Assembly (NCBI RefSeq): GCF_008727875.1
Contig: NZ_VTWS01000007.1
Coordinates: 248,001 to 312,000 of the forward strand
Source of the DNA: Larkinella humicola
GTDB lineage: Bacteria; Bacteroidota; Bacteroidia; Cytophagales; Spirosomataceae
Length of the DNA stretch: 64,000 nucleotides
Direction: 5' to 3'
Positions 1 through 64,000 of the stretch are shown here, in pieces. Numbering within the stretch: the stretch's first letter is position 1; each line of letters starts with the position of its first letter. A model generated the notes under the pieces. That model was not told the DNA's origin, searched no databases, and was given only the letters and a program-made list of their open reading frames with translations. Position numbers and translations under genes: made by a program.

Positions 1-2
1 AA

Positions 3-1499
3 GACGAAGAAGAAACTTCCGTGTATTCCAAAGAATTCTGGCTGTTCATCGGTGCCATCGTGCTCTGTCTGGCCGGTTTTCAGGTTCTGAACACCACCTC
101 GTTTCCGGTGTACAACAAAATTGGCGAAGCCTTCGGATTTAGCCCCAACATCGCCATGCCCGCCGATCAGGTGGCGCACTACAACAAATTCCAGATCTGG
201 TTTTTCTCGGCCATTGCGCTGTTGACGGGGATCGGGCAATTCATCTGGTGGCGGAAAGTGGGCAAAGGCAACCTGAATTCCCTCATAACTTCCGGCATCA
301 TTACAATGTTCATCAGTGGCGGTTTGATTGCCTACGGTGATATTACGAAACCGGCTTTTATGGTGCTGCTTACGACATCGGTTTTTGCCATTGTTGCGAA
401 CGCCAGCATTCTGTGGGGTGTCATTCGGGGGAATTACAAGCTGTCGGGTGGCGCGGTGGCCCACATTGGTGTGGCCCTGATGCTGATCGGGATTTTGTTT
501 TCATCGGGCTATTCCAAAATTGTCTCCCTGAACAACACCGGTTTGCTGATTTCGAAAGGGGAAGATTTCACGAAAAACGACAACAAGGAAAACAAGGAAA
601 ACGTCATCCTGTGGCTGAATCAGCCGCAGAAAATGAGTGGTTATTTGCTGACCTACCGGGGCCAGCGGATCGAGATTCGGGATGTGCCGGATTACGTTCC
701 CCGCAACTGGGTCGAGCCGATTGTGGGCGCCACGCCGGAGCTGAGTTTTCACGGCATTGCGACCCGGGATATTGAACAGAACGGCAAGCTGTATCACAAA
801 AAAGGCGATACCGTTGCCCTGCATCCCGAAAACACCTACTACGAAGTGGAATACCGCGAACCGGGTGGCAAAATTTTCACCTTGTATCCGCGCGGTCAGA
901 TCAACGAGCAAATGGGTGCGGGCGGTTTTCTGCCCTCGCCGGATATTCGCCGGATGCCGGGCAAAGACCTCTATACCTACGTTGCGACGGTTCCCGACCC
1001 CAGCAGCGAAGGCACCTGGAGCCCGACGGAAACGTACCGGATTGCGCCCAAAGACACCTTCTTTGTGAACGATTACGTAGCGGTTTTTGACAATGTCATT
1101 CAAACCCGCGAAATCGAAGGAACACCCCTCGGACCAAACGATGCGGCTGTCAAAGCCGTGGTTCGCGTGCTGGACAAGGAGCGGGAATATACCCTGTCAC
1201 CGGCCTTCATCATTAAAGACCGCATGGTGGGCCGCAAAGCCGAAACCAACGAAGAACTCGGCTTACGGCTTCAGTTGAACGAAATTGATCCGCGAACCGG
1301 CCTGTTTACCTTCACGGCCAACACGACCCAGCGCGATTACATCGTGATGAAAGCCAAGGAGATGCCGCTCATCAATCTGCTCTGGATCGGGACGTTTGTG
1401 CTTGTCATCGGTTTTTCAATGGCTGCAATCCGTCGCTACCGGGAATTCACCAAGATGCGGGACAAAAAGAAGCCGACGCTGGTGGGCAGTTCACAGTAG
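3..1499 (+). CDS. ccmF: CcmF/CcsA-type cytochrome c assembly protein, C-terminal part (5' end outside window)
   Basis: The reading frame is open to the left edge (codons D-E-E-E-T-S precede the first possible GTG at 21), so this is the C-terminal part of a larger gene. It shows at least five hydrophobic segments in the first 175 residues, including an AHIGVALMLIGIL segment typical of CcmF-like heme lyase subunits, then a soluble periplasmic-type domain of about 270 residues and a last membrane helix near the C-terminus (LLWIGTFVLVIGF). In CcmF-family proteins the membrane part handles heme and the large loop faces the periplasm, where heme is attached to apocytochrome c. Residue-level heme ligands in the missing N-terminal half cannot be checked. 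Assignment is by overall architecture and motif, not alignment. Confidence 0.82.
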   Translation, partial: DEEETSVYSKEFWLFIGAIVLCLAGFQVLNTTSFPVYNKIGEAFGFSPNIAMPADQVAHYNKFQIWFFSAIALLTGIGQFIWWRKVGKGNLNSLITSGIITMFISGGLIAYGDITKPAFMVLLTTSVFAIVANASILWGVIRGNYKLSGGAVAHIGVALMLIGILFSSGYSKIVSLNNTGLLISKGEDFTKNDNKENKENVILWLNQPQKMSGYLLTYRGQRIEIRDVPDYVPRNWVEPIVGATPELSFHGIATRDIEQNGKLYHKKGDTVALHPENTYYEVEYREPGGKIFTLYPRGQINEQMGAGGFLPSPDIRRMPGKDLYTYVATVPDPSSEGTWSPTETYRIAPKDTFFVNDYVAVFDNVIQTREIEGTPLGPNDAAVKAVVRVLDKEREYTLSPAFIIKDRMVGRKAETNEELGLRLQLNEIDPRTGLFTFTANTTQRDYIVMKAKEMPLINLLWIGTFVLVIGFSMAAIRRYREFTKMRDKKKPTLVGSSQ

Positions 1500-1506
1500 G
1501 CATTTT

Positions 1507-1734
1507 ATGAAAATCAGAGAAACCGTTCTTATTTCCCTTTCCATTGGCTGCCTCATTCTCTGGGTTCTGGAGTTCCGGCGGACGCGTACGTTTGGCGAAC
1601 ATTACTGGCTAATTATGCTGTGTCTGGCGTTTTTGCTGGCTTTTATGTATGTTCGTGGCGTACACCTGAATTCGGTCAAACAAAAACCGGCGGTTCCGGT
1701 GAAACCAACCCGAAAAAAGAAGAAAAAGTCTTGA
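1507..1734 (+). CDS. Small membrane protein, 75 residues, unknown function
   Basis: ATG at 1507 lies 7 bases after the stop of the CcmF-like gene and in the same direction, so the two are probably cotranscribed. Two hydrophobic stretches (about residues 7-20 and 31-46) are followed by a very basic C-terminal tail ending in a run of lysines (KKKKKS). The frame stays open upstream to 1396 inside the previous gene, but that extension is an overlap in another frame and is rejected. The position suggests a small partner of the cytochrome c maturation machinery; this is inference. The TGA stop overlaps the left arm of an inverted repeat. Confidence 0.6.
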   Translation: MKIRETVLISLSIGCLILWVLEFRRTRTFGEHYWLIMLCLAFLLAFMYVRGVHLNSVKQKPAVPVKPTRKKKKKS

Positions 1735-1806
1735 ACTCGGATTACACAGATTAAAGGATTAACCAGGATCGCTGACACGGTCTTTTAATCCGCGTAATCC
1801 GAGTTC
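1733..1806. repeat. Imperfect inverted repeat, 26-nt arms
   Basis: Arms at 1733-1758 and 1781-1806 pair with about 22 of 26 matches around a 22-nt loop. The left arm starts inside the TGA stop codon of the 75-residue gene, and the right arm ends 9 bases before the ATG at 1816. The arm word resembles GGATTACACAGATTAAAGGA. It may act as a terminator or mRNA 3'-end stabiliser. Confidence 0.7.
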
Positions 1807-1815
1807 AGAAACCCT

Positions 1816-3111
1816 ATGGAATCCTACAGTATTCTCCTCGGAGCATTCGTGGCACTGGTGCTGGCCGGTTTTTTCTCGGCGGTCGAGATGGCCTACCAAT
1901 CGGTGAACCGGCTTTATTTTGAACTGCACAGTAAACAGGGGCCCCTAGGCGAGAAGCTGGTATCGGCCTTTCTGAAACAACCCATTCTGTTTGTCGGCAC
2001 AACCCTCACGGGTAACACGCTCTTTCTGGTGTTATACGGTGTGTTGGGCGTGACGGCCCTCAACCCGTTTCTGTCGGCCTACGTCCCGGATGCGTTCAAC
2101 CACCCCGTTACGCTGATCGTCATCGAAACGCTGATTCTGACGATTGTCTTCATGCCGTTCGCGGATTATGTTCCTAAAAGCCTGGCGCTGATTCATCCCG
2201 ATGCCTTCATGGAAAGGCTGGCCATCCCGATTTGGGTCATCTACAAGGCCATTGCCCCCATCGTCCGGCTGATGGTCTGGCTCACCAAAGGCATCGTCAA
2301 GATTATTCCGGGAAGTCAGTACTCCGAAGTCCGGCCGGTTTTTGGGCTGATCGACCTGAACCACTACCTCCAGCAATTCAACCAGCAAAAACAGCAGGTC
2401 GATTCGAGCCAGGAAGAAATCGATATCGATACCGAAATCCTGAACAATGCCATCGATTTCCGCCACGTAGCTGTGCGGGATTGCATGATTCCGCGGACGG
2501 AAATCACGGCGGTGGATGTGGAAGACAGCATTGAGGAACTGAAGAACTGTTTTCAGGACAGCGGCCACTCAAAAATTATTGTCTACCGTGACAACATCGA
2601 CGACGTCATTGGCTATTGCCACGCCCTCGCCTTGTTTCAAAAACCGCAAACCATCGAGAGCATCCTGACGCCCATTCGGGTGGTGCCGGACAGTATGCCC
2701 GCCCGGTTGTTGCTTGAAAAGTTTCTGGCCGAACGCAAAAGTCTCGCTTTGGTGGTCGATGAATTCGGGGGAACATCGGGTTTGGTCAGCGTCGAGGATT
2801 TGGTCGAACAGATCTTTGGCGAGATTCAGGACGAATACGATACCAACGAAGACTGGGACGAACGGCAACTGGACGACAACACCTGGCTCCTGAGCGCCCG
2901 GCACGAGATCGAGAATCTGAATGAAAAATACGGCTGGGCCATCCCCGAGGGCGACTATGACACGCTGGGCGGCTTGATTTTATCGATCAACGGCGAAATT
3001 CCGAACGTAAACGATGTGATCGAAATGCCGCCGTTCACGTTTACGATTCTGTCGATGACGGAAGCCCGGATCGATCTGGTGCGGGTTCAGATTGTTCAAA
3101 AAGAAGACTAG
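1816..3111 (+). CDS. CorC/HlyC-family (CNNM, DUF21-CBS) membrane protein
   Basis: 431 residues. The N-terminal ~190 residues hold four hydrophobic segments and match the DUF21/CNNM type, starting with a helix containing GFFSAVEMA. Residues about 215-340 form a CBS pair (phrases such as RDCMIPRTEITAV and LVVDEFGGTSGLVSVEDLVEQIFG), and residues about 355-430 form the CorC/HlyC C-terminal domain (YDTLGGLILSINGEIP). Family members act in divalent cation (Mg2+/Co2+) homeostasis at the inner membrane, and a related Bacteroidota protein is the gliding protein GldE. The length is close to GldE, but no other gld gene is present here, so the specific role is open. Confidence 0.85.
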   Translation: MESYSILLGAFVALVLAGFFSAVEMAYQSVNRLYFELHSKQGPLGEKLVSAFLKQPILFVGTTLTGNTLFLVLYGVLGVTALNPFLSAYVPDAFNHPVTLIVIETLILTIVFMPFADYVPKSLALIHPDAFMERLAIPIWVIYKAIAPIVRLMVWLTKGIVKIIPGSQYSEVRPVFGLIDLNHYLQQFNQQKQQVDSSQEEIDIDTEILNNAIDFRHVAVRDCMIPRTEITAVDVEDSIEELKNCFQDSGHSKIIVYRDNIDDVIGYCHALALFQKPQTIESILTPIRVVPDSMPARLLLEKFLAERKSLALVVDEFGGTSGLVSVEDLVEQIFGEIQDEYDTNEDWDERQLDDNTWLLSARHEIENLNEKYGWAIPEGDYDTLGGLILSINGEIPNVNDVIEMPPFTFTILSMTEARIDLVRVQIVQKED

Positions 3112-3183
3112 ACAAGAGAGCAGAGACAAGAGAGTAAAGACATCCTCTGAAATACCGTTACCACTCACTTCTCTAAAACCTTC

Positions 3184-3271
3184 GCATTTGCCCCTAAATC
3201 CCCTAAAGGGGACTTTTGGAATCCGGATTGATCGTGTCCAAGTCCCCTTTAGGGGATTTAGGGGCAAATGC
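3184..3271. repeat. REP-like palindrome, copy 1 (31-nt perfect arms)
   Basis: Arms 3184-3214 and 3241-3271 are exact reverse complements with a 26-nt loop. The core word is CCCCTAAATCCCCTAAAGGG. It sits between two convergent genes (stops at 3111 and 3296). Copies 2 and 3 are at 13227-13307 and 40399-40499, and their loops also resemble this one (an ATCC segment near the start, GTCC at the end). Confidence 0.92.
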
Positions 3272-3295
3272 AAAAACCTATTCTCTATTCTAAAA

Positions 3296-4081
3296 TCACC
3301 CCTGCTCAAACCACTCCCGAAACACGGCGGCTTTTTCCTTGCTGATGGTCAGTTCCGTCGTAGCCGGTTTTCGAAGGGTGACAATCAGCTTGCCGCTGTA
3401 ATGCGATTGATAGCCGGCAATGGCGCTCAGATTGACCAGACACTGGCGGTTCGCGCGGATGAAAACACCCGGGTCGGTCAGTTCCTCCAGTTCGTCCAGC
3501 GATCCGTAATCCGTCACCAGTTTCTGTCCGTCCATCGTATAGAGGTAAATCAACTCATCCCGACAGAAATACCCTACGTTTTCTTCCAGAACCGGCACAA
3601 TGTTACGGAGGTAATGCGCCATAAACCGGTGTTTGTACTTTTTGCTCGGTGCCGAAACGTCCGCCAGTAAATCCCGAAGCTGATCCCGAAAATCGGCCGA
3701 CGTACCGCCCTGCCGCCAACGGTGGTATTTGTCGAAGGCGGTTTTCAACTCATCCGGTTCAACTGGTTTCAGCAGGTAATCGATGCTGTTGAGTTTGAAA
3801 GCCCGAATGGCATACTCGTCGTAGGCTGTCGTAAAAATGATGGGACACTTCGGATTGATGGCGCGATAGATGTCGAAACTGACCCCGTCGGAGAGCTGAA
3901 TGTCCGACAAAATCAGATCCGGCTCCGGAAGTTCGGTGGCACGGTGGCGATCAAACCACTCCATCGCCATCTGCACACTCTCCAGCGGGCCTTCGAGATG
4001 AGCCTCCGGCTCCAGTTGCCGAACCAGCCGGGCCAACGTTTTGGCAACCAGCGGTTCATCTTCGATCAGTAAAATGGTCAT
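3296..4081 (-). CDS. LytTR-family response regulator
   Basis: 261 residues. Residues 1-125 form a receiver domain with the acidic pair E7-D8, the likely phosphorylation site D60 (LILSDIQLSDG), a TTAYDEYA switch segment and the conserved lysine in YLLKPVEP. Residues about 150-261 form a LytTR DNA-binding domain (FIRANRQCLVNLSAI). Such regulators bind short direct repeats in promoters and usually pair with LytS/YehU-type kinases. The only kinase of that kind nearby is at 5166-6191 on the same strand, separated by two unrelated small genes, one on the opposite strand. Pairing is therefore plausible but not proven. Confidence 0.9.
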   Translation of the reverse strand: MTILLIEDEPLVAKTLARLVRQLEPEAHLEGPLESVQMAMEWFDRHRATELPEPDLILSDIQLSDGVSFDIYRAINPKCPIIFTTAYDEYAIRAFKLNSIDYLLKPVEPDELKTAFDKYHRWRQGGTSADFRDQLRDLLADVSAPSKKYKHRFMAHYLRNIVPVLEENVGYFCRDELIYLYTMDGQKLVTDYGSLDELEELTDPGVFIRANRQCLVNLSAIAGYQSHYSGKLIVTLRKPATTELTISKEKAAVFREWFEQG

Positions 4082-4114
4082 GCCTTATCTACGCTCAAAA
4101 TCGTTTTTTTTATT

Positions 4115-4133
4115 GAACATTCGCCGGATGTTC
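4115..4133. promoter_or_regulatory. 19-bp dyad GAACAT-N7-ATGTTC in a divergent promoter region
   Basis: A perfect 6-bp inverted repeat (4115-4120 and 4128-4133) lies between the LytTR regulator gene (start 4081, minus) and the gene starting at 4169 (plus). Size and position fit an operator serving one or both genes. Which protein would bind is unknown. Confidence 0.35.
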
Positions 4134-4168
4134 CAGTTAGAAAGGGTATATCATTACACCATACTATC

Positions 4169-4621
4169 ATGACTAACGACGAAATAGTTGACTCCCTGAA
4201 CGATCTGGTCAAGATCAACAACGACCGCATCAATGGTTTTGAAAAAGCCGCCGAAGACATCGAAGATGCCGAACTGGCTTCCCTGTTCAAGAATCTGACC
4301 TCACAAAGCCGGAAGTTCCGGAGCGAACTGGCCGACAACATCGTTCGCATTGGCGGAGAAGTTCCCGGGGTTGATGAAACCAGTGCCGGCAGCAAAATTC
4401 ACCGCGCCTGGATTGATATCAAATCGGCTTTCACGGGCAAAGATCGCCATACCGTGCTCGAATCCTGTGTTTTTGGCGAAAATGCGGCTGTTGAAGAATA
4501 CGAAGAAACGCTGGAAGATGAAAGCCTTCCATCGCACATCCGTCAAACCCTCAGCACCCAGCTCGACGAACTCCGCCAGACCCGCGATCAAATCGCGACG
4601 CTGCGGGATGTTACGGAGTAA
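4169..4621 (+). CDS. PA2169-family four-helix-bundle protein (DUF2383)
   Basis: 150 residues, strongly helical, without signal peptide or membrane segment. The opening TNDEIVDSLNDLVKINNDRINGFEKAAEDI, the middle RIGGEVPGVDETSAGSKIHRAWIDIKSA and the late acidic FGENAAVEEYEETL stretch are characteristic of the ferritin-like DUF2383/PA2169 family. Family members are associated with stress conditions and have no settled biochemical activity. The gene stands alone on the plus strand between two minus-strand genes. The 3' side is a long hairpin (4632-4735). Confidence 0.85.
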   Translation: MTNDEIVDSLNDLVKINNDRINGFEKAAEDIEDAELASLFKNLTSQSRKFRSELADNIVRIGGEVPGVDETSAGSKIHRAWIDIKSAFTGKDRHTVLESCVFGENAAVEEYEETLEDESLPSHIRQTLSTQLDELRQTRDQIATLRDVTE

Positions 4622-4631
4622 AATCTGAAAT

Positions 4632-4735
4632 AATATCGAATAATGAATGTTGAATAGCGAATAACGAAAGAGAGCTATTTTTTTGCTTTGGCTCTGACTT
4701 CGTTATTCGCTATTCAACATTCATTATTCAATATT
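4632..4735. repeat. Inverted repeat of the GAATA word family, 37-nt arms
   Basis: Arms 4632-4668 and 4699-4735 pair with one mismatch; loop 30 nt. The arms are built from near-repeats of GAATA, such as GAATGTTGAATAGCGAATAA. It lies between convergent genes, and its right arm overlaps the last codons of the minus-strand gene ending at 4724. A related word is found at 26344-26436. A bidirectional terminator role is likely. Confidence 0.85.
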
Positions 4736-5086
4736 CTCTTTTTGTTTTCCTTTCCTCCCCAATCCCGTCGAAACCTCATCCAGCGTAGTCGCCAACTCCT
4801 GAAGTTTTCCTTTCATTTCTTCTTCCGCATTCTCCAGACTTTTCCGGGTCAGCTTCGCCAGGGAATGCAACGACTCGGCAATTAACAGGCTTTTTCCGGT
4901 GGCCAGTGCCGCCTTCAGTTGCTCCAGTTCATCCGAAATATCGTCCAGAACCAGGTGACCTGATCCGAGCGCCCGGACCCATTGATCAATGAAGCTGTTT
5001 GCCATCGGTTGCAAATGAACCGGATCGGTGGTCAACTCCCGGAGCGTAATGTCCAGCAGTTGGTCGGCATTGTGTGCGTGCGTCAT
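4724..5086 (-). CDS. Hypothetical helical protein, 120 residues
   Basis: I do not recognise a family. The protein is soluble and almost entirely helical, with heptad-like patterning from about residue 45 to 105 (DELEQLKAALATGKSLLIA, then EEEMKGKLQELATTLDEV). It has no cysteine and a basic C-terminal tail. The last four codons lie inside the right arm of the hairpin 4632-4735, so the repeat has probably shaped the C-terminus. It lies 79 bases downstream of the histidine kinase gene on the same strand and may be cotranscribed with the export operon. Confidence 0.6.
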   Translation of the reverse strand: MTHAHNADQLLDITLRELTTDPVHLQPMANSFIDQWVRALGSGHLVLDDISDELEQLKAALATGKSLLIAESLHSLAKLTRKSLENAEEEMKGKLQELATTLDEVSTGLGRKGKQKENIE

Positions 5087-5165
5087 AGTTTTCTATAAAA
5101 TGATGATTGCGCACAATGTACGACGATTGGCCATGCATTTGTTATTTTTCAGAGTTCATTTTTCA

Positions 5166-6191
5166 TTAAACCAAGGGAATGCTCACCCGGAACCGGTCAT
5201 TGTATTCTTCCACTTTCACTTCCTTCTCGCTCAAAAAGTGGTATAAAGCTTTCAAATTCGTCAACCCTTGCCCATTCGACGTTTCAACCCGCGGTTTTCG
5301 TTGCAGGTTATTTTCGACAGAGACGTAGTCTTCATCCGCTACGATTTGAATGGTCAGCGGCTGCCCGGCATTGGCAACATTGTGCTTGATGGCATTTTCA
5401 ACCAGAATTTGTAAAGTTACCGGTACAATGGCTTTATCGGAGTAGGCCGGTGGGATTTTCACCTGAATATCAAGCGAGCCATTAAAGCGGGTTTTTAGGA
5501 GCAGAATGTAGTTATTTATAAATTCGGTTTCGGTGGTTAAGCTCACCAGGTCCTTGTCTTTATGCTGGATGACATACCGGAATACTTTCGATAGTTGCCG
5601 CAAAAACTGCGATGCTAAATCTGGATTTTCGTGAATTAATCCGTCCAGAGACGACAAACTATTGAAGAGGAAATGCGGGCTAATCTGATTTTTTAAACTA
5701 TCGAGCTGCACCTGAACTTTCTCCTTTTCGAGTTGGGTCGCCCGGATGGCATTCTCCTGCCATTGTTTCAGAAAATGGCTGGCGATAAAACCCAGGCACA
5801 CCACCGTATTTGCTAGAAAAACCGTCATTCCAATGATGATCACACTAAAACGATTGAGCAGGGGAATACTCATGACTTGAGCCGATAAAAACTCCGTATA
5901 GACAAAATACGTGATGCCTAAATACACGGTCTTTACCACGCCCCACCCGCCAATAATCTGAATCACAACGCGTAATTTGATATTTTTCTCAAAGGGTAAT
6001 TGGCGATTCAGATAGTCGTTGAACCAGTAGTGGAAGAGCCAGATGGCATTCAAAACAAAAAAGGACAGAAAAAACAATTCAACCTGAACCTGCCAGGTAA
6101 TATCGGGCATCAACCACTGGCGACCCACCACGCCACCCAGCGCTCCCCACAGCAATAGCAACTCGACGTATTTGTTAAATTTGATTTTCAT
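5166..6191 (-). CDS. LytS/YehU-type sensor histidine kinase
   Basis: 341 residues. Four hydrophobic segments occupy roughly residues 8-30, 36-56, 74-97 and 113-140. After a short coiled coil comes the His_kinase domain with the phosphoacceptor motif SPHFLFNSL (H173), then an HATPase domain with an N-box (LQILVENAIKHNV) and a G-box (NGQGLTNL). There is no separate sensor domain, so the stimulus is probably sensed in or at the membrane. The start overlaps the end of the ABC ATPase gene by 17 bases, so production is probably coupled to the exporter. The natural partner is a LytTR regulator, and one lies at 3296-4081. Confidence 0.9.
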   Translation of the reverse strand: MKIKFNKYVELLLLWGALGGVVGRQWLMPDITWQVQVELFFLSFFVLNAIWLFHYWFNDYLNRQLPFEKNIKLRVVIQIIGGWGVVKTVYLGITYFVYTEFLSAQVMSIPLLNRFSVIIIGMTVFLANTVVCLGFIASHFLKQWQENAIRATQLEKEKVQVQLDSLKNQISPHFLFNSLSSLDGLIHENPDLASQFLRQLSKVFRYVIQHKDKDLVSLTTETEFINNYILLLKTRFNGSLDIQVKIPPAYSDKAIVPVTLQILVENAIKHNVANAGQPLTIQIVADEDYVSVENNLQRKPRVETSNGQGLTNLKALYHFLSEKEVKVEEYNDRFRVSIPLV

Positions 6192-6867
6192 GACTGGAAA
6201 TGATCATGCCATCCGACATCTCGATAACCCGGTCGCAGCCAGCGGCAAAGTCGGGGTCGTGGGTAACGGCAATAATGGTTTGGTGGTTTTCCTGCGCAAT
6301 TTCGCGGAAAATATCGAAGACAATCCCAGTATTGGTCTTGTCCAGGTTCCCCGTTGGTTCGTCGCCCATCACAATGGTCGGATCGTTGATCAGGGCGCGG
6401 GCGATGGCCACGCGTTGCTGCTGTCCGCCCGATAATTTGCTCGATAGTTTGCGGGCGTGGTCCTCCATCCCGATCATTTTCAGCTTTTCGTAGGCCCGGT
6501 GTTCCACTTCTTTTTCCGAATACCTCCCTAGTTTTAAAGCCGGAAGCATCACGTTTTGTAAGGTGGTGAATTCCGGCAACAAAAAGTGAAACTGAAACAC
6601 AAAACCAAGGTGTTCATTGCGAAACTTCGACAGATAATCCTGACTGCGACCCGTTAATGTCTGCCCATTAATTTCCAGCGTGCCTTCATACTCCGTATCC
6701 ATCGTTGACAGCAAATACAACAGCGTCGATTTGCCGCAACCTGACTTGCCAACGATCGCCAGAAATTCGCCTTTATTGACCTCGAACGTCACATCTTTCA
6801 GCACCTGAAATCGATCAGGTTCGGTGAAGTACTTGTTGAAATGCGATGCTTTTAATACCTTTTCCAT
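6175..6867 (-). CDS. ABC transporter ATP-binding protein (MacB/LolD type)
   Basis: 230 residues, one nucleotide-binding domain. Walker A GKSGCGKST is at about residues 40-48, the signature LSGGQQQR starts at 145, and the Walker B region IVMGDEPTGNLD has D169 and E170. The GNLD continuation is typical of the LolD/MacB subfamily, which drives mechanotransmission through FtsX-like permeases rather than carrying substrates through the membrane. The permease gene lies 2 bases upstream, so the two form a unit. Together with the adaptor and TolC genes further upstream this predicts a tripartite exporter. Substrate unknown. Confidence 0.94.
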   Translation of the reverse strand: MEKVLKASHFNKYFTEPDRFQVLKDVTFEVNKGEFLAIVGKSGCGKSTLLYLLSTMDTEYEGTLEINGQTLTGRSQDYLSKFRNEHLGFVFQFHFLLPEFTTLQNVMLPALKLGRYSEKEVEHRAYEKLKMIGMEDHARKLSSKLSGGQQQRVAIARALINDPTIVMGDEPTGNLDKTNTGIVFDIFREIAQENHQTIIAVTHDPDFAAGCDRVIEMSDGMIISSHENQI

Positions 6868-6869
6868 CG

Positions 6870-8126
6870 TTATCCTCTTAATATCGAAACCGGGTCTACT
6901 TTCGAGGCTTTTCGAGAAGGAAAATAACCGGCTAAAACCGTCGTAATCAATCCGAAGAGAAGGCCCATTCCGTAGTATTTCGGATCAAAAATAACCGGGA
7001 ACGTTTTGATGCTTAAAAAATCCCCGGCGTTGAACGGCGTTATCGACAATAAATAACTGAGAATAAAGCCAATCAACAGCCCCAGTAATCCACCCAATAC
7101 GCCGATAAAAACCGCCTGGAGCAGAAAAATCAGAACGATATCTTTCCCTTCAAAACCGGTCGCTTTCAAAATGGCAATGTCCTTTATTTTATTGATGACA
7201 TTCATGTTCATGATGTTGTAAATGCCAAAACCGGCCACTACCAGCAGCGTCATCGACACCACAAACGTCATGACATTCCGGATTTTTTCGCCCGCCAGGA
7301 TGGCCGAGTTTGCTGTCGCCCAGTCTTCCGTATAATATCCGTACATGGCCCGCAGTTTTTTACCCAGTGGCAGCGCCAGTAACGGATCGAACATTTTGAT
7401 GTGAATATCGGTCACATAGCTCGCATCTTTCTGCAAAATTTCCTGCACTGTCGATAAATTGGCGTAACTCTTGGTGTTGTCGACCGTTCCGATGCCGAAT
7501 CCGAAGGTGCCGACCACCCGCAGAATCATCGTCCCCCCCGTCGGCGTCGTCACACTTACCTTGTCACCTTCGCGAACGTTGAGCTTACGGGCCAGCACAT
7601 TACCCATAATCAGTCCGTTCGGGTTGGACCGCAAGGCTTCAATCGTCCCGGATTTTAACCGGCTTTTCAGGTTATACAGACGGTTTTCGCGATCGATGTC
7701 AACCCCGGCGATGGTTCCTGAAATTTGAATGGGACCGTTGTTATAGAATGCCTGCGTGCTGAGTTGGGGCGAAACGCCCAGCACGCCCGGTTCCTGCTCG
7801 ATCCGCCGGGCGATCAGAAAACCGTTTTTCAGCCGCGACAATTGTTCCTTCGGTTTCTGGTGATAGATGACGTTGAAAGCCGAGTCGCTCCGGTTCAATT
7901 GGTCGATCAGGGCGGGGCGCTGCGTGTTCACCTCGTTGTACATCCGCACGTGCGGACTGGCGTCCAGCGCCGAGTCTTCCAGAAACTGGTTGACGCCCTG
8001 CATGAACGAAATCATGGTGATGAACATGGCAATCCCGAACGTCACGCCCAGCATGGCAACGAGGGTTTGCCGCTTCTTCGACAGCAGGTGCGTTTTGGCA
8101 ATTTGGGTGGTGATGCTGAGATTCAT
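6870..8126 (-). CDS. FtsX/MacB-type ABC transporter permease
   Basis: 418 residues. A first transmembrane helix near residues 15-45 is followed by a periplasmic MacB-like domain of about 220 residues, then three C-terminal helices (about 285-310, 335-365 and 380-405) of the FtsX fold with MNMNVINKIKDIAILKATGF. It ends VDPVSILRG, the usual FtsX-permease ending. It works with the ATPase encoded 2 bases downstream. A long hairpin separates it from the adaptor gene upstream. MacB-type systems export toxins, peptides or lipoproteins; nothing here narrows the substrate. Confidence 0.92.
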   Translation of the reverse strand: MNLSITTQIAKTHLLSKKRQTLVAMLGVTFGIAMFITMISFMQGVNQFLEDSALDASPHVRMYNEVNTQRPALIDQLNRSDSAFNVIYHQKPKEQLSRLKNGFLIARRIEQEPGVLGVSPQLSTQAFYNNGPIQISGTIAGVDIDRENRLYNLKSRLKSGTIEALRSNPNGLIMGNVLARKLNVREGDKVSVTTPTGGTMILRVVGTFGFGIGTVDNTKSYANLSTVQEILQKDASYVTDIHIKMFDPLLALPLGKKLRAMYGYYTEDWATANSAILAGEKIRNVMTFVVSMTLLVVAGFGIYNIMNMNVINKIKDIAILKATGFEGKDIVLIFLLQAVFIGVLGGLLGLLIGFILSYLLSITPFNAGDFLSIKTFPVIFDPKYYGMGLLFGLITTVLAGYFPSRKASKVDPVSILRG

Positions 8127-8138
8127 GAGTTTTTGATC

Positions 8139-8237
8139 GTTATTTCGCGGAGCTGAGCGGAGTTTAAAAGAGTTAAGCGGAGAAAATTAATAACTCTGCT
8201 TAACTCTTTTAAACTCCGCTCAGCTCCGCGAAATAAC
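8139..8237. repeat. Inverted repeat of the TTTCGCGGAG word family, 44-nt arms, inside an operon
   Basis: Arms 8139-8182 and 8194-8237 pair with one mismatch in 44 and an 11-nt loop. Unlike most hairpins here it lies between two codirectional genes of one operon (adaptor and permease). It could act as a partial terminator or an RNase-processing site that sets different levels of TolC-adaptor and permease-ATPase. Relatives: 14177-14271, 29896-29998 and 31221-31313. Confidence 0.92.
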
Positions 8238-8246
8238 TTTGTAAAT

Positions 8247-9338
8247 TCATTCTGGATAAATCAAAATCGACTTCTCATTCAAACCGCCTTTCACCTGGAC
8301 CAGATCGAAATTCTCGGCACCCTTTACAATTCGCACCTTCTTTTTTCCACCGTTCTCACTGACCCAAACACTGTCATTTCCAACCACATACGACTTCGGA
8401 ATCGTCAGCACCCGCTTGTTCTGGCTGATGATGATGTTGGCTTCGACCGTCAATCCGTAATACGCGTCGGGTCGTTCGCCGACAAATTCTGCATCGACCC
8501 GGAACGACTGATCGACCCGGTTCAGCTTCGGATAAATCTTCCGCACCCGGGCTTTGAACACTTTATTGGGATAGACATCCGCTTTGACGACAACGTCCTG
8601 CCCTTCCCGAATCTTCCCGAAATCGCTTTCATCGACCGCCAGTTTCACAAACACATCATGTCCACTCCCAATCAGCGCAAGCTGGTCATTCCGCCGAATT
8701 ACTTCGCCCGGTTCTTTCAAAATCTCGTACACCTTTCCATCCACAAAACTCCGGACGCGGGTGTTGCCCTGCTCCTGCCCACTGGCCACATACTGACTTC
8801 GTGAGTTTTGCAAGTCGACATACAACTGATTCCGGGTGCGTTGCAATGAACTGCGCCGGGCAATGTAGTCGTTTCGGGACGTCTGGTAGGCCAGTTGAAC
8901 CCGCTCCAGTTCGGATTTGGAGGTCGCATTTTGCTGGTACAAATCCCGGTAGCGGGCATAATTAACCGAGTCGTTGGCCAGACGGGTTTGCGCCGTGCGA
9001 ACCTGCGCTTCGAGTTCGGCTAAAACCGGTGAGTTGTCGCTCAGGTTGGCCTGCGACTGTCGGTAAATGTTGGCCGTAGCCTGTTCGCGCGCACCCTGCG
9101 TAATGCCTTCCAGCACAAACAACAATTGACTGCGTTTGACTGAATCGCCCTCACTAATCAGCTTCTGCTGCAAAATACCGTCGGCATTGGCCAGCACTTT
9201 GTACTCATTCCGGGGGTAAATACCGCCCGATGCATAAACCGCTTCCGTCAGGTCTTTATAGGTCGGCGAAGTGCCTTCTTCTTTCCGGTTACAGCCGGAC
9301 AAAACCGCTATAGCCAGCAGAATGAGGCCCTTTCGCAT
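8247..9338 (-). CDS. Periplasmic adaptor (HlyD/MacA family) lipoprotein
   Basis: From ATG 9338 the protein is 363 residues and starts with a lipoprotein signal peptide, MRKGLILLAIAVLSGC. A longer frame from 9398 would put 20 polar residues before this signal and overlap the tolC-like gene by 11 bases, so 9338 is preferred. It contains a biotinyl-lipoyl-like half (KVLANADGILQQKLISEGDSV), a helical hairpin (about 95-200), the second lipoyl half with FVDGKVYEILKEPGEVI, a beta-barrel and a membrane-proximal domain. Adaptors of this type bridge an inner-membrane pump and TolC. Here the pump is the MacB-like permease and ATPase downstream. Confidence 0.92.
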   Translation of the reverse strand: MRKGLILLAIAVLSGCNRKEEGTSPTYKDLTEAVYASGGIYPRNEYKVLANADGILQQKLISEGDSVKRSQLLFVLEGITQGAREQATANIYRQSQANLSDNSPVLAELEAQVRTAQTRLANDSVNYARYRDLYQQNATSKSELERVQLAYQTSRNDYIARRSSLQRTRNQLYVDLQNSRSQYVASGQEQGNTRVRSFVDGKVYEILKEPGEVIRRNDQLALIGSGHDVFVKLAVDESDFGKIREGQDVVVKADVYPNKVFKARVRKIYPKLNRVDQSFRVDAEFVGERPDAYYGLTVEANIIISQNKRVLTIPKSYVVGNDSVWVSENGGKKKVRIVKGAENFDLVQVKGGLNEKSILIYPE

Positions 9339-9387
9339 TCCCGCCCCCGTCGGAAGCAGGAACTCGTAATTCAATTCGGGGTGTGCT

Positions 9388-10701
9388 TTATTGTCCATTT
9401 CTGATCTGCAAAATCGTCTGATTGATAAATACGTTCGACAACGTATTCAGGTAGCGGTTCTGGACGTTCAACGACTCATTGAATACGTTCAGATACTGGT
9501 CGTACGCAAAGATTCCCGCCCGGTATTTCACCAGGGCAATCTGCGTATTCTGCTCGTTCAATTCGAAATTCTGCTGGTTAAAAACCAGCGAACGAACGGC
9601 CTGGTTATACGCATTCAGAATATCCTGATTGTCGACTTCCGCGCGCGTTTGTTCATACGCCAGTTCGGTCTGGGCCTGCTCGATTCGCAGCCGGGCACGG
9701 TTCAGGTTGGCCGTTCGCAAGCCGCCCGTATACAGGGGGATATTCAGTTGTAATCCGGCTACGCCAATGGGAAACCACTTTTCGCTAAAATCCAGAAAGT
9801 CGAACTGTTTCCGTTGCGCCTGGGCCGAATACCGGGCATACACCGACAAAGTTGGCCACCGTAAGGCATTTTCCCGGTTCAACTGCTGTTGAAATAATGT
9901 CAGTTGCGAACGGCGAACGGTGATCTGTGGCCGTTCGACGGATCCATTCAGAGCCGAAAATCCGTTTTGCGCAGACGACCCAACAAGATTCTGCTCCAGC
10001 ACCAGCGAATCCCGCACGGTAAGCCCCAGCAATATCTTCATATGGTTTTGGTTGCGGACATAACTCAGTTCATTTTGCCGCAGCACATCCTCCGCCGTTA
10101 GCCGGATGGATTGCAGGCGGTTGTATTCCAGCGGTTCGATCTGGCCTTTTTCCAGTCGATACCGGGCAATGGTCGCGATGGTATCGGCATTGGCCACGTT
10201 CCGGCGGGCAATGTCGATGGCCGAGCGGGTCAGCAGGGTGGCGTGGTACACCCGCGCAACCTGCGTCGACACCTCGTCCTGCAACACCAGATTCTGGTCG
10301 TCGATGATCCGTAAATTCTGGTTGGTCAATCCAACATCCAGGCGGTTTGGCCGACTCAGCAACGGCATCGAAACCTCCACACCCGCCGTCAGGTTGAACG
10401 GAACGCCAAATTGCAGCGACCGGAATTCGCCGGGCTGCCCACCCAGAAACTCCGCCGGTATCAACTGCGTCGGCAGGGCATAATTATAATCGAGGTTCGT
10501 AAACGCCCGGGCCGTTGGCATCAGACCGGCGCGAGTGGCGGCCCGTTGCTGCTCCTGCGTGATGCGGTTTTGCCGGGCAATTTGCAGATCGGGATTTTGC
10601 TGCCGGGCGAGTTGGATGGCGTCCTGCACCGTCCGAACGACGGTTTGCGCCCCTCCTTCATGGCTGACCATCAACAGGAAAACGATGAACACCTTTTTCA
10701 T
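9388..10701 (-). CDS. TolC-family outer-membrane efflux protein
   Basis: From ATG 10701 the protein has 437 residues and begins with a signal peptide, MKKVFIVFLLMVSHEGGAQ; the frame extends 8 codons further to 10725. Two related halves rich in heptad helices (about 25-220 and 235-430) fit the OEP repeat of TolC. Examples are DAIQLARQQNPDLQIARQNR near the start and LRTANLNRARLRIEQAQTEL in the second half. TolC trimers form the outer-membrane exit duct of tripartite exporters. It is the first gene of the operon tolC-like, adaptor, permease, ATPase, kinase. Confidence 0.93.
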   Translation of the reverse strand: MKKVFIVFLLMVSHEGGAQTVVRTVQDAIQLARQQNPDLQIARQNRITQEQQRAATRAGLMPTARAFTNLDYNYALPTQLIPAEFLGGQPGEFRSLQFGVPFNLTAGVEVSMPLLSRPNRLDVGLTNQNLRIIDDQNLVLQDEVSTQVARVYHATLLTRSAIDIARRNVANADTIATIARYRLEKGQIEPLEYNRLQSIRLTAEDVLRQNELSYVRNQNHMKILLGLTVRDSLVLEQNLVGSSAQNGFSALNGSVERPQITVRRSQLTLFQQQLNRENALRWPTLSVYARYSAQAQRKQFDFLDFSEKWFPIGVAGLQLNIPLYTGGLRTANLNRARLRIEQAQTELAYEQTRAEVDNQDILNAYNQAVRSLVFNQQNFELNEQNTQIALVKYRAGIFAYDQYLNVFNESLNVQNRYLNTLSNVFINQTILQIRNGQ

Positions 10702-10874
10702 ACACGAATCGAAATTCATGTACAAAGCAAAAAAAAGGGATTCGCTTTGTCTTTTTTACCTCCCCGAACCGGAAGAATCAAGCTCCAAACCGGACATTTT
10801 GACGAGCGAATGAATAGAAAAGGCAACCCACTACGGATTGCCTTACTACATGAACCGGTTAGCTTGGCCGGTTT

Positions 10875-11651
10875 TCAATACGTATACCGAATAATTCCCG
10901 CCACCATTGCGCAAAGAAGCGGGTTGTTCACTTTCGTTTCCTCGGTCAATAGTCGCCCCTGTTTGTCGTAGGTCTTTTCAATGAGCGCAATCTGATCGCT
11001 GCTGTTGGGCAAATGTTCGCTGATTTGCCGGCGGTTTCCGGCGAAAGTATGGGTAAATAAGCGGGTAACCTTGTCCGTATCCGAATACCAGGATTCGCGG
11101 GTCAACACATTGTCTTTGTATTCGTTGACCACCCGCCGATACAGTTTTTTGTTGGCGTCGAACCACTTTTGCTCTGTTATCTTCCCACCTTGGTAAATGT
11201 ATTCCACCAGACCGGTCAGAACGCGTTGCTCCGGATTGCGCTGGTTAAAATAATTCCGCTCGGTTTTCAGTACACCGTCGGCATACTCGTATTCAGATTC
11301 ATCGTAAGCGACCCACTCCGAACCGGTACCATATTTGCCAAACCGGGTTTTTCCAGCTAACTGACCATTCGGATTGTAACGGTATTCATGGTATGAATAT
11401 GTCTCCGTTTTCCCGCTGGGAACCCGTCCAATGTAATCGATCCGAATTAATTTTCCAGCCGAATTGTAAGAATACGTTTCCAGGTTGTTGGGATTATCAC
11501 AATTGGTGCCGTTGCAAAACAGCTTTTGGGTCGGCGACGCTTCGTCGTTGTAGGTATTGCCGCCGGGTTCGATGCCAAATTCAGAAGAGTCACCGGGCTG
11601 GCAGGCCAGCCACAGGGATGCAGACAGCAGCAGAAGTAGTCGATTTTTCAT
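10875..11651 (-). CDS. Putative lipoprotein with YD/RHS-like repeats, unknown function
   Basis: From ATG 11651 the protein has 258 residues. A hydrophobic signal MKNRLLLLLSASLWLAC suggests a lipoprotein, though the residue at -3 is unusual for a lipobox. After a low-complexity linker the chain is made of beta-rich units with Y/N-G-Q motifs, such as YSYNSAGKLIRIDYIG and YRYNPNGQLAGKTRFG. These resemble YD/RHS-type repeats often seen in secreted Bacteroidota lipoproteins. Other units such as SEYEYADGVLKTERNYF follow the same rhythm. A longer start at 11672 is possible but adds only 7 residues before the signal. Confidence 0.7.
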   Translation of the reverse strand: MKNRLLLLLSASLWLACQPGDSSEFGIEPGGNTYNDEASPTQKLFCNGTNCDNPNNLETYSYNSAGKLIRIDYIGRVPSGKTETYSYHEYRYNPNGQLAGKTRFGKYGTGSEWVAYDESEYEYADGVLKTERNYFNQRNPEQRVLTGLVEYIYQGGKITEQKWFDANKKLYRRVVNEYKDNVLTRESWYSDTDKVTRLFTHTFAGNRRQISEHLPNSSDQIALIEKTYDKQGRLLTEETKVNNPLLCAMVAGIIRYTY

Positions 11652-11774
11652 AGAAGAACGGGGTTTGGTCATTTGGAGGATAGACCCGGTAGTCGCCTGA
11701 ACCGTTGGAAGTTATCCTCAAAATTATTTACGGCATAGCCCCTCAACACCAGCCTGAAGGGCTATCATCACTAG

Positions 11775-11845
11775 CCCCGGACACTGTCCGGGGAACTCGG
11801 GGTGGCCGGAATGCGGGATAATCGGAATACGGGATGATCGGAAAT
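11775..11845. repeat. Short hairpin plus 16-bp tandem repeat in a 332-bp gene-free gap
   Basis: The region 11652-11983 between two divergent genes holds no convincing gene. It contains the perfect dyad CCCCGGACA-C-TGTCCGGGG (11775-11793) and two adjacent 16-bp units (11814-11829 and 11830-11845, 13 of 16 identical) of the type CGGGATAATCGGAATA. A small inverted repeat ATTACA-N7-TGTAAT is at 11923-11941, 43 bases before the GTPase start. Confidence 0.55.
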
Positions 11846-11983
11846 CCGGAGATGGTCAGAGAATTCTCATCCGTTTTACGCAAAAAAGCCTCCAAACAAA
11901 AAAAGCGCAACTGGTGTATAGTATTACACCGATGCTGTAATTTCCGGAACGAATACCGGTCAATTTGCCTATACTTGACTCCT

Positions 11984-13228
11984 ATGAACCAACCCCTGCA
12001 ATCCCAAATCAGTGAGGTTTTACAAAAACTGGAAACCTTACTCGATCGTGTCCCGGAGTCTGTCGCGAAGGACGTTCGTCAGGAAATCCGCGAATTTCGC
12101 CAGTTGCTCGTTGAAACGCGTTCTCCCCGGTTTGCTCTCGTCGGCCGACGGGGCAGCGGCAAGTCGTCCCTGATCAACGCGATTTTCGGGCGAAAGGTCG
12201 CGGAAGTGGGTCACGAAAAAGCCCAAACCGGAGAGGCCACCTGGTGGCCGTATTCGAGCGACATGGGAACCCTCGACATTCTGGACACCCGTGGCTTGCA
12301 GGAGGGTTCGCGCCCCGACGAAGCCGATGCCGCCACCTCTCCCATCGAGTCGATCCTCAACGCCTTAAAGGAAAAAGCACCGGATTTAATCCTGTTTCTG
12401 ATCAAAGCCACCGAAGCCGATTCCGGAATCAACCCCGACCTCGAAGCACTCACAGAAATCAGTAAAACCGTTGAGAAAGTCCACAACTACCGCCCGCCCA
12501 TTCTGGTCGTTGCCACCCATTGCGATACGCTCGAACCCAAAAATGTGCGGTTGCACCAGCCGGAGGACGAAGACCCGGAAGACCTGAACGAAAAACTGGA
12601 GCGGGTCAAGGTCATTGAAAACCTGCTCAAAACGAAATTTGAAGCCGACCCGTATTTAAAAGAATCGCTGATTACGGTCTTGGGGGTCTCATCGTACCAG
12701 TCCTGGAAAAATGACAGGCTTCGCTCCGACGAGCGCTGGCGCATTGACGAACTGCTGGATTATATTTTCAACGAACTGCCGAAAGAAAGCAAGCTGGCTT
12801 TTGCCCGGCTGAGTCAGGTTCGCACACTCCAGGAATCGATTGCCAACCGGCTCACCAAAGTGGTGGCGGCCATTTGTGGTGGTATTGCCGCCGTTCCGAT
12901 TCCTTTGGGCGATATTATTCCGATCACCTCGTTGCAAATCACACTGATCATCGCCATTGCCTACGTGGCCGGTCGTCAACTGAGTCAGGATACCGCGAAG
13001 GAGTTCCTAACTGCCATCGGTGCCACGATCAGTGCCGGTCTGGTGCTGCGCGAGTTGGCCCGGGCTTCCGTCAAAATCTTCTTTCCGGGAGTGGGCAGTG
13101 CGGTTTCCGCTGGTATTGCGACCACCGCAACCCTGGGCATCGGCAGAGCGGCAACGGCTCACTTCATTCAAAAGAAAAGTATTGAGAACGCGAAAGCGGT
13201 TTTTGAAGGAGAACGAAGCAGGCCGTAA
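11984..13228 (+). CDS. Era/YcjF-like GTPase with C-terminal DUF697-type membrane domain
   Basis: From ATG 11984 the protein has 414 residues. The frame is open to 11834 but the added 50 residues are basic and cysteine-rich without family likeness. The G domain shows G1 GRRGSGKSS (about 54-62), G3 DTRG (from 101) and a G4 variant THCD (178-181) in place of NKxD. The C-terminal third has glycine-rich hydrophobic segments (AAICGGIAAVPIPLGDIIPI and later FFPGVGSAVSAGIATTATLG) typical of DUF697. Such proteins are thought to couple GTP hydrolysis to membrane remodelling or transport. It is monocistronic. The downstream palindrome begins within its stop codon. Confidence 0.85.
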   Translation: MNQPLQSQISEVLQKLETLLDRVPESVAKDVRQEIREFRQLLVETRSPRFALVGRRGSGKSSLINAIFGRKVAEVGHEKAQTGEATWWPYSSDMGTLDILDTRGLQEGSRPDEADAATSPIESILNALKEKAPDLILFLIKATEADSGINPDLEALTEISKTVEKVHNYRPPILVVATHCDTLEPKNVRLHQPEDEDPEDLNEKLERVKVIENLLKTKFEADPYLKESLITVLGVSSYQSWKNDRLRSDERWRIDELLDYIFNELPKESKLAFARLSQVRTLQESIANRLTKVVAAICGGIAAVPIPLGDIIPITSLQITLIIAIAYVAGRQLSQDTAKEFLTAIGATISAGLVLRELARASVKIFFPGVGSAVSAGIATTATLGIGRAATAHFIQKKSIENAKAVFEGERSRP

Positions 13229-13307
13229 GCCCCTAAATCCCCTGAAGGGGACTTTTTGCATCCCAAAGGTGGCGAGTCCAAGTCCCCTTCAGGGGATTTA
13301 GGGGCTT
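13227..13307. repeat. REP-like palindrome, copy 2 (28-nt perfect arms)
   Basis: Arms 13227-13254 and 13280-13307 are exact reverse complements; loop 25 nt. The left arm begins within the TAA stop of the GTPase gene and the right arm ends 2 bases from the stop of the convergent tyrA gene, followed by a T run. It fills the whole gap and is well placed to be a bidirectional terminator. The core differs from copies 1 and 3 by a matched change on both arms (CCCCTGAAGGGG). Confidence 0.92.
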
Positions 13308-13309
13308 TT

Positions 13310-14167
13310 TCACTTCCGGTCAATTCCCTCCAACACCCGCCGGATCTGGTTGGCTTTGGCCATAAATTCAAATGAATCGTCCAGGTTCTGATCGTCGATG
13401 ATGGCTTTGAACTGCTGCAAAAATTCGATGTAATCAGACAAAGCCTGGGAGACATTCGCCCGGTTTTGGTCGAAAATGGGCGCCCACATTTGCGGAGAAC
13501 TTTTTGCCAGCCGAACCGTGGAGCTAAAACCGGTGCTGGCCATGTCAAAAATCGCCTGCTCGTCTTTTTCTTTCTCTAAAACCGTCAGTCCCAGCGCAAA
13601 CGCACTGATGTGGCTCAAGTGCGAAACGTAGGCCAGGTGCAAATCATGCTCCTGTGGGTTCATGTAAAAGAGCTTCATGCCGATGTCGCTGAACAGCGCT
13701 TCCACCAGTTTCAGACTGTCATAGTCGCTTTTCTCCCGGTCGCAGATGATGAGGTTTTTACCGGGCAGCAACTCCCGAAAAGCAGCCCCCGGACCCGAGT
13801 TTTCAGTCCCCGCCATCGGGTGAACAGGCACAAACTGCGCCCGTTTCGGGTGGCTATCAACCAATTGGCAAATCAGTTCTTTCGTTGAACCCAGGTCGGT
13901 GACGGTAGCGCCTTCTGGCAACTGATTCAGAATTTGCGGCAGTAACTCCAGAATGCTGTTGACGGGCGTTGCCAACACCACCAGATCGCTGACGACCACG
14001 GCCTCGGCCAACGGTTTCATTTCGTCGACGATGCCTTTGGCCAAGGCCAGTTTGCCATGCACGGAGGACGCATCCACCCCGATAAATTTCGCCTTCGGGT
14101 ATTTCTCCCGAACCGCCAGCGCAAACGACCCGCCCAGTAAACCTACTCCAATGATTGTGACTACCAT
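13310..14167 (-). CDS. tyrA: Prephenate dehydrogenase
   Basis: 285 residues. The N-terminus has the NAD(P)-binding Rossmann motif IIGVGLLGGS (about 5-14), followed by the family phrases VLATPVNSI, DLGSTK and PVHPMAGTENSGPGAA, the last holding a histidine used in catalysis by TyrA enzymes. A helical dimerisation domain follows (HLSHISAFAL region). TyrA oxidatively decarboxylates prephenate to 4-hydroxyphenylpyruvate for tyrosine synthesis. The aminotransferase gene upstream on the same strand could carry out the last step. No ACT domain or fused chorismate mutase is seen. A perfect 40-nt hairpin separates the two genes. Confidence 0.94.
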   Translation of the reverse strand: MVVTIIGVGLLGGSFALAVREKYPKAKFIGVDASSVHGKLALAKGIVDEMKPLAEAVVVSDLVVLATPVNSILELLPQILNQLPEGATVTDLGSTKELICQLVDSHPKRAQFVPVHPMAGTENSGPGAAFRELLPGKNLIICDREKSDYDSLKLVEALFSDIGMKLFYMNPQEHDLHLAYVSHLSHISAFALGLTVLEKEKDEQAIFDMASTGFSSTVRLAKSSPQMWAPIFDQNRANVSQALSDYIEFLQQFKAIIDDQNLDDSFEFMAKANQIRRVLEGIDRK

Positions 14168-14176
14168 ATTATTTTG

Positions 14177-14271
14177 CTCCGCTCACCTCTGATTTTCTCT
14201 GCTTAACTCTGCGAAACAATTTTTAAAACTATTTCGCAGAGTTAAGCAGAGAAAATCAGAGGTGAGCGGAG
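14177..14271. repeat. Inverted repeat of the TTTCGC family, 40-nt perfect arms
   Basis: Arms 14177-14216 and 14232-14271 are exact reverse complements with a 15-nt loop. The gap between the aminotransferase stop (14274) and the tyrA start (14167) is almost wholly occupied by this element. The arm contains GAGTTAAGCAGAGAAAATC, related to the words at 8139, 29896 and 31221. Confidence 0.93.
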
Positions 14272-14273
14272 GT

Positions 14274-15431
14274 TTATTTAGAGATTCTTTGAACAGCTTC
14301 CCAGATTCGCTCTTTGGGCATACACAGCGACACCCGGATGTACCGGTTTCCTTTGGGGCCGAAGATAAAACCGGGGGCAATGAAAACGTGCTTGTTGTAG
14401 AGCAGGTCATCCACGAGCGTTGCGGCCGATGCAATGGAATCCGGCAATTTGGCCCACAGAAACATGCCCTCCTGGTCGTTGGTATAGGTGCAGTTTAAGG
14501 CATCCAGAAAAGCCGTAGCGGCTTCCAGACGGCCTTCATACACCGCGTTTCGTTCCGCGTGCCAGGCGTCCGAATTGGTCAGGGCTTCGGCGGCCGCGTC
14601 CATAACCGGTTTGAACATTCCCGAATCGACGTTGCTTTTGATCGATAGAACCGCATCGATGTACGGTTTTGAGGAAGCCATCCAGCCAACCCGCCAGCCC
14701 GCCATGTTGTGCGACTTGCTCATCGAGTTCATTTCAATTACCACCTCCTTGGCCCCGTCGATGGAAAGCAAGCTGATGGGCGGTTTTTTATTTAGAACCA
14801 GGCTATACGGATTGTCGTGGCAAAGCAACAGGCTATAATCATAGGCAAACCGGACGGCCTGCTCGAAGAGTTTTTGCGTCGCCGGAGCGCCCGTCGGCAT
14901 GTGCGGGTAATTGAGCCAGAGGATCTTGGCATTGTCAGACACCAGTTCTTCCATCGCTTCCCAATCCGGTTGCCAGCCCTGATTTTCCAAAAGCGGGTAG
15001 TTCCGCACGTGGGCACCCACCATTTTGCTCACGGCGTTGTAGGCCGGATAGCCCAGTTCCGGCACCAGCACTTCGTCCCCTTCATTCAGGAAAGTCAGCG
15101 AAATATGCGTAATGCCTTCTTTTGAACCCAGAAGCGGCAGAATTTCCGTTTCGGGATCGAGCGAAACCTGGTACGTATGGGCGTAATAACCGGCAATGGC
15201 GTTCCGAAAACCGGGTGTCCCCTTGTAAGACTGATACCCGTGCGCATTCGGTTGCTGTGCCGATTGAGTCAGGGCCTGAATTGTAGTATCGGACGGCATC
15301 ATATCGGGATTACCGATGCCGATGTTGATCACATCGTGCCCGGCAGCCAGTAGTTTACGAACTTCGGCCAACTTGACCGAGAAGTAATATTCCTGCGTTT
15401 GTCCGGCACGGTGGGCTAATGGAATAATCAT
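14274..15431 (-). CDS. PLP-dependent aminotransferase, class I/II
   Basis: 385 residues, fold type I. Visible landmarks are GIGNPDMMPSD near residue 40, an active-site asparagine in LNYPHMPTGA (N174), D206 in CHDNPYS, and the Schiff-base lysine K239 in SMSKSHNMAGWRVGW. A late arginine in YIRVSLCMP would bind the carboxylate. The SKSHN context is like LL-diaminopimelate aminotransferases and the aspartate/aromatic aminotransferases found beside tyrA in Bacteroidota. Because tyrA follows directly, a role in tyrosine or phenylalanine formation is most likely. A TAnnTTTG box lies upstream at 15485-15492. Confidence 0.9.
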   Translation of the reverse strand: MIIPLAHRAGQTQEYYFSVKLAEVRKLLAAGHDVINIGIGNPDMMPSDTTIQALTQSAQQPNAHGYQSYKGTPGFRNAIAGYYAHTYQVSLDPETEILPLLGSKEGITHISLTFLNEGDEVLVPELGYPAYNAVSKMVGAHVRNYPLLENQGWQPDWEAMEELVSDNAKILWLNYPHMPTGAPATQKLFEQAVRFAYDYSLLLCHDNPYSLVLNKKPPISLLSIDGAKEVVIEMNSMSKSHNMAGWRVGWMASSKPYIDAVLSIKSNVDSGMFKPVMDAAAEALTNSDAWHAERNAVYEGRLEAATAFLDALNCTYTNDQEGMFLWAKLPDSIASAATLVDDLLYNKHVFIAPGFIFGPKGNRYIRVSLCMPKERIWEAVQRISK

Positions 15432-15458
15432 TGGTTAATTCGGGTCGCCAAAGCGATC

Positions 15459-15509
15459 ATTACACGGATAAAATGACGAAACCGCAAAAGTACGGTATTT
15501 CCGTGTAAT
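15459..15509. repeat. 10-bp perfect inverted repeat around a promoter
   Basis: ATTACACGGA (15459-15468) and its exact complement (15500-15509) flank the space between the permease stop and the aminotransferase start. The right arm touches the last base of the permease stop codon. Confidence 0.5.
15485..15492 (-). promoter_or_regulatory. Candidate Bacteroidota -7 box TACTTTTG for the aminotransferase gene
   Basis: An exact TAnnTTTG match on the minus strand, about 54 bases upstream of the ATG at 15431. No clear TTTG lies at the -33 distance, so support rests on the -7 box and position only. Confidence 0.4.
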
Positions 15510-18181
15510 TACTCGCTCCGCAACGACTTCACCGGGTTCATTAAGGCGGCCCGGATGCTTTGGAAACTGATCGTCAACAGGGCGATGAAAACCGCCAGGA
15601 GTCCGGCCAGGGCGAAGACCCACCATTCGATGTCCACTTTGTAGGCGAAATCTTTCAGCCACTCGTTCATGGCCCACCACGCCACGGGCGCGGCCAGAAG
15701 CAGGGCAATGAACACCAGTTTGAGGAAGTCTCTCGACAAAAGGGCGACAATCCCGGCCACCGAAGCCCCCAGCACTTTCCGGATGCTGATTTCTTTGGTA
15801 CGCTGCTCGGCCGTAAAGGTGGCCAGCCCAAACAACCCCATGCAGGAAATCAGAATGGCGATGGCCGTGGCGGTGTTGACCAGCCGACTGGTTTTCTGTT
15901 CCTTTTCGTACAGCCGCGCAATCCGGTCGTCCAGGAATTCGTATTCGAATTTTTTATCGGGATGAATGGCGTTCCACTGTTCTTCGATGCTGGCCAGCGT
16001 AGCTTTCACATCGTTCATGGTTCTGCCGTTGCTGGTCAGTCTGACGCCCAGATTCCGGGACTGCTGTGGCAGATACCCGATGAACGTCGCATCAATTTTG
16101 TCGTGAAACGACTGCTCATGAAAATCGGCCACGACCCCAACGATCGGGATTTTCTTGCCATTGAAATCCAGAAACTGGTTCAGGGCTTCCGCCGGTTTTT
16201 CGAAACCCAGCCGTTTGGCAAACGTGGCATTGATAACCAGTTCCCGGAGCGAATCGCTTTTCAGGTAGTTTCGCCCGGCCAACAGGCGAATACCGTATAA
16301 AGGAATAAAATTCTCGTCCCCCACTTTGGCCGAAACGTCCATCTCGATTTCCTGCTTGCCAGTGTATTTCATTTTGGTCATCATGTAACTCATGCCCATC
16401 GGCGGAAACCACTGCATCGACACCCGCTCCACCCCCGACAAGGGCCGGATTCGCTGCGCCAGCACATCGGCTTTGCCCGCCCGGCCCGCATCGATGGAAA
16501 TGATGGCGTCGGTCGAAAAGCCCAGTTCCTTGTTGCGGATGTAACTGAGTTGCCGGTCAACGATCAGCGTGGCGATGATGAACACCAGCGAAACCGTAAA
16601 CTGAAAAACGATCAGTCCTTTGCGGAAATATCCTTTCTGACCGCTCTTCAAGGCCGTCTGGCCTTTGAGCGTCAGGGCCGGACGGAACGACGACAGCACC
16701 AGCGAAGGGTAGAAACCGGCCAGCAGCGAGGTCGTTACGGTGACGAACAACAAAAACAGCAGGGTTTCCAGACTGAATAACTCAAACGTCAGCCCTTTGG
16801 GGGTGAGGGATTGAAAAGCGGAGAGAATGGGGCCAACCAACACCAGTGCCATACTGACCGCAGCGAGTGTCAGCAAGGTGGTTTCGCTCAAAAACTGAAA
16901 AATCAGGCTTTTCCGACTGCTTCCCAACACCTTCCGGACCCCAATTTCTTTGGCACGCTGCACCGATTGGGCCGTCGACAGATTGACGAAATTGATGGCG
17001 GCAATCAGCAGGATAAAAACCGCAACGCCCATCATGCCGTAGAGCGTCGGCAGGTGCGCTTTTCGGGAATAATTATCAACGTAATCCGCATTAAAATGCA
17101 GGTCGGCCAGCGGTTGCAAACCGGGTATAAACTTAAATTCCTTCTGGAAATGCCTTTTGGAAAACTGTTGAAAAGACGCCGTGAGTTGCTCCGGTTTTGT
17201 TCCTTCCGGCAGCTTTACAAAAGCCTGCGACGACGACCAGATGTCATTCCAGTCGTCAAGATTGATGCTTTTGCTCATCCGGCTGCTGCGAATGGTGGCG
17301 AAAGAAATGAAATCCGTAAACGTAAAATCGGTCGGTTTATCCCATTCCTTTACAATCCCGGCAACGCTGACCCGAACCGAATCCCAGTAAATCACCTCTT
17401 TGCCCAGCATCTGTTCAAGCGGCAAATCGCCAAAGTATTTGCGGGCTTTTTGCTCCGATAACACGAGTTGAAACGGTTCGGTCAGGGCGGTTTTCGGATT
17501 GCCCGCCAGCCACTGGTAGTTGAAAATGGTAAAGTATTGCGGCTCAACGACCACAATTTCCTGATTATCGACGCCGTGTTTCCCCTGCTCAAACCGCTTC
17601 GGTTTTTCCGTGCCGCCGGGAATCAGCACCGCCGACGTAATGTTGTGAAAAGCCGCTACGGTTTCCAGCCCCGTCACTTCCTTCCGAATCGCCAGCGGAA
17701 CCGGGTTGGGAACAAAACCCGCCGGATGGGTTTCGGCGTTGGGGCCAAATTTCTCGGTACCAATCAGGCGATAAATCCGTCCGCGGTCGGCGTGGAAGGT
17801 ATCGTAGCTGAGTTCGTAGTTGGTAATCAGGTAAATCACCAGACAGGCGGTGACACCCAGGCTCAGCCCGAAGAGGTTGATCAGCGCACTGACCCGGTTT
17901 TTGGTCAGATTGCGAAAGGAGGTTTTGAGGTAATTGCGAATCATGACAGGATGCAGAAAAGAAGGTGACGGATACGCAGAGTTCTGACGTTTCAGCGCAA
18001 AAGGCTTAATAAATTTCAACACATTAGCTGCATACCGGCGGTTGGCTTTTCGGACGCCCACTTCCGCCAGATCCCGCCCGTAGCGTTCGTACAAATCGCC
18101 CTGCACCTCCTCCAGCAAGTGGGGAGCGCAGAAGACTTCCAGCAGTCGGTCGGCCCAGCGGGGCGGTTGGGGGTATTTCAT
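15509..18181 (-). CDS. Permease-prefix FtsX-family transporter, paralogue 4
   Basis: 890 residues from ATG 18181. A longer frame to 18232 runs through the intergenic repeat and is rejected. The first ~70 residues form the permease prefix domain (PPRWADRLLEVFCAPHLLEE, then VQGDLYERYG). Two MacB-like periplasmic domains (about 105-330 and 520-690) alternate with FtsX helices (about 80-100, 340-470 and 740-880). It ends NPVKSLRSE like its three neighbours. Fourth and last permease of the PadR operon. No ATPase is encoded here, so it must recruit one from elsewhere. The substrate is unknown. Confidence 0.88.
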   Translation of the reverse strand: MKYPQPPRWADRLLEVFCAPHLLEEVQGDLYERYGRDLAEVGVRKANRRYAANVLKFIKPFALKRQNSAYPSPSFLHPVMIRNYLKTSFRNLTKNRVSALINLFGLSLGVTACLVIYLITNYELSYDTFHADRGRIYRLIGTEKFGPNAETHPAGFVPNPVPLAIRKEVTGLETVAAFHNITSAVLIPGGTEKPKRFEQGKHGVDNQEIVVVEPQYFTIFNYQWLAGNPKTALTEPFQLVLSEQKARKYFGDLPLEQMLGKEVIYWDSVRVSVAGIVKEWDKPTDFTFTDFISFATIRSSRMSKSINLDDWNDIWSSSQAFVKLPEGTKPEQLTASFQQFSKRHFQKEFKFIPGLQPLADLHFNADYVDNYSRKAHLPTLYGMMGVAVFILLIAAINFVNLSTAQSVQRAKEIGVRKVLGSSRKSLIFQFLSETTLLTLAAVSMALVLVGPILSAFQSLTPKGLTFELFSLETLLFLLFVTVTTSLLAGFYPSLVLSSFRPALTLKGQTALKSGQKGYFRKGLIVFQFTVSLVFIIATLIVDRQLSYIRNKELGFSTDAIISIDAGRAGKADVLAQRIRPLSGVERVSMQWFPPMGMSYMMTKMKYTGKQEIEMDVSAKVGDENFIPLYGIRLLAGRNYLKSDSLRELVINATFAKRLGFEKPAEALNQFLDFNGKKIPIVGVVADFHEQSFHDKIDATFIGYLPQQSRNLGVRLTSNGRTMNDVKATLASIEEQWNAIHPDKKFEYEFLDDRIARLYEKEQKTSRLVNTATAIAILISCMGLFGLATFTAEQRTKEISIRKVLGASVAGIVALLSRDFLKLVFIALLLAAPVAWWAMNEWLKDFAYKVDIEWWVFALAGLLAVFIALLTISFQSIRAALMNPVKSLRSE

Positions 18182-18284
18182 GCCGGTTAATTTTAAATAG
18201 TAAATGAAAAATGTTGAATGATAAAGTGACACGGTCGGATGTCCATTTACTTTTACATTCAGTATTTATCATTTTACATTTATT
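18153..18284. repeat. 132-bp direct repeat, copy A (5' end of a permease and its leader)
   Basis: Identical to 23614-23745 at 130 of 132 positions. It spans the first ten codons of the permease gene, its whole leader, and an imperfect inverted repeat reaching nearly to the stop of the preceding gene. Similarity continues more weakly into the last codons of that gene. The identity in non-coding sequence points to recent duplication or gene conversion. Confidence 0.93.
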
Positions 18285-18292
18285 TTTCTTTT

Positions 18293-20902
18293 TTATTCAC
18301 TTCGCAGACTCTTCACCGGATTCATCAACGCGGCTTTGATGCTCTGGAAACTGATGGTGAGCAGCGCAACGCCGACCGCCAGCAAGCCCGCCAACGCAAA
18401 AACCCACCATTCGATCTCGACTTTGTAGGCATAATCCTGCAACCACCGGTTCATGGCATACCAGGCCACCGGCGAGGAAAGGACGATGGCAACGCCCACG
18501 AGTTTGAGAAAATCCTGCGAAAGGAGACTGACAATGCTGGTCACCGAAGCACCAAGCACTTTCCGGACGCCAATTTCTTTCGTACGCTGTTCGGCCATGA
18601 AAGCCGCCAAACCAAACAAGCCTAAACAGGAGATAAAAATGGCGAGAAAAGCGAAGTAGTTGGCCAGCGTGCCGACCACGGTTTCGCTGCGGTACAATCG
18701 CTGAAAGGCCTCATCCGCAAACTGGTAGGTGAACGGAAACTTCGGATTCAGTTGCTGCCACATCGTTTCCAGACTCGCCAGGGCCTGCTTCGTTTGGCCC
18801 GGCTGGGTGCGAATGATGATGTTTTTTCCATCGGCCGCCGGACTTAATTTGGCAATGAACGGTTCGATGGCCACATGCAGGGAATTCTGGTGGAAGTCGT
18901 CCACCACCCCAATGATCAAACCCGGTTTGCCCCACAAAGTCAGCGGTTTTCCGATCGGGTCCCGGTAGCCAATCCGACGGGCTGCGGTTTTGTTGATCAG
19001 ATAGCTGACCGAGTCGGTGGCAAAATCGCGTGAAAAATCGCGCCCCGCTACCTTGACTTTCAGGGTCTTCGTGAAATCATAGTCGACTTGTGAAAACTGA
19101 AACTGAACGCTGGTGGCGGGGTCTTTCCCCGGCCATTGGACGTTGCCCGTTGTGCCAAAACTGGTGGTTGGCGTTCCGTTCATGAACGTTACGGTCTGGA
19201 TGCCGGGCATCCGGAGCAGTTCCTGCTTGAACGTTTCGTATTTGGCGGCCAAATCCCCTTCAGCCTGGAGATAAATCATCCCCTCCCGGTCGTAGCCCAG
19301 GTTTTTGGTCTGGATAAAATCGATTTGCCGGTAGACAATGATGGTTCCGATGATCAGCAGCATCGACAGGGCGAACTGAAAAACCACCAGGCTCTGCCGG
19401 AAAAGCCGCGCCCCGGAACCAAACCGGATGCTTCCTTTCAAGATCCGAACCGGATTCAGTGATGATAAAAAGAGGGCGGGATAACTGCCCGCAATCAGAG
19501 CCGTGACCAGTGTCATGACCAGCAACGTTACCCAAAACGACGCGTTTGCAAACTGGAACGTAATGTGCTTTTCGGTCAGTGTGTTGAAGACCGGCAGCAG
19601 CATCCAGACCACGCCCACGGCCACCACCAGGGCCAACGCCGTCAGCACCAGGGCTTCGCCAATGAACTGCCCGATCAGCCAGCCCCGACCGGCACCAACG
19701 ACCTTCCGAACGCCCACCTCCCGCGACCGCTTCACCGACCGGGCCGTGGCCAGATTCATGAAATTGATGCAGGCAATCAGCAGAATAAAAACCGCCACGA
19801 TGCCAAACAACCGGACGTATTCGATGCGTCCGCCATCCTGATAGCCGTTTTTGAAATTGGAATAGAGATACGCTTCCGGGTACGGTTGCAGAAAAAGCTG
19901 GATATCCAACCCCTTCGTAGCCATTTTCGGATTGTATTTTTTCAGAAACGCCTTCATCTTGGCTTCCAGCCGGCCGGGATCAGCCGGTACACCGTTGCGG
20001 TCGGTCCGGAGTTGGATGCGGGTCTGAAGCGCGTTGGTACCCCAGTCTTTTATCCATTCATTGTGCCGCATAAAATCGGCCCAGCTCAGTACAAAGTCGT
20101 AGGTTTCCGAGCTATTTTTTGGCATTTCATAAACCGCACTAACCTGATAATCATCTTTGTTACCGAGCCGAATGCTCTTTCCCATAGCCGCCTGTGGGCT
20201 ACCAAAATAATTCTCCGCGAGCTGCCGCGAAATGACAATGTTCGTCGGCCCGTTCAAGGCGGTTTCGGCGGTTCCGGCTAACAAGGGAAGACTGTACATT
20301 TTAAACCAGTCGGCACCGGCAGCGCGCCCTTTTTCCTTGTTCAGCTTTTCACCCACCGAAAACGTCAGTTCCTGCTCCCAGGAAAGGCCGGACGCGTAGG
20401 CAATTTCCGGGAATTCTTTTTTCAGTTCGTCGGCCAGCAAAGCGGGCGTTCCCGGGCTTGCTTCCACCTTACCGTCGTAGAACTGGCGTTCCATGACGTT
20501 GTAAAGCTGCGGGCCATTGGCGTGATAGGCATCGACGCTAAATTCGTCCTGAATCCAGAGCAAAATGAGCAGACTACATGCCATGCCGAGCGCCAGGCCC
20601 AGAATGTTGATGGCCGAAAAGGATTTGTTGTGGGCGATGTTCCGCCAGGCGATTTTCAGATAATTGCGAATCATACCAGGATTCAGGAAAGAGATGGATG
20701 GATGTTCATTAGCTTGTCGTTTGAAGAAAAAGGGCTTTAGAAAACTCAGCACTTCCCGGACATATTGCCGCCGGGCGTAGGGGAGTCCAAATAGCTTCGT
20801 ATTGCGCAAAAACCGCTCGTATAAATCCCCCTGAATCTCCTCAAAAAGATGAGGAGCGCAGAAGATATTCAAAAACCGTTCGGCCCAACGGGGAGGCTTC
20901 AT
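18293..20902 (-). CDS. Permease-prefix FtsX-family transporter, paralogue 3
   Basis: 869 residues. It starts with the prefix domain (MKPPRWAERFLNIFCAPHLF and GDLYERFLRN), then a first helix near 95-115, a periplasmic domain to about 360, FtsX helices with INFMNLATARSVKRSREVGV, a second periplasmic domain, and final helices ending NPVKSLRSE. The repeat of the EVGVRKV-type coupling helix (near 400 and near 775, EIGVRKVLG) shows two FtsX modules in one chain. These coupling helices normally contact an ATPase, so a functional ABC partner is expected although none is nearby. Confidence 0.88.
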   Translation of the reverse strand: MKPPRWAERFLNIFCAPHLFEEIQGDLYERFLRNTKLFGLPYARRQYVREVLSFLKPFFFKRQANEHPSISFLNPGMIRNYLKIAWRNIAHNKSFSAINILGLALGMACSLLILLWIQDEFSVDAYHANGPQLYNVMERQFYDGKVEASPGTPALLADELKKEFPEIAYASGLSWEQELTFSVGEKLNKEKGRAAGADWFKMYSLPLLAGTAETALNGPTNIVISRQLAENYFGSPQAAMGKSIRLGNKDDYQVSAVYEMPKNSSETYDFVLSWADFMRHNEWIKDWGTNALQTRIQLRTDRNGVPADPGRLEAKMKAFLKKYNPKMATKGLDIQLFLQPYPEAYLYSNFKNGYQDGGRIEYVRLFGIVAVFILLIACINFMNLATARSVKRSREVGVRKVVGAGRGWLIGQFIGEALVLTALALVVAVGVVWMLLPVFNTLTEKHITFQFANASFWVTLLVMTLVTALIAGSYPALFLSSLNPVRILKGSIRFGSGARLFRQSLVVFQFALSMLLIIGTIIVYRQIDFIQTKNLGYDREGMIYLQAEGDLAAKYETFKQELLRMPGIQTVTFMNGTPTTSFGTTGNVQWPGKDPATSVQFQFSQVDYDFTKTLKVKVAGRDFSRDFATDSVSYLINKTAARRIGYRDPIGKPLTLWGKPGLIIGVVDDFHQNSLHVAIEPFIAKLSPAADGKNIIIRTQPGQTKQALASLETMWQQLNPKFPFTYQFADEAFQRLYRSETVVGTLANYFAFLAIFISCLGLFGLAAFMAEQRTKEIGVRKVLGASVTSIVSLLSQDFLKLVGVAIVLSSPVAWYAMNRWLQDYAYKVEIEWWVFALAGLLAVGVALLTISFQSIKAALMNPVKSLRSE

Positions 20903-20911
20903 GAGAGTGAT

Positions 20912-21003
20912 GAGTTAAGAATTAAGAGTGAAGAGTTTAATGAATCGGAGCTGGAAGCCATAGCGAACAGGTTAAGTTATTTTTAACTCTTAATTCTTAA
21001 CTC
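20912..21003. repeat. Inverted repeat GAGTTAAGAATTAAGAGT
   Basis: Arms 20912-20929 and 20985-21003 pair over 18 bases with a long loop. It occupies the gap between paralogues 2 and 3 of the permease operon. The word is AT-rich and differs from the GGAG family, but has the same build of short near-repeats. Confidence 0.7.
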
Positions 21004-21011
21004 CTAATTCT

Positions 21012-23642
21012 TCATTCCGAACGCAGTGACTTCACCGGATTCATCAACGCGGCTTTGATACTTTGGAAACTAACCGTCAGCAGGGCGATGGCCAGTGCCA
21101 GCAAACCCGCTGTGGCAAACACCCACCCGTTCATATCGATCCGGTACGCAAACCCTTCGAGCCATTGGTCCATCGCATACCAGGCTACCGGAACCGCCAC
21201 AACGATGGCGATCAACACCAGCTTCACGAAATCTTTGGCCAGTAATCCGATGATACCCGGCACGGTGGCTCCCAGCACCTTGCGAACCCCAATCTCACGG
21301 GTGCGGACCTGCGCCGTGTAGGCAACCAGACCGAATAAGCCCAGGCAGGAAATCACGATGGCAATGGTGGCAAACACGTTGAAGAGTGTGCCGGTGCGCT
21401 GCTCGGTTTTGTAGAGGTCATCGAAGGTTTGGTCCAGAAAAGCGTAGTTGAAGGGAAACTCGGCATTGTATTGCTTCCACAAACGCTCGGTCGCGGCCAG
21501 GGCTCCGGCGGCTTCTTTACCCGTCGTTTTGACGTAAATTCGATCTTCATTTTTTGGGCTGTAATAAAAAATCGCCGGTTCGATTTTCTGTTTGAGGGAC
21601 GCAAAATGAAAATCTTTCACCACGCCAATAATCGTTCCTTCCCGATTCCAGAGTTTAAACCGCTTGCCGATGGGTTCTTTCAGACGGGCGACTTTGACGG
21701 CGGTTTCGTTCAAAATAAAATGCGTGGAATCGGAAACCGCACCTGTAAAATTTTTGCCCTGTTCCAGTTTTATGTTGAAGAAGGGTATAAAATCCTTGTC
21801 AATGGCCATCGGACTCACCATCATGGTCTCCCCAACTTCCTTCCCTTCCCATTCGCTGCTCCCGGTTTGCTGGTTCAGCGATACAATATGGGCGTTGGAA
21901 CGGGTAACGTCCGTCACACCCGGCTGGCTCAGCAAGCTGGCTTTAACGACCTCATAATGAGAAGACATACTGCGCATGTGCAGGGAAAAAACGTGACTTT
22001 TATCATAGCCTAACTCCTTCGAGCGGATGTATTCCAACTGATTGCCGATGATCAAAGTCCCGGAAATCAGAATGACAGTGAACGCAAACTGAACGACGAC
22101 CAGTATTTTCCGAAAAACCGCATCGGTCAACCGCGCCGAGACTTTCCCTTTTAAGGCTTTCAGGGGTTCGAACGATGAGAGCAACAGGGCCGGGTAAATA
22201 CTCGACACCAGCAGGGTGGCCGTAATGGTCAACCCGATCACCAGCCACATCCGACCGTCTGTTAAGTCGATGACGAGCTGTTTTCCCGAAAGCGCGTTGT
22301 AGAAGGGCATCAACACCCTCATCAACCCAATTGCCAGCAGCGCCGAAAGCGTGAAAAGCAGGGCGGTTTCAATGATAAACTGCAAAAACAACTGCCCTTT
22401 TGCCGCGCCCACGATTTTCCGCATACTCACTTCTTTGGACCGCAGCATGGAACGGGCGGTGGAGAGATTAACGTAGTTGATGCAGGCAATGACCAGAATC
22501 AGCAGCGCAATGATGGTAAACATGCGAACGGTTTCGATACCGCCATCGCTGCCGTCCGACTTGTACAAATGCATGTCGGGCAGGGCTTGTAGCAGATACG
22601 TCAGATCGGTATCATCCGCTTTGTTCCGCAGGTGAATGTTCCGCAGTTTGGTCGCCAAATCCGCCGTCGAAATGCCCGGTTCGAGCAGAAAAAACGTGAT
22701 GTAATTGAACTCATGAAAGTCGTTATCCTGGTTTCGGCCATCCTTCCGTTCCGCATAGATGGTTTTAAACCAGAGCGAAATCGGTAGCAGCAGATCAAGT
22801 TCTCCGTTAAAAGTGGTGTTTTTTGGAAAATTCCGGATCACGCCGGTGACTGTGAAGCGGTTTTTCCCATCAGCTGTAATCACTTTTCCGATGGGTTCGG
22901 CATCGCCAAAATACCGCTGGGCGGTAGCTTCCGTCAGCACAACCGACTGGTCGTTCGGGAACGGATTCGCCGGATTTCCCTTGATAAGCCCAAAATCAAA
23001 AATTGAAAACAGGGAAGGATCGACGAAGGCCGAGTGTTCGTCGGTGAAGGTTTTCCCCTTGTATTTGTAGAGGCTGTAGAGATTGCTTTGGGTGATGCGA
23101 ACGGCATCTTTGATTTCGGGCAGTTCCCTTTTTCCCATTTCAGCAATGGGCGCAACCGTGGCCTGCCAGATTTGCTGACTGCTGCCAGTGCCAACACGGT
23201 TTTCGAGCCGGAAAATCTGGTCGGCTTTGGTATGAAACCGGTCGAAGCTCAGTTCGTCCTGCACCCACAGCAGGATCAGCATCCCAACGGCCAGCCCGAC
23301 CGTCAGACCGGTCATGTTGATGAGGGAGTAAAACCGGTTTTTCAGCAAATTACGCCAGGCGGTTTTGAAATAGTTACGGATCATAGCCGGTTGAAATAGA
23401 TACACTTGTGAAGATTCTGTTGAGAATTGTTTCCGGATTACCACCGACGTTCGGCCCGGTCGCCGTCGCACGAACCCCAGCACCTCCCGGACATACTGCC
23501 GCCGGGCGTACGGTTCTCCGAACAGCCGGGCATTCCGCAAAAACCGCTCGTACAAATCACCTTCCATCTCCTCCAGCAAAGGGGGAGCGCAGGTCATTTC
23601 CAGCAGTCGGGTAGCCCAGCGGGGCGGTTGGGGGTATTTCAT
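21012..23642 (-). CDS. Permease-prefix FtsX-family transporter, paralogue 2
   Basis: 876 residues from ATG 23642; the extension to 23693 is translated repeat and is rejected. Prefix domain MKYPQPPRWATRLLEMTCAP, then two MacB/FtsX modules with coupling helices (SMLRSKEVSMRKIVG near 415-430 and VRTREIGVRKVLG near 780) and the common ending NPVKSLRSE. The extracytoplasmic domain contains the phrase SVVLTEATAQRYFGDAEPIG, repeated in related form in all four paralogues (for example LSEQKARKYFGDLP). Sequence divergence between the copies is high except at the 5' end shared with paralogue 4. Confidence 0.88.
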   Translation of the reverse strand: MKYPQPPRWATRLLEMTCAPPLLEEMEGDLYERFLRNARLFGEPYARRQYVREVLGFVRRRPGRTSVVIRKQFSTESSQVYLFQPAMIRNYFKTAWRNLLKNRFYSLINMTGLTVGLAVGMLILLWVQDELSFDRFHTKADQIFRLENRVGTGSSQQIWQATVAPIAEMGKRELPEIKDAVRITQSNLYSLYKYKGKTFTDEHSAFVDPSLFSIFDFGLIKGNPANPFPNDQSVVLTEATAQRYFGDAEPIGKVITADGKNRFTVTGVIRNFPKNTTFNGELDLLLPISLWFKTIYAERKDGRNQDNDFHEFNYITFFLLEPGISTADLATKLRNIHLRNKADDTDLTYLLQALPDMHLYKSDGSDGGIETVRMFTIIALLILVIACINYVNLSTARSMLRSKEVSMRKIVGAAKGQLFLQFIIETALLFTLSALLAIGLMRVLMPFYNALSGKQLVIDLTDGRMWLVIGLTITATLLVSSIYPALLLSSFEPLKALKGKVSARLTDAVFRKILVVVQFAFTVILISGTLIIGNQLEYIRSKELGYDKSHVFSLHMRSMSSHYEVVKASLLSQPGVTDVTRSNAHIVSLNQQTGSSEWEGKEVGETMMVSPMAIDKDFIPFFNIKLEQGKNFTGAVSDSTHFILNETAVKVARLKEPIGKRFKLWNREGTIIGVVKDFHFASLKQKIEPAIFYYSPKNEDRIYVKTTGKEAAGALAATERLWKQYNAEFPFNYAFLDQTFDDLYKTEQRTGTLFNVFATIAIVISCLGLFGLVAYTAQVRTREIGVRKVLGATVPGIIGLLAKDFVKLVLIAIVVAVPVAWYAMDQWLEGFAYRIDMNGWVFATAGLLALAIALLTVSFQSIKAALMNPVKSLRSE

Positions 23643-23745
23643 GCCGGTTAATTTTAAATAGTAAATGAAAAATGTTGAATGATAAAGTGACACGGTCGGA
23701 TGTCCGTTTACTTTTAAATTCAGTATTTATCATTTTACATTTATT
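23614..23745. repeat. 132-bp direct repeat, copy B
   Basis: Partner of 18153-18284, differing at two positions. It covers the leader and first codons of paralogue 2. Inside is an imperfect inverted repeat (a segment like TAAATGAAAAATG at the left and a related CATTTTACATTTA at the right). Confidence 0.93.
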
Positions 23746-23753
23746 ATTCTTCT

Positions 23754-26336
23754 TTATTCACTTCGTAAACTCTTCACCGGATTCACCAAGGCGGCTTTGA
23801 TCGACTGGTAACTCACCGTGAGAGCGGCAACGACAAACGTGACCAGCATCGCAACCAGGAAAATCGACGGCCCAATCTGAATGTGGTAGGCGTATTCCTG
23901 CAGCCAGGCATTCATGCCATACCAGGCCAGCGGAGCGGCCATGACGAAGGCCATCAGCATCAGCCACACAAATTCCCGTGAGAACAACACGACAATGCTG
24001 CCCACCGACGCGCCCAGTACTTTCCGGACACCAACTTCCTTGGTCCGCTGAACGGCCATCAGCGAAACCAGCCCGAACAGCCCCAGTCCGCCGATGACGA
24101 TGGCAATTCCCGCAAACAGCCGGAAAGCGTTGTACAGGGTTTCTTCCTGCTTGTATAATTTCGCAATGTGCTCATCCACAAACTCATACCGGAATACTGA
24201 TTCCGGATTCAATTCGCTCCAGTCTCTCTCGATTGCCGCCAGCGTTTCACGCAGGTTCTGCGGACGCAGCTTGACGCTCACCTGCCAGAACGCCCGTGAA
24301 TTGTAGGTGAGAACACAGGCGCGGATTTTTTTATGCTTGGATTCGCTCTGAAAATCCCGGACTACCCCCCGAATAAGAGCCGGTTCGCCTGCGAGCCGAA
24401 ACCGCTTCCCAATGGCCTCGTTTTCGTTCTGAAAACCCAGTCGGCGAATCAGCGTCTGGTTGACAATCACATTACGGGCCGTATCCCCCTCCGCCGTTTT
24501 GATGATGGGTTCGCCCGCCAGCAACGCCAGATGATACATCGGAATGTAGTTTTCATCCACCATTTTGAACTCGACCACATCGTTTTCGGGCATCCCGAGT
24601 TCCGGCGCCGAAAAAGGAGCGAAATTAACGTTGTAGGCCGGACCCGCCGACGCAAAACTGATTTGCTCAACGCCGGGATTGTTCTGCAATTTCTGCCGGA
24701 GAACATCGGCTTTCTCACCCGTACCGAAGGACACAATGGCCTCTTTTTCAAAACCCATGTCCTGATTCTGGAAAAAATCCATCTGGCTGGCCACCACCAG
24801 GGTCCCGATAATCATCACCTGGGTGATGGCAAATTGCAGGATTACCAGGCCTTTGCGGACGGTCATTCCGCCAAAAGATGCTTCCGTAGAGCGGGCTTTC
24901 AGAGCTTTGATGGGCTGAAAACCGGATTGGACAAAAGCCGGATACAAACCGGCCAGCAAAATGGTAGACAGAACAATACCGGCAATAACCACCAGCACCA
25001 GCGGCTCGGTCAGTTGGTCCGCGTCGATCCGGATGTTCAGCAAGTGTTTGGTGAGGGGCAAAAACGCCCAAACCGTGGCCAGCCCCAGCACTGTTGCCAA
25101 ACCCACCAGCAAGGTTGTTTCGGCCAGCACCTGACCCACCAGTTGCCGCCGGTATGCACCCAGGGCTTTCCGGACCCCGACTTCTTTGGAACGCCGAACA
25201 GCCTGGGCCGTCGCCAGATTGACAAAATTGATGCAGGCCGTCAGAATAATCACCAGGGCGACACCCGCCAGACCGTAGATGGTTTCTTTGGAGCGCGGCA
25301 TGGTGATCTGGGTCAGGTAGCGCTGGTCGAAATGTATTTCCCGCAACGGTTGCAGCAGCAGCGCGGCATCTTTGGCAATGTCATTGCCCCAGTTCTTCCG
25401 GATAAAGCCCGGAATCCGCGCTTCCACACGCTTGGGCAGTAGTTTTTCCGGCAGCACCACGTAGAGATACCCTCCCGATATTGACCAGAACTGGGGCGTA
25501 TCGAGCTTTTTCCGGACGGTTTCCCACGACACCAGAAAATTGAAAACCAGGTGCGTGTTCGACGGCAGATCTTTCATGACGCCGGTTACACGCAGATCGT
25601 ACTCGTTATCCAGCCGAAAGGTTTGACCGAGAGCATCGTGGTCACCAAAATATTTTCGGGCTATACTTTCCGTTAAAACGACCGTATTTGGTTCCTGCAA
25701 CGCGGTTTTGGGGTTTCCGGCCAGCCAGTCAAAATCGAACACCTGCGGAAAACGCCCATCGGCGTAGGCATAACTTTCTTCCAGATACCGCTGGTTGCCA
25801 ACCTGAGTCTGGCCTTCCCGCTGGTAATAATATTGCGAAACCTGCTCTGCTTCCGGGAAATCGGTGCGGAAAGCCGGCGCAATGGCAAATGAAACGCTCG
25901 GATTGTAGTCTAAACCATGAACCGTTACGCGGTAAGTCCGGTCGGCTTTCCGGTTAAACGCATCGTAGGTCAGTTCATTCCGAACGACCAGAAAAATGAC
26001 AATGCAGGCCGACAACCCCAGGGCCAACCCCATCACGTTGATGAACGCATAACTTTTCTGCTGAAGAATGGTCCGGTAGGCAATCGTAAAATAGTTGCGT
26101 AGCATAGCAATCGTTTGCGGTTTTGGAGAATAATCCGGTTTCCTTTTCAAAAATTGGGGTTTCACAAACTTCAGCACCTCCCAGCAATACTGTCTGCGGG
26201 CATCCTGCGCTCCGAACAGCCTGGCCCGGTGAACAAACCGCTCCTGCAAATCCCCCTGGATTTCTTCGAGCAGGTGCGGAGCGCAAAACCAGGCCAGAAG
26301 TCGGCTGGCCCATTGGGGCGGTTTTTGGGTTTTCAT
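23754..26336 (-). CDS. Permease-prefix FtsX-family transporter, paralogue 1
   Basis: 860 residues from ATG 26336; the frame reaches 26357 but that start precedes the conserved MKTQKPPQWASRLL beginning. It has the prefix domain (CAPHLLEEIQGDLQERF), two MacB-like extracytoplasmic domains and FtsX helices with NLATAQAVRRSKEVGVRKAL and VQRTKEVGVRKVLG. It ends NPVKSLRSE. As the first permease after padR it is the most likely to be made in the largest amount. The gap to padR holds a hairpin. Family proteins are known from gene clusters with PadR regulators, for example in Acidobacteriota. Confidence 0.88.
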   Translation of the reverse strand: MKTQKPPQWASRLLAWFCAPHLLEEIQGDLQERFVHRARLFGAQDARRQYCWEVLKFVKPQFLKRKPDYSPKPQTIAMLRNYFTIAYRTILQQKSYAFINVMGLALGLSACIVIFLVVRNELTYDAFNRKADRTYRVTVHGLDYNPSVSFAIAPAFRTDFPEAEQVSQYYYQREGQTQVGNQRYLEESYAYADGRFPQVFDFDWLAGNPKTALQEPNTVVLTESIARKYFGDHDALGQTFRLDNEYDLRVTGVMKDLPSNTHLVFNFLVSWETVRKKLDTPQFWSISGGYLYVVLPEKLLPKRVEARIPGFIRKNWGNDIAKDAALLLQPLREIHFDQRYLTQITMPRSKETIYGLAGVALVIILTACINFVNLATAQAVRRSKEVGVRKALGAYRRQLVGQVLAETTLLVGLATVLGLATVWAFLPLTKHLLNIRIDADQLTEPLVLVVIAGIVLSTILLAGLYPAFVQSGFQPIKALKARSTEASFGGMTVRKGLVILQFAITQVMIIGTLVVASQMDFFQNQDMGFEKEAIVSFGTGEKADVLRQKLQNNPGVEQISFASAGPAYNVNFAPFSAPELGMPENDVVEFKMVDENYIPMYHLALLAGEPIIKTAEGDTARNVIVNQTLIRRLGFQNENEAIGKRFRLAGEPALIRGVVRDFQSESKHKKIRACVLTYNSRAFWQVSVKLRPQNLRETLAAIERDWSELNPESVFRYEFVDEHIAKLYKQEETLYNAFRLFAGIAIVIGGLGLFGLVSLMAVQRTKEVGVRKVLGASVGSIVVLFSREFVWLMLMAFVMAAPLAWYGMNAWLQEYAYHIQIGPSIFLVAMLVTFVVAALTVSYQSIKAALVNPVKSLRSE

Positions 26337-26343
26337 GATTGCG

Positions 26344-26436
26344 GGAATATCGAACACTGAATAGTGAATAACGAATATTGAAAGGTGACCCGATTACTTC
26401 GATATTCGTTATTCAGTATTCGGCGTTCGATATTCC
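26344..26436. repeat. Inverted repeat of the GAATA word family, 35-nt arms
   Basis: Arms 26344-26378 and 26402-26436 pair with about 3 mismatches; loop 23 nt. It lies between padR and the first permease, inside the presumed operon. It is built of near-repeats such as GAATAACGAATAT, as in 4632-4735. Confidence 0.85.
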
Positions 26437-26468
26437 TTTTCATTAGTTTTTCATTCTACAGTATTCAT

Positions 26469-26807
26469 TCACAAACTCACTGCTGGCAGTCCCTGCGGAG
26501 AAATCGAATCCCAGAGCTGGTCGCGGACGGCGCGAATGTCGTGCAGCGTCCGGCTCCCCAACACCGTGACTGAAAACAGGCGCTTGCGTCGCCCGCCCCG
26601 TTCGGCAGTGGCCTCACCGAGGTGTGATTTCAACATGCCTTTTTCCTCCAGCCGGTGCAAAGCCGCGTGAACGGCGCTGATGCTGACGGCCCGGCCCGTT
26701 TGCCGGTCCAGTTCGTCGGTGATGGCCACGCCATAGGCACCGGTTCCTAAAACCGCTACCGTCAGCAAAACCACCTCTTCAAACTCGCCTAAATACGATC
26801 GTCTCAT
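26469..26807 (-). CDS. PadR-family transcriptional regulator
   Basis: 112 residues. The winged-helix part runs from about residue 5 to 85: EFEEVVLLTVAVLGTGAYGV, then the recognition helix region ISAVHAALHRLEEKGMLKSH and a wing with GGRRKRLFSVTVLG. The C-terminus is short, so it belongs to the small PadR type. PadR proteins are usually repressors released by a ligand. It heads the four-permease operon and probably controls it. A sigma-54-like element at 26836-26851 and dyads at 26904-26942 lie just upstream. Confidence 0.9.
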   Translation of the reverse strand: MRRSYLGEFEEVVLLTVAVLGTGAYGVAITDELDRQTGRAVSISAVHAALHRLEEKGMLKSHLGEATAERGGRRKRLFSVTVLGSRTLHDIRAVRDQLWDSISPQGLPAVSL

Positions 26808-26835
26808 GGAAAAGAGATATAATTAACTTCTGTAG

Positions 26836-26851
26836 AACAAATCTGCTGCCA
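26836..26851 (-). promoter_or_regulatory. Sigma-54-like element TGGCAGCAGATTTGTT upstream of padR
   Basis: On the minus strand the element reads TGGCA-N6-TTGTT. The -24 GG is intact, while the -12 GC is GT. It would place a start of transcription about 19 bases before the padR ATG. The same element is found upstream of the two secreted-protein genes (27799-27814 and 28800-28815). Confidence 0.5.
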
Positions 26852-26860
26852 GAAACAAAA

Positions 26861-26880
26861 AATGGCCTAATCAGGCCATT
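26861..26880. repeat. 8-bp perfect hairpin AATGGCCT-AATC-AGGCCATT
   Basis: A short perfect stem with a 4-nt loop between the sigma-54-like element and the upstream dyads of the padR promoter region. It may be a regulator site or a leftover terminator. Confidence 0.45.
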
Positions 26881-26903
26881 TAAGGAGTTTTCGGAAAGGA
26901 ACC

Positions 26904-26942
26904 TGTCCGAATTCGTACAGTCCGGTTGTCCGAACCCGAACA
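26904..26942. promoter_or_regulatory. Pair of 16-bp dyads upstream of padR (candidate enhancer sites)
   Basis: TGTCCGAATTCGTACA (26904-26919) and TGTCCGAACCCGAACA (26927-26942) are near-palindromes of the form TGTYCG-N4-CGNACA, 23 bp apart. They lie about 62 and 85 bp upstream of the -24 GG. Phased paired dyads at this distance are the usual layout for sigma-54 activator sites. Confidence 0.5.
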
Positions 26943-26949
26943 GGTTTTA

Positions 26950-27021
26950 GGTATACGGTTTGCAGTTTTCGGTGGAAGACCGCGTCAGCCAGTGTGCGCC
27001 AGCAACCGTAAACCGTATACC
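26950..27021. repeat. Inverted repeat GGTATACGGTTT
   Basis: Arms 26950-26961 and 27010-27021 pair perfectly over 12 bases, with looser pairing outward. It lies just beyond the dyads, between the stop of the secreted-protein gene (27039) and the padR control region, and could terminate that gene. Confidence 0.6.
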
Positions 27022-27038
27022 GAAAACCGAAAACCGCT

Positions 27039-27737
27039 CTACTTCTCCGCTTTTAGCTCGTAGCGATGATACGGTTTGTCGATCGTCAGCCAGTAATTCA
27101 TGGTCTCACCGGCTCCTTTGACCTGAAGCCGGTATTTCCCACTCAGCAAGTGGGTTACATCAAAATACCGGTTGTAGCCCGCCTGACGGTTCAGTTCGCG
27201 GTAATGAATCAGGTTGGTCGACTCGTCGGTCAGTTCAATGATGACCTGCTTCCGGTCGGGATTTGCAAAGTTGATGCGGAGTTTGCCGTACGAATTCACC
27301 AGCGGATTGACCAGAAATTTCGCATTGAATTCCGGCACAACCGACGGTGAATGGTCTTCGTAGGCATACACCCCGGAGGTTTTCGATAATCCGGGTTCAT
27401 TGGAAGCCAGTAACTCCGACGATCGGACCTGCGAGGCCAACAATTGACTGTTGACCACCCGATCCAGCATTTCGTCGAACAACCGCATATTCCGTCTGGT
27501 CAATTTGACATACTGGCCCCGCAGTGTTTCCTGATAGACGGGCTCGTGCCGGGCATTGAAAAACCGGATGACGGTGCTGCGGGTGTTGTAATCGGTCTGA
27601 ATCTTCCAGTATCCTTTCGTCACCTCAGGACCGGTGCGATAATCCGGTTGGGCGCTTCCAACAAGGGTGCTGAACAGGAGAAGCAGAACCAGGAGGGTTT
27701 TAAACCGGTAGGCGTTTTTTTCTTGAACGGTTTTCAT
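27039..27737 (-). CDS. Secreted protein, paralogue of the next gene, unknown function
   Basis: 232 residues with a signal peptide (about 1-29, ending VGSAQ). The mature part begins with GYWKIQTDYNTRSTVIRFFN and ends in a beta-rich domain (about 130-232) with LRINFANPDRKQVIIELTDE and YRLQVKGAGE, which looks like a secretion-associated beta-sandwich. It is about one-third identical by eye to 28024-28737, including the GYWKIQTDY and YVKLTRRNMRLFDEMLDR segments. I know no function for this family. It has its own sigma-54-like promoter and dyads. Confidence 0.75.
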   Translation of the reverse strand: MKTVQEKNAYRFKTLLVLLLLFSTLVGSAQPDYRTGPEVTKGYWKIQTDYNTRSTVIRFFNARHEPVYQETLRGQYVKLTRRNMRLFDEMLDRVVNSQLLASQVRSSELLASNEPGLSKTSGVYAYEDHSPSVVPEFNAKFLVNPLVNSYGKLRINFANPDRKQVIIELTDESTNLIHYRELNRQAGYNRYFDVTHLLSGKYRLQVKGAGETMNYWLTIDKPYHRYELKAEK

Positions 27738-27798
27738 GGGAATTGTGCGTGTTGTTTACAGGTTGTTAAATTGGTCGGTATTTATTCAATCTTTGCAA

Positions 27799-27814
27799 AA
27801 CAAATCTCTTACCA
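27799..27814 (-). promoter_or_regulatory. Sigma-54-like element TGGTAAGAGATTTGTT
   Basis: Same element as at 26836 and 28800, here with C to T in the -24 part. It would give a leader of about 50 bases before the ATG at 27737. Confidence 0.42.
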
Positions 27815-27866
27815 GAATCAAAAACACCTTTCTAAGCCAATGGAGGGCATTTTTCAAAAATTGTAC

Positions 27867-27903
27867 TGTCCGAAACCGTACAAAGCCTGTCCGGTTTTGC
27901 GTG
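27867..27903. promoter_or_regulatory. Upstream dyad TGTCCGAAACCGTACA plus a half site
   Basis: The first dyad (27867-27882) fits TGTCCG-N4-CGTACA. A second TGTCCG (27888-27903) starts 21 bp further but has only the left half. They lie about 62 and 83 bp upstream of the -24 GG, as at padR. Confidence 0.45.
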
Positions 27904-28023
27904 CAGGAGATTTCCTGTCACAAAGCAGCGAAATTGCCCGCAAACGTTTCAATGCAAGTGACGAATGAGCAGGAAAATGGGACAGAAAGGCCGTGGGGCC
28001 TTACCAAGCTTTTTGACGAGCCC

Positions 28024-28737
28024 TCAGGGAATAGCCCGAAGCTGATACGACTGCGGATTGGCCTGAATGAGTAAACGGTATGCGTACCGCTTCGGTCTCC
28101 CATCTACCTCTAACCGGAATTTTCCTTCCGGCAAACGGGTCAGGTTCAACGTCCGGTTGTAGGTAGGCACCGCGTTTTTTTCCTTGAACACATACCGCCC
28201 CTGATCGTCCAGCAACGTAACCAACACAGGCTCTTCCTGGAGATTCACAATGTGTATTCTTAGTCGTCCGGAACTGCTGATGGCGACGTCGGAACGCAAC
28301 GGGTTGACATCCAGAGTTTCTTTAGGAGAAGCCAGCACGTAAGACGTAGAAACGGGATCAGACAGCGGTGCCGAAACAACGTGGGAAGGCCCATTGGCAC
28401 TGGTGGCCACTAACTCGTGGCTTTTGACTTCGGCCGACAGCAACTGGTTGGTCGACAGCCGCTCCAGCATCGTGTCGAACAAGCGGATGTTCCGGTTCGT
28501 CAGTTTTACATACCGGTTCGATAGTGACTCCTCGTAAATCGGTTCGTGCCAGCGGTTAAAAAAACGGATTTTGGTCTGCTGGGTCGTGTAGTCGGTCTGG
28601 ATTTTCCAGTACCCTTTGGTCGAGTCGGTTCTCGCATAATAATCGGACTGGGCGGTCGCTGTCAAACCGTACAGGAAGAGACTCACGACTAGCCAATGCT
28701 GGCATCTGCGGACTGTTTTTTGGAGGAGGGTTTTCAT
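28024..28737 (-). CDS. Secreted protein, paralogue of the previous gene, unknown function
   Basis: 237 residues with a signal peptide (about 1-30, ending TATAQ). It shares GYWKIQTDY, IRFFNRWHEPIYEE and YVKLTNRNIRLFDTMLER with its neighbour and has a similar C-terminal beta-rich domain (LRIHIVNLQEEPVLVTLLDD and FRLEVDG). The two genes are a tandem duplication with about 285 bases between them, and the duplication includes the promoter region. No catalytic motif is visible. The extracytoplasmic location and shared control with permeases suggest an envelope role, which is inference. Confidence 0.75.
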   Translation of the reverse strand: MKTLLQKTVRRCQHWLVVSLFLYGLTATAQSDYYARTDSTKGYWKIQTDYTTQQTKIRFFNRWHEPIYEESLSNRYVKLTNRNIRLFDTMLERLSTNQLLSAEVKSHELVATSANGPSHVVSAPLSDPVSTSYVLASPKETLDVNPLRSDVAISSSGRLRIHIVNLQEEPVLVTLLDDQGRYVFKEKNAVPTYNRTLNLTRLPEGKFRLEVDGRPKRYAYRLLIQANPQSYQLRAIP

Positions 28738-28799
28738 GATTTGTGCATTTGTTGTTTACAGGAAATAGAAAGAGCAATGTATTATTTCAATGTTTGCAG

Positions 28800-28815
28800 A
28801 ACAAATCTGTTGCCA
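28800..28815 (-). promoter_or_regulatory. Sigma-54-like element TGGCAACAGATTTGTT
   Basis: On the minus strand TGGCA-N6-TTGTT, about 62 bases upstream of the ATG at 28737. Third copy of the element in this region. Confidence 0.5.
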
Positions 28816-28878
28816 AACCGGATCAAGGCTGCTTAATCGATCAAAATGACGGTATTTACGTTTAGGTTGAAGGCACTG

Positions 28879-28915
28879 CGTCCATTTGTGGACACTTTTT
28901 GTCCCGGAATGGACA
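28879..28915. promoter_or_regulatory. Pair of 16-bp dyads with GTCCA/TGGAC and TGTCC/GGACA
   Basis: CGTCCATTTGTGGACA (28879-28894) and TGTCCCGGAATGGACA (28900-28915) are 21 bp apart, about 73 and 94 bp upstream of the -24 GG. They are the most symmetric of the six sites. Confidence 0.5.
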
Positions 28916-29030
28916 GTAGAAAGGGGTCCGTTGAGCCAGTGTTAATGCGTGTACCCAAAAGATGGCTAAAAAGCGGTCACCGTTGCACGAGCAGCATCCG
29001 GCCTTTCTGTTTTTAGCGTAAGTTTGTAAA

Positions 29031-29897
29031 ATGAAAATTCTCTCACTAACCGAGTTAAATCAGGAACAATATCTGGCCGCTCAGGCTCTCGAACTAAAAT
29101 GCAAAGCCGATGATGGGCTGATGGGCCATATTCACTGGGACAAATCCATGAATTATTTCCAGTCGATGTGCCACTGGTTTCTGCTTTACAAAAGTGACGT
29201 TTTGATTGGTGTCTTGTCGGCCTTCGCTCCAACGACCAGCGTGGTTGAATTTTGCGGTTATACGCTCCCCAAAGCCCGGCGGAAAGGCTGCTTTTCGACC
29301 CTGCTTGAAGTGGCAGCGGAAGAAGCCCGAAACTACGGCTACGAGCACATGCTGTTGATAACGGAACGGGCCTCTGAGCCAGGTCAGGCCTTTGTCAGTC
29401 AGTTGGGAGCCACGTATTCCAATACCGAGTATCAACTGCGCTGGGAACCGCTGCCGTCGGAGGCACTGCCGGTTTCCACACCGGCGATCCATCTCGTCAA
29501 GGCCGGTATGGCAGACCTGGAACCGTTGTCGAAATTGAGTCAGACGATCTTTGGGGGCACCCTTAACGAAGCCCGTAAGCTCCTGGAAACCACCATGGCG
29601 ACGCCCCACCTCACGCAGTATATTGCCACGCTGGATGGAAAAACGGTCGGCATGGTGGCAATCAATTTTGTGCAGAACGATGCCTGGATTATCGGACTGG
29701 GCGTTTGCCCGGCGTTTCAGGGGCGCGGAATCGGCAAAACCATCTTGTTCCGTATTTTGGACATTCTACAGGAGTCCATGGCCGAAACCATTCTAATCGA
29801 AGTAGACTCCGGCAACGAACCGGCCCTGAATTTGTACCAGAAATCCGGTTTCACGATTCAGATGGGCCAGGATTATTTCCGGTTGCCGTTAAAATGA
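29031..29897 (+). CDS. Double-domain GNAT N-acetyltransferase
   Basis: 288 residues with two GNAT folds. The first (about 1-140) is degenerate, with a weak acetyl-CoA loop around LPKARRKGCFSTLLE. The second (about 150-288) has a clear acetyl-CoA-binding motif, VCPAFQGRGIGKTILFRIL, and the usual ending EPALNLYQKSGFTI. Duplicated GNATs of this kind acetylate small amines or peptides; the substrate cannot be told. It is monocistronic. A TAAGTTTG box ends 5 bases before the ATG, which would give an almost leaderless transcript. The stop overlaps the hairpin at 29896. Confidence 0.88.
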   Translation: MKILSLTELNQEQYLAAQALELKCKADDGLMGHIHWDKSMNYFQSMCHWFLLYKSDVLIGVLSAFAPTTSVVEFCGYTLPKARRKGCFSTLLEVAAEEARNYGYEHMLLITERASEPGQAFVSQLGATYSNTEYQLRWEPLPSEALPVSTPAIHLVKAGMADLEPLSKLSQTIFGGTLNEARKLLETTMATPHLTQYIATLDGKTVGMVAINFVQNDAWIIGLGVCPAFQGRGIGKTILFRILDILQESMAETILIEVDSGNEPALNLYQKSGFTIQMGQDYFRLPLK

Positions 29898-29998
29898 GTT
29901 ATTTCGCGGAGTTGAGCGGAGTTAAAGGGAGTTAAGCGAAGAAAATTAAAAACTCTGCTTAACTTCCTTTAACTCCGTTCAACTCCGCGAAATAACTC
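29896..29998. repeat. Inverted repeat of the TTTCGCGGAG family, 42-nt arms
   Basis: Arms 29896-29937 and 29957-29998 pair with 2 mismatches; loop 19 nt. The left arm begins inside the TGA of the GNAT gene. The convergent DUF2911 gene ends 12 bases after the right arm. Likely a bidirectional terminator. Confidence 0.92.
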
Positions 29999-30009
29999 CT
30001 CTCTAAAAC

Positions 30010-31122
30010 TCACTGATTCGCGTCTTTCCCCTCTTCCAGTTTCTTGATCATCGCCGTGACGCCATTCTTATTCAGCTCGTTCGGTGCCTGGGGCAGAGCC
30101 GCTTTCAGGTAGGGCAACGCTTTTTTGAAATCGCCGAGGGCCGACAACCCCCTGCCCATTCCGACGTTGGTCGTAAACTGGTTCGGGTTCTTGTCGTAGT
30201 TCACCTTAAAAACCGCATACGCGTCTTTCATCCGTTTCTGCTGGAGTAAGGTGCGGGCATACTGATGGAGTTCGTTCAGGTTGCCCATCGGAACGGCTTC
30301 CTTCATCACCGCATCGGCATCGGCCTGCTTATTGAGTGCCGACAAAACCATCGCCTTCATACTGAGCGTCTGGAAGTTTTTCTGACCAATGAACGGCAAA
30401 CCAACGGCTTGATCGGCCCAAACCAGTGCCTGATCGAGATCGGTTTTGTTTTGAAGGCAATACGTAGCCGCCTGAACGTAGGACTGCCACGTAAAACCCT
30501 GCGAATTGCGCAATTCGTTTTTAAAAGAAGCCAACTGAATCTTCACCACATCGGCCTCAATCGTAAACGGGATCTGGCGTTTTTCCCACGAAAGTGCCAC
30601 CGTTGCCGCGTTGTCCGTTTGGTTGATAAACTCGTATTTGAGCCACTCCACGCTCTTGTCGAGAGGCTGGTTTTTGACCGTCACGCGCAACGCATCTTCC
30701 GACGGTTCGTAGAAAAAGCTGCCCCAGGACGTCGCGTTTTTGGAGAAAATAACCGTTGTTTCGGCCTCGCCCAACAGCATGTGCAGCCCGTACGTTCCGG
30801 CGGGGAGATCTTTGCCCTCGACTTTAACATCATTCGAAAACGAAATGACGGTATTTTCGTTGGCACCTGCCCGCCAGGGGGCAGCTTTGCTGGTGCCGAA
30901 ACCGAGGTCCACCAGTCCGTAATGGGCCACCGGTGTTCCCCAAATCGCTCCCTCCCGCCCCTTCACACCGGGGCGGCTGTAGTGAATGGCAATTTTTGTC
31001 AGGCCGATTTGCTCCGAAACGAAGGCCTTTTTGTTGCCGCCGTCGGGGATGGCGGTGAGGTGCTGGGCGGAAGCCAGCCTTGCATTGAGAACCAGCAGAA
31101 ATAGGATAAACCGTGCTTTCAT
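30010..31122 (-). CDS. DUF2911 domain protein with C-terminal TPR-like helices
   Basis: 370 residues with a signal peptide (about 1-19, ending ASAQ). Residues about 25-190 match DUF2911, with IAIHYSRPGVKGREGAIWG, WRAGANENTVISFS and GTYGLHMLLG. Residues about 210-365 are helical repeats of TPR type (ALVWADQAVG, DAYAVFKVNYDKNP, KALPYLKAAL). DUF2911 is common in secreted Bacteroidota proteins and has no established activity. The exported location is well supported by the signal. It is flanked by two hairpins of the same family, so it is probably transcribed alone. Confidence 0.88.
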   Translation of the reverse strand: MKARFILFLLVLNARLASAQHLTAIPDGGNKKAFVSEQIGLTKIAIHYSRPGVKGREGAIWGTPVAHYGLVDLGFGTSKAAPWRAGANENTVISFSNDVKVEGKDLPAGTYGLHMLLGEAETTVIFSKNATSWGSFFYEPSEDALRVTVKNQPLDKSVEWLKYEFINQTDNAATVALSWEKRQIPFTIEADVVKIQLASFKNELRNSQGFTWQSYVQAATYCLQNKTDLDQALVWADQAVGLPFIGQKNFQTLSMKAMVLSALNKQADADAVMKEAVPMGNLNELHQYARTLLQQKRMKDAYAVFKVNYDKNPNQFTTNVGMGRGLSALGDFKKALPYLKAALPQAPNELNKNGVTAMIKKLEEGKDANQ

Positions 31123-31220
31123 GGTGTTGTCGATAAAGTGTTTACCGTCAAAATAAACACATGAAAACCGCGTGCAGCTCCCGCACTCTGGGGGATTTGG
31201 CGAGGAAGGGTAATTAATTG

Positions 31221-31313
31221 TTTCGCGGAGTTGAGCGGAGGAAAAGGGATGTAAGCAGAGTAAATAAAAAACTCTGCGTAACTCCTTTTTTTTCTCCGCT
31301 CAACTCCGCGAAA
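31221..31313. repeat. Inverted repeat of the TTTCGCGGAGTTGAGCGGAG family, about 40-nt arms
   Basis: Arms about 31221-31260 and 31272-31313 share the perfect outer 20 bases and then diverge. It lies between the codirectional genes 31323-32060 and 30010-31122. Fourth member of the family. Confidence 0.88.
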
Positions 31314-31322
31314 TAACTCTTT

Positions 31323-32060
31323 TTACTCTGACACCTCCCGTTCCACCAACCGCTCAGCCATGGGCAGCAACGTTTCCTCCAGCGGCAGACGGCGTTTTGA
31401 TTCCACCATGAACGTGGCCGGGTTGGGCAGGAACGGCCGACGGCGGATCAGTTCCAGTTTCAGGGTTTCGTAGGTCCGCCCGACGCCTTTCCGCACGGAG
31501 TCGATGTAGCGCGTCCGGATTGGCTGGCGGCCGGTTTGCGTCGTCGACAGGGCCAATCCCGGCAGGGGCAGGCCCGTCCAGGTCAGGTTGAAATAATAGA
31601 TATGGGTCTGGGAATGCGACGACCAATGGAGAAAAATATAGCCTTCATCCCGGCGCAGCGGCAGCATACCGATGGGAGTCAGCGTCAGGTTTGCGGCCAG
31701 TTCGTCGGCCATTTGCTGCCCTTTCGTCAGGGTTTGCCCGAATCGCGGCAGGGCAAAATTGATGATGGAGTCGATTTCGGACATATATTCATCATCATCC
31801 TGCCGGGATTGGTACCGTACCGTAAGACTTTCGGGGTCAATTCCGGTGGCGTCCTTGGGGAATGAGGCAGAAAGCGTACCTTTGCGGTTCCGAAAACGGA
31901 GGCCGGTCTCGTAATGATCCCGCAATTCCGTCAGGTCTGGGTATAACTTTTTGTCAGAGAAGTGTTGCTGAACGTTTTGCAGATAGGCCAGAACGACAAA
32001 TTTTTTGTACTCTAAATCAATCAGTCCTTGCGTCAACCAGTCTTTCTGAAGTTTTTTCAT
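31323..32060 (-). CDS. Conserved hypothetical protein, 245 residues
   Basis: ATG 32060 is chosen because the chain then begins MKKLQKDWLTQGLIDLEYKKF, a natural-looking cytoplasmic start; the frame extends to 32159 with 33 further residues of no clear character. The protein is soluble with mixed helix and strand. I do not recognise a domain. Landmarks are FVVLAYLQNVQQHFSDKKLY near the start and EGYIFLHWSSHSQTHIYYF in the middle. It starts divergently from groES, with 277 bases between them. The role is unknown. Confidence 0.72.
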   Translation of the reverse strand: MKKLQKDWLTQGLIDLEYKKFVVLAYLQNVQQHFSDKKLYPDLTELRDHYETGLRFRNRKGTLSASFPKDATGIDPESLTVRYQSRQDDDEYMSEIDSIINFALPRFGQTLTKGQQMADELAANLTLTPIGMLPLRRDEGYIFLHWSSHSQTHIYYFNLTWTGLPLPGLALSTTQTGRQPIRTRYIDSVRKGVGRTYETLKLELIRRRPFLPNPATFMVESKRRLPLEETLLPMAERLVEREVSE

Positions 32061-32190
32061 AGTGAAAACGAATGAAGAACAGACAGTCTTGTTGCTAAGT
32101 AAGTTAACGAAAATTCGCATTCTGCCAAATAGTGTTTGGCGTTTTTTTTCTCCGACCAAAAAGGCTTTGCCCTAACCCATTGATTACCAA

Positions 32191-32221
32191 ACTGACATCA
32201 TAAATCGGAAATTTTGTCAGT
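32191..32221. promoter_or_regulatory. Inverted repeat ACTGACA-N17-TGTCAGT upstream of groES
   Basis: A perfect 7-bp inverted repeat. About 22 bases downstream is CTGGCACAATAAGTGA (32241-32256), a weak sigma-54-like match with an intact -24 but poor -12, and CGACA-GTA-TGTCG at 32276-32288. No CIRCE element is present, so the groESL operon does not look HrcA-controlled. Confidence 0.35.
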
Positions 32222-32337
32222 ATTACCAGAAAAAAGTGGTCTGGCACAATAAGTGACCAAAATCGACCGTCAGTTCGACAGTATGTCGGGCCCTAGTTAA
32301 GCACAAAACAATTTAACTTCTAAAACACAAGCCCATT

Positions 32338-32631
32338 ATGGAAGCACTAACGGAAAGTAAAGTAAACGTAAGACCGTTGGCTGACCGGGTGCTGGTTGAA
32401 CCAGCTCCTGCTGAAGAAAAAACCGCATTTGGTATCATCATCCCCGACACCGCCAAAGAAAAGCCACAACGTGGAACGATTGTCGCCGTTGGCACGGGCA
32501 AGAAAGATGAGCCTCTGACCGTTCAGGTTGGCGATACCGTTTTGTACGGTAAGTATGCCGGTACCGAAATCACCGTTGAGGGAAAAGAATACCTCATCAT
32601 GCGTGAGTCGGACATTTTTGCCATTATCTAA
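32338..32631 (+). CDS. groES: Co-chaperonin GroES
   Basis: 97 residues, the usual length. It has the family phrases [42 protein letters not shown], with the mobile loop around residues 22-34, and ends with [14 protein letters not shown]. GroES caps the GroEL ring during ATP-driven folding. groEL follows 95 bases downstream, so the two form the standard operon. The first dozen residues before VRPLAD are an extension of moderate length. Confidence 0.97.
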
Positions 32632-32666
32632 GGTTATCCCGCCAGCCCCGGTTCAGTTTAAACTGA

Positions 32667-34361
<1,695 letters not shown>

Positions 34362-34384
34362 ACATCCCCTCCCCTTACGCATCC

Positions 34385-34417
34385 AAAAGCCCCCGGCAGT
34401 CTGTCGGGGGCTTTTTT
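34385..34417 (+). terminator. Intrinsic terminator after groEL
   Basis: A GC-rich stem (AGCCCCCGGCAG paired with CTGTCGGGGGCT, with a short loop) is followed by a T run. It lies 24 bases after the groEL stop and closes the groESL operon. Confidence 0.92.
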
Positions 34418-34667
34418 GGTTTTTATCTCTTGCCAATACCCGTTCAGGCAGTTGGATGGTACATTTTAAACGAAAGAATACAAAAATTTATAGAGCCAAA
34501 AACCGTAAAACGATATAATTTTCCTACTATTAAGTTTTAAAATGCCGATCTATTTTTACGTTTACTATTTTTTACTTTCGTTTATTTTGTAAATTGCTTC
34601 GATTTATCGGATTTCGGGTAGCACGAAACCGGCCAATCCTTCTACGACCATTGCCCCTTACCTCACG
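34418..34667 (+). promoter_or_regulatory. AT-rich leader of the sugar operon
   Basis: No gene is seen here. The region is markedly AT-rich, ending in a stretch with TTTATTTTG close to the Bacteroidota promoter pattern but not an exact TAnnTTTG. It should hold the promoter of the sugar operon starting at 34668. No clear operator dyad was found. Confidence 0.35.
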
Positions 34668-36086
34668 ATGAGCAAGAAAGAAAGCGCTCCCATTAGTTTG
34701 GGTGTCATTATTGGAAACCGTGATTTTTTCCCGGATCGGCTGGTGGCCGAGTCGCAGGTCGAAATCATCGACATTTTGAAAAGCCAGAACGTCAATCCGA
34801 TTTTACTGGAAACGGAAGAAACCAAACTGGGCGGAGTCGAAACGTTTCAGGATGCCCGGAAATGTGCGGATTTGTTCAAAAAGCACCGCGACCAAATCAG
34901 TGGTATTCTGGTGATTCTGCCCAACTTTGGCGATGAACGGGGCGTCGCCGAAACCCTGAAACTGGCCGGCTTGAACGTTCCGGTGCTGATTCAGGCCTAC
35001 CCCGACGATCTGAACAAACTGGATGTGGCCCGCCGACGGGATTCGTGGTGCGGAAAAATTTCGGTTTGTAATAACCTCTACCAATTCGGGATCAAATACA
35101 CCCTGACGACCAAACATGTCGTGCATCCAACCGACCCAAGCTTTACGCAGGATTTGCAGAATTTTATCGGTGTCTGCCGGGTCGTGCGGGGATTGCAGAA
35201 CGTCCGGATCGGTGCCGTTGGTGCCCGGCCGGGCGGATTCAATACGGTTCGCTACAGCGAAAAAATTCTTCAGCGCAACGGCATTTCAGTGGTGACCGTC
35301 GATTTGTCCGAAATTCTGGGGAATGCCAACAAGCTGACCAAAGACGACATCAGCGTCAAAAACCGCCTGGACGCCATCAAAGCCTACACGCCAACGGGCC
35401 GCACCCCGGATGAGAAGCTGGTGCAGATTGCCAAACTGGATGTGGTGCTGAACGACTTCGTGGAACAGAATTCCCTCGACGCCACCGCCATCCAGTGCTG
35501 GACCTCCATTCAGCAGAACTATGGCTGCAACGTCTGTACGAGCATGAGCATGATGAGCGAAAACATGCTGCCAAGTGCCTGCGAGGTCGACGTGACGGGA
35601 ACGCTGAGCATGTACGCCATGCAACTGGCCTCCGGTTCGCCCAGCGCGCTGGTCGACTGGAACAACAATTACGCCGACGACGAGAACAAGTGCGTGCTGT
35701 TTCATTGTGGCAACTGGGCCAAGTCGTTTTTACCGGACATTGAAATTAGCACCGCCCCGATTCTGGGAACCAGCGTCGGCGAAGAAAATACGTACGGAGC
35801 CCTTTCGGGTCGCACCCCGGCCTCCCCCCTCACCTTCGGCCGCATCAGCACCGACGATTCCAAAGGCATCATCAAAGCCTACATCGGCGAAGGCCGTCTG
35901 ACCGACGATGTCCTCAACACGTTTGGAAACCGGGCAGTGGCTCAAATCCCGAATTTGCAAGGGCTCATGCAGTACGTCTGCCGCAACGGTTTTGAACACC
36001 ATGTGGTGATGAATGCGTCCAAAACCGCCGGTATTTTGAAAGAAGCGTTTGAAAACTACATGGGTTGGGACGTGTACGAACATTAA
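34668..36086 (+). CDS. L-fucose/arabinose isomerase-family sugar isomerase
   Basis: 472 residues, no signal peptide. The overall layout matches COG2407-type ketol isomerases. In the C-terminal half are the conserved phrases LPSACEVDVTGTLSMY (E and D as likely metal ligands), LVDWNNNYADD and VLFHCGNWA (a conserved histidine). Such enzymes interconvert aldoses and ketoses with a divalent metal. It heads an operon with a split transketolase, an ABC importer and an FGGY kinase, so it should convert the imported sugar to a ketose. D-apiose to D-apulose is a good candidate given the neighbours, but fucose- or arabinose-type substrates are not excluded. Confidence 0.82.
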   Translation: MSKKESAPISLGVIIGNRDFFPDRLVAESQVEIIDILKSQNVNPILLETEETKLGGVETFQDARKCADLFKKHRDQISGILVILPNFGDERGVAETLKLAGLNVPVLIQAYPDDLNKLDVARRRDSWCGKISVCNNLYQFGIKYTLTTKHVVHPTDPSFTQDLQNFIGVCRVVRGLQNVRIGAVGARPGGFNTVRYSEKILQRNGISVVTVDLSEILGNANKLTKDDISVKNRLDAIKAYTPTGRTPDEKLVQIAKLDVVLNDFVEQNSLDATAIQCWTSIQQNYGCNVCTSMSMMSENMLPSACEVDVTGTLSMYAMQLASGSPSALVDWNNNYADDENKCVLFHCGNWAKSFLPDIEISTAPILGTSVGEENTYGALSGRTPASPLTFGRISTDDSKGIIKAYIGEGRLTDDVLNTFGNRAVAQIPNLQGLMQYVCRNGFEHHVVMNASKTAGILKEAFENYMGWDVYEH

Positions 36087-36092
36087 GAAACC

Positions 36093-36920
36093 ATGACTGA
36101 GCAGGAACTAGCCCGCAAGTCCGTCGACTATCGCCGGAAGATTCTCAAGTACATTGTCGAAGCGAAAGCCGGGCATACCGGAGGAAGTCTGTCGTGCGTG
36201 GACATTCTGAATGTGCTGTATAACCACGTTCTGAACGTTGGTCCGGACAACTTCAAGTCGCCCCTCCGCGACCGCTACATTCAGAGCAAGGGCCATACGG
36301 TGGAAGCCTTGTACGTCGTATTGGCAGACAAAGGTTTTTTTCCGGAAGCGGATTTGATGACCCTGTGCAAATACGGTTCGCATTACATTGGTCACCCGAC
36401 CCGCAAAGTCAACGGCATCGAGCAGAATACCGGTTCGCTGGGACACGGCCTGTCGCTCAGCGTCGGAACCGCTCTGGCCGCCAAACTGGACGGACTCTCC
36501 TACCGGGTTTTCACAATGCTCGGCGACGGCGAATTACCCGAAGGTTCCAACTGGGAAGGGGCGTTGTTAGCGTCTCACTACAAGCTCGATAACCTTTGCG
36601 CCATCATCGACAACAACGGTTTGCAAATCTCAGGAGCGACAACCGACGTCTGCAATACGGACCCGATCGACCGGAAATTTGAAGCATTCGGCTGGGAAGT
36701 CCGCCACGTCGACGGACACGATTTTGGAGCGTTGAAGGAAACCTTTGCGGCTTTGCCTTTTACGGTCGGCAAACCCAGCCTCGTGATTGCGCACACGGTC
36801 AAAGGCCGGGGCATCAGTTACATGGAAAACCAGTTGAAATGGCACCACGGTGTGCCGAATCCCGATCAATATACCCACGCGCTGGCAGAGTTGGCGGAGG
36901 CCGAGGCCGTTCTCCGCTGA
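36093..36920 (+). CDS. Transketolase, N-terminal (TPP-binding) subunit
   Basis: 275 residues, about the size of the first half of a normal transketolase. It contains the substrate-site histidine region KAGHTGGSLSCVDIL, SKGHTVEALY, GSLGHGLS and the ThDP motif GDGELPEGSNWEGAL ending in DNNG. It starts 6 bases after the isomerase stop. The second half is encoded next (36942-37916), so the active enzyme is a two-subunit complex. Split transketolases of this kind include the AptA/AptB type acting on apulose 4-phosphate as well as general ones. Confidence 0.92.
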   Translation: MTEQELARKSVDYRRKILKYIVEAKAGHTGGSLSCVDILNVLYNHVLNVGPDNFKSPLRDRYIQSKGHTVEALYVVLADKGFFPEADLMTLCKYGSHYIGHPTRKVNGIEQNTGSLGHGLSLSVGTALAAKLDGLSYRVFTMLGDGELPEGSNWEGALLASHYKLDNLCAIIDNNGLQISGATTDVCNTDPIDRKFEAFGWEVRHVDGHDFGALKETFAALPFTVGKPSLVIAHTVKGRGISYMENQLKWHHGVPNPDQYTHALAELAEAEAVLR

Positions 36921-36941
36921 GAAACGAACGATTGATAGATC

Positions 36942-37916
36942 ATGGCAGAAATCACGCAAAACGAACTTGTTACGTATAAAGCCAACCTCGACGTTTTTTC
37001 GGGAACGCTTCAGGAACTGGCCAGCACCGACAAAACGATTCTGGTCGTAACCAGCGACTCGCGGGGCTCGGGAAAGCTGGTGCCTTTTGGGCAAAAGTTT
37101 CCGGCGCAAATGGTCGAAATCGGGATTGCCGAGCAAAATCTGGTGGGCGTCGCGGCCGGTTTGGCTTCGACCGGGAAAAAAGTGTTTGCGGTTTCTCCCG
37201 CCTGTTTTCTGACAGCCCGTTCGTTTGAACAGATCAAAACCGACGTCGCGTATTCCGATAACCCGGTCAAACTCATTGGCATCAGCGCCGGCGTGAGCTA
37301 CGGTGCCTTGGGCTCGACCCACCACAGTTTGCACGATTTTGCGGCTTTGCGGGCGGTCCACAACCTGATTATTGTCGTTCCGGCGGATAATTTTGAAACC
37401 GAGCGCGCCATTCGATTAGCGGCCCAAACCGAGCATCCGATTTACATCCGGTTCGGCAAAAAGCCGATGCCCTTGTTGACCGAAGACCCGAACCGCCGGT
37501 TTGAATTCGGGAAAGGCAGTGTTGTCCGGGAAGGGAATGACCTGGTCATTATCGGAACGGGCGAAACCGTCTATCCGGCCATTCAGGCGGCCCGACGGCT
37601 GGAAACCCTGTACGGTATTCGGTCGACGGTGGTCAGTATGCACACCATCAAACCGCTGGATTACGAGTTGCTGGCACAGCTCGCTTCAAGCGGTGTTCCG
37701 ATTGTCACGGTGGAAGAACACAGTGTTTACGGGGGCCTGGGCGAAGCCTGCGCTTCGTTCCTGATGCAGAACGGTTTTCGTAATTCGTTTAAAATCATGG
37801 GTATCCCGGATGAATATACCGTTACGGGTTCCCAGATCGAGATCTTCCATCATTACGGTTTGTCCGAAGAAGGCATTGCCGAAACCGGGCTGAACCTGGT
37901 TCGGAAAACGGCTTAA
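36942..37916 (+). CDS. Transketolase, C-terminal subunit
   Basis: 324 residues, made of the pyrimidine-binding domain (about 1-190, with EIGIAEQNLVGVAAGLAST, in which the glutamate activates ThDP) and the C-terminal domain (about 195-324, with VVSMHTIKPLDYELLAQLA and VTVEEHSVYGGLGEA). It partners with the N-terminal subunit encoded 21 bases upstream. The reaction transfers a two-carbon unit between ketose and aldose phosphates. Its place in a catabolic operon suggests a dedicated step rather than housekeeping pentose metabolism. Confidence 0.92.
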   Translation: MAEITQNELVTYKANLDVFSGTLQELASTDKTILVVTSDSRGSGKLVPFGQKFPAQMVEIGIAEQNLVGVAAGLASTGKKVFAVSPACFLTARSFEQIKTDVAYSDNPVKLIGISAGVSYGALGSTHHSLHDFAALRAVHNLIIVVPADNFETERAIRLAAQTEHPIYIRFGKKPMPLLTEDPNRRFEFGKGSVVREGNDLVIIGTGETVYPAIQAARRLETLYGIRSTVVSMHTIKPLDYELLAQLASSGVPIVTVEEHSVYGGLGEACASFLMQNGFRNSFKIMGIPDEYTVTGSQIEIFHHYGLSEEGIAETGLNLVRKTA

Positions 37917-37928
37917 TCTTTCCTTTCC

Positions 37929-39338
37929 ATGAAAAAAGTATTCCTACCCTTCCTCTCCTTCATCGTATTGCTATCGTCAGGCATTTGTCAGGCGCAAGAA
38001 GCCAGAAAACTCCGGGTGCTGGTATTAACCGATATTGAAAATGAACCCGATGACGCCCAGTCAATGGTGCGGTTTCTGACCTATTCCAATCAATGGGATG
38101 TGGAAGGGCTGATCGCTACAACCTCGGTGCATCAACGAAACCGGGTGGCACCCGAGCGGATTCAGCGGATTGTTCAGGCCTACGGAAAAGTGCGGAACAA
38201 CCTGCTGCTCCACGAAAAAGGCTATCCCGAAACCGACTACCTGCTCAGTCGCATCAAACCGGCGATTCCCAAATACGGTATGGATGCCGTTGGGCCGGGC
38301 AACGACTCGGAAGGCTCGGAACACATAATCGCCGTGGTGGACCGGAAAGACGACCGCCCGGTCTGGATTCCAATCTGGGGCGGAGCCAATTGCCTGGGAC
38401 AGGCCCTCTGGAAAGTCAGGCAAACCCGCACCCCCGAAGAAGTGGAGCAGTTTGTGTCCAAAATCCGGGTCTATACCATTTCCGATCAGGATGACGCCGG
38501 GCCGTGGATTCGCAAGACCTTCCCAACCCTTTTTTACATTATTAGTCCCGGTTTTCACGCCCGGGGCGGCTACCATTATTCCACCTGGCGCGGCATCAGT
38601 GGCGATGGCTTCACGCGGGGTTTTGATGGCGCGGATTCCAACCTCGTCAATAACCGCTGGCTGGACGAAAACATCCGGAAAAACCACGGGCCGCTCGGTG
38701 CAGAACACCCGCACACGGATTTCATCATGGAAGGGGACACACCCAGCTTTCTTGGCCTGATTACCAACGGCTTGAGCGATCCCGAACACCCCAACTACGG
38801 TAGTTGGGGCGGCCGTTACGAGTTGTATACCCCCCGCACCCGCAAGTGGTTTCTGGAACCCGAAACCCGCCCCATCTGGACCGACACCGAAGACGAGGTG
38901 GTGGGCATCGACGGAGCCTGGCACAACAGCAACAAAGCGACCATCTGGCGCTGGCGGCAGGCCTACCAACACGACTTTGCCGCCCGCATCGACTGGACCG
39001 TCAAACCGTACAAGGAAGCCAACCACCCGCCGGTGGCGGTTTTGAAACACGCCAATCAATTGCGGGTAAAAAGTGGGGAGAAAGTGGTTTTAAGTGCGGA
39101 CGGATCAACCGATCCCGATGGAAATTCGCTCTCCTACGAATGGATTTATTACCGCGAACCAGGGACTTTCGAAAGCAACCGGCCGCTCGAAATTCAGGAT
39201 AACCGGCAAAAGTCGGCTTCTCTGACGGCCCCGAAAGTGACCCAACCAGAGACACTGCATGTCATTCTGGCCGTAACCGATAACGGCAAACCGGCTCTGA
39301 CGCGCTACCAACGGGTGATTGTGACGGTATTTCCGTAA
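37929..39338 (+). CDS. Secreted Sde182-like protein (DUF1593, nucleoside hydrolase-like) with PKD-like end
   Basis: 469 residues with a signal peptide (about 1-23, ending CQAQ). Residues about 28-320 match DUF1593, now described as the cellulose-binding Sde182 nucleoside hydrolase-like domain. The motif [18 protein letters not shown] resembles the aspartate-rich Ca2+ site of nucleoside hydrolases. Residues about 365-469 are a beta-sandwich with [21 protein letters not shown]-like. It starts 12 bases after the transketolase gene. A secreted protein within an intracellular sugar pathway suggests that it binds or cleaves the glycan from which the sugar comes. Confidence 0.85.
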
Positions 39339-39352
39339 AAATGGGGCCTTTA

Positions 39353-39387
39353 CCGCTGTTAGCGTGTTTCCAACACGCTAACAGCGG
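39353..39387. repeat. Perfect 16-bp hairpin with 3-nt loop
   Basis: Arms CCGCTGTTAGCGTGTT (39353-39368) and its exact complement (39372-39387) flank a TCC loop. It lies between the Sde182-like gene and the substrate-binding protein gene in the same operon. There is no T run directly after the stem, so attenuation or 3'-end protection is more likely than full termination. Confidence 0.85.
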
Positions 39388-39419
39388 CTACTTACTTTAA
39401 TCGATTGTGCAACAACACC

Positions 39420-40391
39420 ATGAACCAGGCATTCTTTCCTAAAAAAATACCGCTATTCGCCTTGATCATCACGCTCCTGATTTTCGGTGGATGCCAGAAA
39501 ACGTCCAGCGAAAACCAGCCTAAACAGGTTGCGGTCATTATTTCGACGCTGAACAATCCCTGGTTTGTGGTGCTGGCCGAAACGGCAGCCGCCCAGGCGA
39601 AATCACTGGGTTACGAAGCCAAAATCTTTGACTCCCAGAACAATACGGCGCTGGAAACCGATCATTTCGAAAACGCCATTGTCTCCGGTTTCGACGCCAT
39701 CCTGTTCAATCCAACGGATGCCGACGGTTCGGTCGTGAATGTTCTGAAAGCCAAAGAAGCGGGTATTCCGGTGTTTTGTATGGACCGTGAAGTCAATTCG
39801 AGCGGGGCGGCAACCTCCCAGATTCTGTCCGACAACTACGCGGGCTGCGTGGCCATCGGGAAATATTTTGTTCAGACGATCCCGAAAAAACCGTCAGGCG
39901 ACGCGATCAAATATGTCGAAATCCTGGGTCTGGTGGGCGACAACAACACCTGGAACCGGTCGAAGGGATTCCACAGCGTCGTGGATTCGTACCCGGCTTT
40001 CAAGATGGTAGCCCAGCAAAGTGCCGATTTCGACCGGAACAAAGCGCTGGAAGTGGTCGAATCCATCTTACAGGCCCACCCCGACATCGACGGGATTTTC
40101 TGCGGGAACGATGCCATGGCGATGGGCGCTTACCAGGCCGTGATGGCGGCTGGAAAAACCCGCGAAATCAAGGTATACGGTTTCGACGGAGCACTGGATG
40201 TCATCGAGTCGATCAGCAACGGAAAAATCATGGCGACCGGCCTGCAATCACCCGAGACGATGGCGAAAACCGCTGCGCTGTATGCCGACGACTATTTCAA
40301 GGGGAAACGGGATTTCCCGCAAAAAATGCCGGTAGCCGTTGAACTTGTTTCGCAGGCTAACATCAAGGATTACAGCGCATTGATTAAATAA
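39420..40391 (+). CDS. Ribose-type periplasmic sugar-binding lipoprotein
   Basis: 323 residues from ATG 39420; an upstream TTG in frame at 39405 adds 5 residues and is less likely. A lipobox FGGC ends the signal sequence at about residue 26. The mature part is a type I periplasmic-binding fold: [20 protein letters not shown] at its start, a hinge around [14 protein letters not shown], and [14 protein letters not shown] near the end. It delivers a monosaccharide to the ABC importer encoded downstream. The gene is flanked by hairpins on both sides (39353-39387 and 40399-40499). Confidence 0.93.
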
Positions 40392-40398
40392 AACTAGG

Positions 40399-40499
40399 AC
40401 TTTCGCTTTTGCCCCTAAATCCCCTAAAGGGGACTTTCTGCATCCGGAATTAGCTGCGTCCAAGTCCCCTTTAGGGGATTTAGGGGCAAAAGCGAAAGT
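40399..40499. repeat. REP-like palindrome, copy 3 (38-nt perfect arms)
   Basis: Arms 40399-40436 and 40462-40499 are exact reverse complements; loop 25 nt. Outside the main stem, CTAGGA and TCCTAG extend the symmetry. It is the longest of the three copies and the only one inside an operon. Confidence 0.93.
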
Positions 40500-40536
40500 G
40501 TAAATAATTATCAGACGTAGTCCTAGAAACTAAACC

Positions 40537-41166
40537 ATGAATAAACCCGGATTAAAGTATGGAGCCTTGCTTCTGCTGTTGGCGGTAGTGGTCTATCATT
40601 CCGTTTATTTCAAAAAACTGGACGAAGTGAAGGCCAAAGGAGCCCGGACGCAGTTCGATGCCGCAGCCTACGCCGATGCCTTCTGGAAAACCAAACTGCT
40701 GCCCGCAACCACCAAAGCAACCGACCTGAACACCTTGATTCAGGCCTTGAAAACCGATAAAGACCAGGCGTTTGCTGCACATTCCAACGCGATGAGTATC
40801 GGCAACATCCGGTATTTTCTGGTCAAAGGGCAGGGTAAAATAACCGCAGTTCGCGATCAGGAGGTCACGGTTTCGCTGACCAACGGACCTGACATCATCG
40901 TGGCCACGGAATACATTTTCGGAAATGCCGCCCGCGATGCGTCGGGGCTGATCAGCCTGACGGAGTTTACCAATACGATGGATTTAAACAACGTCTCAGC
41001 CGAAATCAACCAGATTATTCGGAAGCGGGTGGTGGCTCCGTTTAAAACCAGCGTAAAAACCGGGATGGAAGTGGAGTTTACCGGGGCCATCGAACTGAAC
41101 CGGGCCCATTTGCATACCGAAGCCATCGAAGTCATTCCCATTTCCATCCGGTCCGTGGGTACGTGA
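40537..41166 (+). CDS. DUF2291 family periplasmic lipoprotein-like protein
   Basis: 209 residues. One N-terminal membrane anchor or uncleaved signal (about 8-24) precedes a soluble domain. It contains GKITAVRDQEVTVSLTNGPDIIVATEYIFGNAARDAS, a DUF2291 signature. DUF2291 genes travel with ribose-type ABC importers and are believed to take part in sugar uptake, though the mechanism is unsettled. It ends 1 base before the ATPase gene, so translation is probably coupled. Confidence 0.87.
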   Translation: MNKPGLKYGALLLLLAVVVYHSVYFKKLDEVKAKGARTQFDAAAYADAFWKTKLLPATTKATDLNTLIQALKTDKDQAFAAHSNAMSIGNIRYFLVKGQGKITAVRDQEVTVSLTNGPDIIVATEYIFGNAARDASGLISLTEFTNTMDLNNVSAEINQIIRKRVVAPFKTSVKTGMEVEFTGAIELNRAHLHTEAIEVIPISIRSVGT

Positions 41167-41167
41167 T

Positions 41168-42670
41168 ATGCTAAGAGCGGAAAACATAACGAAGCGATTT
41201 TCGGGGGTAACCGCGCTGGACGCCGTTTGCCTGGAATTTCAGGCCGGAAAAGTGACGGCGGTGATTGGTGAAAACGGTGCCGGAAAGTCCACGCTGATGA
41301 AAATCCTGTCGGGTGTTTATCCCGACTACGAAGGCCAGATTTGGTACAAGGGGAACCCCGTTCGGTTTGCCTCTCCCCGCGACGCGCAGGACTGCGGCAT
41401 TGCCATCATCCACCAGGAACTGAACCTGATTCCGTACCTGACCATCACCGAAAACATCTTTCTGGGCCGCGAACTGACAACCCGCTGGGGAACCCTCGAC
41501 AAGAAGGCCATGCGACTGCGGACCGGGCAACTGCTCGACCGGCTGAATCTGTCCATCAGCCCTGACACGCTGGTTTCGGAGCTGAAAGTGGGACAGCAGC
41601 AGGTGGTCGAAATCGCCAAAGCGCTGCTGATCGACTCGGAAGTCATCATCATGGATGAACCCACCTCGGCCATCAGTGAAAGCGAGGTGGAAGTGCTGTT
41701 CAGAATCATCGCGGATTTAAAAAAGGCACAGAAAGCCATCGTTTACATCTCGCACAAACTGGACGAACTGTTCAAAATGGCCGACCGGTTTGTAGTACTG
41801 CGCGACGGCAAATCCATCGAATCCGGCGAAATGCAGGGCATGACCCACGATAACATCATTCGAAAAATGGTGGGGCGGGCAGTTCATACCATCCGTCGGC
41901 AAGCCGGTTTTTTGTCTCCCAAACCGCTGCTGTCGGTGGAGAATCTGTGTCTGAAGCACCCCGAACGAACGCAGGAAAACCAGCTCAGGAACATTTCCTT
42001 CACGGTGGGGCGGGGCGAAATCGTCGGTATTTTCGGGCTGATGGGCGCGGGACGAACCGAATTACTGGAAACGCTTTTTGGCCTGCATTCGAAGCGAACC
42101 AGCGGCAAAATTCGGCTGGATGAGCAGGAAAGGTATTTTAAGTCGCCCGGCGACGCCATCGCAGCAGGTTTGGCGCTGGTGCCGGAAGACCGCAAAAAAG
42201 ACGGACTGGTACTGGGGCTGGATGTACGGACGAACATCAGTTTGACCAACCTCAAAAGCATTGAACGGAACGGACTGCTCAGCCGGGCGAAAGAATCCAG
42301 TCTGGCAAACCGATACATCACCGACCTGACCATCAAAACATCCTCGGAGCGGCAAACCGCCCGGAACCTGAGCGGGGGCAACCAGCAGAAAATCGTTCTG
42401 TCGAAATGGCTGGCGACCCATCCCAAACTGTTGATGCTGGACGAGCCCACGCGTGGCATCGATGTCAACGCCAAAAATGAAATCTACAAGCTCATTCTGC
42501 AACTGGCCGACGAAGGCATGGGCATTCTGGTGGTTTCCTCGGAACTCCCGGAAATTCTGGCGATTTCCGACCGTATTTTGGTCATGAGCGAAGGAAATCT
42601 GACGACCGAACTCCCCGCCAATGCCTCGGAAGACGAGATCCTGAAAGCCGCTATTCCTCAAACCATTTAA
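41168..42670 (+). CDS. Sugar ABC importer ATPase (RbsA type, two nucleotide-binding domains)
   Basis: 500 residues with two ATPase domains. The first has an intact Walker A, GENGAGKST (about 34-42), a signature around LKVGQQQVVEIAKAL and a Walker B EVIIMDEPTSA. The second has the degenerate Walker A GLMGAGRTE typical of RbsA/XylG/MglA proteins, and a signature LSGGNQQKIVLSKWL with LLMLDEPTRGID. The single polypeptide powers import of a monosaccharide with the permease and binding protein of the operon. It starts 1 base after DUF2291. Confidence 0.95.
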   Translation: MLRAENITKRFSGVTALDAVCLEFQAGKVTAVIGENGAGKSTLMKILSGVYPDYEGQIWYKGNPVRFASPRDAQDCGIAIIHQELNLIPYLTITENIFLGRELTTRWGTLDKKAMRLRTGQLLDRLNLSISPDTLVSELKVGQQQVVEIAKALLIDSEVIIMDEPTSAISESEVEVLFRIIADLKKAQKAIVYISHKLDELFKMADRFVVLRDGKSIESGEMQGMTHDNIIRKMVGRAVHTIRRQAGFLSPKPLLSVENLCLKHPERTQENQLRNISFTVGRGEIVGIFGLMGAGRTELLETLFGLHSKRTSGKIRLDEQERYFKSPGDAIAAGLALVPEDRKKDGLVLGLDVRTNISLTNLKSIERNGLLSRAKESSLANRYITDLTIKTSSERQTARNLSGGNQQKIVLSKWLATHPKLLMLDEPTRGIDVNAKNEIYKLILQLADEGMGILVVSSELPEILAISDRILVMSEGNLTTELPANASEDEILKAAIPQTI

Positions 42671-42681
42671 CGAAGGCATCC

Positions 42682-43662
42682 ATGCAAATTTCCTTGCAAA
42701 CCTACCGACCCATTATCCTGAAATTTCAATCGCTGATTGCCCTGCTCCTGCTTTGCATCACGATCGGCGTTCTGTCTGACAAGTTTTTTACCGTGGCCAA
42801 CGGCTGGAACGTTCTGCGGCAAATCTCGGTCAACATCTGCATTTCCGTCGGCATGACGCTGGTGGTGCTGACGGCCGGCATCGACCTCTCCGTCGGTTCG
42901 GTGCTGGCGCTTTCGGGTGCCATTGCCGCCGGTTTGTTGCGAAATGGAATTGAACTCCCCGCCAATAATCTATACATCGGTTTTACGGTTTTCGGGGCCA
43001 TCGTTGCCGGAATTCTGACCGGTAGTTTGCTCGGCTGGTTCAACGGCTGGGCGATCACCCGGTTCAAACTGCCACCGTTTGTCGCCACCCTGGCCATGCT
43101 CACCATCGCCCGGGGTTTGACGATGCTCTGGACCGAAGGATTTCCCATCACCGGTTTGGGCGATTCGTTCACTTTCCTTGGAACCGGCTGGTTTTTAGGC
43201 ATTCCGCTCCCGGTATGGATTTCCGGTGGCATTGTTCTGGTCACGGTTTTACTCATGGATCAGACCCGGTTTGGCCGGTACGTCTACGCCATCGGCGGCA
43301 GCGAAAGCGCGGCCCGGCTGTCGGGCGTCAACATCAATCGCATCAAAATAGGGGTCTACACTCTGGCCGGTGCGCTGGCGGCAGTCGGTGGATTGCTGGT
43401 GACGTCCCGGCTGGATTCGGCGCAACCCAATGCCGGAACGAGCTACGAACTGGATTCCATCGCGGCCGTGGTCATTGGTGGCACCTCGCTGTCGGGCGGA
43501 CGGGGCAGCATCCTCGGCACGGTGCAGGGAGCGGTCATCATTGGCGTGTTGAACAACGGACTGGTGCTGCTGAACGTCTCGCCGTTCTGGCAGCAGGTTG
43601 TCAAGGGAATCGTCATTCTGCTGGCCGTTATCATCGACAAATCCAGCGCCAAAGGCGAGTAA
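42682..43662 (+). CDS. Sugar ABC importer permease (RbsC type)
   Basis: 326 residues with about eight to ten hydrophobic segments. Family markers are the early VLTAGIDLSVGSVLALSGAIAAG and the late VVIGGTSLSGGRGSILGTVQGAVIIGVLNNGLVL. The YAIGGSESAARLSGVNINRIKIGVY stretch is the cytoplasmic coupling loop that meets the ATPase. It probably works as a dimer. It starts 11 bases after the ATPase gene. The specificity of the system is set by the binding protein. Confidence 0.95.
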   Translation: MQISLQTYRPIILKFQSLIALLLLCITIGVLSDKFFTVANGWNVLRQISVNICISVGMTLVVLTAGIDLSVGSVLALSGAIAAGLLRNGIELPANNLYIGFTVFGAIVAGILTGSLLGWFNGWAITRFKLPPFVATLAMLTIARGLTMLWTEGFPITGLGDSFTFLGTGWFLGIPLPVWISGGIVLVTVLLMDQTRFGRYVYAIGGSESAARLSGVNINRIKIGVYTLAGALAAVGGLLVTSRLDSAQPNAGTSYELDSIAAVVIGGTSLSGGRGSILGTVQGAVIIGVLNNGLVLLNVSPFWQQVVKGIVILLAVIIDKSSAKGE

Positions 43663-43666
43663 GAAC

Positions 43667-45157
43667 ATGGAAAATAGCTTCATTCTGGCGATCGATCAGG
43701 GCACGAGCAGTACGAAAACGCTGCTGTTTAACGAACACGGAGAAGCCGTTGCGCGGGCATCGGAACCGCTCAGAACCCGGTATTACGGCGACGGTTACGT
43801 CGAGCAGGACCCTGAACAGCTATTCGCCAATGTGCTGGTTTCTGTCAAAAAATGCCTCGAAACTTTTGCAGCTCAGGGCGGTGATCTTCGGGCCATTCGG
43901 ACCTGTGGCATTTCAAACCAGCGCGAAACCTTCGTCGTCTGGGATCAGGCCGGTGTGCCGCTCTATAACGCCATCGTTTGGCAGTGCAAACGCTCGATCG
44001 AGGTGTGTGAGCGTCTCAAATCCGAAGGGCTGGAAGAGCAGGTAAAAACGAAAACCGGTCTGTTCATCGATCCTTATTTTTCGGGAACCAAACTGATCTG
44101 GCTCTACGAAAACAACGAAAAAGTGCGCCAGGCCGTCGATGCCGGAAATGCGTACTTTGGTACGGTCGATACGTGGCTGCTCTACCAGTTAACCGACGGC
44201 CAGGCCTATTTTACCGACTACACCAACGCATCTCGAACGCTGTTTTTTAACCTGAAAACGCTGGACTGGGACATGGAACTGCTGGCAGCTTTTGGTTTAT
44301 CCCAACTGAATCTCCCCCAGCCCAAACCGTCGGCTTTTTCGTTCGGCGCGTCGAATTTCAACGGTTTATTCGATCATCTTCTTCCAATTACTGCCCTCAT
44401 CGGCGACTCCCACGCGGCTGCGTTTGGCGAGGGGTGTTTTGAACCCGGCACCGCCAAGGCGACGTTGGGAACGGGCTGTTCCATCCTCATGAACATTGGC
44501 TCGGAGCTTCAGGAGTCAAAACGCGGAATGGTTTCCACGGTTTGCTGGAGCACTGAAGACCGCGTGGATTACGCCCTGGAAGGTGTGATCGTCACCTGCG
44601 GGGCCACCATCGAATGGCTAAAAAATAGCCTGAATCTCTTTGCTGAAAGCCGGGAAACCGAAGCGATGGCCACGGCCGTCAAAGACAACGGCGGGGTTTA
44701 CATCATCCCGGCGTTCAGCGGTTTGGGAGCGCCCCACTGGCAGATGGCCCGCAAGGCAACCATTTCCGGACTCACGTTCGGTTCCAGTAAAAACCACCTG
44801 GTGCGGGCGGCCCTGGAGTCGATTCCTTACCAGATCAAGGACGTCATTGTGGCGATGGAAGCGGATACCGGAATCCACCTGCAGGAATTGATGGTGAACG
44901 GTGGGATGACCGCTAACGGGTTTATCCTGCAATTTCTGGCGGATTTGCTCGGTAAAATGGTCGGCAACGGCGGCATGCCGGATGTTTCGGCGCTGGGTGC
45001 GGCTTACCTAGCCGGATTAAAAGCCGGTATTTATCCAGGTCTGACTCACCTCAAAAGTCTGAATACCGGAAAGAAGTCGATCTACCCGGAGGATTCCAAA
45101 ATGACCCGGATTCATTACGCTGGCTGGCTGGCGGCTCTGGGCGAAACCCGAAACTGA
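43667..45157 (+). CDS. FGGY-family carbohydrate kinase (glycerol kinase-like)
   Basis: 496 residues from ATG 43667, 4 bases after the permease stop; an in-frame ATG at 43598 lies inside the permease gene and is rejected. N-terminal phosphate motif AIDQGTSSTKTLLF (about 8-21), then GISNQRETFVVWD, and the second domain with GDSHAAAFGEG, ATLGTGCSILMN and the late GGMTANGFILQFLADLLG. It looks glycerol-kinase-like, but several FGGY members with that look phosphorylate ketoses. In this operon it should phosphorylate the ketose produced by the isomerase, such as apulose. Confidence 0.88.
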   Translation: MENSFILAIDQGTSSTKTLLFNEHGEAVARASEPLRTRYYGDGYVEQDPEQLFANVLVSVKKCLETFAAQGGDLRAIRTCGISNQRETFVVWDQAGVPLYNAIVWQCKRSIEVCERLKSEGLEEQVKTKTGLFIDPYFSGTKLIWLYENNEKVRQAVDAGNAYFGTVDTWLLYQLTDGQAYFTDYTNASRTLFFNLKTLDWDMELLAAFGLSQLNLPQPKPSAFSFGASNFNGLFDHLLPITALIGDSHAAAFGEGCFEPGTAKATLGTGCSILMNIGSELQESKRGMVSTVCWSTEDRVDYALEGVIVTCGATIEWLKNSLNLFAESRETEAMATAVKDNGGVYIIPAFSGLGAPHWQMARKATISGLTFGSSKNHLVRAALESIPYQIKDVIVAMEADTGIHLQELMVNGGMTANGFILQFLADLLGKMVGNGGMPDVSALGAAYLAGLKAGIYPGLTHLKSLNTGKKSIYPEDSKMTRIHYAGWLAALGETRN

Positions 45158-45228
45158 TTCTTTTTTTCTCCTTTCAAACGAACCACAAATCGCTCTTTCA
45201 ACTGAAGTGGGTAGTATTTTCTACACTG

Positions 45229-45247
45229 TGACACCATTATTGTGTCA
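45229..45247. promoter_or_regulatory. Dyad TGACAC-N7-GTGTCA, candidate enhancer site
   Basis: A perfect 19-bp dyad lies about 84 bp upstream of the -24 part of the sigma-54-like element at 45320-45336. The distance is typical for an activator site. The gap 45158-45383 is otherwise AT-rich and without genes. Confidence 0.45.
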
Positions 45248-45319
45248 TTCATGGGTACAACTTTTTACGAATAAAGCTAAAAACAGCCGTTTTTTGCCTC
45301 ATTAACGCCTTTTCCACAA

Positions 45320-45336
45320 TTGGCACGCATTTTTCT
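45320..45336 (+). promoter_or_regulatory. Sigma-54-like promoter TTGGCACGCATTTTTCT
   Basis: The -24 part TTGGCACG fits the consensus exactly. The -12 part reads TTTCT where TTGCT is expected. It would start transcription about 37 bases before the small membrane protein gene at 45384. Confidence 0.55.
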
Positions 45337-45383
45337 AATCAATAACCGTATCACAGTTTCATTAAACCAAAACAGGAAACGTC

Positions 45384-45548
45384 ATGGGAAATTTGCTTTA
45401 TGTCATTGCGGTGATTTTAATCATCATTTGGCTGGTAGGATTATTGGGCTTTGGTAGTTTTGGTATGGGTAACATCATCCACGTTTTGCTGGTGATCGCC
45501 GTCATTGCCATTATTTTACGATTGATTCGCGGAGACCGGGTTGTGTAG
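45384..45548 (+). CDS. lmo0937-family small membrane protein (54 residues)
   Basis: ATG 45384 to TAG 45546-45548 encodes 54 residues: a helix with VIAVILIIIWLVGLLG, a short GFGSFGMGN turn, a second helix with IIHVLLVIAVIAIILRLI, and a basic tail. This two-helix hairpin with the WLVG and GNIIHVLLV pattern matches the lmo0937/DUF5670 family, found in many stress regulons. The gene is short but has a good promoter candidate upstream and a strong terminator downstream, which supports it as real. Confidence 0.85.
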   Translation: MGNLLYVIAVILIIIWLVGLLGFGSFGMGNIIHVLLVIAVIAIILRLIRGDRVV

Positions 45549-45576
45549 ATAGCCGAAATCAACAGACTATATAGGT

Positions 45577-45606
45577 AAAGCCTCCGGAGTTTTCCGGAGG
45601 CTTTTT
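45577..45606 (+). terminator. Intrinsic terminator after the small membrane protein gene
   Basis: Perfect stem AAAGCCTCCGGA and its complement with a 4-nt loop and a T run. It lies 28 bases after the stop. Confidence 0.93.
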
Positions 45607-45693
45607 GCTTTTCAATCAATTTTCTTCTCCCCGTTAAACCTTCGCTGCCAATACGCATCCAAAACACATTAACGAACAACAATTCATACGAAC

Positions 45694-46095
45694 ATGAAAA
45701 GGATACTGATAATGGTAACAGCCGTAACTCTGATGATTGGCGGTTGTACGACGCAAAGGCCAATATCAAATGACGGACGGTATGACCGGACCAATGACCG
45801 CTACGACCGCAATGATGATCGGTATGGTCGTTACGACAACCCCAACGTTCGGGAAATCCCTCTTGAAAATAAACTGGAACGCTGGCAGAACGAACTGAAC
45901 CTGACCAACCGCCAGAAACGCGAAATCAGGAACATTCAGGATCGCTACGAGCGCCGGGGCCTGACCCGCAATGAACGCAACGACCGTCGGGAATACCGGC
46001 AGTTGCAGCAACAGAAACGGAAAGATTTACTCTCCGTGCTGACTTCCCGGCAACGCGACCGGCTTTATCAACTGGAACAACGAAACCGGAGCTAA
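45694..46095 (+). CDS. Small basic lipoprotein, unknown function
   Basis: 133 residues. A lipoprotein signal ends at IGGC (about residue 18). Then comes a low-complexity stretch with repeats of the type YDRxNDRY (about 28-48), followed by a highly charged helical domain (about 58-133) with NLTNRQKREIRNIQDRYERR and LTSRQRDRLYQLEQ. The helical part has the flavour of CpxP/Spy-type periplasmic proteins, though no LTxxQ pair is clear enough for firm assignment. It is monocistronic after a terminator. Confidence 0.72.
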   Translation: MKRILIMVTAVTLMIGGCTTQRPISNDGRYDRTNDRYDRNDDRYGRYDNPNVREIPLENKLERWQNELNLTNRQKREIRNIQDRYERRGLTRNERNDRREYRQLQQQKRKDLLSVLTSRQRDRLYQLEQRNRS

Positions 46096-46194
46096 AACCG
46101 GCACAGGCTAATGAACGATGGGCACCCGAACGGTGCCCTTTTTCTTTTTTCGGGAAATCAATACCTTGCCGCCCAATCCCCTTCCTGAACCTTC

Positions 46195-47310
46195 ATGAAA
46201 AACCGTTCCCTTACCCTGCTTATCAGCCTGTCTTTTCTGTGTTTTCTCCCTCCCTGGTTGGCCGGCCAATCCAAACCGCCCAAACGAAAAACGACAGTTT
46301 CCATCGTGGGCGACCAATTCTACATCAACGGCAAACCCACCTTCCAAGGGCGCACCTGGAACGGCCACAAGATCGAAGGGCTTTTGCCCAATTCCCGCAT
46401 GGTGCAGGGCATTTTTGACGACCGCAACCCGGAAACCCGCCCCAAGTGGGCCTATCCCGACACCAAAACCTGGGACCCCAACCGCAACACCGCGGAGTTC
46501 GTGGCCGCCATGCCGGTTTGGAAAAAACACGGTTTGCTGGCCATCACCCTCAATTTGCAGGGCGGAAGCCCGGAAGGTTACTCCAAAAACCAGCCTTGGA
46601 TCAATTCGATGTTCAACCCAAACGGCAGTTATGAACCTCACTTTGCCAACCGGCTCAAGCGAATTCTGGACAAAGCCGACGAGCTGGGCATGGTGGTCAT
46701 TCTTGGTTTGTTCTATTTCGGCCAGGATGAGTACTTAAAAAATGAAGCGGCTGTCGTCAATGCCGTGGACAACACGATGGAAATTTTGGCTAATGGCGGT
46801 TACCGGAATGTGTTGATCGAAATCAACAACGAGTGTGACATTCGGTATGACCACGACATTTTGAAGGCGGAGCGGGTTCATGAGCTGATCCGGCACGTGA
46901 AGGCAAAGAAACAAAACGGCCACCGGTTTCTGGTCAGCACGAGCTACAGTGGCGGAAAAATCCCGCAAGAGAACGTGGTGCGGGAAGCTGATTACCTGAT
47001 TCTACACGGCAATGGTGTGAAAGAGGCCGCCAAAATTGCCGACATGGTTCAGCAGACCCGCGCCGTGGCCGGGTACCGCCCCATGCCGCTGGTCTTCAAC
47101 GAAGACGATCATTTCGATTTCGACAAACCCACCAACAATTTTCAGACCGCTACCAGCGTCTATGCATCCTGGGGATTCTTCGATTACCGCCTGAAGGACG
47201 AAGGTTTCAACGACGGTTATCAATCTATTCCCGTCAACTGGCAGATCAGCTCACCGCGGAAAAAAGCGTTTTTTGATTACCTGAAGAAAATGACGGGCGG
47301 TTTGCCCTGA
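46195..47310 (+). CDS. Secreted clan GH-A-like (beta/alpha)8 enzyme, unclassified
   Basis: 371 residues with a signal peptide (about 1-25). The pattern of strands and helices, for example HGLLAITLNLQGG and ELGMVVILGLFYFGQ, fits a TIM barrel. A strand ends in VLIEINNECD with N212-E213, the NE pair of clan GH-A acid/base sites, and a later strand has PLVFNEDDHF with E303 as a possible nucleophile. It lacks the usual W/Y signatures I would expect for a specific GH5 subfamily. It is convergent with a GH43 gene, so a shared polysaccharide target is possible. Confidence 0.68.
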   Translation: MKNRSLTLLISLSFLCFLPPWLAGQSKPPKRKTTVSIVGDQFYINGKPTFQGRTWNGHKIEGLLPNSRMVQGIFDDRNPETRPKWAYPDTKTWDPNRNTAEFVAAMPVWKKHGLLAITLNLQGGSPEGYSKNQPWINSMFNPNGSYEPHFANRLKRILDKADELGMVVILGLFYFGQDEYLKNEAAVVNAVDNTMEILANGGYRNVLIEINNECDIRYDHDILKAERVHELIRHVKAKKQNGHRFLVSTSYSGGKIPQENVVREADYLILHGNGVKEAAKIADMVQQTRAVAGYRPMPLVFNEDDHFDFDKPTNNFQTATSVYASWGFFDYRLKDEGFNDGYQSIPVNWQISSPRKKAFFDYLKKMTGGLP

Positions 47311-47326
47311 AAACCGGTCTGGTTTT

Positions 47327-48892
47327 TCAATGATACTGCATCCCGATGGACCGCACGACCCCGTAGCCTGGTTTTTCACCCGAAACACTCAGGCCAATGC
47401 GCGGGGCACGATCCCAGCGGGGCAGGTAGCCGCCACTGACCGGCATCGCCATTAAAGATTCCGGTTTTCCTCCTTCCGTTGACCAGAAAAAATCATAAAG
47501 CTGGCCGAAACGGCTTTTTAGCTGCAAATGAACCGCAGCGGTTGTCGTCGGCAGTGATTGTGATTTCAGGATTTGCCGGACACCCTCTTTCACCTGCCAG
47601 AGTTCCAGCGTTCCCTGGCGAACCCCAAACCCCAGCGCATTCGCAGCATCGCCGTAAAGCGTGATGCTTTGCACCACATCCGGTTGCGGCTCAACCGTGG
47701 TTGAGAAAGTATAAGTGCCTTTTTTAACCACAAATCCCAGAAAATTCCCGATTGGCGTAGCGACGGTGTTCTGCATTTTGAACGAACCACCTGCCACGTT
47801 GAACACCGGTTTTGGCAAGCTGACATCCCACACCCAGGGCAAATCACCCCCCGGTTTTTCAAAGTTAACAGCCAGATTTCCGTCCGTTTTCTGCCCCACT
47901 CGGGTGGGCGATTCGGCCTGCGCGGGCGTCGTGGTTCCATACCGGAAAACCGGCCACTGCGTTTTTTCATCCCAAACCAGCTCACTCAGAACACCCTGGC
48001 GGCCCGTAAACGTAAAATCGGTGCCATTGTAGGCGTGATGCAAATAGAAATAGCGGTTGTCGGGGGTCGTCACGACGGTTCCGTGTCCGGGGCATTTCCA
48101 GGTATCGTCGCCCACCAGCACCGGGTTGCCGGCGTATTTTTCCCACGGCCCCTGCAGTTTTTCGGCGCGAGCAAAACCGACCTGGTAGTTGCAATTGGCT
48201 CCGCAACAGGTATTGCCCGAATAGAGCATGTAGAAATACCGCCCCCTTTTAAACAAAGCCTGCCCTTCGGCGCCACCCGCTTCCCAGTTGCCGCGTTCCG
48301 CCGTTAGCAAAGTGAACGCCTTGCCGGTCACCTTCAACCCATCGGGCGACAGTTCGGCCCCCAATAGCTCGATGGCCTTTCCTTTGTCCAGCCCGTAGGC
48401 TTTCCAGGTGATGTAGCGTTTCCCCTGATCTTCCAGCACAAAGGCGTCGATGGCCTCAGACGTCCATTCGAGCAGGACGCCCTGATCGGAAAAGCCTTTC
48501 CGCAGGTCGCGGGTGGTGGCCACGCCGATGAACGAACGCTGGTCTGATTTCCGGCGGGCTGTATAATAGACGTAAAAAATCCCGTTGCGGTGATACAGTT
48601 CCGGCGCCCAGAAACTCCCCATCGTCCATTCGGGCAGGGCGGTGAAAACCGGGCCTATATACGCCCAGTTGACCAGGTCCTTCGACGAATAAATTGGGTA
48701 GGCGGGTGCCCATTCAGACGACGTACCAGCCGCGTAGTAGGTGTCGCCCACGCGGATGACCGACGGATCGGCAAAATCACCGGCAATAACCGGATTGCGG
48801 TACGTAACCGTCGGACTTGGTTGCGGACCTGACTGCGCCAGACCCTGAAAAAATAAAAAAAATGTAGCAATGGTTATATAAATTGACTTCAT
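47327..48892 (-). CDS. Glycoside hydrolase family 43 enzyme, secreted
   Basis: 521 residues with a signal peptide (about 1-19). Residues about 30-320 form the five-bladed propeller of GH43: the general base aspartate in NPVIAGDFADPSVIRVGDTYY, the pKa-tuning aspartate in EAIDAFVLED and the acid glutamate near GNWEAGGAEGQALF. Residues about 340-521 are a beta-sandwich. GH43 enzymes remove arabinose, xylose or galactose side chains of plant polysaccharides. A TACTTTTG box at 48941 suits its promoter. Fits a plant-glycan lifestyle along with the neighbouring sugar operon. Confidence 0.92.
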   Translation of the reverse strand: MKSIYITIATFFLFFQGLAQSGPQPSPTVTYRNPVIAGDFADPSVIRVGDTYYAAGTSSEWAPAYPIYSSKDLVNWAYIGPVFTALPEWTMGSFWAPELYHRNGIFYVYYTARRKSDQRSFIGVATTRDLRKGFSDQGVLLEWTSEAIDAFVLEDQGKRYITWKAYGLDKGKAIELLGAELSPDGLKVTGKAFTLLTAERGNWEAGGAEGQALFKRGRYFYMLYSGNTCCGANCNYQVGFARAEKLQGPWEKYAGNPVLVGDDTWKCPGHGTVVTTPDNRYFYLHHAYNGTDFTFTGRQGVLSELVWDEKTQWPVFRYGTTTPAQAESPTRVGQKTDGNLAVNFEKPGGDLPWVWDVSLPKPVFNVAGGSFKMQNTVATPIGNFLGFVVKKGTYTFSTTVEPQPDVVQSITLYGDAANALGFGVRQGTLELWQVKEGVRQILKSQSLPTTTAAVHLQLKSRFGQLYDFFWSTEGGKPESLMAMPVSGGYLPRWDRAPRIGLSVSGEKPGYGVVRSIGMQYH

Positions 48893-48940
48893 GCGCTATT
48901 TTTAGTTACTGAATGATCAGGCTGACCCGATTTCGTTGAA

Positions 48941-48948
48941 CAAAAGTA
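48941..48948 (-). promoter_or_regulatory. Candidate -7 box TACTTTTG for the GH43 gene
   Basis: Exact TAnnTTTG match on the minus strand, about 49 bases upstream of the ATG at 48892. No clear -33 TTTG. The intergenic gap is only 106 bases and divergent. Confidence 0.4.
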
Positions 48949-48998
48949 CGCGTTCGCAGCTATATAGTACGTGAAAAGTAAAATCCATTCCGCGCCCG

Positions 48999-49766
48999 AT
49001 GAACAGCTTCTTTCTGATAGCCCTGGCCACCTTGCTGGTCGCCCAGCCCGACGACGAAAACAAGAAAAGTCGCCGGATGAAGAACCGGATTGAACGCCGG
49101 GAATTTCAGAATTCGATTGAGGAAGTCACCTACCACGATCGTTGGAAACGCGTGGCAACCTTCCGCGTGTATGACAAAGCCAACCGGCGGCTTTTGGAAG
49201 AACATTACCGGGATTTTCAGCTCCGAATCCGCCACGGACAAACCCGGGCCTGGTATCCGAACGGACAACTGCACTGGACCTGCGATTTTAAAGATAGCCA
49301 GATCAACGGCCCCTATTTTTCGTATTATGAAGATGGCTCCCCGAAACGCCGGGAATTATACAAACTGGGAACAGCCCGGAAAGGCGAATGTTTTACGCCC
49401 GAAGGAACACCGGTCGAGTGCCAGCCTCTTATCAAAAAAGCAGAATTTGAAGGCGGTAAAAAGCAATTTATCACCGTATTGAAGGAGCGGCTTCGTCACA
49501 TTCAGCCCACCGAACCATCGGTTTTTTTCACGCTGGAAGGAACCCTGTCGGAAGAGGGCATTCTGTTTGGCCTCAAGCCACTGGCCTACATCCAAAACCG
49601 CCCCCCGGCCGAGCGCGAACTGGCCCGTCAACTCGTAACGGCTCTGCGAGATATGCCCCGTTGGCAACCCGTTATCGTTGATGATCAGCCCATTGCCAGC
49701 GATTTACTGATTAGTATCTACTTCAGCAATGGCAAAGTCTACGGCGGCAGTTACGACATCCAGTAA
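48999..49766 (+). CDS. MORN-like (YwqK-type) protein with TonB-C-like end
   Basis: 255 residues; the N-terminus is hydrophobic (about 1-15) and may be a signal sequence. The middle (about 70-120) has MORN_2-like repeats: GQTRAWYPNGQLHWTCDFKDSQINGPYFSYYEDGSPK. The C-terminal ~80 residues, with LARQLVTALRDMPRWQPVIVDDQPIASDLLISIYF, resemble the C-terminal domain of TonB-like proteins. YwqK-type names come from weak matches to a toxin-antitoxin locus and should not be taken as function. Probably an envelope protein. No partner gene is adjacent. Confidence 0.72.
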   Translation: MNSFFLIALATLLVAQPDDENKKSRRMKNRIERREFQNSIEEVTYHDRWKRVATFRVYDKANRRLLEEHYRDFQLRIRHGQTRAWYPNGQLHWTCDFKDSQINGPYFSYYEDGSPKRRELYKLGTARKGECFTPEGTPVECQPLIKKAEFEGGKKQFITVLKERLRHIQPTEPSVFFTLEGTLSEEGILFGLKPLAYIQNRPPAERELARQLVTALRDMPRWQPVIVDDQPIASDLLISIYFSNGKVYGGSYDIQ

Positions 49767-49855
49767 CGCCAGGCCGGTAGGGCCAACCACCCAACCTCTT
49801 CACCCAACTTTCATGGGTCAGCCCTCCCCTGACTTATAAAAAAAATCAAAAAAAA

Positions 49856-49902
49856 TTGCGTAGTCAAATAGCTACACGTAAATTTGTAGCCAAATGACTA
49901 CA
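49856..49902 (+). promoter_or_regulatory. Promoter TTG-N20-TAAATTTG overlapped by a two-part operator
   Basis: TTG at 49856-49858 and TAAATTTG at 49879-49886 have a 20-bp spacer, a good Bacteroidota housekeeping promoter. TAGTCAAATAGCTACA (49861-49876) and TGTAGCCAAATGACTA (49885-49900) are an inverted pair (13 of 16 positions). One half lies in the spacer, the other just after the -7 box and within 4 bases of the arsR-type ATG. A repressor bound here would block RNA polymerase directly. Confidence 0.7.
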
Positions 49903-49904
49903 CA

Positions 49905-50228
49905 ATGAATTTACGACGAGATGTATTCCAGGCCCTGGCCGACCCGACCCGCCGGGCCATCCTGCTGCTGGTGGCTTCCCACTCAATGACGGCAGGAGCC
50001 ATCGCATCCAATTTTGACACCGCAAGACCGACCGTTTCCAAACATTTGCAAATACTGACCGAGTGCGAATTGCTGGAACAACACCAAAACGGCCGGGAAA
50101 TGTACTATTCCATCAATGCGAAAAAGATGAAAGAAGTAGCGGATTTTATCGAACCATTCCGTGCAATGTGGGATGATCGGTTCAACAAATTGGAAACCCT
50201 AATGAAAAATTATAAACCCGGGCAATAG
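49905..50228 (+). CDS. ArsR-family winged-helix regulator
   Basis: 107 residues. Typical ArsR layout: [30 protein letters not shown], then the recognition helix [34 protein letters not shown]. No cysteine motif for metal binding (no CxC in the recognition helix), so it is not a classical arsenic or zinc sensor; it is more like SdpR-type autorepressors. It starts within 4 bases of the operator pair above and heads an operon with SRPBCC and DoxX genes, a frequent arrangement. Autorepression is likely. Confidence 0.9.
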
Positions 50229-50247
50229 ACGGATACAACAGGCTGGT

Positions 50248-50730
50248 ATGGAACGAAAAACAAAAATAATGGCCGAAGACGGCAAACAGGAATTGGTGAT
50301 CACGCGGGAATTTGAATTGCCCGTATCGTTACTTTTCAAAGCCTACACAGAAGCTGATCTGGTGGCGCAATGGATGGGAACGAAGGTGCTGAAACTTGAA
50401 AATAAAAAGCACGGCAGTTGGCAATTTGAAACCGCCGATGCGCAGGGAAACGTAGTATTTCAGTCCCATGGCGTGATTCATGAATTGGTACCGAACCGGA
50501 AAATCACCCGTACCTTCGAGATGGAGAACACGCCCGGTTCGGCGATCCGATTTGAGGCTCAGCTTGAATTCCTGGAATTTGATCACCTGACCGACGACAC
50601 CAGCAAACTCACGATGCACATTGTCTACCGATCCGTGGCCCTCCGGGACCAGATGCTGCGGCTCCCCTTTGCCCAGGGCATCAACATGGCTCACAACCGT
50701 TTACAGGACATCGTACGCCAATTAAACTAA
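50248..50730 (+). CDS. SRPBCC (AHSA1-like) domain protein
   Basis: 160 residues, one SRPBCC/AHSA1-like domain. Marker phrases are ITREFELPVSLLFKAYTEADLVAQWMG and MTLHIVYRSV-like strand near 120-130, read here as LTMHIVYRSVALRDQML. The fold makes a hydrophobic cavity for lipids or other small molecules. It begins 19 bases after the arsR gene, in the frequent ArsR-SRPBCC pair. The ligand is unknown, but it may be the effector-linked partner of the repressor. Confidence 0.88.
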   Translation: MERKTKIMAEDGKQELVITREFELPVSLLFKAYTEADLVAQWMGTKVLKLENKKHGSWQFETADAQGNVVFQSHGVIHELVPNRKITRTFEMENTPGSAIRFEAQLEFLEFDHLTDDTSKLTMHIVYRSVALRDQMLRLPFAQGINMAHNRLQDIVRQLN

Positions 50731-50736
50731 CCGGAA

Positions 50737-51126
50737 ATGAAAAAGAGAACTACAGTAATCTACTGGATTGCCACGATCTGGCTGGCCCTGGGAATGCTGT
50801 CAACCGGAATCGTACAATTGATTAAAATGAAAGAAGAAGTTGACATGATGACCCGGTTAGGCTATCCCGTCTATTTTTTAACGTTGATCGGAATTTGGAA
50901 AATAGCCGGTGTTATCGCCATCCTCATCCCTAAATTCCCGTTACTCAAGGAATGGACCTATGCCGGCTTTTTCTTCGCTATGTCGGGGGCGGTTTTTTCT
51001 CATTTAGTCGTACGGGATGACGCTAAAGAATTGTTTGGCCCCCTATTATTGCTAATCTTAATCGGTGTATCCTGGTCTTTCAGGCCGGTGGACCGAAGGT
51101 TTACTATGAGCCTGTCAGTAGGATGA
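50737..51126 (+). CDS. DoxX-family membrane protein
   Basis: 129 residues with four hydrophobic segments (about 8-28, 46-68, 76-96 and 100-118). The pattern ARxxF is absent, but IGIWKIAGVIAILIPKFPLLKEWTYAGFFFAMSGA is typical of DoxX. It starts 6 bases after the SRPBCC gene. DoxX proteins are linked to redox or thiol stress at the membrane in some bacteria; the role here is not known. Third gene of the ArsR operon. Confidence 0.87.
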   Translation: MKKRTTVIYWIATIWLALGMLSTGIVQLIKMKEEVDMMTRLGYPVYFLTLIGIWKIAGVIAILIPKFPLLKEWTYAGFFFAMSGAVFSHLVVRDDAKELFGPLLLLILIGVSWSFRPVDRRFTMSLSVG

Positions 51127-51174
51127 TGAAGGCTTGAATCAACAGTTAGAAAAAACGTATAAAAATCTATCAGA

Positions 51175-51738
51175 ATGAGCCATCGAAACGAATTGTCTTC
51201 CCAACAACGCGAAGAACTTCTGAAAATTTTAAAAGCCCGTTTTGAGAAAAACGCGAACCGCCACGCCGGGCTAGATTGGGCGAAAGTGCAGGCCAGACTG
51301 GAAGCGAATCCGGCCAAACTGTGGTCGCTCGACGACATGGAAAGCACGGGTGGCGAACCGGATGTGGTGGGCTATGATCAGAAGACGGACGAATACATTT
51401 TCTATGATTGCTCGGCGGAAAGTCCCAAAGGCCGCCGAAGCCTTTGCTACGACCATGCAGCGCTGGAATCCAGGAAAGAGAACAAACCGGCCAACAGTGC
51501 CGTTGAGATGGCGTCAGACATGGGCATCGAACTCTTAACGGAAGACCAATACCGGGCCTTGCAGCAACTGGGAACATTCGACACCAAAACATCGAGCTGG
51601 ATTCAAACCCCTGCCGAGATCCGAAAACTCGGTGGTGCGCTCTTTTGCGACCGTCGCTACAACACGGTTTTCGTCTATCACAACGGTGCCGAATCGTACT
51701 ATGCGGCCCGGGCGTTCCGCGGCTCGTTGCGGGTTTAA
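51175..51738 (+). CDS. DUF4256 domain protein
   Basis: 187 residues, soluble. It matches DUF4256 with SLDDMESTGGEPDVVGYD, FYDCSAESPKGRRSLCYDHAALESRK and GGALFCDRRYNTVFVYHNGAESYYAARAFRGSL. Several conserved aspartates, glutamates, a cysteine and a histidine could make an active site, but no function is established. It starts 48 bases after the DoxX gene on the same strand and may belong to the same transcript. Its stop lies 26 bases from the convergent sensor gene. Confidence 0.87.
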   Translation: MSHRNELSSQQREELLKILKARFEKNANRHAGLDWAKVQARLEANPAKLWSLDDMESTGGEPDVVGYDQKTDEYIFYDCSAESPKGRRSLCYDHAALESRKENKPANSAVEMASDMGIELLTEDQYRALQQLGTFDTKTSSWIQTPAEIRKLGGALFCDRRYNTVFVYHNGAESYYAARAFRGSLRV

Positions 51739-51764
51739 CCAGTCCGCAAAACCGCCACCATACG

Positions 51765-54700
51765 TTAGTCACCCAAAACCGGCAGCGTCATCTGAATCTC
51801 GGTGTACTCGCCTTCTTTCGAGCTGATTTCGATTTTCCCCCGGTGGAGTTGCACAATGTCTTTGGTCATGAACAGGCCGAGGCCGGTGCCTTTGGAGGTG
51901 GGTTTGGTGGTAAAAAACGGATTGAAAAGGTTGGCAATTTCCCGCTGCGGGATGCCTTTGCCGTTGTCCCGAATGCGTACAATAACGTGGTCATCAACCC
52001 GACTGGTAACAATCCGTACTTCGGGCATGAAGTCTTTGGTCAGCTTGCTCTTTTCAAACAGGGTATAATACGAATTGCTCACAATGTTCTGAACCACCTG
52101 CCCGAATTCGTTCGGTAGCAGGCTGGTTCGGACGGGCTTTTTGTCCAGATTCAGCACCAGATTGATGGCAAAATCCGGGTAATCGCCTTTCATTTCGTGT
52201 AACGCAACCCGGGCTTTGGTTTCGACAAACTGATTGAGATCGGTGTCCTGAAAATCCCGGGATTTTTCCCGCAGCAATACCTGCATGTCTTTCAGAATCC
52301 GGGTCGTACTGGCGCTGTGTTCCTGAATTTTAGCCAGATTCATCTTCAACACGTCCAGATCATCCATGATGTCGTCCCGCACATCGGCGCTGAGCACGTC
52401 CTGCTCCTTTTTAAGCCGGTCGGCAAATTCGTGGATGATTTCTTCCGACAACTGGGAGAAATTGCTAACGTAATTGAGCGGATTCAAAATCCGATCCACA
52501 ATGCCTTTGGTCAGTTGACCAACCGACGCCAGCCGCTCCTGACGGATCAGTTCGTGCTGCGTGTTTCGGAGGTCGTGCAGGGTATTTTCGAGATTCTCCA
52601 GCAGCCGGGTTTTGATGAAAGCGGCAATCAGGTGTTCCCGCAGATTCCCGATCATGCTGATGTCGCGCTGGTCGAACGCGCCCGACCGGGTGGTGTTTTC
52701 GAGCGTAATGAACCCTTCGATGTGGCCTTTGTTCTCGATCACAATGGTAATTAACGACTTGGGCGTATCCAGATCATCGATCGGATTGTTCAGCGGTTCG
52801 TAGTAAACGTCATTTTTCAGGTAAATGTCTTCGAATACTTCGACGGTTTGCGACAGGTAGCGGTTTTCGGCCTGTTCGCGCGTGAGCCCAACCGACGCCA
52901 CGTGCGACAACTCCAGATTACTCCGCAGCGCTTTGAAGAGGTATGAATTCGTCGGTTTGTCATACACCAGAAAGCTCGCGCTCGTCATGTTCCGGATCAC
53001 CGAAAACTTCGTTAGAATGGTCTGGAAGAGATTGGCGAAGTCGATTTCGGCATTGATCGACTGCACAATGAGGTCGATTTTTTCGAGCTGGTCGTTCTTG
53101 ATCGCCAGTTCTTCCGACTGCTTTTCCAGCTCCGATTTCTGGCTGACCACCTCTTCCGTCCGCTCCTGAATCAGCGTTTCCAGCGCCTGTTTTTCCCGCA
53201 TCAGCACCTTCAGTCGCCAACGCACCAGGAGGTAAATGAGCAAACCGGCAGCCAGAACAAATAGCGTGATCACCCACCAACGACCATACCAGGGCGGAAA
53301 GACCCGGAAGGAATAGGTCGCTTCTCGACTCGGGGTTTCATAAATATTCCGGGCGCGCACCCGAAACACGTAGTTGCCCGGCGGCAGGTTGGTGTATTCT
53401 TTCTTGCTTTCCGACGTCCAGTCCGACCAGGCTTTGTCGTAATTTTCGAGCCGGTATTGAAAAGTCAGTCCTTTTGCAATTGGAAAACTGGCCGCCGAAT
53501 ACTCAAAGCTCACGTCACTGAACTGGTTTTTCTCATCCAGCGTCTGGACTTTCCGAATCAGAGCCTGATACGGCAATTCGTATTTTCTGGCAATGGCGGC
53601 ATTGTACCGAATCACGCCATCGCGCCCGCCAAACCACACCAGCCCCTGCTGATCCAGGTAAATGACGTTGACCGGCGAGGTGGAAATCGGCAGAAATGGC
53701 GTCGTAAATTCAGTAAAACCGCTGCCCTGTTTTTGATACAGCGTCACGCGTTTTTTGTCGCCTTCCACCGTCCAGAGGTTCCCGCTCCGGTCTTCCATCA
53801 GGTTATTTTTCCAATACGCCGTCCCTGGTTTTTCCGTACCAAACGGATTGTAGGCGGCAAAGCGGTTTTGCTGCGGATTGTACCGATAAATGCCTTTTTC
53901 GTTGAAAACCAGCACGCCCTGCGTCGTAACCGCAACGCGGTTGTAAATCAAGGTGGGCAACCCCTGCTGACTTTCTACCACCTGAACCCCGTTGGTCGTA
54001 GCGGTCAACCGGTGTAAACCCGCCGTCAGCGTTTCGAGCCAAACCGTGCCGGATGGGTCTTCGTGGATGCCGACCACACGCTCGGAAAAATCGGAAATGG
54101 ACCGATAGGACGCCGGTCTTTCGCGGGAAACCGTGAGAATACCCGCACCGTTTTCCGTTCCGACGTACAGACGCGACGGGTCTTTTCGAGACACGGCAAG
54201 ACTAAGTGCGTACGATTGCGTCAAAGCCTGCGTTTGGCTACCGGTCAGTTGATAAACGCCTTTGCTGGTGGCGATTAAAAGCGAACCGGCGGCTTCGGCC
54301 AGCGAAAAACAGCTCATGTTCAGGCCCGGCACCGGGCGAACGGCCGCGTTGGTCAATTGAAAAAGACCATTCACCGCAGCCAGATAAACCGTGCCCCCCA
54401 TCCGACGGATGTCCATGATTTCGCCCGTCAGCCGCGACGATGTGCCGAACAGAGTCAGTTGCGAAGGTACCTCCATCTGCGCCAGACCGTTGTTGAGCGC
54501 CAGCCAGACGGTCCCTTCGCGGTCGGTAAACATCGCATTGACGAGCTGGTCGGTCAGCCCTTCGATGCCCCGAATGGTCTGTTTGAGCTGCCCATCGGGA
54601 TTCAGGATCAATATGCCACCCCGCAAGGTACTGATGGCCAGGCTACGATCATTCAACACCGCGCCACTGGTGGCCTGATGGGCCGAAAGAAAAGCGTTGA

Positions 54701-55436
54701 CCGGACTGCTGAAAACGTCGATGGTGTTGTTGGACAACTGAAAAAGGCCCTGGTTGCTGGTGATTAGCAGCGACTGATCCTTACTCAAAGGCAAGATATC
54801 AAGCAAGTCAAACAGCACCGGCACGTTTCCGTTCTGGCGGACCGGCGCGATCGAACCGTTCCGAAACACGCCTAATCCGCTTTGTTTCCGAAACAGATAG
54901 AGTGATTGATTGACCTCAAACGCCGACAGAACCGCCTGCTCCACGGCCCACTCGTTGACGGTTTTTCCGTTCCAGCGAAATACCCGGTTTTGGCAAATGA
55001 AGTAGATTCCATCCGGCATTTCGAGCACCGACAGCACCTCATCAAACCGGCTTTTGACCCGCTGACTCAGACTGACAAACCCGAGCGTTCCGGTGCTGTC
55101 GGCTTTCAGAACGCCAAATTCGCCATTGGCTCCTACGTAAATGGTGCCGTTTTTGGCCCGCAGCAACGCCGACACTTTCGTGATGTTGGTGGTCGGGATC
55201 GTCCGCCAGTTCAATCCGTCGTATTCGAGCACCCCGGCGAAATTGCCGACGTAAATGACGCCCCGCCGATCCTGCGTTACGGCAAAATTTTGCCCGTTCG
55301 CGTTGTATTGGTCGGGCAAATACAGTCGCGTCGGCGGCACGCCTTCATCCGCCCCGCCGGGCTGTCCTACCGCCATCCCGGCGTTTACCAGCATGAACAG
55401 GGCAATCCCACAAAGGCATGACACAAACCGACTCAT
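51765..55436 (-). CDS. Propeller sensor protein with GAF and His-less kinase core
   Basis: 1223 residues with a signal peptide (about 1-24). Residues about 30-640 carry Reg_prop-type propeller repeats in the periplasm, about 665-730 a Y_Y_Y domain, about 735-757 a membrane helix. In the cytoplasm follow a coiled coil (about 765-815), a GAF domain (about 820-950) and a dimerisation region starting RLASVGQLTKG at 968. Where kinases have a histidine, this chain reads GIVDRILNPLNYV with D981, so the phosphoacceptor is missing. The HATPase domain is intact (N-box NEFGQVVQNIVSNS near 1109-1121, G-box DNGKGIP, GTGLGL). It may bind ATP but not autophosphorylate in the normal way. Last gene of the operon. 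Confidence 0.88.
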   Translation of the reverse strand: MSRFVSCLCGIALFMLVNAGMAVGQPGGADEGVPPTRLYLPDQYNANGQNFAVTQDRRGVIYVGNFAGVLEYDGLNWRTIPTTNITKVSALLRAKNGTIYVGANGEFGVLKADSTGTLGFVSLSQRVKSRFDEVLSVLEMPDGIYFICQNRVFRWNGKTVNEWAVEQAVLSAFEVNQSLYLFRKQSGLGVFRNGSIAPVRQNGNVPVLFDLLDILPLSKDQSLLITSNQGLFQLSNNTIDVFSSPVNAFLSAHQATSGAVLNDRSLAISTLRGGILILNPDGQLKQTIRGIEGLTDQLVNAMFTDREGTVWLALNNGLAQMEVPSQLTLFGTSSRLTGEIMDIRRMGGTVYLAAVNGLFQLTNAAVRPVPGLNMSCFSLAEAAGSLLIATSKGVYQLTGSQTQALTQSYALSLAVSRKDPSRLYVGTENGAGILTVSRERPASYRSISDFSERVVGIHEDPSGTVWLETLTAGLHRLTATTNGVQVVESQQGLPTLIYNRVAVTTQGVLVFNEKGIYRYNPQQNRFAAYNPFGTEKPGTAYWKNNLMEDRSGNLWTVEGDKKRVTLYQKQGSGFTEFTTPFLPISTSPVNVIYLDQQGLVWFGGRDGVIRYNAAIARKYELPYQALIRKVQTLDEKNQFSDVSFEYSAASFPIAKGLTFQYRLENYDKAWSDWTSESKKEYTNLPPGNYVFRVRARNIYETPSREATYSFRVFPPWYGRWWVITLFVLAAGLLIYLLVRWRLKVLMREKQALETLIQERTEEVVSQKSELEKQSEELAIKNDQLEKIDLIVQSINAEIDFANLFQTILTKFSVIRNMTSASFLVYDKPTNSYLFKALRSNLELSHVASVGLTREQAENRYLSQTVEVFEDIYLKNDVYYEPLNNPIDDLDTPKSLITIVIENKGHIEGFITLENTTRSGAFDQRDISMIGNLREHLIAAFIKTRLLENLENTLHDLRNTQHELIRQERLASVGQLTKGIVDRILNPLNYVSNFSQLSEEIIHEFADRLKKEQDVLSADVRDDIMDDLDVLKMNLAKIQEHSASTTRILKDMQVLLREKSRDFQDTDLNQFVETKARVALHEMKGDYPDFAINLVLNLDKKPVRTSLLPNEFGQVVQNIVSNSYYTLFEKSKLTKDFMPEVRIVTSRVDDHVIVRIRDNGKGIPQREIANLFNPFFTTKPTSKGTGLGLFMTKDIVQLHRGKIEISSKEGEYTEIQMTLPVLGD

Positions 55437-55457
55437 TGTTTCCAGCTATTGACACCA

Positions 55458-58016
55458 TTAATGTACACTCACTTCCTCCACCGCAACGGCTTCGTTCCGG
55501 CTTATTAACAGCTCGGCTTGCGACCGAAAACCGGCTACCCGACTGGCAAGACGGCAGCGTTCTGAATCGGGCTGTAGCAGCAACATCCGGTGCAACTCCC
55601 CAAACCGGGTCGGATTCAGTTCTTTCAGGACAAAGAACGCAGTTTCGGCGATCCGCTCCTCCGGTGACGAGACGTTGGCCACCAAAATGGTCGTCGGATC
55701 AGTTTCGTGCCAGACCAACAGTTCGCGAAGGACGACGGCTTTGAGTTCCGGCGTAATCTTGTTGAAATCCTTGTTGATGATGTCGTGTAGCCGGGCTTCT
55801 ACCGACAACTGTTGCTGCGGGTGATTGACCGCGCTTCTCCGCAGTCGCTCGGCGAACGAGATGTCCGAAAAGAGCGGTAACACGCTGCCTTTCACCTCTT
55901 CGGGCAAAGCCGTACTGAGCAATTCGATCAGATAGCCTTTGATTTCGTCGTTTTTTTGTGTGATCAACTGGCTGATCAGATCGAAGCGGTTGTCGCCGTA
56001 GAGGGTGGCCAGCAGGTTGAAAACGGTAGGAACGATCCGGTTTTTTTCGTCCCGCAACGCATTGATGATCGGCGCATTCCGGGGATACGAGTCCAGATCT
56101 AGCCGGGCCGCTGTTAACCAGACCAGCAAGCCCACCTGCTCGTCGAGTTGCAGCAGCACGTGGGGCCGTTCCAGCACGGTGGCGCGGTGATTCAGGTGAT
56201 TCAGTCCTTCAAACACTTTGTCGCGCACGACCTGAACGGGGTGGTTGATCCGCGCCCGCAAAAACCGCAAAGCCGCGTCGCCCCCCATCTCGTTGATCAT
56301 CCCAACGATGTGAGCCTGCTGTTTTCCGGACAAATTGGCCTGATTGAAAAACCGGGCCAGCGACGGAATCACAGCGTCGCCAACCGATAAAATCGCGGAG
56401 GTCGCCGTGTCGCGGTAGGATTCATCGAGCAGGTGTTCGAAGAGACGTGGCCACAATTCCGGTTTCCGCAACGCCCCCGAAGCCAGCAAAGCCGCCTTCC
56501 GGACGGTCGGATTTTCGTCGTACAACAGTGTCTGTAAGTGGGTGTAGGCATAATACCGCCCCGAATAGCCCAACTCCGTAGCCGCCAGCGCCCGGTCGTC
56601 GGGGTTGTCCGATTCGGCCAGCCGTACCATGCTGGAGAACGCCTGAGCCGAACTGAGCGATCGTTCGGCTTTGGGACGAATCGTCGTGTGATCAATGGTA
56701 TTTTTATACGCCAGCGTCGCCGACCGAATTACGGCGGCATTCAGAGTCGCCCGGTATTCGGATTGAATCCGGAAAGAAACCACCGCCCAAAAAACCAGAA
56801 TGACCAGAAGCAGATAGCTCAAATGAACGAGCGTAATGGCGCTGAAACTGGTCAGAATCAGCAGTAAAATGCCCGGCAAAATACTTCCCAGGGCCTTGGG
56901 ACCACCCTCGATGCGGCTTTGGATCAGCGTCCGTTCGGCCGACGGTATGGGTTGAAACAGCACCTGGAAAGCCGGTTCGCTGATCGACCTCCGTACTGAA
57001 CTCAGAAAAAAGCGACTCAGGGCAATCAGCGCAAAAAACAGGGAGGTCGTTCCGTACACGGTGCCATAAACCGCCCCAACGGTGTAACTGACGAGCAAAG
57101 CAATGGGCAAGATCACAATACCGGCCCGAATGGAATACGCACTGATTAGCCGGTTATACAGGAATGACTTGATAATCAATTCAATCACGGCACAGATTCC
57201 AAAAAACATACCCAGAAAACCGGCGAGCAGTTCCTTGTTGGGGAAAATCTCTTTCGACAGAATCGTGAACATGAATTCGACGTAAATCAGGCCAAAAACC
57301 GTGAGCAACGCAATGATTGCCAGCATCGACTCATACGATTTGCTCGCCATCGCACCGGTTTCGACCGGCTGAGTTGCGGCAACGAGTGAAGGCGGGGCCG
57401 TTGTCAGCTTTGGCTGGAAGCGTTTGTAGATGTAGGTCATCAACAAGGCGCAGAGCACCAGCAACACCAGCGCCAGCACCAGCAAATCGTCGGTTGAAAC
57501 GAACGTCAGCAGAAGCGGTACCGATAAATAACTCAGGATCGACGCAATGACGTCACCCGTCGTAATGAAACTGAGCAGTCGTTTGCTTTGGCCAAAATTG
57601 AAAACGCGCCCGGCAGTGGCCCAGAACGTGATGCCGTGGATGAAAACGAAGACGCGGTTCCAGAGGTAGAGCACAAAATAGACCCACTTGTTATTCAGGC
57701 TGCTGGCGGCCAGCAGCAAACCAGCAACGGACAGGAGCATGAACGCCAGCAAATAGCCATTGACGCGCAGGAAAGACGCTTTTCGGCGGAGGTAGCGTAC
57801 GCCCAGGCCGAGGACATAGACCAGCGATCCACTGGCAATGAAGGCCATCGGCAATTGATTACGCTCGAAATTGACCAGAAAAAGGGAGGTGGTACTGGCG
57901 AAAAACAGGGCGACCGCTCCTCCCATCAGCAGGGAGTAAACGACGAACAGCAACACCGTTTTGCCTTCGCCCGACTGGAGGTTGAGAAATCTATAGACTG
58001 AGTCCCGCCGGAACAT
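55458..58016 (-). CDS. Npt1/TLC-like membrane carrier fused to HEAT repeats
   Basis: 852 residues. The N-terminal ~425 residues contain about eleven to twelve hydrophobic segments like the MFS/TLC nucleotide-carrier type (NPT1-like), for example VLLFVVYSLLMGGAVALFFA. The C-terminal ~400 residues are helical repeats of HEAT type, such as DNPDDRALAATELGYSGRYY and DENPTVRKAALLASGALR. Classic Npt1 proteins in Rickettsia and Chlamydia exchange ATP for ADP, but free-living relatives may have other substrates. It lies 21 bases upstream of the sensor gene and overlaps the GNAT gene by 26 bases. Confidence 0.82.
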   Translation of the reverse strand: MFRRDSVYRFLNLQSGEGKTVLLFVVYSLLMGGAVALFFASTTSLFLVNFERNQLPMAFIASGSLVYVLGLGVRYLRRKASFLRVNGYLLAFMLLSVAGLLLAASSLNNKWVYFVLYLWNRVFVFIHGITFWATAGRVFNFGQSKRLLSFITTGDVIASILSYLSVPLLLTFVSTDDLLVLALVLLVLCALLMTYIYKRFQPKLTTAPPSLVAATQPVETGAMASKSYESMLAIIALLTVFGLIYVEFMFTILSKEIFPNKELLAGFLGMFFGICAVIELIIKSFLYNRLISAYSIRAGIVILPIALLVSYTVGAVYGTVYGTTSLFFALIALSRFFLSSVRRSISEPAFQVLFQPIPSAERTLIQSRIEGGPKALGSILPGILLLILTSFSAITLVHLSYLLLVILVFWAVVSFRIQSEYRATLNAAVIRSATLAYKNTIDHTTIRPKAERSLSSAQAFSSMVRLAESDNPDDRALAATELGYSGRYYAYTHLQTLLYDENPTVRKAALLASGALRKPELWPRLFEHLLDESYRDTATSAILSVGDAVIPSLARFFNQANLSGKQQAHIVGMINEMGGDAALRFLRARINHPVQVVRDKVFEGLNHLNHRATVLERPHVLLQLDEQVGLLVWLTAARLDLDSYPRNAPIINALRDEKNRIVPTVFNLLATLYGDNRFDLISQLITQKNDEIKGYLIELLSTALPEEVKGSVLPLFSDISFAERLRRSAVNHPQQQLSVEARLHDIINKDFNKITPELKAVVLRELLVWHETDPTTILVANVSSPEERIAETAFFVLKELNPTRFGELHRMLLLQPDSERCRLASRVAGFRSQAELLISRNEAVAVEEVSVH

Positions 58017-58563
58017 CCGCGAATTGTTTTTTAAGATCGTACTGCATGAAAAACAGAGGCCAGTCGGGTCGTTCGGGGGCGTTCCGCAATTCGCAAACCG
58101 TCGAAAAACCCAGCTTCGTCAAGGCTCGGATCCGAAAGTTGAGCTGCGTTGAAGCCACAATCACATCGACCTTTTTCTTTTCGGCCATCCGGATGCGCGC
58201 CCGGTCCAGTTGTTCGGCAAACCCGTTTCCGCGAAACTGGGGGTCAATCACCATCCGACTGAACGACGCAATGGTCTGATTTTCAAACCGAAAGCGGCTT
58301 TCGTTTTTGGGCAGCAGAAACGAATACGGAGCGGTTTCGATGGTTTCGTGAATGTTCATCCGGGCAGCCGCCACAATGACGCCGTTCCGGGTAATGACCC
58401 AGTGGTAAGCCGTTTGGTCGAGAGGTTCGATCCAGGTTCGATTGGAAAAGAAAAGGGGATTGGCACCCGGTTCGTTGATCCAGGCCCGCACGCGAAGCAC
58501 ACCAATTTCGTCCATCCGATCCGGATACGTTACCTTTTCCAGACAGTACTTTTCAGCAATCAT
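57991..58563 (-). CDS. GNAT-fold acyltransferase, possibly N-acyl amino acid/autoinducer synthase-like
   Basis: 190 residues from ATG 58563, whose first base pairs overlap the stop of the receptor gene in an ATGA junction; an alternative ATG at 58572 adds three residues. The fold shows VLRVRAWINEPGANPLFF, a central strand AYHWVITRNGVIVAAARMNIHE, the acyl-CoA loop SRMVIDPQFRGNGFAEQLDRARI and a late strand with LTKLGFSTVCEL. The GNAT assignment is firm. The early RVRAW segment and the long first half recall LuxI/FeeM-type synthases, but this likeness is slight. Between a receptor and a carrier gene, it may make or modify a small signal. Confidence 0.82.
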   Translation of the reverse strand: MIAEKYCLEKVTYPDRMDEIGVLRVRAWINEPGANPLFFSNRTWIEPLDQTAYHWVITRNGVIVAAARMNIHETIETAPYSFLLPKNESRFRFENQTIASFSRMVIDPQFRGNGFAEQLDRARIRMAEKKKVDVIVASTQLNFRIRALTKLGFSTVCELRNAPERPDWPLFFMQYDLKKQFADVPAGLSL

Positions 58564-61223
58564 TGATTCCATGTCACAGGGCCCGACTCCTTGGGTTTAA
58601 GGGTGTAAAAAACCGCCAGCGACAGAATCCGGCGATCCATCAGGAAACGGGAAGCGTACGTAAAATTATCGGCTTCCCGGATTCCCGGAACAAAGTATTC
58701 CTTGTTGAGCAGGTTGTTCACCGACAGTTGCAGCGACAAGCCATTCAGCAAATTATGGTAGGTAAGGTTCGATTTGAGTACCAGAAACGGGTCGAAACGC
58801 CGGGATGGGTTGTTGCTGCCCGCCGTTCCCGCACCGGTTTTTCTCGCACTGACGTAGTTGCCCGCCAGGTAAAAACTCAGCCGGGGCGTCAACTGGTAAT
58901 CGGCACCGGCGTTGGTCATAAAATCGGCGATGTCGCTGATGCGGAGTTTGGCATCTTCGTCATACGGGTTGGTGTACGTAAAATTCCACCAGATGTTCAG
59001 TTTGGCAGACCGGTAGCTGCCTTCGCCCTGCAACCCCCAGATCCGGCGTCGGCCAATGCCCTGAAACTGCTGCGTCATGCTGCCATTTTCCTGCATGACC
59101 TGGGCCGTTCCGACGGCGTTGCTGTAGTTGGCAAAATAACCGACCACATTGAACGACATCTGCTTCGTGGCCTGGAGGTACGCGCTCATTTCCAGGTTGT
59201 TCACCCGTTCGGGCAGTAGCGTCGGGTTCGGCAACCGACGGGTAGCCGTGGTGCCGTATTTCTGCAAAAACGACGCATCCTTGAAGGCTTCGGCATAAAT
59301 GGCCTTGAAAATCACTTTGCCCCGGTTATAAATAGCCGCCAGCCGGGGCGTTGCCACGGTGCCGTAGCCCCCGTTGCTCCGAATCCGGTTGTTATCGACC
59401 CGTAAACCGCCCACCAGTTTCAGGTCTTTGAGTGGTCGGTAGGTGACCTGCGAATACACCCCGATGTCGTTGGCTTTGAAGTTGTTGCCCCCCGCCAGTC
59501 CGGACGCATTGGCCACCGAGCCGGTTTCGTCGGCAAACATCAGCGTCGAGGTGATGTAATTGCCCTGAATCAACCCGCTTCGCAATTCAATCCCCCCGCT
59601 GACGTCGAGGTTGTATAAAGGACTCCAGAACAACCGGAGTTCGTTCCGAAACTGGGTCGAAATGCGGTATTGATACGTGGCTGTCGCCTTCGGAATCGAG
59701 TCTTTTTCCAGTTCCAGAAAACCGAGTCGCCCATTGTAATAGCCGTTGTAAGTCACCAGGTTCGTTGTGCCCTTGATCTCGTGCAGGAGGTACGACGAGA
59801 TGTTCATGATCTGAAATTTATCACTGAACGCCTTGTTGTAGGTAATCGAAAACGCCCGGTCCTGCGTCACCCAACGCGGGTTTTTCTCCGTCGAAATCGT
59901 GGATTTATTGGTATACCAGGGCGTTCCGCTTTCGTCGGTTTTCCAATTTAGAAACGAAATGGTCAGGTCTTTGAACTCCAGTTTTCCCCGAAAAAACCAG
60001 TCGCGTTTGGTATTACTGAACCCTACTGCATTGCCGTTCAGGGTGTTGCCAAACAGATTGTTATCCAACCGGGCGGCTCGTTGAGCCCCTTCGGGTGTCA
60101 GGCGCAGGGCCGTAGCCTTGCCATCCGGGGCGTAATCCACTTTATATAGGTTACTGTTTGGATAGAGTTTGGTCAGGTTCGTTCGCTGGAGGTACTGCTG
60201 CGCCCGGTAATTACCGCTGGCGTCGGTGCCAAGCTGGTCAAATTGGCCGGTGTAATCCCCCGCTGTCCGGGCATCAAAATTCCATTCCGGGTAGTCCGAC
60301 AAATCGCGTTCGCCGGATTGGTAAACGCGGCCCGTGACCGACAGGGCGACGTCGGCGTTTTTGGCCGTCAGCACGCCATCGACCTGATTCCGGCCGAGCG
60401 CGCCCGACCGGGCGTGACCGTTGAACGCCACCTGTTTGGCCGGTCCCGGCAGATTCCGGAAATTTTTGGTGATGATGTTAATGACGCCCATGAATGCATT
60501 GGCCCCGTACAGCGTCGAAGCCGGGCCGTAGATGACCTCCACCCGTTCAATGTCCGACAAGGGATACTGCGGAGCGATCAAAACCGTGTTCGAAACCAGG
60601 TCATTCTCCTCCACCCCATCGATCAGAATCAGCGTCCGGTCGTTGGACGTGGAGCGATAGCCCCGCTGGTAGAAATTGGTCGAGCCGATGCCGTTGCCCC
60701 GAATGACGTCAAAACCGGGCAGATCGTGCAGAATATCCTCCAGTGACTTGTAGCCCCGCTGGGCAAAATCCTTGCTGTTCAATACCGCCACCGTGGCCGG
60801 TACATACAACAGATTTTCCGCTTTTTTGGAAACTGACGTTACCTGTAAAATCTGCTCTTTCGATTCCCGCACCTGCTGAAAAAGCGTTTTGTAGCGCGGA
60901 GACGCCGAAAAATCGGGTTCAAATTTCGGATTGAGCGTCAGAAGCTGGCTGATCGACCGCGCACTTTGCGGCAGGGAATCAATCGCCAGGTAAGTCATCG
61001 ACAGAATCTTGTAGGCCTGCACACGGGCATATTCGCTGAACCCCTTCTCGACGCAGGGATTCAGGAGCGCAAACACCTCATCGAAGTTACCGGTCGCATA
61101 CCGTTTTTCAGCTTCCGGGATCACAGCCGATTCGTCGCAGTTGGCCTGCGCAAAGGTCGGCAGCCGAGCCCATCCCAGCAGCAAAAAACTCAGTATCAAA
61201 CCAATCGGGTAAAATTTAGTCAT
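58560..61223 (-). CDS. TonB-dependent receptor with helical N-terminal extension
   Basis: 887 residues with a signal peptide (about 1-25). Residues about 27-115 are helical with TPR-like pattern (EAEKRYATGNFDEVFALLNPC, later LSMTYLAIDSLPQSARSISQLL) and precede the plug (about 135-260) with VPATVAVLNSKDFAQRG and VEVIYGPASTLYGANAFMGVINIIT. The rest is a 22-strand-type barrel ending with a terminal aromatic region (SLAVFYTLK). No carboxypeptidase-like CarD domain, unlike SusC-type receptors. The receptor begins 6 bases after the STAND gene. Its TPR-like extension in the periplasm could bind a partner. Confidence 0.9.
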   Translation of the reverse strand: MTKFYPIGLILSFLLLGWARLPTFAQANCDESAVIPEAEKRYATGNFDEVFALLNPCVEKGFSEYARVQAYKILSMTYLAIDSLPQSARSISQLLTLNPKFEPDFSASPRYKTLFQQVRESKEQILQVTSVSKKAENLLYVPATVAVLNSKDFAQRGYKSLEDILHDLPGFDVIRGNGIGSTNFYQRGYRSTSNDRTLILIDGVEENDLVSNTVLIAPQYPLSDIERVEVIYGPASTLYGANAFMGVINIITKNFRNLPGPAKQVAFNGHARSGALGRNQVDGVLTAKNADVALSVTGRVYQSGERDLSDYPEWNFDARTAGDYTGQFDQLGTDASGNYRAQQYLQRTNLTKLYPNSNLYKVDYAPDGKATALRLTPEGAQRAARLDNNLFGNTLNGNAVGFSNTKRDWFFRGKLEFKDLTISFLNWKTDESGTPWYTNKSTISTEKNPRWVTQDRAFSITYNKAFSDKFQIMNISSYLLHEIKGTTNLVTYNGYYNGRLGFLELEKDSIPKATATYQYRISTQFRNELRLFWSPLYNLDVSGGIELRSGLIQGNYITSTLMFADETGSVANASGLAGGNNFKANDIGVYSQVTYRPLKDLKLVGGLRVDNNRIRSNGGYGTVATPRLAAIYNRGKVIFKAIYAEAFKDASFLQKYGTTATRRLPNPTLLPERVNNLEMSAYLQATKQMSFNVVGYFANYSNAVGTAQVMQENGSMTQQFQGIGRRRIWGLQGEGSYRSAKLNIWWNFTYTNPYDEDAKLRISDIADFMTNAGADYQLTPRLSFYLAGNYVSARKTGAGTAGSNNPSRRFDPFLVLKSNLTYHNLLNGLSLQLSVNNLLNKEYFVPGIREADNFTYASRFLMDRRILSLAVFYTLKPKESGPVTWNQ

Positions 61224-61229
61224 GTACGG

Positions 61230-64000
61230 TTAATCAGGCTTCGTTTTTTCGTAGGGAATATCCTTCCCGATGTACTTCTCCCACTCTTCTGTGCTCAGGT
61301 TGCGCTTTACTTTCCGGGCCAGTTCGGCATACAAATCCGCCGGATCGATGTTACGGATGCGCACCGTCCGGTCGGCCCCGCAGGCAATCAACCGTTTGCC
61401 GTCATTGCTGAACCGAATAGCCATCACCCACGAGTCGAAATCGTTGATGACGATGGGTTGCTGCTGTTTGATCAAATTGTTGTAATCCCAAATGTGTATC
61501 GACCAGTCGGCGCTGCTGCTGGCCACCAGTTTGCCGTTGGGCGAGAAAACAATGTCGCTGACCGTAGACGAATGCCGCCCCGACAGGAGGTTTCCCACCG
61601 CTTCGGGGGCATTTCCGGTTAGTTTCCAGGCATAGAGCAGGCCGGTCGAGGTGCCGGTCAAAAGCTGCGTTCCGTCCGGGCTAAAGGCCAAGGCCGTCAC
61701 CCGGTTGCCAAACTGCCGACGGGCAATCACTTCCGGTTTTTTCGTCAGATCCGCTGCGTCGAAACTCAGAATCTGCCCGTTGTTCGAACCACACACCAGC
61801 CGTTTGCCGTCGCGGGTGAGCCGGGCGCAGTAGATCGCAAAACCGGAACGGTTGTTCTGCAACGAATCGAGCCGGTTGGCCGCCGGTTTCCAGCTCCGAA
61901 CCTGCCCGTCGCCACTGACCGAGATCAGCCGGGATAAGCCATCGGCCGGCAACAACGCCAGCACCGGAACTGCATGAGCTTTGATTGCCGATGGCATGGC
62001 CTCCGGTTTTTCGATATTCCAGCCGTACAGCCAGCCGTTCTCACTGCCGCCAAACACGGTTTTCCCATCCGGACTAACGGCCACGGCCCGGACGCCATTG
62101 GCGTTCCGGCGGGGTGTTTTCAGAGACACAGGTACACGATTCGCATCGCCGGTTGCCCACAGTTTCACCGTACCGTCGTCGCTCCCCGTTGCCATGAGTG
62201 ATCCGTTAGTACCGGGTTGCATTGCCACCGTTCGTACCACATCGGCATGAGGGCGCAGCACGGTATTGGCGTCCGACGATTTGGATAAGGCATTGAAAAT
62301 GTCCGGATTATCGGGCAAACCGCCGTTCTTCACATTCAGGCGATAGGCTTCCAGCGCCAGCAAAGCCGGCAGATCATCCTGCGTGTTTTCGTTGAGTTGA
62401 TACGACTGAATCGCCACTGTCCGGGCCACGGCCTTTCCGCGTTGCTGTTCGGCAAATTGCTGGGCCGTCTGCGCCACGGATCGCTGCGATTCGGCTTCTT
62501 TCTGCGAGCCTTCCGCCCGGCTTTTTTGCTGTTCCGCTTCTTTCCGGGCTTCCTCCGCCTGCTGGCGTTGCCGCTGCGCATCATTTCGGGCTTCTTCGGC
62601 GCGTTGGGTCTGGGCCACGGCCAATTGGCGGGCGGTTTCGGCCTCCTGCCGTTTCAGTTCAACGGTTTGCTGTCCACGGACGGCAATCACCCGCTGTTCT
62701 TCGGTCAATCGCTTCTGCTGCTCGGCCATGATTTCCTGCTGTTCGGCGATTTTCTTCTGCGTGATGGCTTCACGGGTCTGGGCTTCGGCGCGGTTTCGCT
62801 CAAAAAGGGCAATCTTTTTCTCGGCAATCGCCGTTTCTTCGCTCTGGAGGGCTTCGGTGCGCAAAACCGCCGAAACAATCAGAAAAAAAAGCGAGATCAA
62901 CGCACCCACGCCCAGAAAAGCCGCAAAAAACCGCGCCCGTTTCAGCTCCCGTTTCTGCCGTTCTTCCTTGTTGCGGATTTCAAATTCGTATTGGTTCCGA
63001 CTGTATTCCAGAAAGTTAACCGCCCGTTCAAGATACGGATCGTAGCGGTTGGCCCAGGCGGGTGTCGGGCGGTTTTCGACCAGCCACTTCAGGCCAATCT
63101 GCAATTCGGGGTTGACCCACAACCCGGTTTTTCCTTCGTGATACAGCGTCGCCGACTGGCTCACCTGCTTGTAAAATTTAGCCGAATCGGTTTCCTCCTT
63201 AACCCAGGTTTGCAGCCGTTCCCACAAAATCATCAACCGCTCATGGCTAATGTCGATGATCAGATCGGGGTCGGCGTGCAGGGCAATCGACGGCGTTAAA
63301 AAGGCGACATCCCGCTCCCGAAACCGGTTCAGAACATCGATCAACAGGTATGGATTGACCCCCGAAATCTCGCTGATGGTCCTCACGGGAATGGGCCGGA
63401 TTACGCTCGTGTTGCCCGCTCCCAGCACGATCAGGGCTTTGAACAGCTTTTCGGTGGCCAACTGGCTTTTTTCATCGGGCAAATTCCCGTACACCTCCTC
63501 GGCGTGTACCGTAATGGCCTTCTGCATTGTGCCAATGGCTTCGTAGTCAGACAGATCGATGGGATTATCGGTATTGCGGTTGAGCTGCCAGTAGTTCCAC
63601 GTTCGCATGAGCGCGTGTTGCAGGATCGGCAATTGATCGGCCCGGTTTCCAAGGTCGGTGAGCAGCCGGGCGGTAAGTTCTTCGGAAATACCGGCCCCCA
63701 TCACCTGAATCGGCGTCACGATGGCCTTCCGGATTTCGTCCCTGTTCATCTTGGGCAACAGATACGAGCCGTGGTTGATGGCTTCCGTCAGCCCTTCATA
63801 ATCCGTGCAGTCATCGAGGTAATCGGAGCGCATCGTCAATACAACATACACCGAGTCATTCTGCCGGCGGCTCAACGCCAGAATCAGGTTGATGAACCCC
63901 GCCACTTCTTCGTGGCCGTCGTCGGTCGATTGGTAGCGAAACACGTCCTCAAACTGATCGATCACGAGCAGCAGGTTTGCGTTTTCACACCAGTCCAGCA
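61230..64000 (-). CDS. STAND-type ATPase with WD40 repeats, 3' part (5' end outside window)
   Basis: The frame stays open to the right edge, and reads into a Walker B-like NLLLVIDQFEDVF around 63935-63983; the P-loop and any N-terminal effector domain lie outside. The visible part contains the rest of the NTPase (about the first 260 residues, with MRSDYLDD and a winged-helix-like LINDISHERL equivalent, read IIDISHERLM), a membrane helix (FFAAFLGVGALISLFFLIVSA), a long coiled coil rich in E, Q and K, and seven WD40 units at the end, such as LMATGSDDGTVKLWATG and LVASSSADWSIHIWDYN. STAND proteins sense a ligand and oligomerise. It heads the operon and probably acts as its sensor. Confidence 0.87.
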   Translation of the reverse strand, partial: LDWCENANLLLVIDQFEDVFRYQSTDDGHEEVAGFINLILALSRRQNDSVYVVLTMRSDYLDDCTDYEGLTEAINHGSYLLPKMNRDEIRKAIVTPIQVMGAGISEELTARLLTDLGNRADQLPILQHALMRTWNYWQLNRNTDNPIDLSDYEAIGTMQKAITVHAEEVYGNLPDEKSQLATEKLFKALIVLGAGNTSVIRPIPVRTISEISGVNPYLLIDVLNRFRERDVAFLTPSIALHADPDLIIDISHERLMILWERLQTWVKEETDSAKFYKQVSQSATLYHEGKTGLWVNPELQIGLKWLVENRPTPAWANRYDPYLERAVNFLEYSRNQYEFEIRNKEERQKRELKRARFFAAFLGVGALISLFFLIVSAVLRTEALQSEETAIAEKKIALFERNRAEAQTREAITQKKIAEQQEIMAEQQKRLTEEQRVIAVRGQQTVELKRQEAETARQLAVAQTQRAEEARNDAQRQRQQAEEARKEAEQQKSRAEGSQKEAESQRSVAQTAQQFAEQQRGKAVARTVAIQSYQLNENTQDDLPALLALEAYRLNVKNGGLPDNPDIFNALSKSSDANTVLRPHADVVRTVAMQPGTNGSLMATGSDDGTVKLWATGDANRVPVSLKTPRRNANGVRAVAVSPDGKTVFGGSENGWLYGWNIEKPEAMPSAIKAHAVPVLALLPADGLSRLISVSGDGQVRSWKPAANRLDSLQNNRSGFAIYCARLTRDGKRLVCGSNNGQILSFDAADLTKKPEVIARRQFGNRVTALAFSPDGTQLLTGTSTGLLYAWKLTGNAPEAVGNLLSGRHSSTVSDIVFSPNGKLVASSSADWSIHIWDYNNLIKQQQPIVINDFDSWVMAIRFSNDGKRLIACGADRTVRIRNIDPADLYAELARKVKRNLSTEEWEKYIGKDIPYEKTKPD

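Follow-up and report, generated by a model that had tools for sequence, protein, structure and literature searches.

The window analysed here, the whole stretch of 64,000 nucleotides at positions 248001-312000 of its contig in the 7.86 Mb genome of Larkinella humicola, carries five adjacent genes on the minus strand, listed below in order of transcription.

61230 to >64000, minus strand: STAND ATPase (nSTAND1, one TM helix, coiled coil, WD40 propeller), 1055 aa when complete
58560-61223, minus strand: TonB-dependent outer-membrane receptor with an N-terminal periplasmic extension (about aa 29-123), 887 aa
57991-58572, minus strand: GNAT acyl/acetyltransferase, 193 aa, with an alternative start at 58563
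55458-58016, minus strand: NTT-HEAT protein, a nucleotide-transporter-fold membrane domain (aa 1-430) followed by HEAT repeats, 852 aa
51765-55436, minus strand: periplasmic propeller/Y_Y_Y sensor with a TM segment and a histidine-kinase-like C-terminus, 1223 aa

All five genes were found as reading frames of the families given in the initial annotation, apart from the label exceptions described below, and Pfam backed the STAND, WD40, TonB plug and barrel, GNAT, HEAT, propeller, Y_Y_Y and HATPase assignments. The gaps of 6 bases between the STAND and TonB genes and of 21 bases between the carrier and sensor genes, as well as the 26-base overlap of the GNAT and carrier genes, agreed with that annotation. 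The 4-base overlap (ATGA) that it gave for the TonB and GNAT genes was reproduced when GNAT starts at the second ATG (58563), whereas the first ATG (58572) makes it 13 bases. The complete STAND gene was recovered from the same contig (L003, 1231-4398), and its start codon lies 397 bases beyond the window. A divergent gene lies 511 bases upstream of STAND and a convergent gene ends 26 bases downstream of the sensor, so the operon in the Larkinella humicola genome consists of these five genes. A promoter pattern searched for before STAND gave a loose match at most in Larkinella humicola and one closer match at locus L015, and the same loose pattern recurred three times within the operon. The nearest named relatives found were Larkinella punicea and Larkinella sp. 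C7, with a GNAT identity of 97-98%.

Several other features were noted in the surrounding DNA. Two ORFs recognized by eye about 12 kb upstream, on the opposite strand (L003 16793-18001), resemble a sigma factor and an anti-sigma factor, and the region upstream of the operon (L003 5829-15146) holds three related secreted proteins of 739-781 aa together with two secreted-enzyme-like genes. An apparent sugar-use cluster was read by eye at 34668-45157 of the window, comprising an isomerase-like gene, a split transketolase, a sugar-binding protein, an ABC ATPase and permease, and a sugar kinase.

The STAND protein matched nSTAND1 (PF20703) at 195 bits and WD40 in Pfam, while its coiled coil was read by eye. 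The Walker A motif G-x-SGSGKSS and the DQFE motif were invariant in eight aligned STAND sequences. A strong hydrophobic segment was present in 36 of 38 STAND proteins, exactly one in 35 of them, and two proteins had no segment above the threshold; in every one of the 36, K and R were richer on the N side of the segment. On the basis of hydropathy and charge, the STAND protein is therefore predicted to be a single-pass inner-membrane protein with the ATPase inside and the WD40 propeller in the periplasm. The 5' end that was missing from the window had been expected to reveal an effector domain; the complete 1055-aa protein opens directly with nSTAND1, and an N-terminal effector was thus ruled out.

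The receptor contains both the plug (PF07715) and the barrel (PF00593), and its N-terminal extension is present as initially annotated. The description of this extension as TPR-like did not hold up in the same way, as TPR_14 at E 0.084 in the L009 extension was the sole TPR match among three extensions, those of Larkinella humicola and L064 having no Pfam match, and the term is used here tentatively, as a label only. An STN domain was matched neither in the whole receptor (E up to 0.001) nor in the extension (E up to 10). An HMM of the N-terminal domain was built from the first ~95 residues of five mature TonB-type receptors and run on 765 ORFs, and all of its matches (E up to 0.01) fell in loci with a STAND gene; the match in L057 adjoins a WD40-like ORF cut by the contig end. 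The proteins with this domain in distant loci are mostly 314-379 aa long; Pfam was run on two of them and identified a small outer-membrane barrel (OMP_b-brl_2) in each, not a TonB receptor. The alignment showed that the N-terminal domain is common to both types and the barrel is exchanged. Since the barrel type varies and the N-terminal domain is constant, signalling rather than uptake is the likelier shared role of the STAND/barrel pair, as judged from these sequences.

For the HEAT protein, Pfam gave no support for a carrier fold, but structure and profile searches confirmed the NTT fold, which bears out its earlier description as an Npt1/TLC(NTT)-like carrier. The profile search returned solved NTTs at E 1.5e-18 and 1.8e-18, and no other match up to E 10. 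The carrier is thus an NTT-HEAT protein and a putative transporter. A comparison by eye of its NTT catalytic residues gave a numbering that fits incompletely. According to excerpts of Major et al. 2017 (PMC5381601), a study that samples Bacteroidetes NTTs, NTT-HEAT fusions occur from Cyanobacteria to Chlamydiae and oomycetes, and their functions are called unknown. One 2084-aa protein (P0078) fuses NTT-HEAT and sensor in a single chain; as a lone database protein and possible artefact, it is only a hint.

The last gene encodes a sensor with Reg_prop and Y_Y_Y domains, and its ATP-binding domain is kept (HATPase_c, PF02518, 76.6 bits). Its H-box reads GQLTKGIVDRILNP in place of ..HE..NP, with the histidine replaced by aspartate (GIVDRILNP). 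The lack of a phosphoacceptor histidine, already pointed out in the initial annotation, proved to be general, as Asp occupied this position in 27 of 27 operon loci and in the best 120 of 1530 homologues. Two TPR-type sensors (P0114 and P0171) also have Asp at the phosphoacceptor position outside the propeller architecture, which extends the His-less kinase group beyond this operon.

The conservation of the unit was examined in relatives. A first search found the GNAT in five of 148 genomes of the order, Larkinella humicola included, and TonB and HEAT-carrier neighbours stood beside it in all four others. In longer stretches of DNA, inspected together with four contigs from named Larkinella, all five genes were in order in 8 of 8 loci. 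A GNAT profile search then covered the family and found the gene in 42 of 222 genomes, representing 10 of 36 genera. Loci from 20 of those 42 genomes and from a Runella rosea plasmid were added; ORFs of at least 60 aa were scored with family HMMs built from five of the 28 loci, and L122 and L130, duplicates of L016 and L119, were excluded from the counts. The order STAND-TonB-GNAT-carrier-sensor on one strand was kept in 27 of the 28 distinct GNAT loci, and the exception, L138 (G624), has a weak GNAT (71 bits) and none of the other operon genes. The five genes, initially annotated as one operon, are thus not scattered in these relatives, and they form one strongly conserved unit.

In most relatives the unit is larger. 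Twenty-one of the 27 loci show the order STAS1-GlgX-STAS2-RsbW-STAND-TonB-GNAT-carrier-sensor-histidine kinase-receiver-SpoIIE, in which the domains of the six extra genes were called on L012 (Pfam, NCBIfam) and both STAS proteins carry the serine motif SSAGLRV in the four loci inspected for it. L131, cut by a contig start, is visible from RsbW onwards. The core alone was seen in 5 of the 27 loci, all of them from Larkinella, including Larkinella humicola. A search for RsbW relatives, run with positive controls on 12 hand-chosen genomes, detected them in all 3 that have the full operon and in 0 of the remaining 9, among them Larkinella humicola, in whose genome the receiver-SpoIIE query likewise returned receiver matches only. 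L121, which probably belongs to Larkinella arboricola, has the full eleven-gene set, so the simplest reading is that the six genes were lost within the genus Larkinella. The entire eleven-gene operon was also observed on the 88 kb plasmid of Runella rosea (L119, NZ_CP030852.1), followed there by a receiver-LytTR gene and a TPR-HisKA_2 kinase gene.

Substitution rates were compared for the loci that kept five genes. Over all five genes in this clade dN/dS was 0.03-0.12: it was 0.04-0.11 against L. punicea, with 0.12 for a flanking gene, 0.03-0.09 between L. terrae and L. rosea, and 0.08-0.12 against these two species, a comparison in which dS was 0.8-1.3 and near saturation. These low values indicate that the five kept genes are in use, and by this measure the five-gene core in Larkinella is under purifying selection. 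We considered whether the Larkinella operon might be a decaying remnant of the eleven-gene system, given that six genes are absent in the five Larkinella loci and that no relative of RsbW or of the receiver-SpoIIE protein was found in the genome of Larkinella humicola. All five genes are, however, intact, and their dN/dS against L. punicea lies below that of the flanking gene; decay was rejected on these values and is very improbable.

The STAND gene was then followed beyond the family. Relatives were sought in 395 genomes of the class, and 27 places were counted as full-length, meaning that the profile match ran from position 13 or earlier to at least 1024 (of 1034) and that the DNA was covered past the gene end. 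A barrel gene with the N-terminal domain directly followed STAND in 21 of these 27 places, lay at another position of the locus in 3 and was absent from the available DNA of 3. G315 and G254, whose profile matches reach 954 and 982 of 1034, also have no barrel gene, which makes the next-gene count 21 of 29. Left out of the 27 were G337 (contig end), G265, G461 and G248 (cut), and other matches, some of them perhaps full-length (the second copy in G507, and G417). In other classes of the phylum, a TonB gene with the domain stood next to STAND in 3 of 3 full-length places; two of the three then carry an unknown or GNAT-like protein, the NTT-HEAT carrier and the sensor, and on the Aureibacter plasmid the STAND and TonB pair stands alone. 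In profile comparison with the GNAT, the protein at position 3 of the distant loci (G444, G887, G951, G755) had a probability of 5.8% with a GNAT-like motif aligned, and it may weakly be called GNAT-like on that alignment. Upstream of five partial STAND matches from outside the class (G771, G891, G812, G756, G871) a TIR-like ORF was seen by eye; no barrel gene was found in these loci, three of which are without downstream DNA. Taken together, these neighbourhoods point to the STAND and barrel gene pair as the deeper core of the operon.

What surrounds this pair varies. Of 20 NTT-HEAT regions, 11 had no STAND gene in the DNA examined, and many STAND loci have no NTT-HEAT gene; being often separate, these parts also work apart. 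In distant STAND loci the place of partner switching is taken by receiver-cyclases, GAF-cyclases, kinases or TIR-like proteins. L056 (G444), on the reverse strand, reads STAND-TonB-unknown-NTT/HEAT-sensor (with His, in two ORFs)-receiver/cyclase-cNMP-binding acetyltransferase, and thus combines the shared core with an output based on cyclic nucleotides. In L109, L111, L112, L113, L064 and L067, STAND/barrel genes are accompanied by putative lipoproteins of about 400-470 aa, sometimes several consecutively, and the two tested had no Pfam match. A protein of about 420-495 aa lies immediately upstream of STAND in L059, L063, L064, L067, L069 and L117; it matched TIR_2/DUF4062 weakly in L064 and nothing in Pfam in L059.

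The His-less sensor was also compared with its neighbours. A small kinase gene comes next after the sensor in 22 of the 27 operon loci, and its own histidine (LHEI.NP or close) was detected in 21 of these 22, the pattern having missed that of L124. In G444 the sensor has a normal histidine (AHEINNP); a receiver-cyclase gene comes next, and there is no small kinase. In another class, L156 encodes a propeller sensor in which SpoIIE replaces the kinase end (13669-17412), with an RsbW-like gene (17418-17846) directly after it. The state of the sensor thus changes in step with the output genes, which fits a division of labour between the His-less sensor and the small kinase, although the outside cases are few. 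In the five-gene clade the Asp sensor persists with no kinase next to it. Elsewhere in the Larkinella humicola genome, on contig C14, kinase, receiver and receiver-cyclase genes were found (L023 7148-9406), the closest homologues there of the kinase and regulator that the operon has lost; a link between the C14 genes and the five-gene operon is speculation.

The locus was compared with known systems. In the FecA-FecR-FecI type, an outer-membrane receptor with an N-terminal periplasmic STN domain works with an anti-sigma factor and an ECF sigma factor. RsbU/RsbW/RsbV is a partner-switching system, and DivL is a pseudo-histidine kinase. As in the FecA type, a receptor gene with an N-terminal domain adjoins the gene of a single-pass inner-membrane protein with a periplasmic domain (predicted here). 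Unlike the FecA type, the N-terminal domain is not STN, STAND-WD40 takes the place of the anti-sigma factor, no ECF sigma lies in the operon and the barrel can be small; FecR-type anti-sigma and ECF sigma genes were absent among both the five genes and the eleven. Two STAS genes, an RsbW-like gene and a receiver-SpoIIE gene share one operon in 21 relatives, as in RsbU/RsbW/RsbV, so that SpoIIE phosphatase, RsbW kinase and STAS antagonist are all present in these full operons; the differences are the STAND/outer-membrane receptor input, GlgX between the STAS genes and the missing arm in Larkinella humicola. The sensor resembles DivL and the ChrS pseudokinase (PMC9491836, in the portion drawn on here) in being kinase-like without a phosphoacceptor histidine, with a partner kinase expected, and differs in that the His-to-Asp change is common to a large Reg_prop/Y_Y_Y group and that a small kinase gene comes next in the 22 loci mentioned above. 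The NTT membrane domain followed by HEAT repeats is like the fusions in PMC5381601, which the excerpted text does not place, as here, in a fixed signalling operon with STAND, TonB and sensor neighbours. A STAND ATPase with a superstructure-forming C-terminal sensor is shared with the STAND immune and conflict proteins in the sections used of PMC7159879 and PMC10907252; unlike the proteins treated in those sections, the one studied here has no effector, its sensor half is predicted to be periplasmic and its usual partner is an outer-membrane barrel. As a whole, the locus lacks the defining features of FecA-type signalling and of histidine kinases and, in Larkinella humicola, also those of partner switching. 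In agreement with the initial annotation, no description of a named system with this gene set was found in searches of an open-access library. Every part of it comes from a known family.

Based on these results, we propose that the locus constitutes the core of an operon for trans-envelope signalling in Bacteroidota, running from an outer-membrane receptor to a cytoplasmic ATPase switch, a reading to which we give an even chance. The unit, the predicted STAND topology and the STAND/barrel adjacency were computed, and we infer contact, direction and output. A signal at the barrel, either a ligand or a state of the outer membrane, would be passed through the N-terminal domain to the WD40 propeller and would switch or oligomerise the cytoplasmic nSTAND ATPase. 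The NTT-HEAT protein may act in the membrane as a partner or transporter responsive to nucleotides, reporting to the complex or being gated by it via its HEAT repeats. The His-less sensor would provide a second periplasmic input and, being unable to phosphorylate itself, would act through a partner, which in the eleven-gene form would be the adjacent His-containing kinase. After the kinase step, SpoIIE would dephosphorylate STAS, which would then capture RsbW. The GNAT may modify a protein or a small molecule within the pathway. Partner switching would be the ancestral output in this family, and with that arm lost in the Larkinella clade, the five-gene core would act directly or via unlinked kinases.

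The same genes had at first been read as one pathway in which a small molecule is taken up, modified and sensed. Here TonB would import, GNAT would modify, the NTT-type carrier would cross the inner membrane, and STAND and the sensor would report, and the presence of a TonB plug and barrel, an NTT fold and a GNAT fold in one unit is in keeping with it. We nevertheless consider it unlikely, because uptake is not constant: in distant relatives the import barrel is swapped for a small barrel with the extension and its place kept, and the STAND/barrel pair exists without carrier and GNAT. Also against the pathway are the genes that most family loci add, namely a kinase, a receiver-SpoIIE, an RsbW and two STAS, which make a signalling output; apart from these five proteins the eleven-gene form adds GlgX and no more uptake genes. 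A third reading places the activity of the GNAT in cell-to-cell signalling, where a FeeM-like GNAT would make an N-acyl amino acid and the barrel and propeller sensor would detect the lipid. The GNAT (PF00583) scored 27.2 against the FeeM family, whose cut-off is 27, and the L009 GNAT scored 24.7. With the AlphaFold model of the GNAT (pLDDT 87), FeeM was the first structural match, tied with NatC and within the range of protein acetyltransferases, and FeeM was absent from the sequence-match list. An identification of the GNAT as FeeM was not adopted, the match being a structural tie with NatC, and there is little chance that the operon makes such a lipid signal.

A role in conflict or phage defence was weighed on the same footing. 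STAND proteins are discussed as immune switches in the parts used of PMC7159879 and PMC10907252, and some distant STAND loci have a TIR-like/DUF4062 protein just upstream, so STAND could sense damage or phage at the surface and trigger a cell response. The STAND protein described here has no N-terminal effector, however, and it belongs to a stable operon that also encodes a kinase, a phosphatase and GlgX; no extra defence-type gene was present between the operon genes in the 27 loci. PADLOC gave two weak matches only (HEAT and mad3, 19-21 bits), and the defence reading was set aside as having a slim probability.

Returning to trans-envelope signalling, we suggest more tentatively, and with some doubt, that STAND-TM-WD40 together with a barrel is a widespread unnamed trans-envelope switch with interchangeable outputs, of which NTT-HEAT is a nucleotide-sensing part. 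Why a large kinase-like group has Asp for His becomes testable with these operons, in which the next gene is mostly a small His-bearing kinase; the one distant sensor observed with its own His lacks such a neighbour. If the proposed switch is true, it would be an ATPase resembling the apoptosome, with a WD40 sensor that extends into the periplasm and reads there the state of an outer-membrane barrel, and its interchangeable outputs would be partner switching, cyclases and kinases. NTT-HEAT proteins would gain a genetic context and would be nucleotide-sensing switch parts, not mere energy importers, and Bacteroidota would possess a receptor-to-cytoplasm route independent of the known STN/anti-sigma parts.
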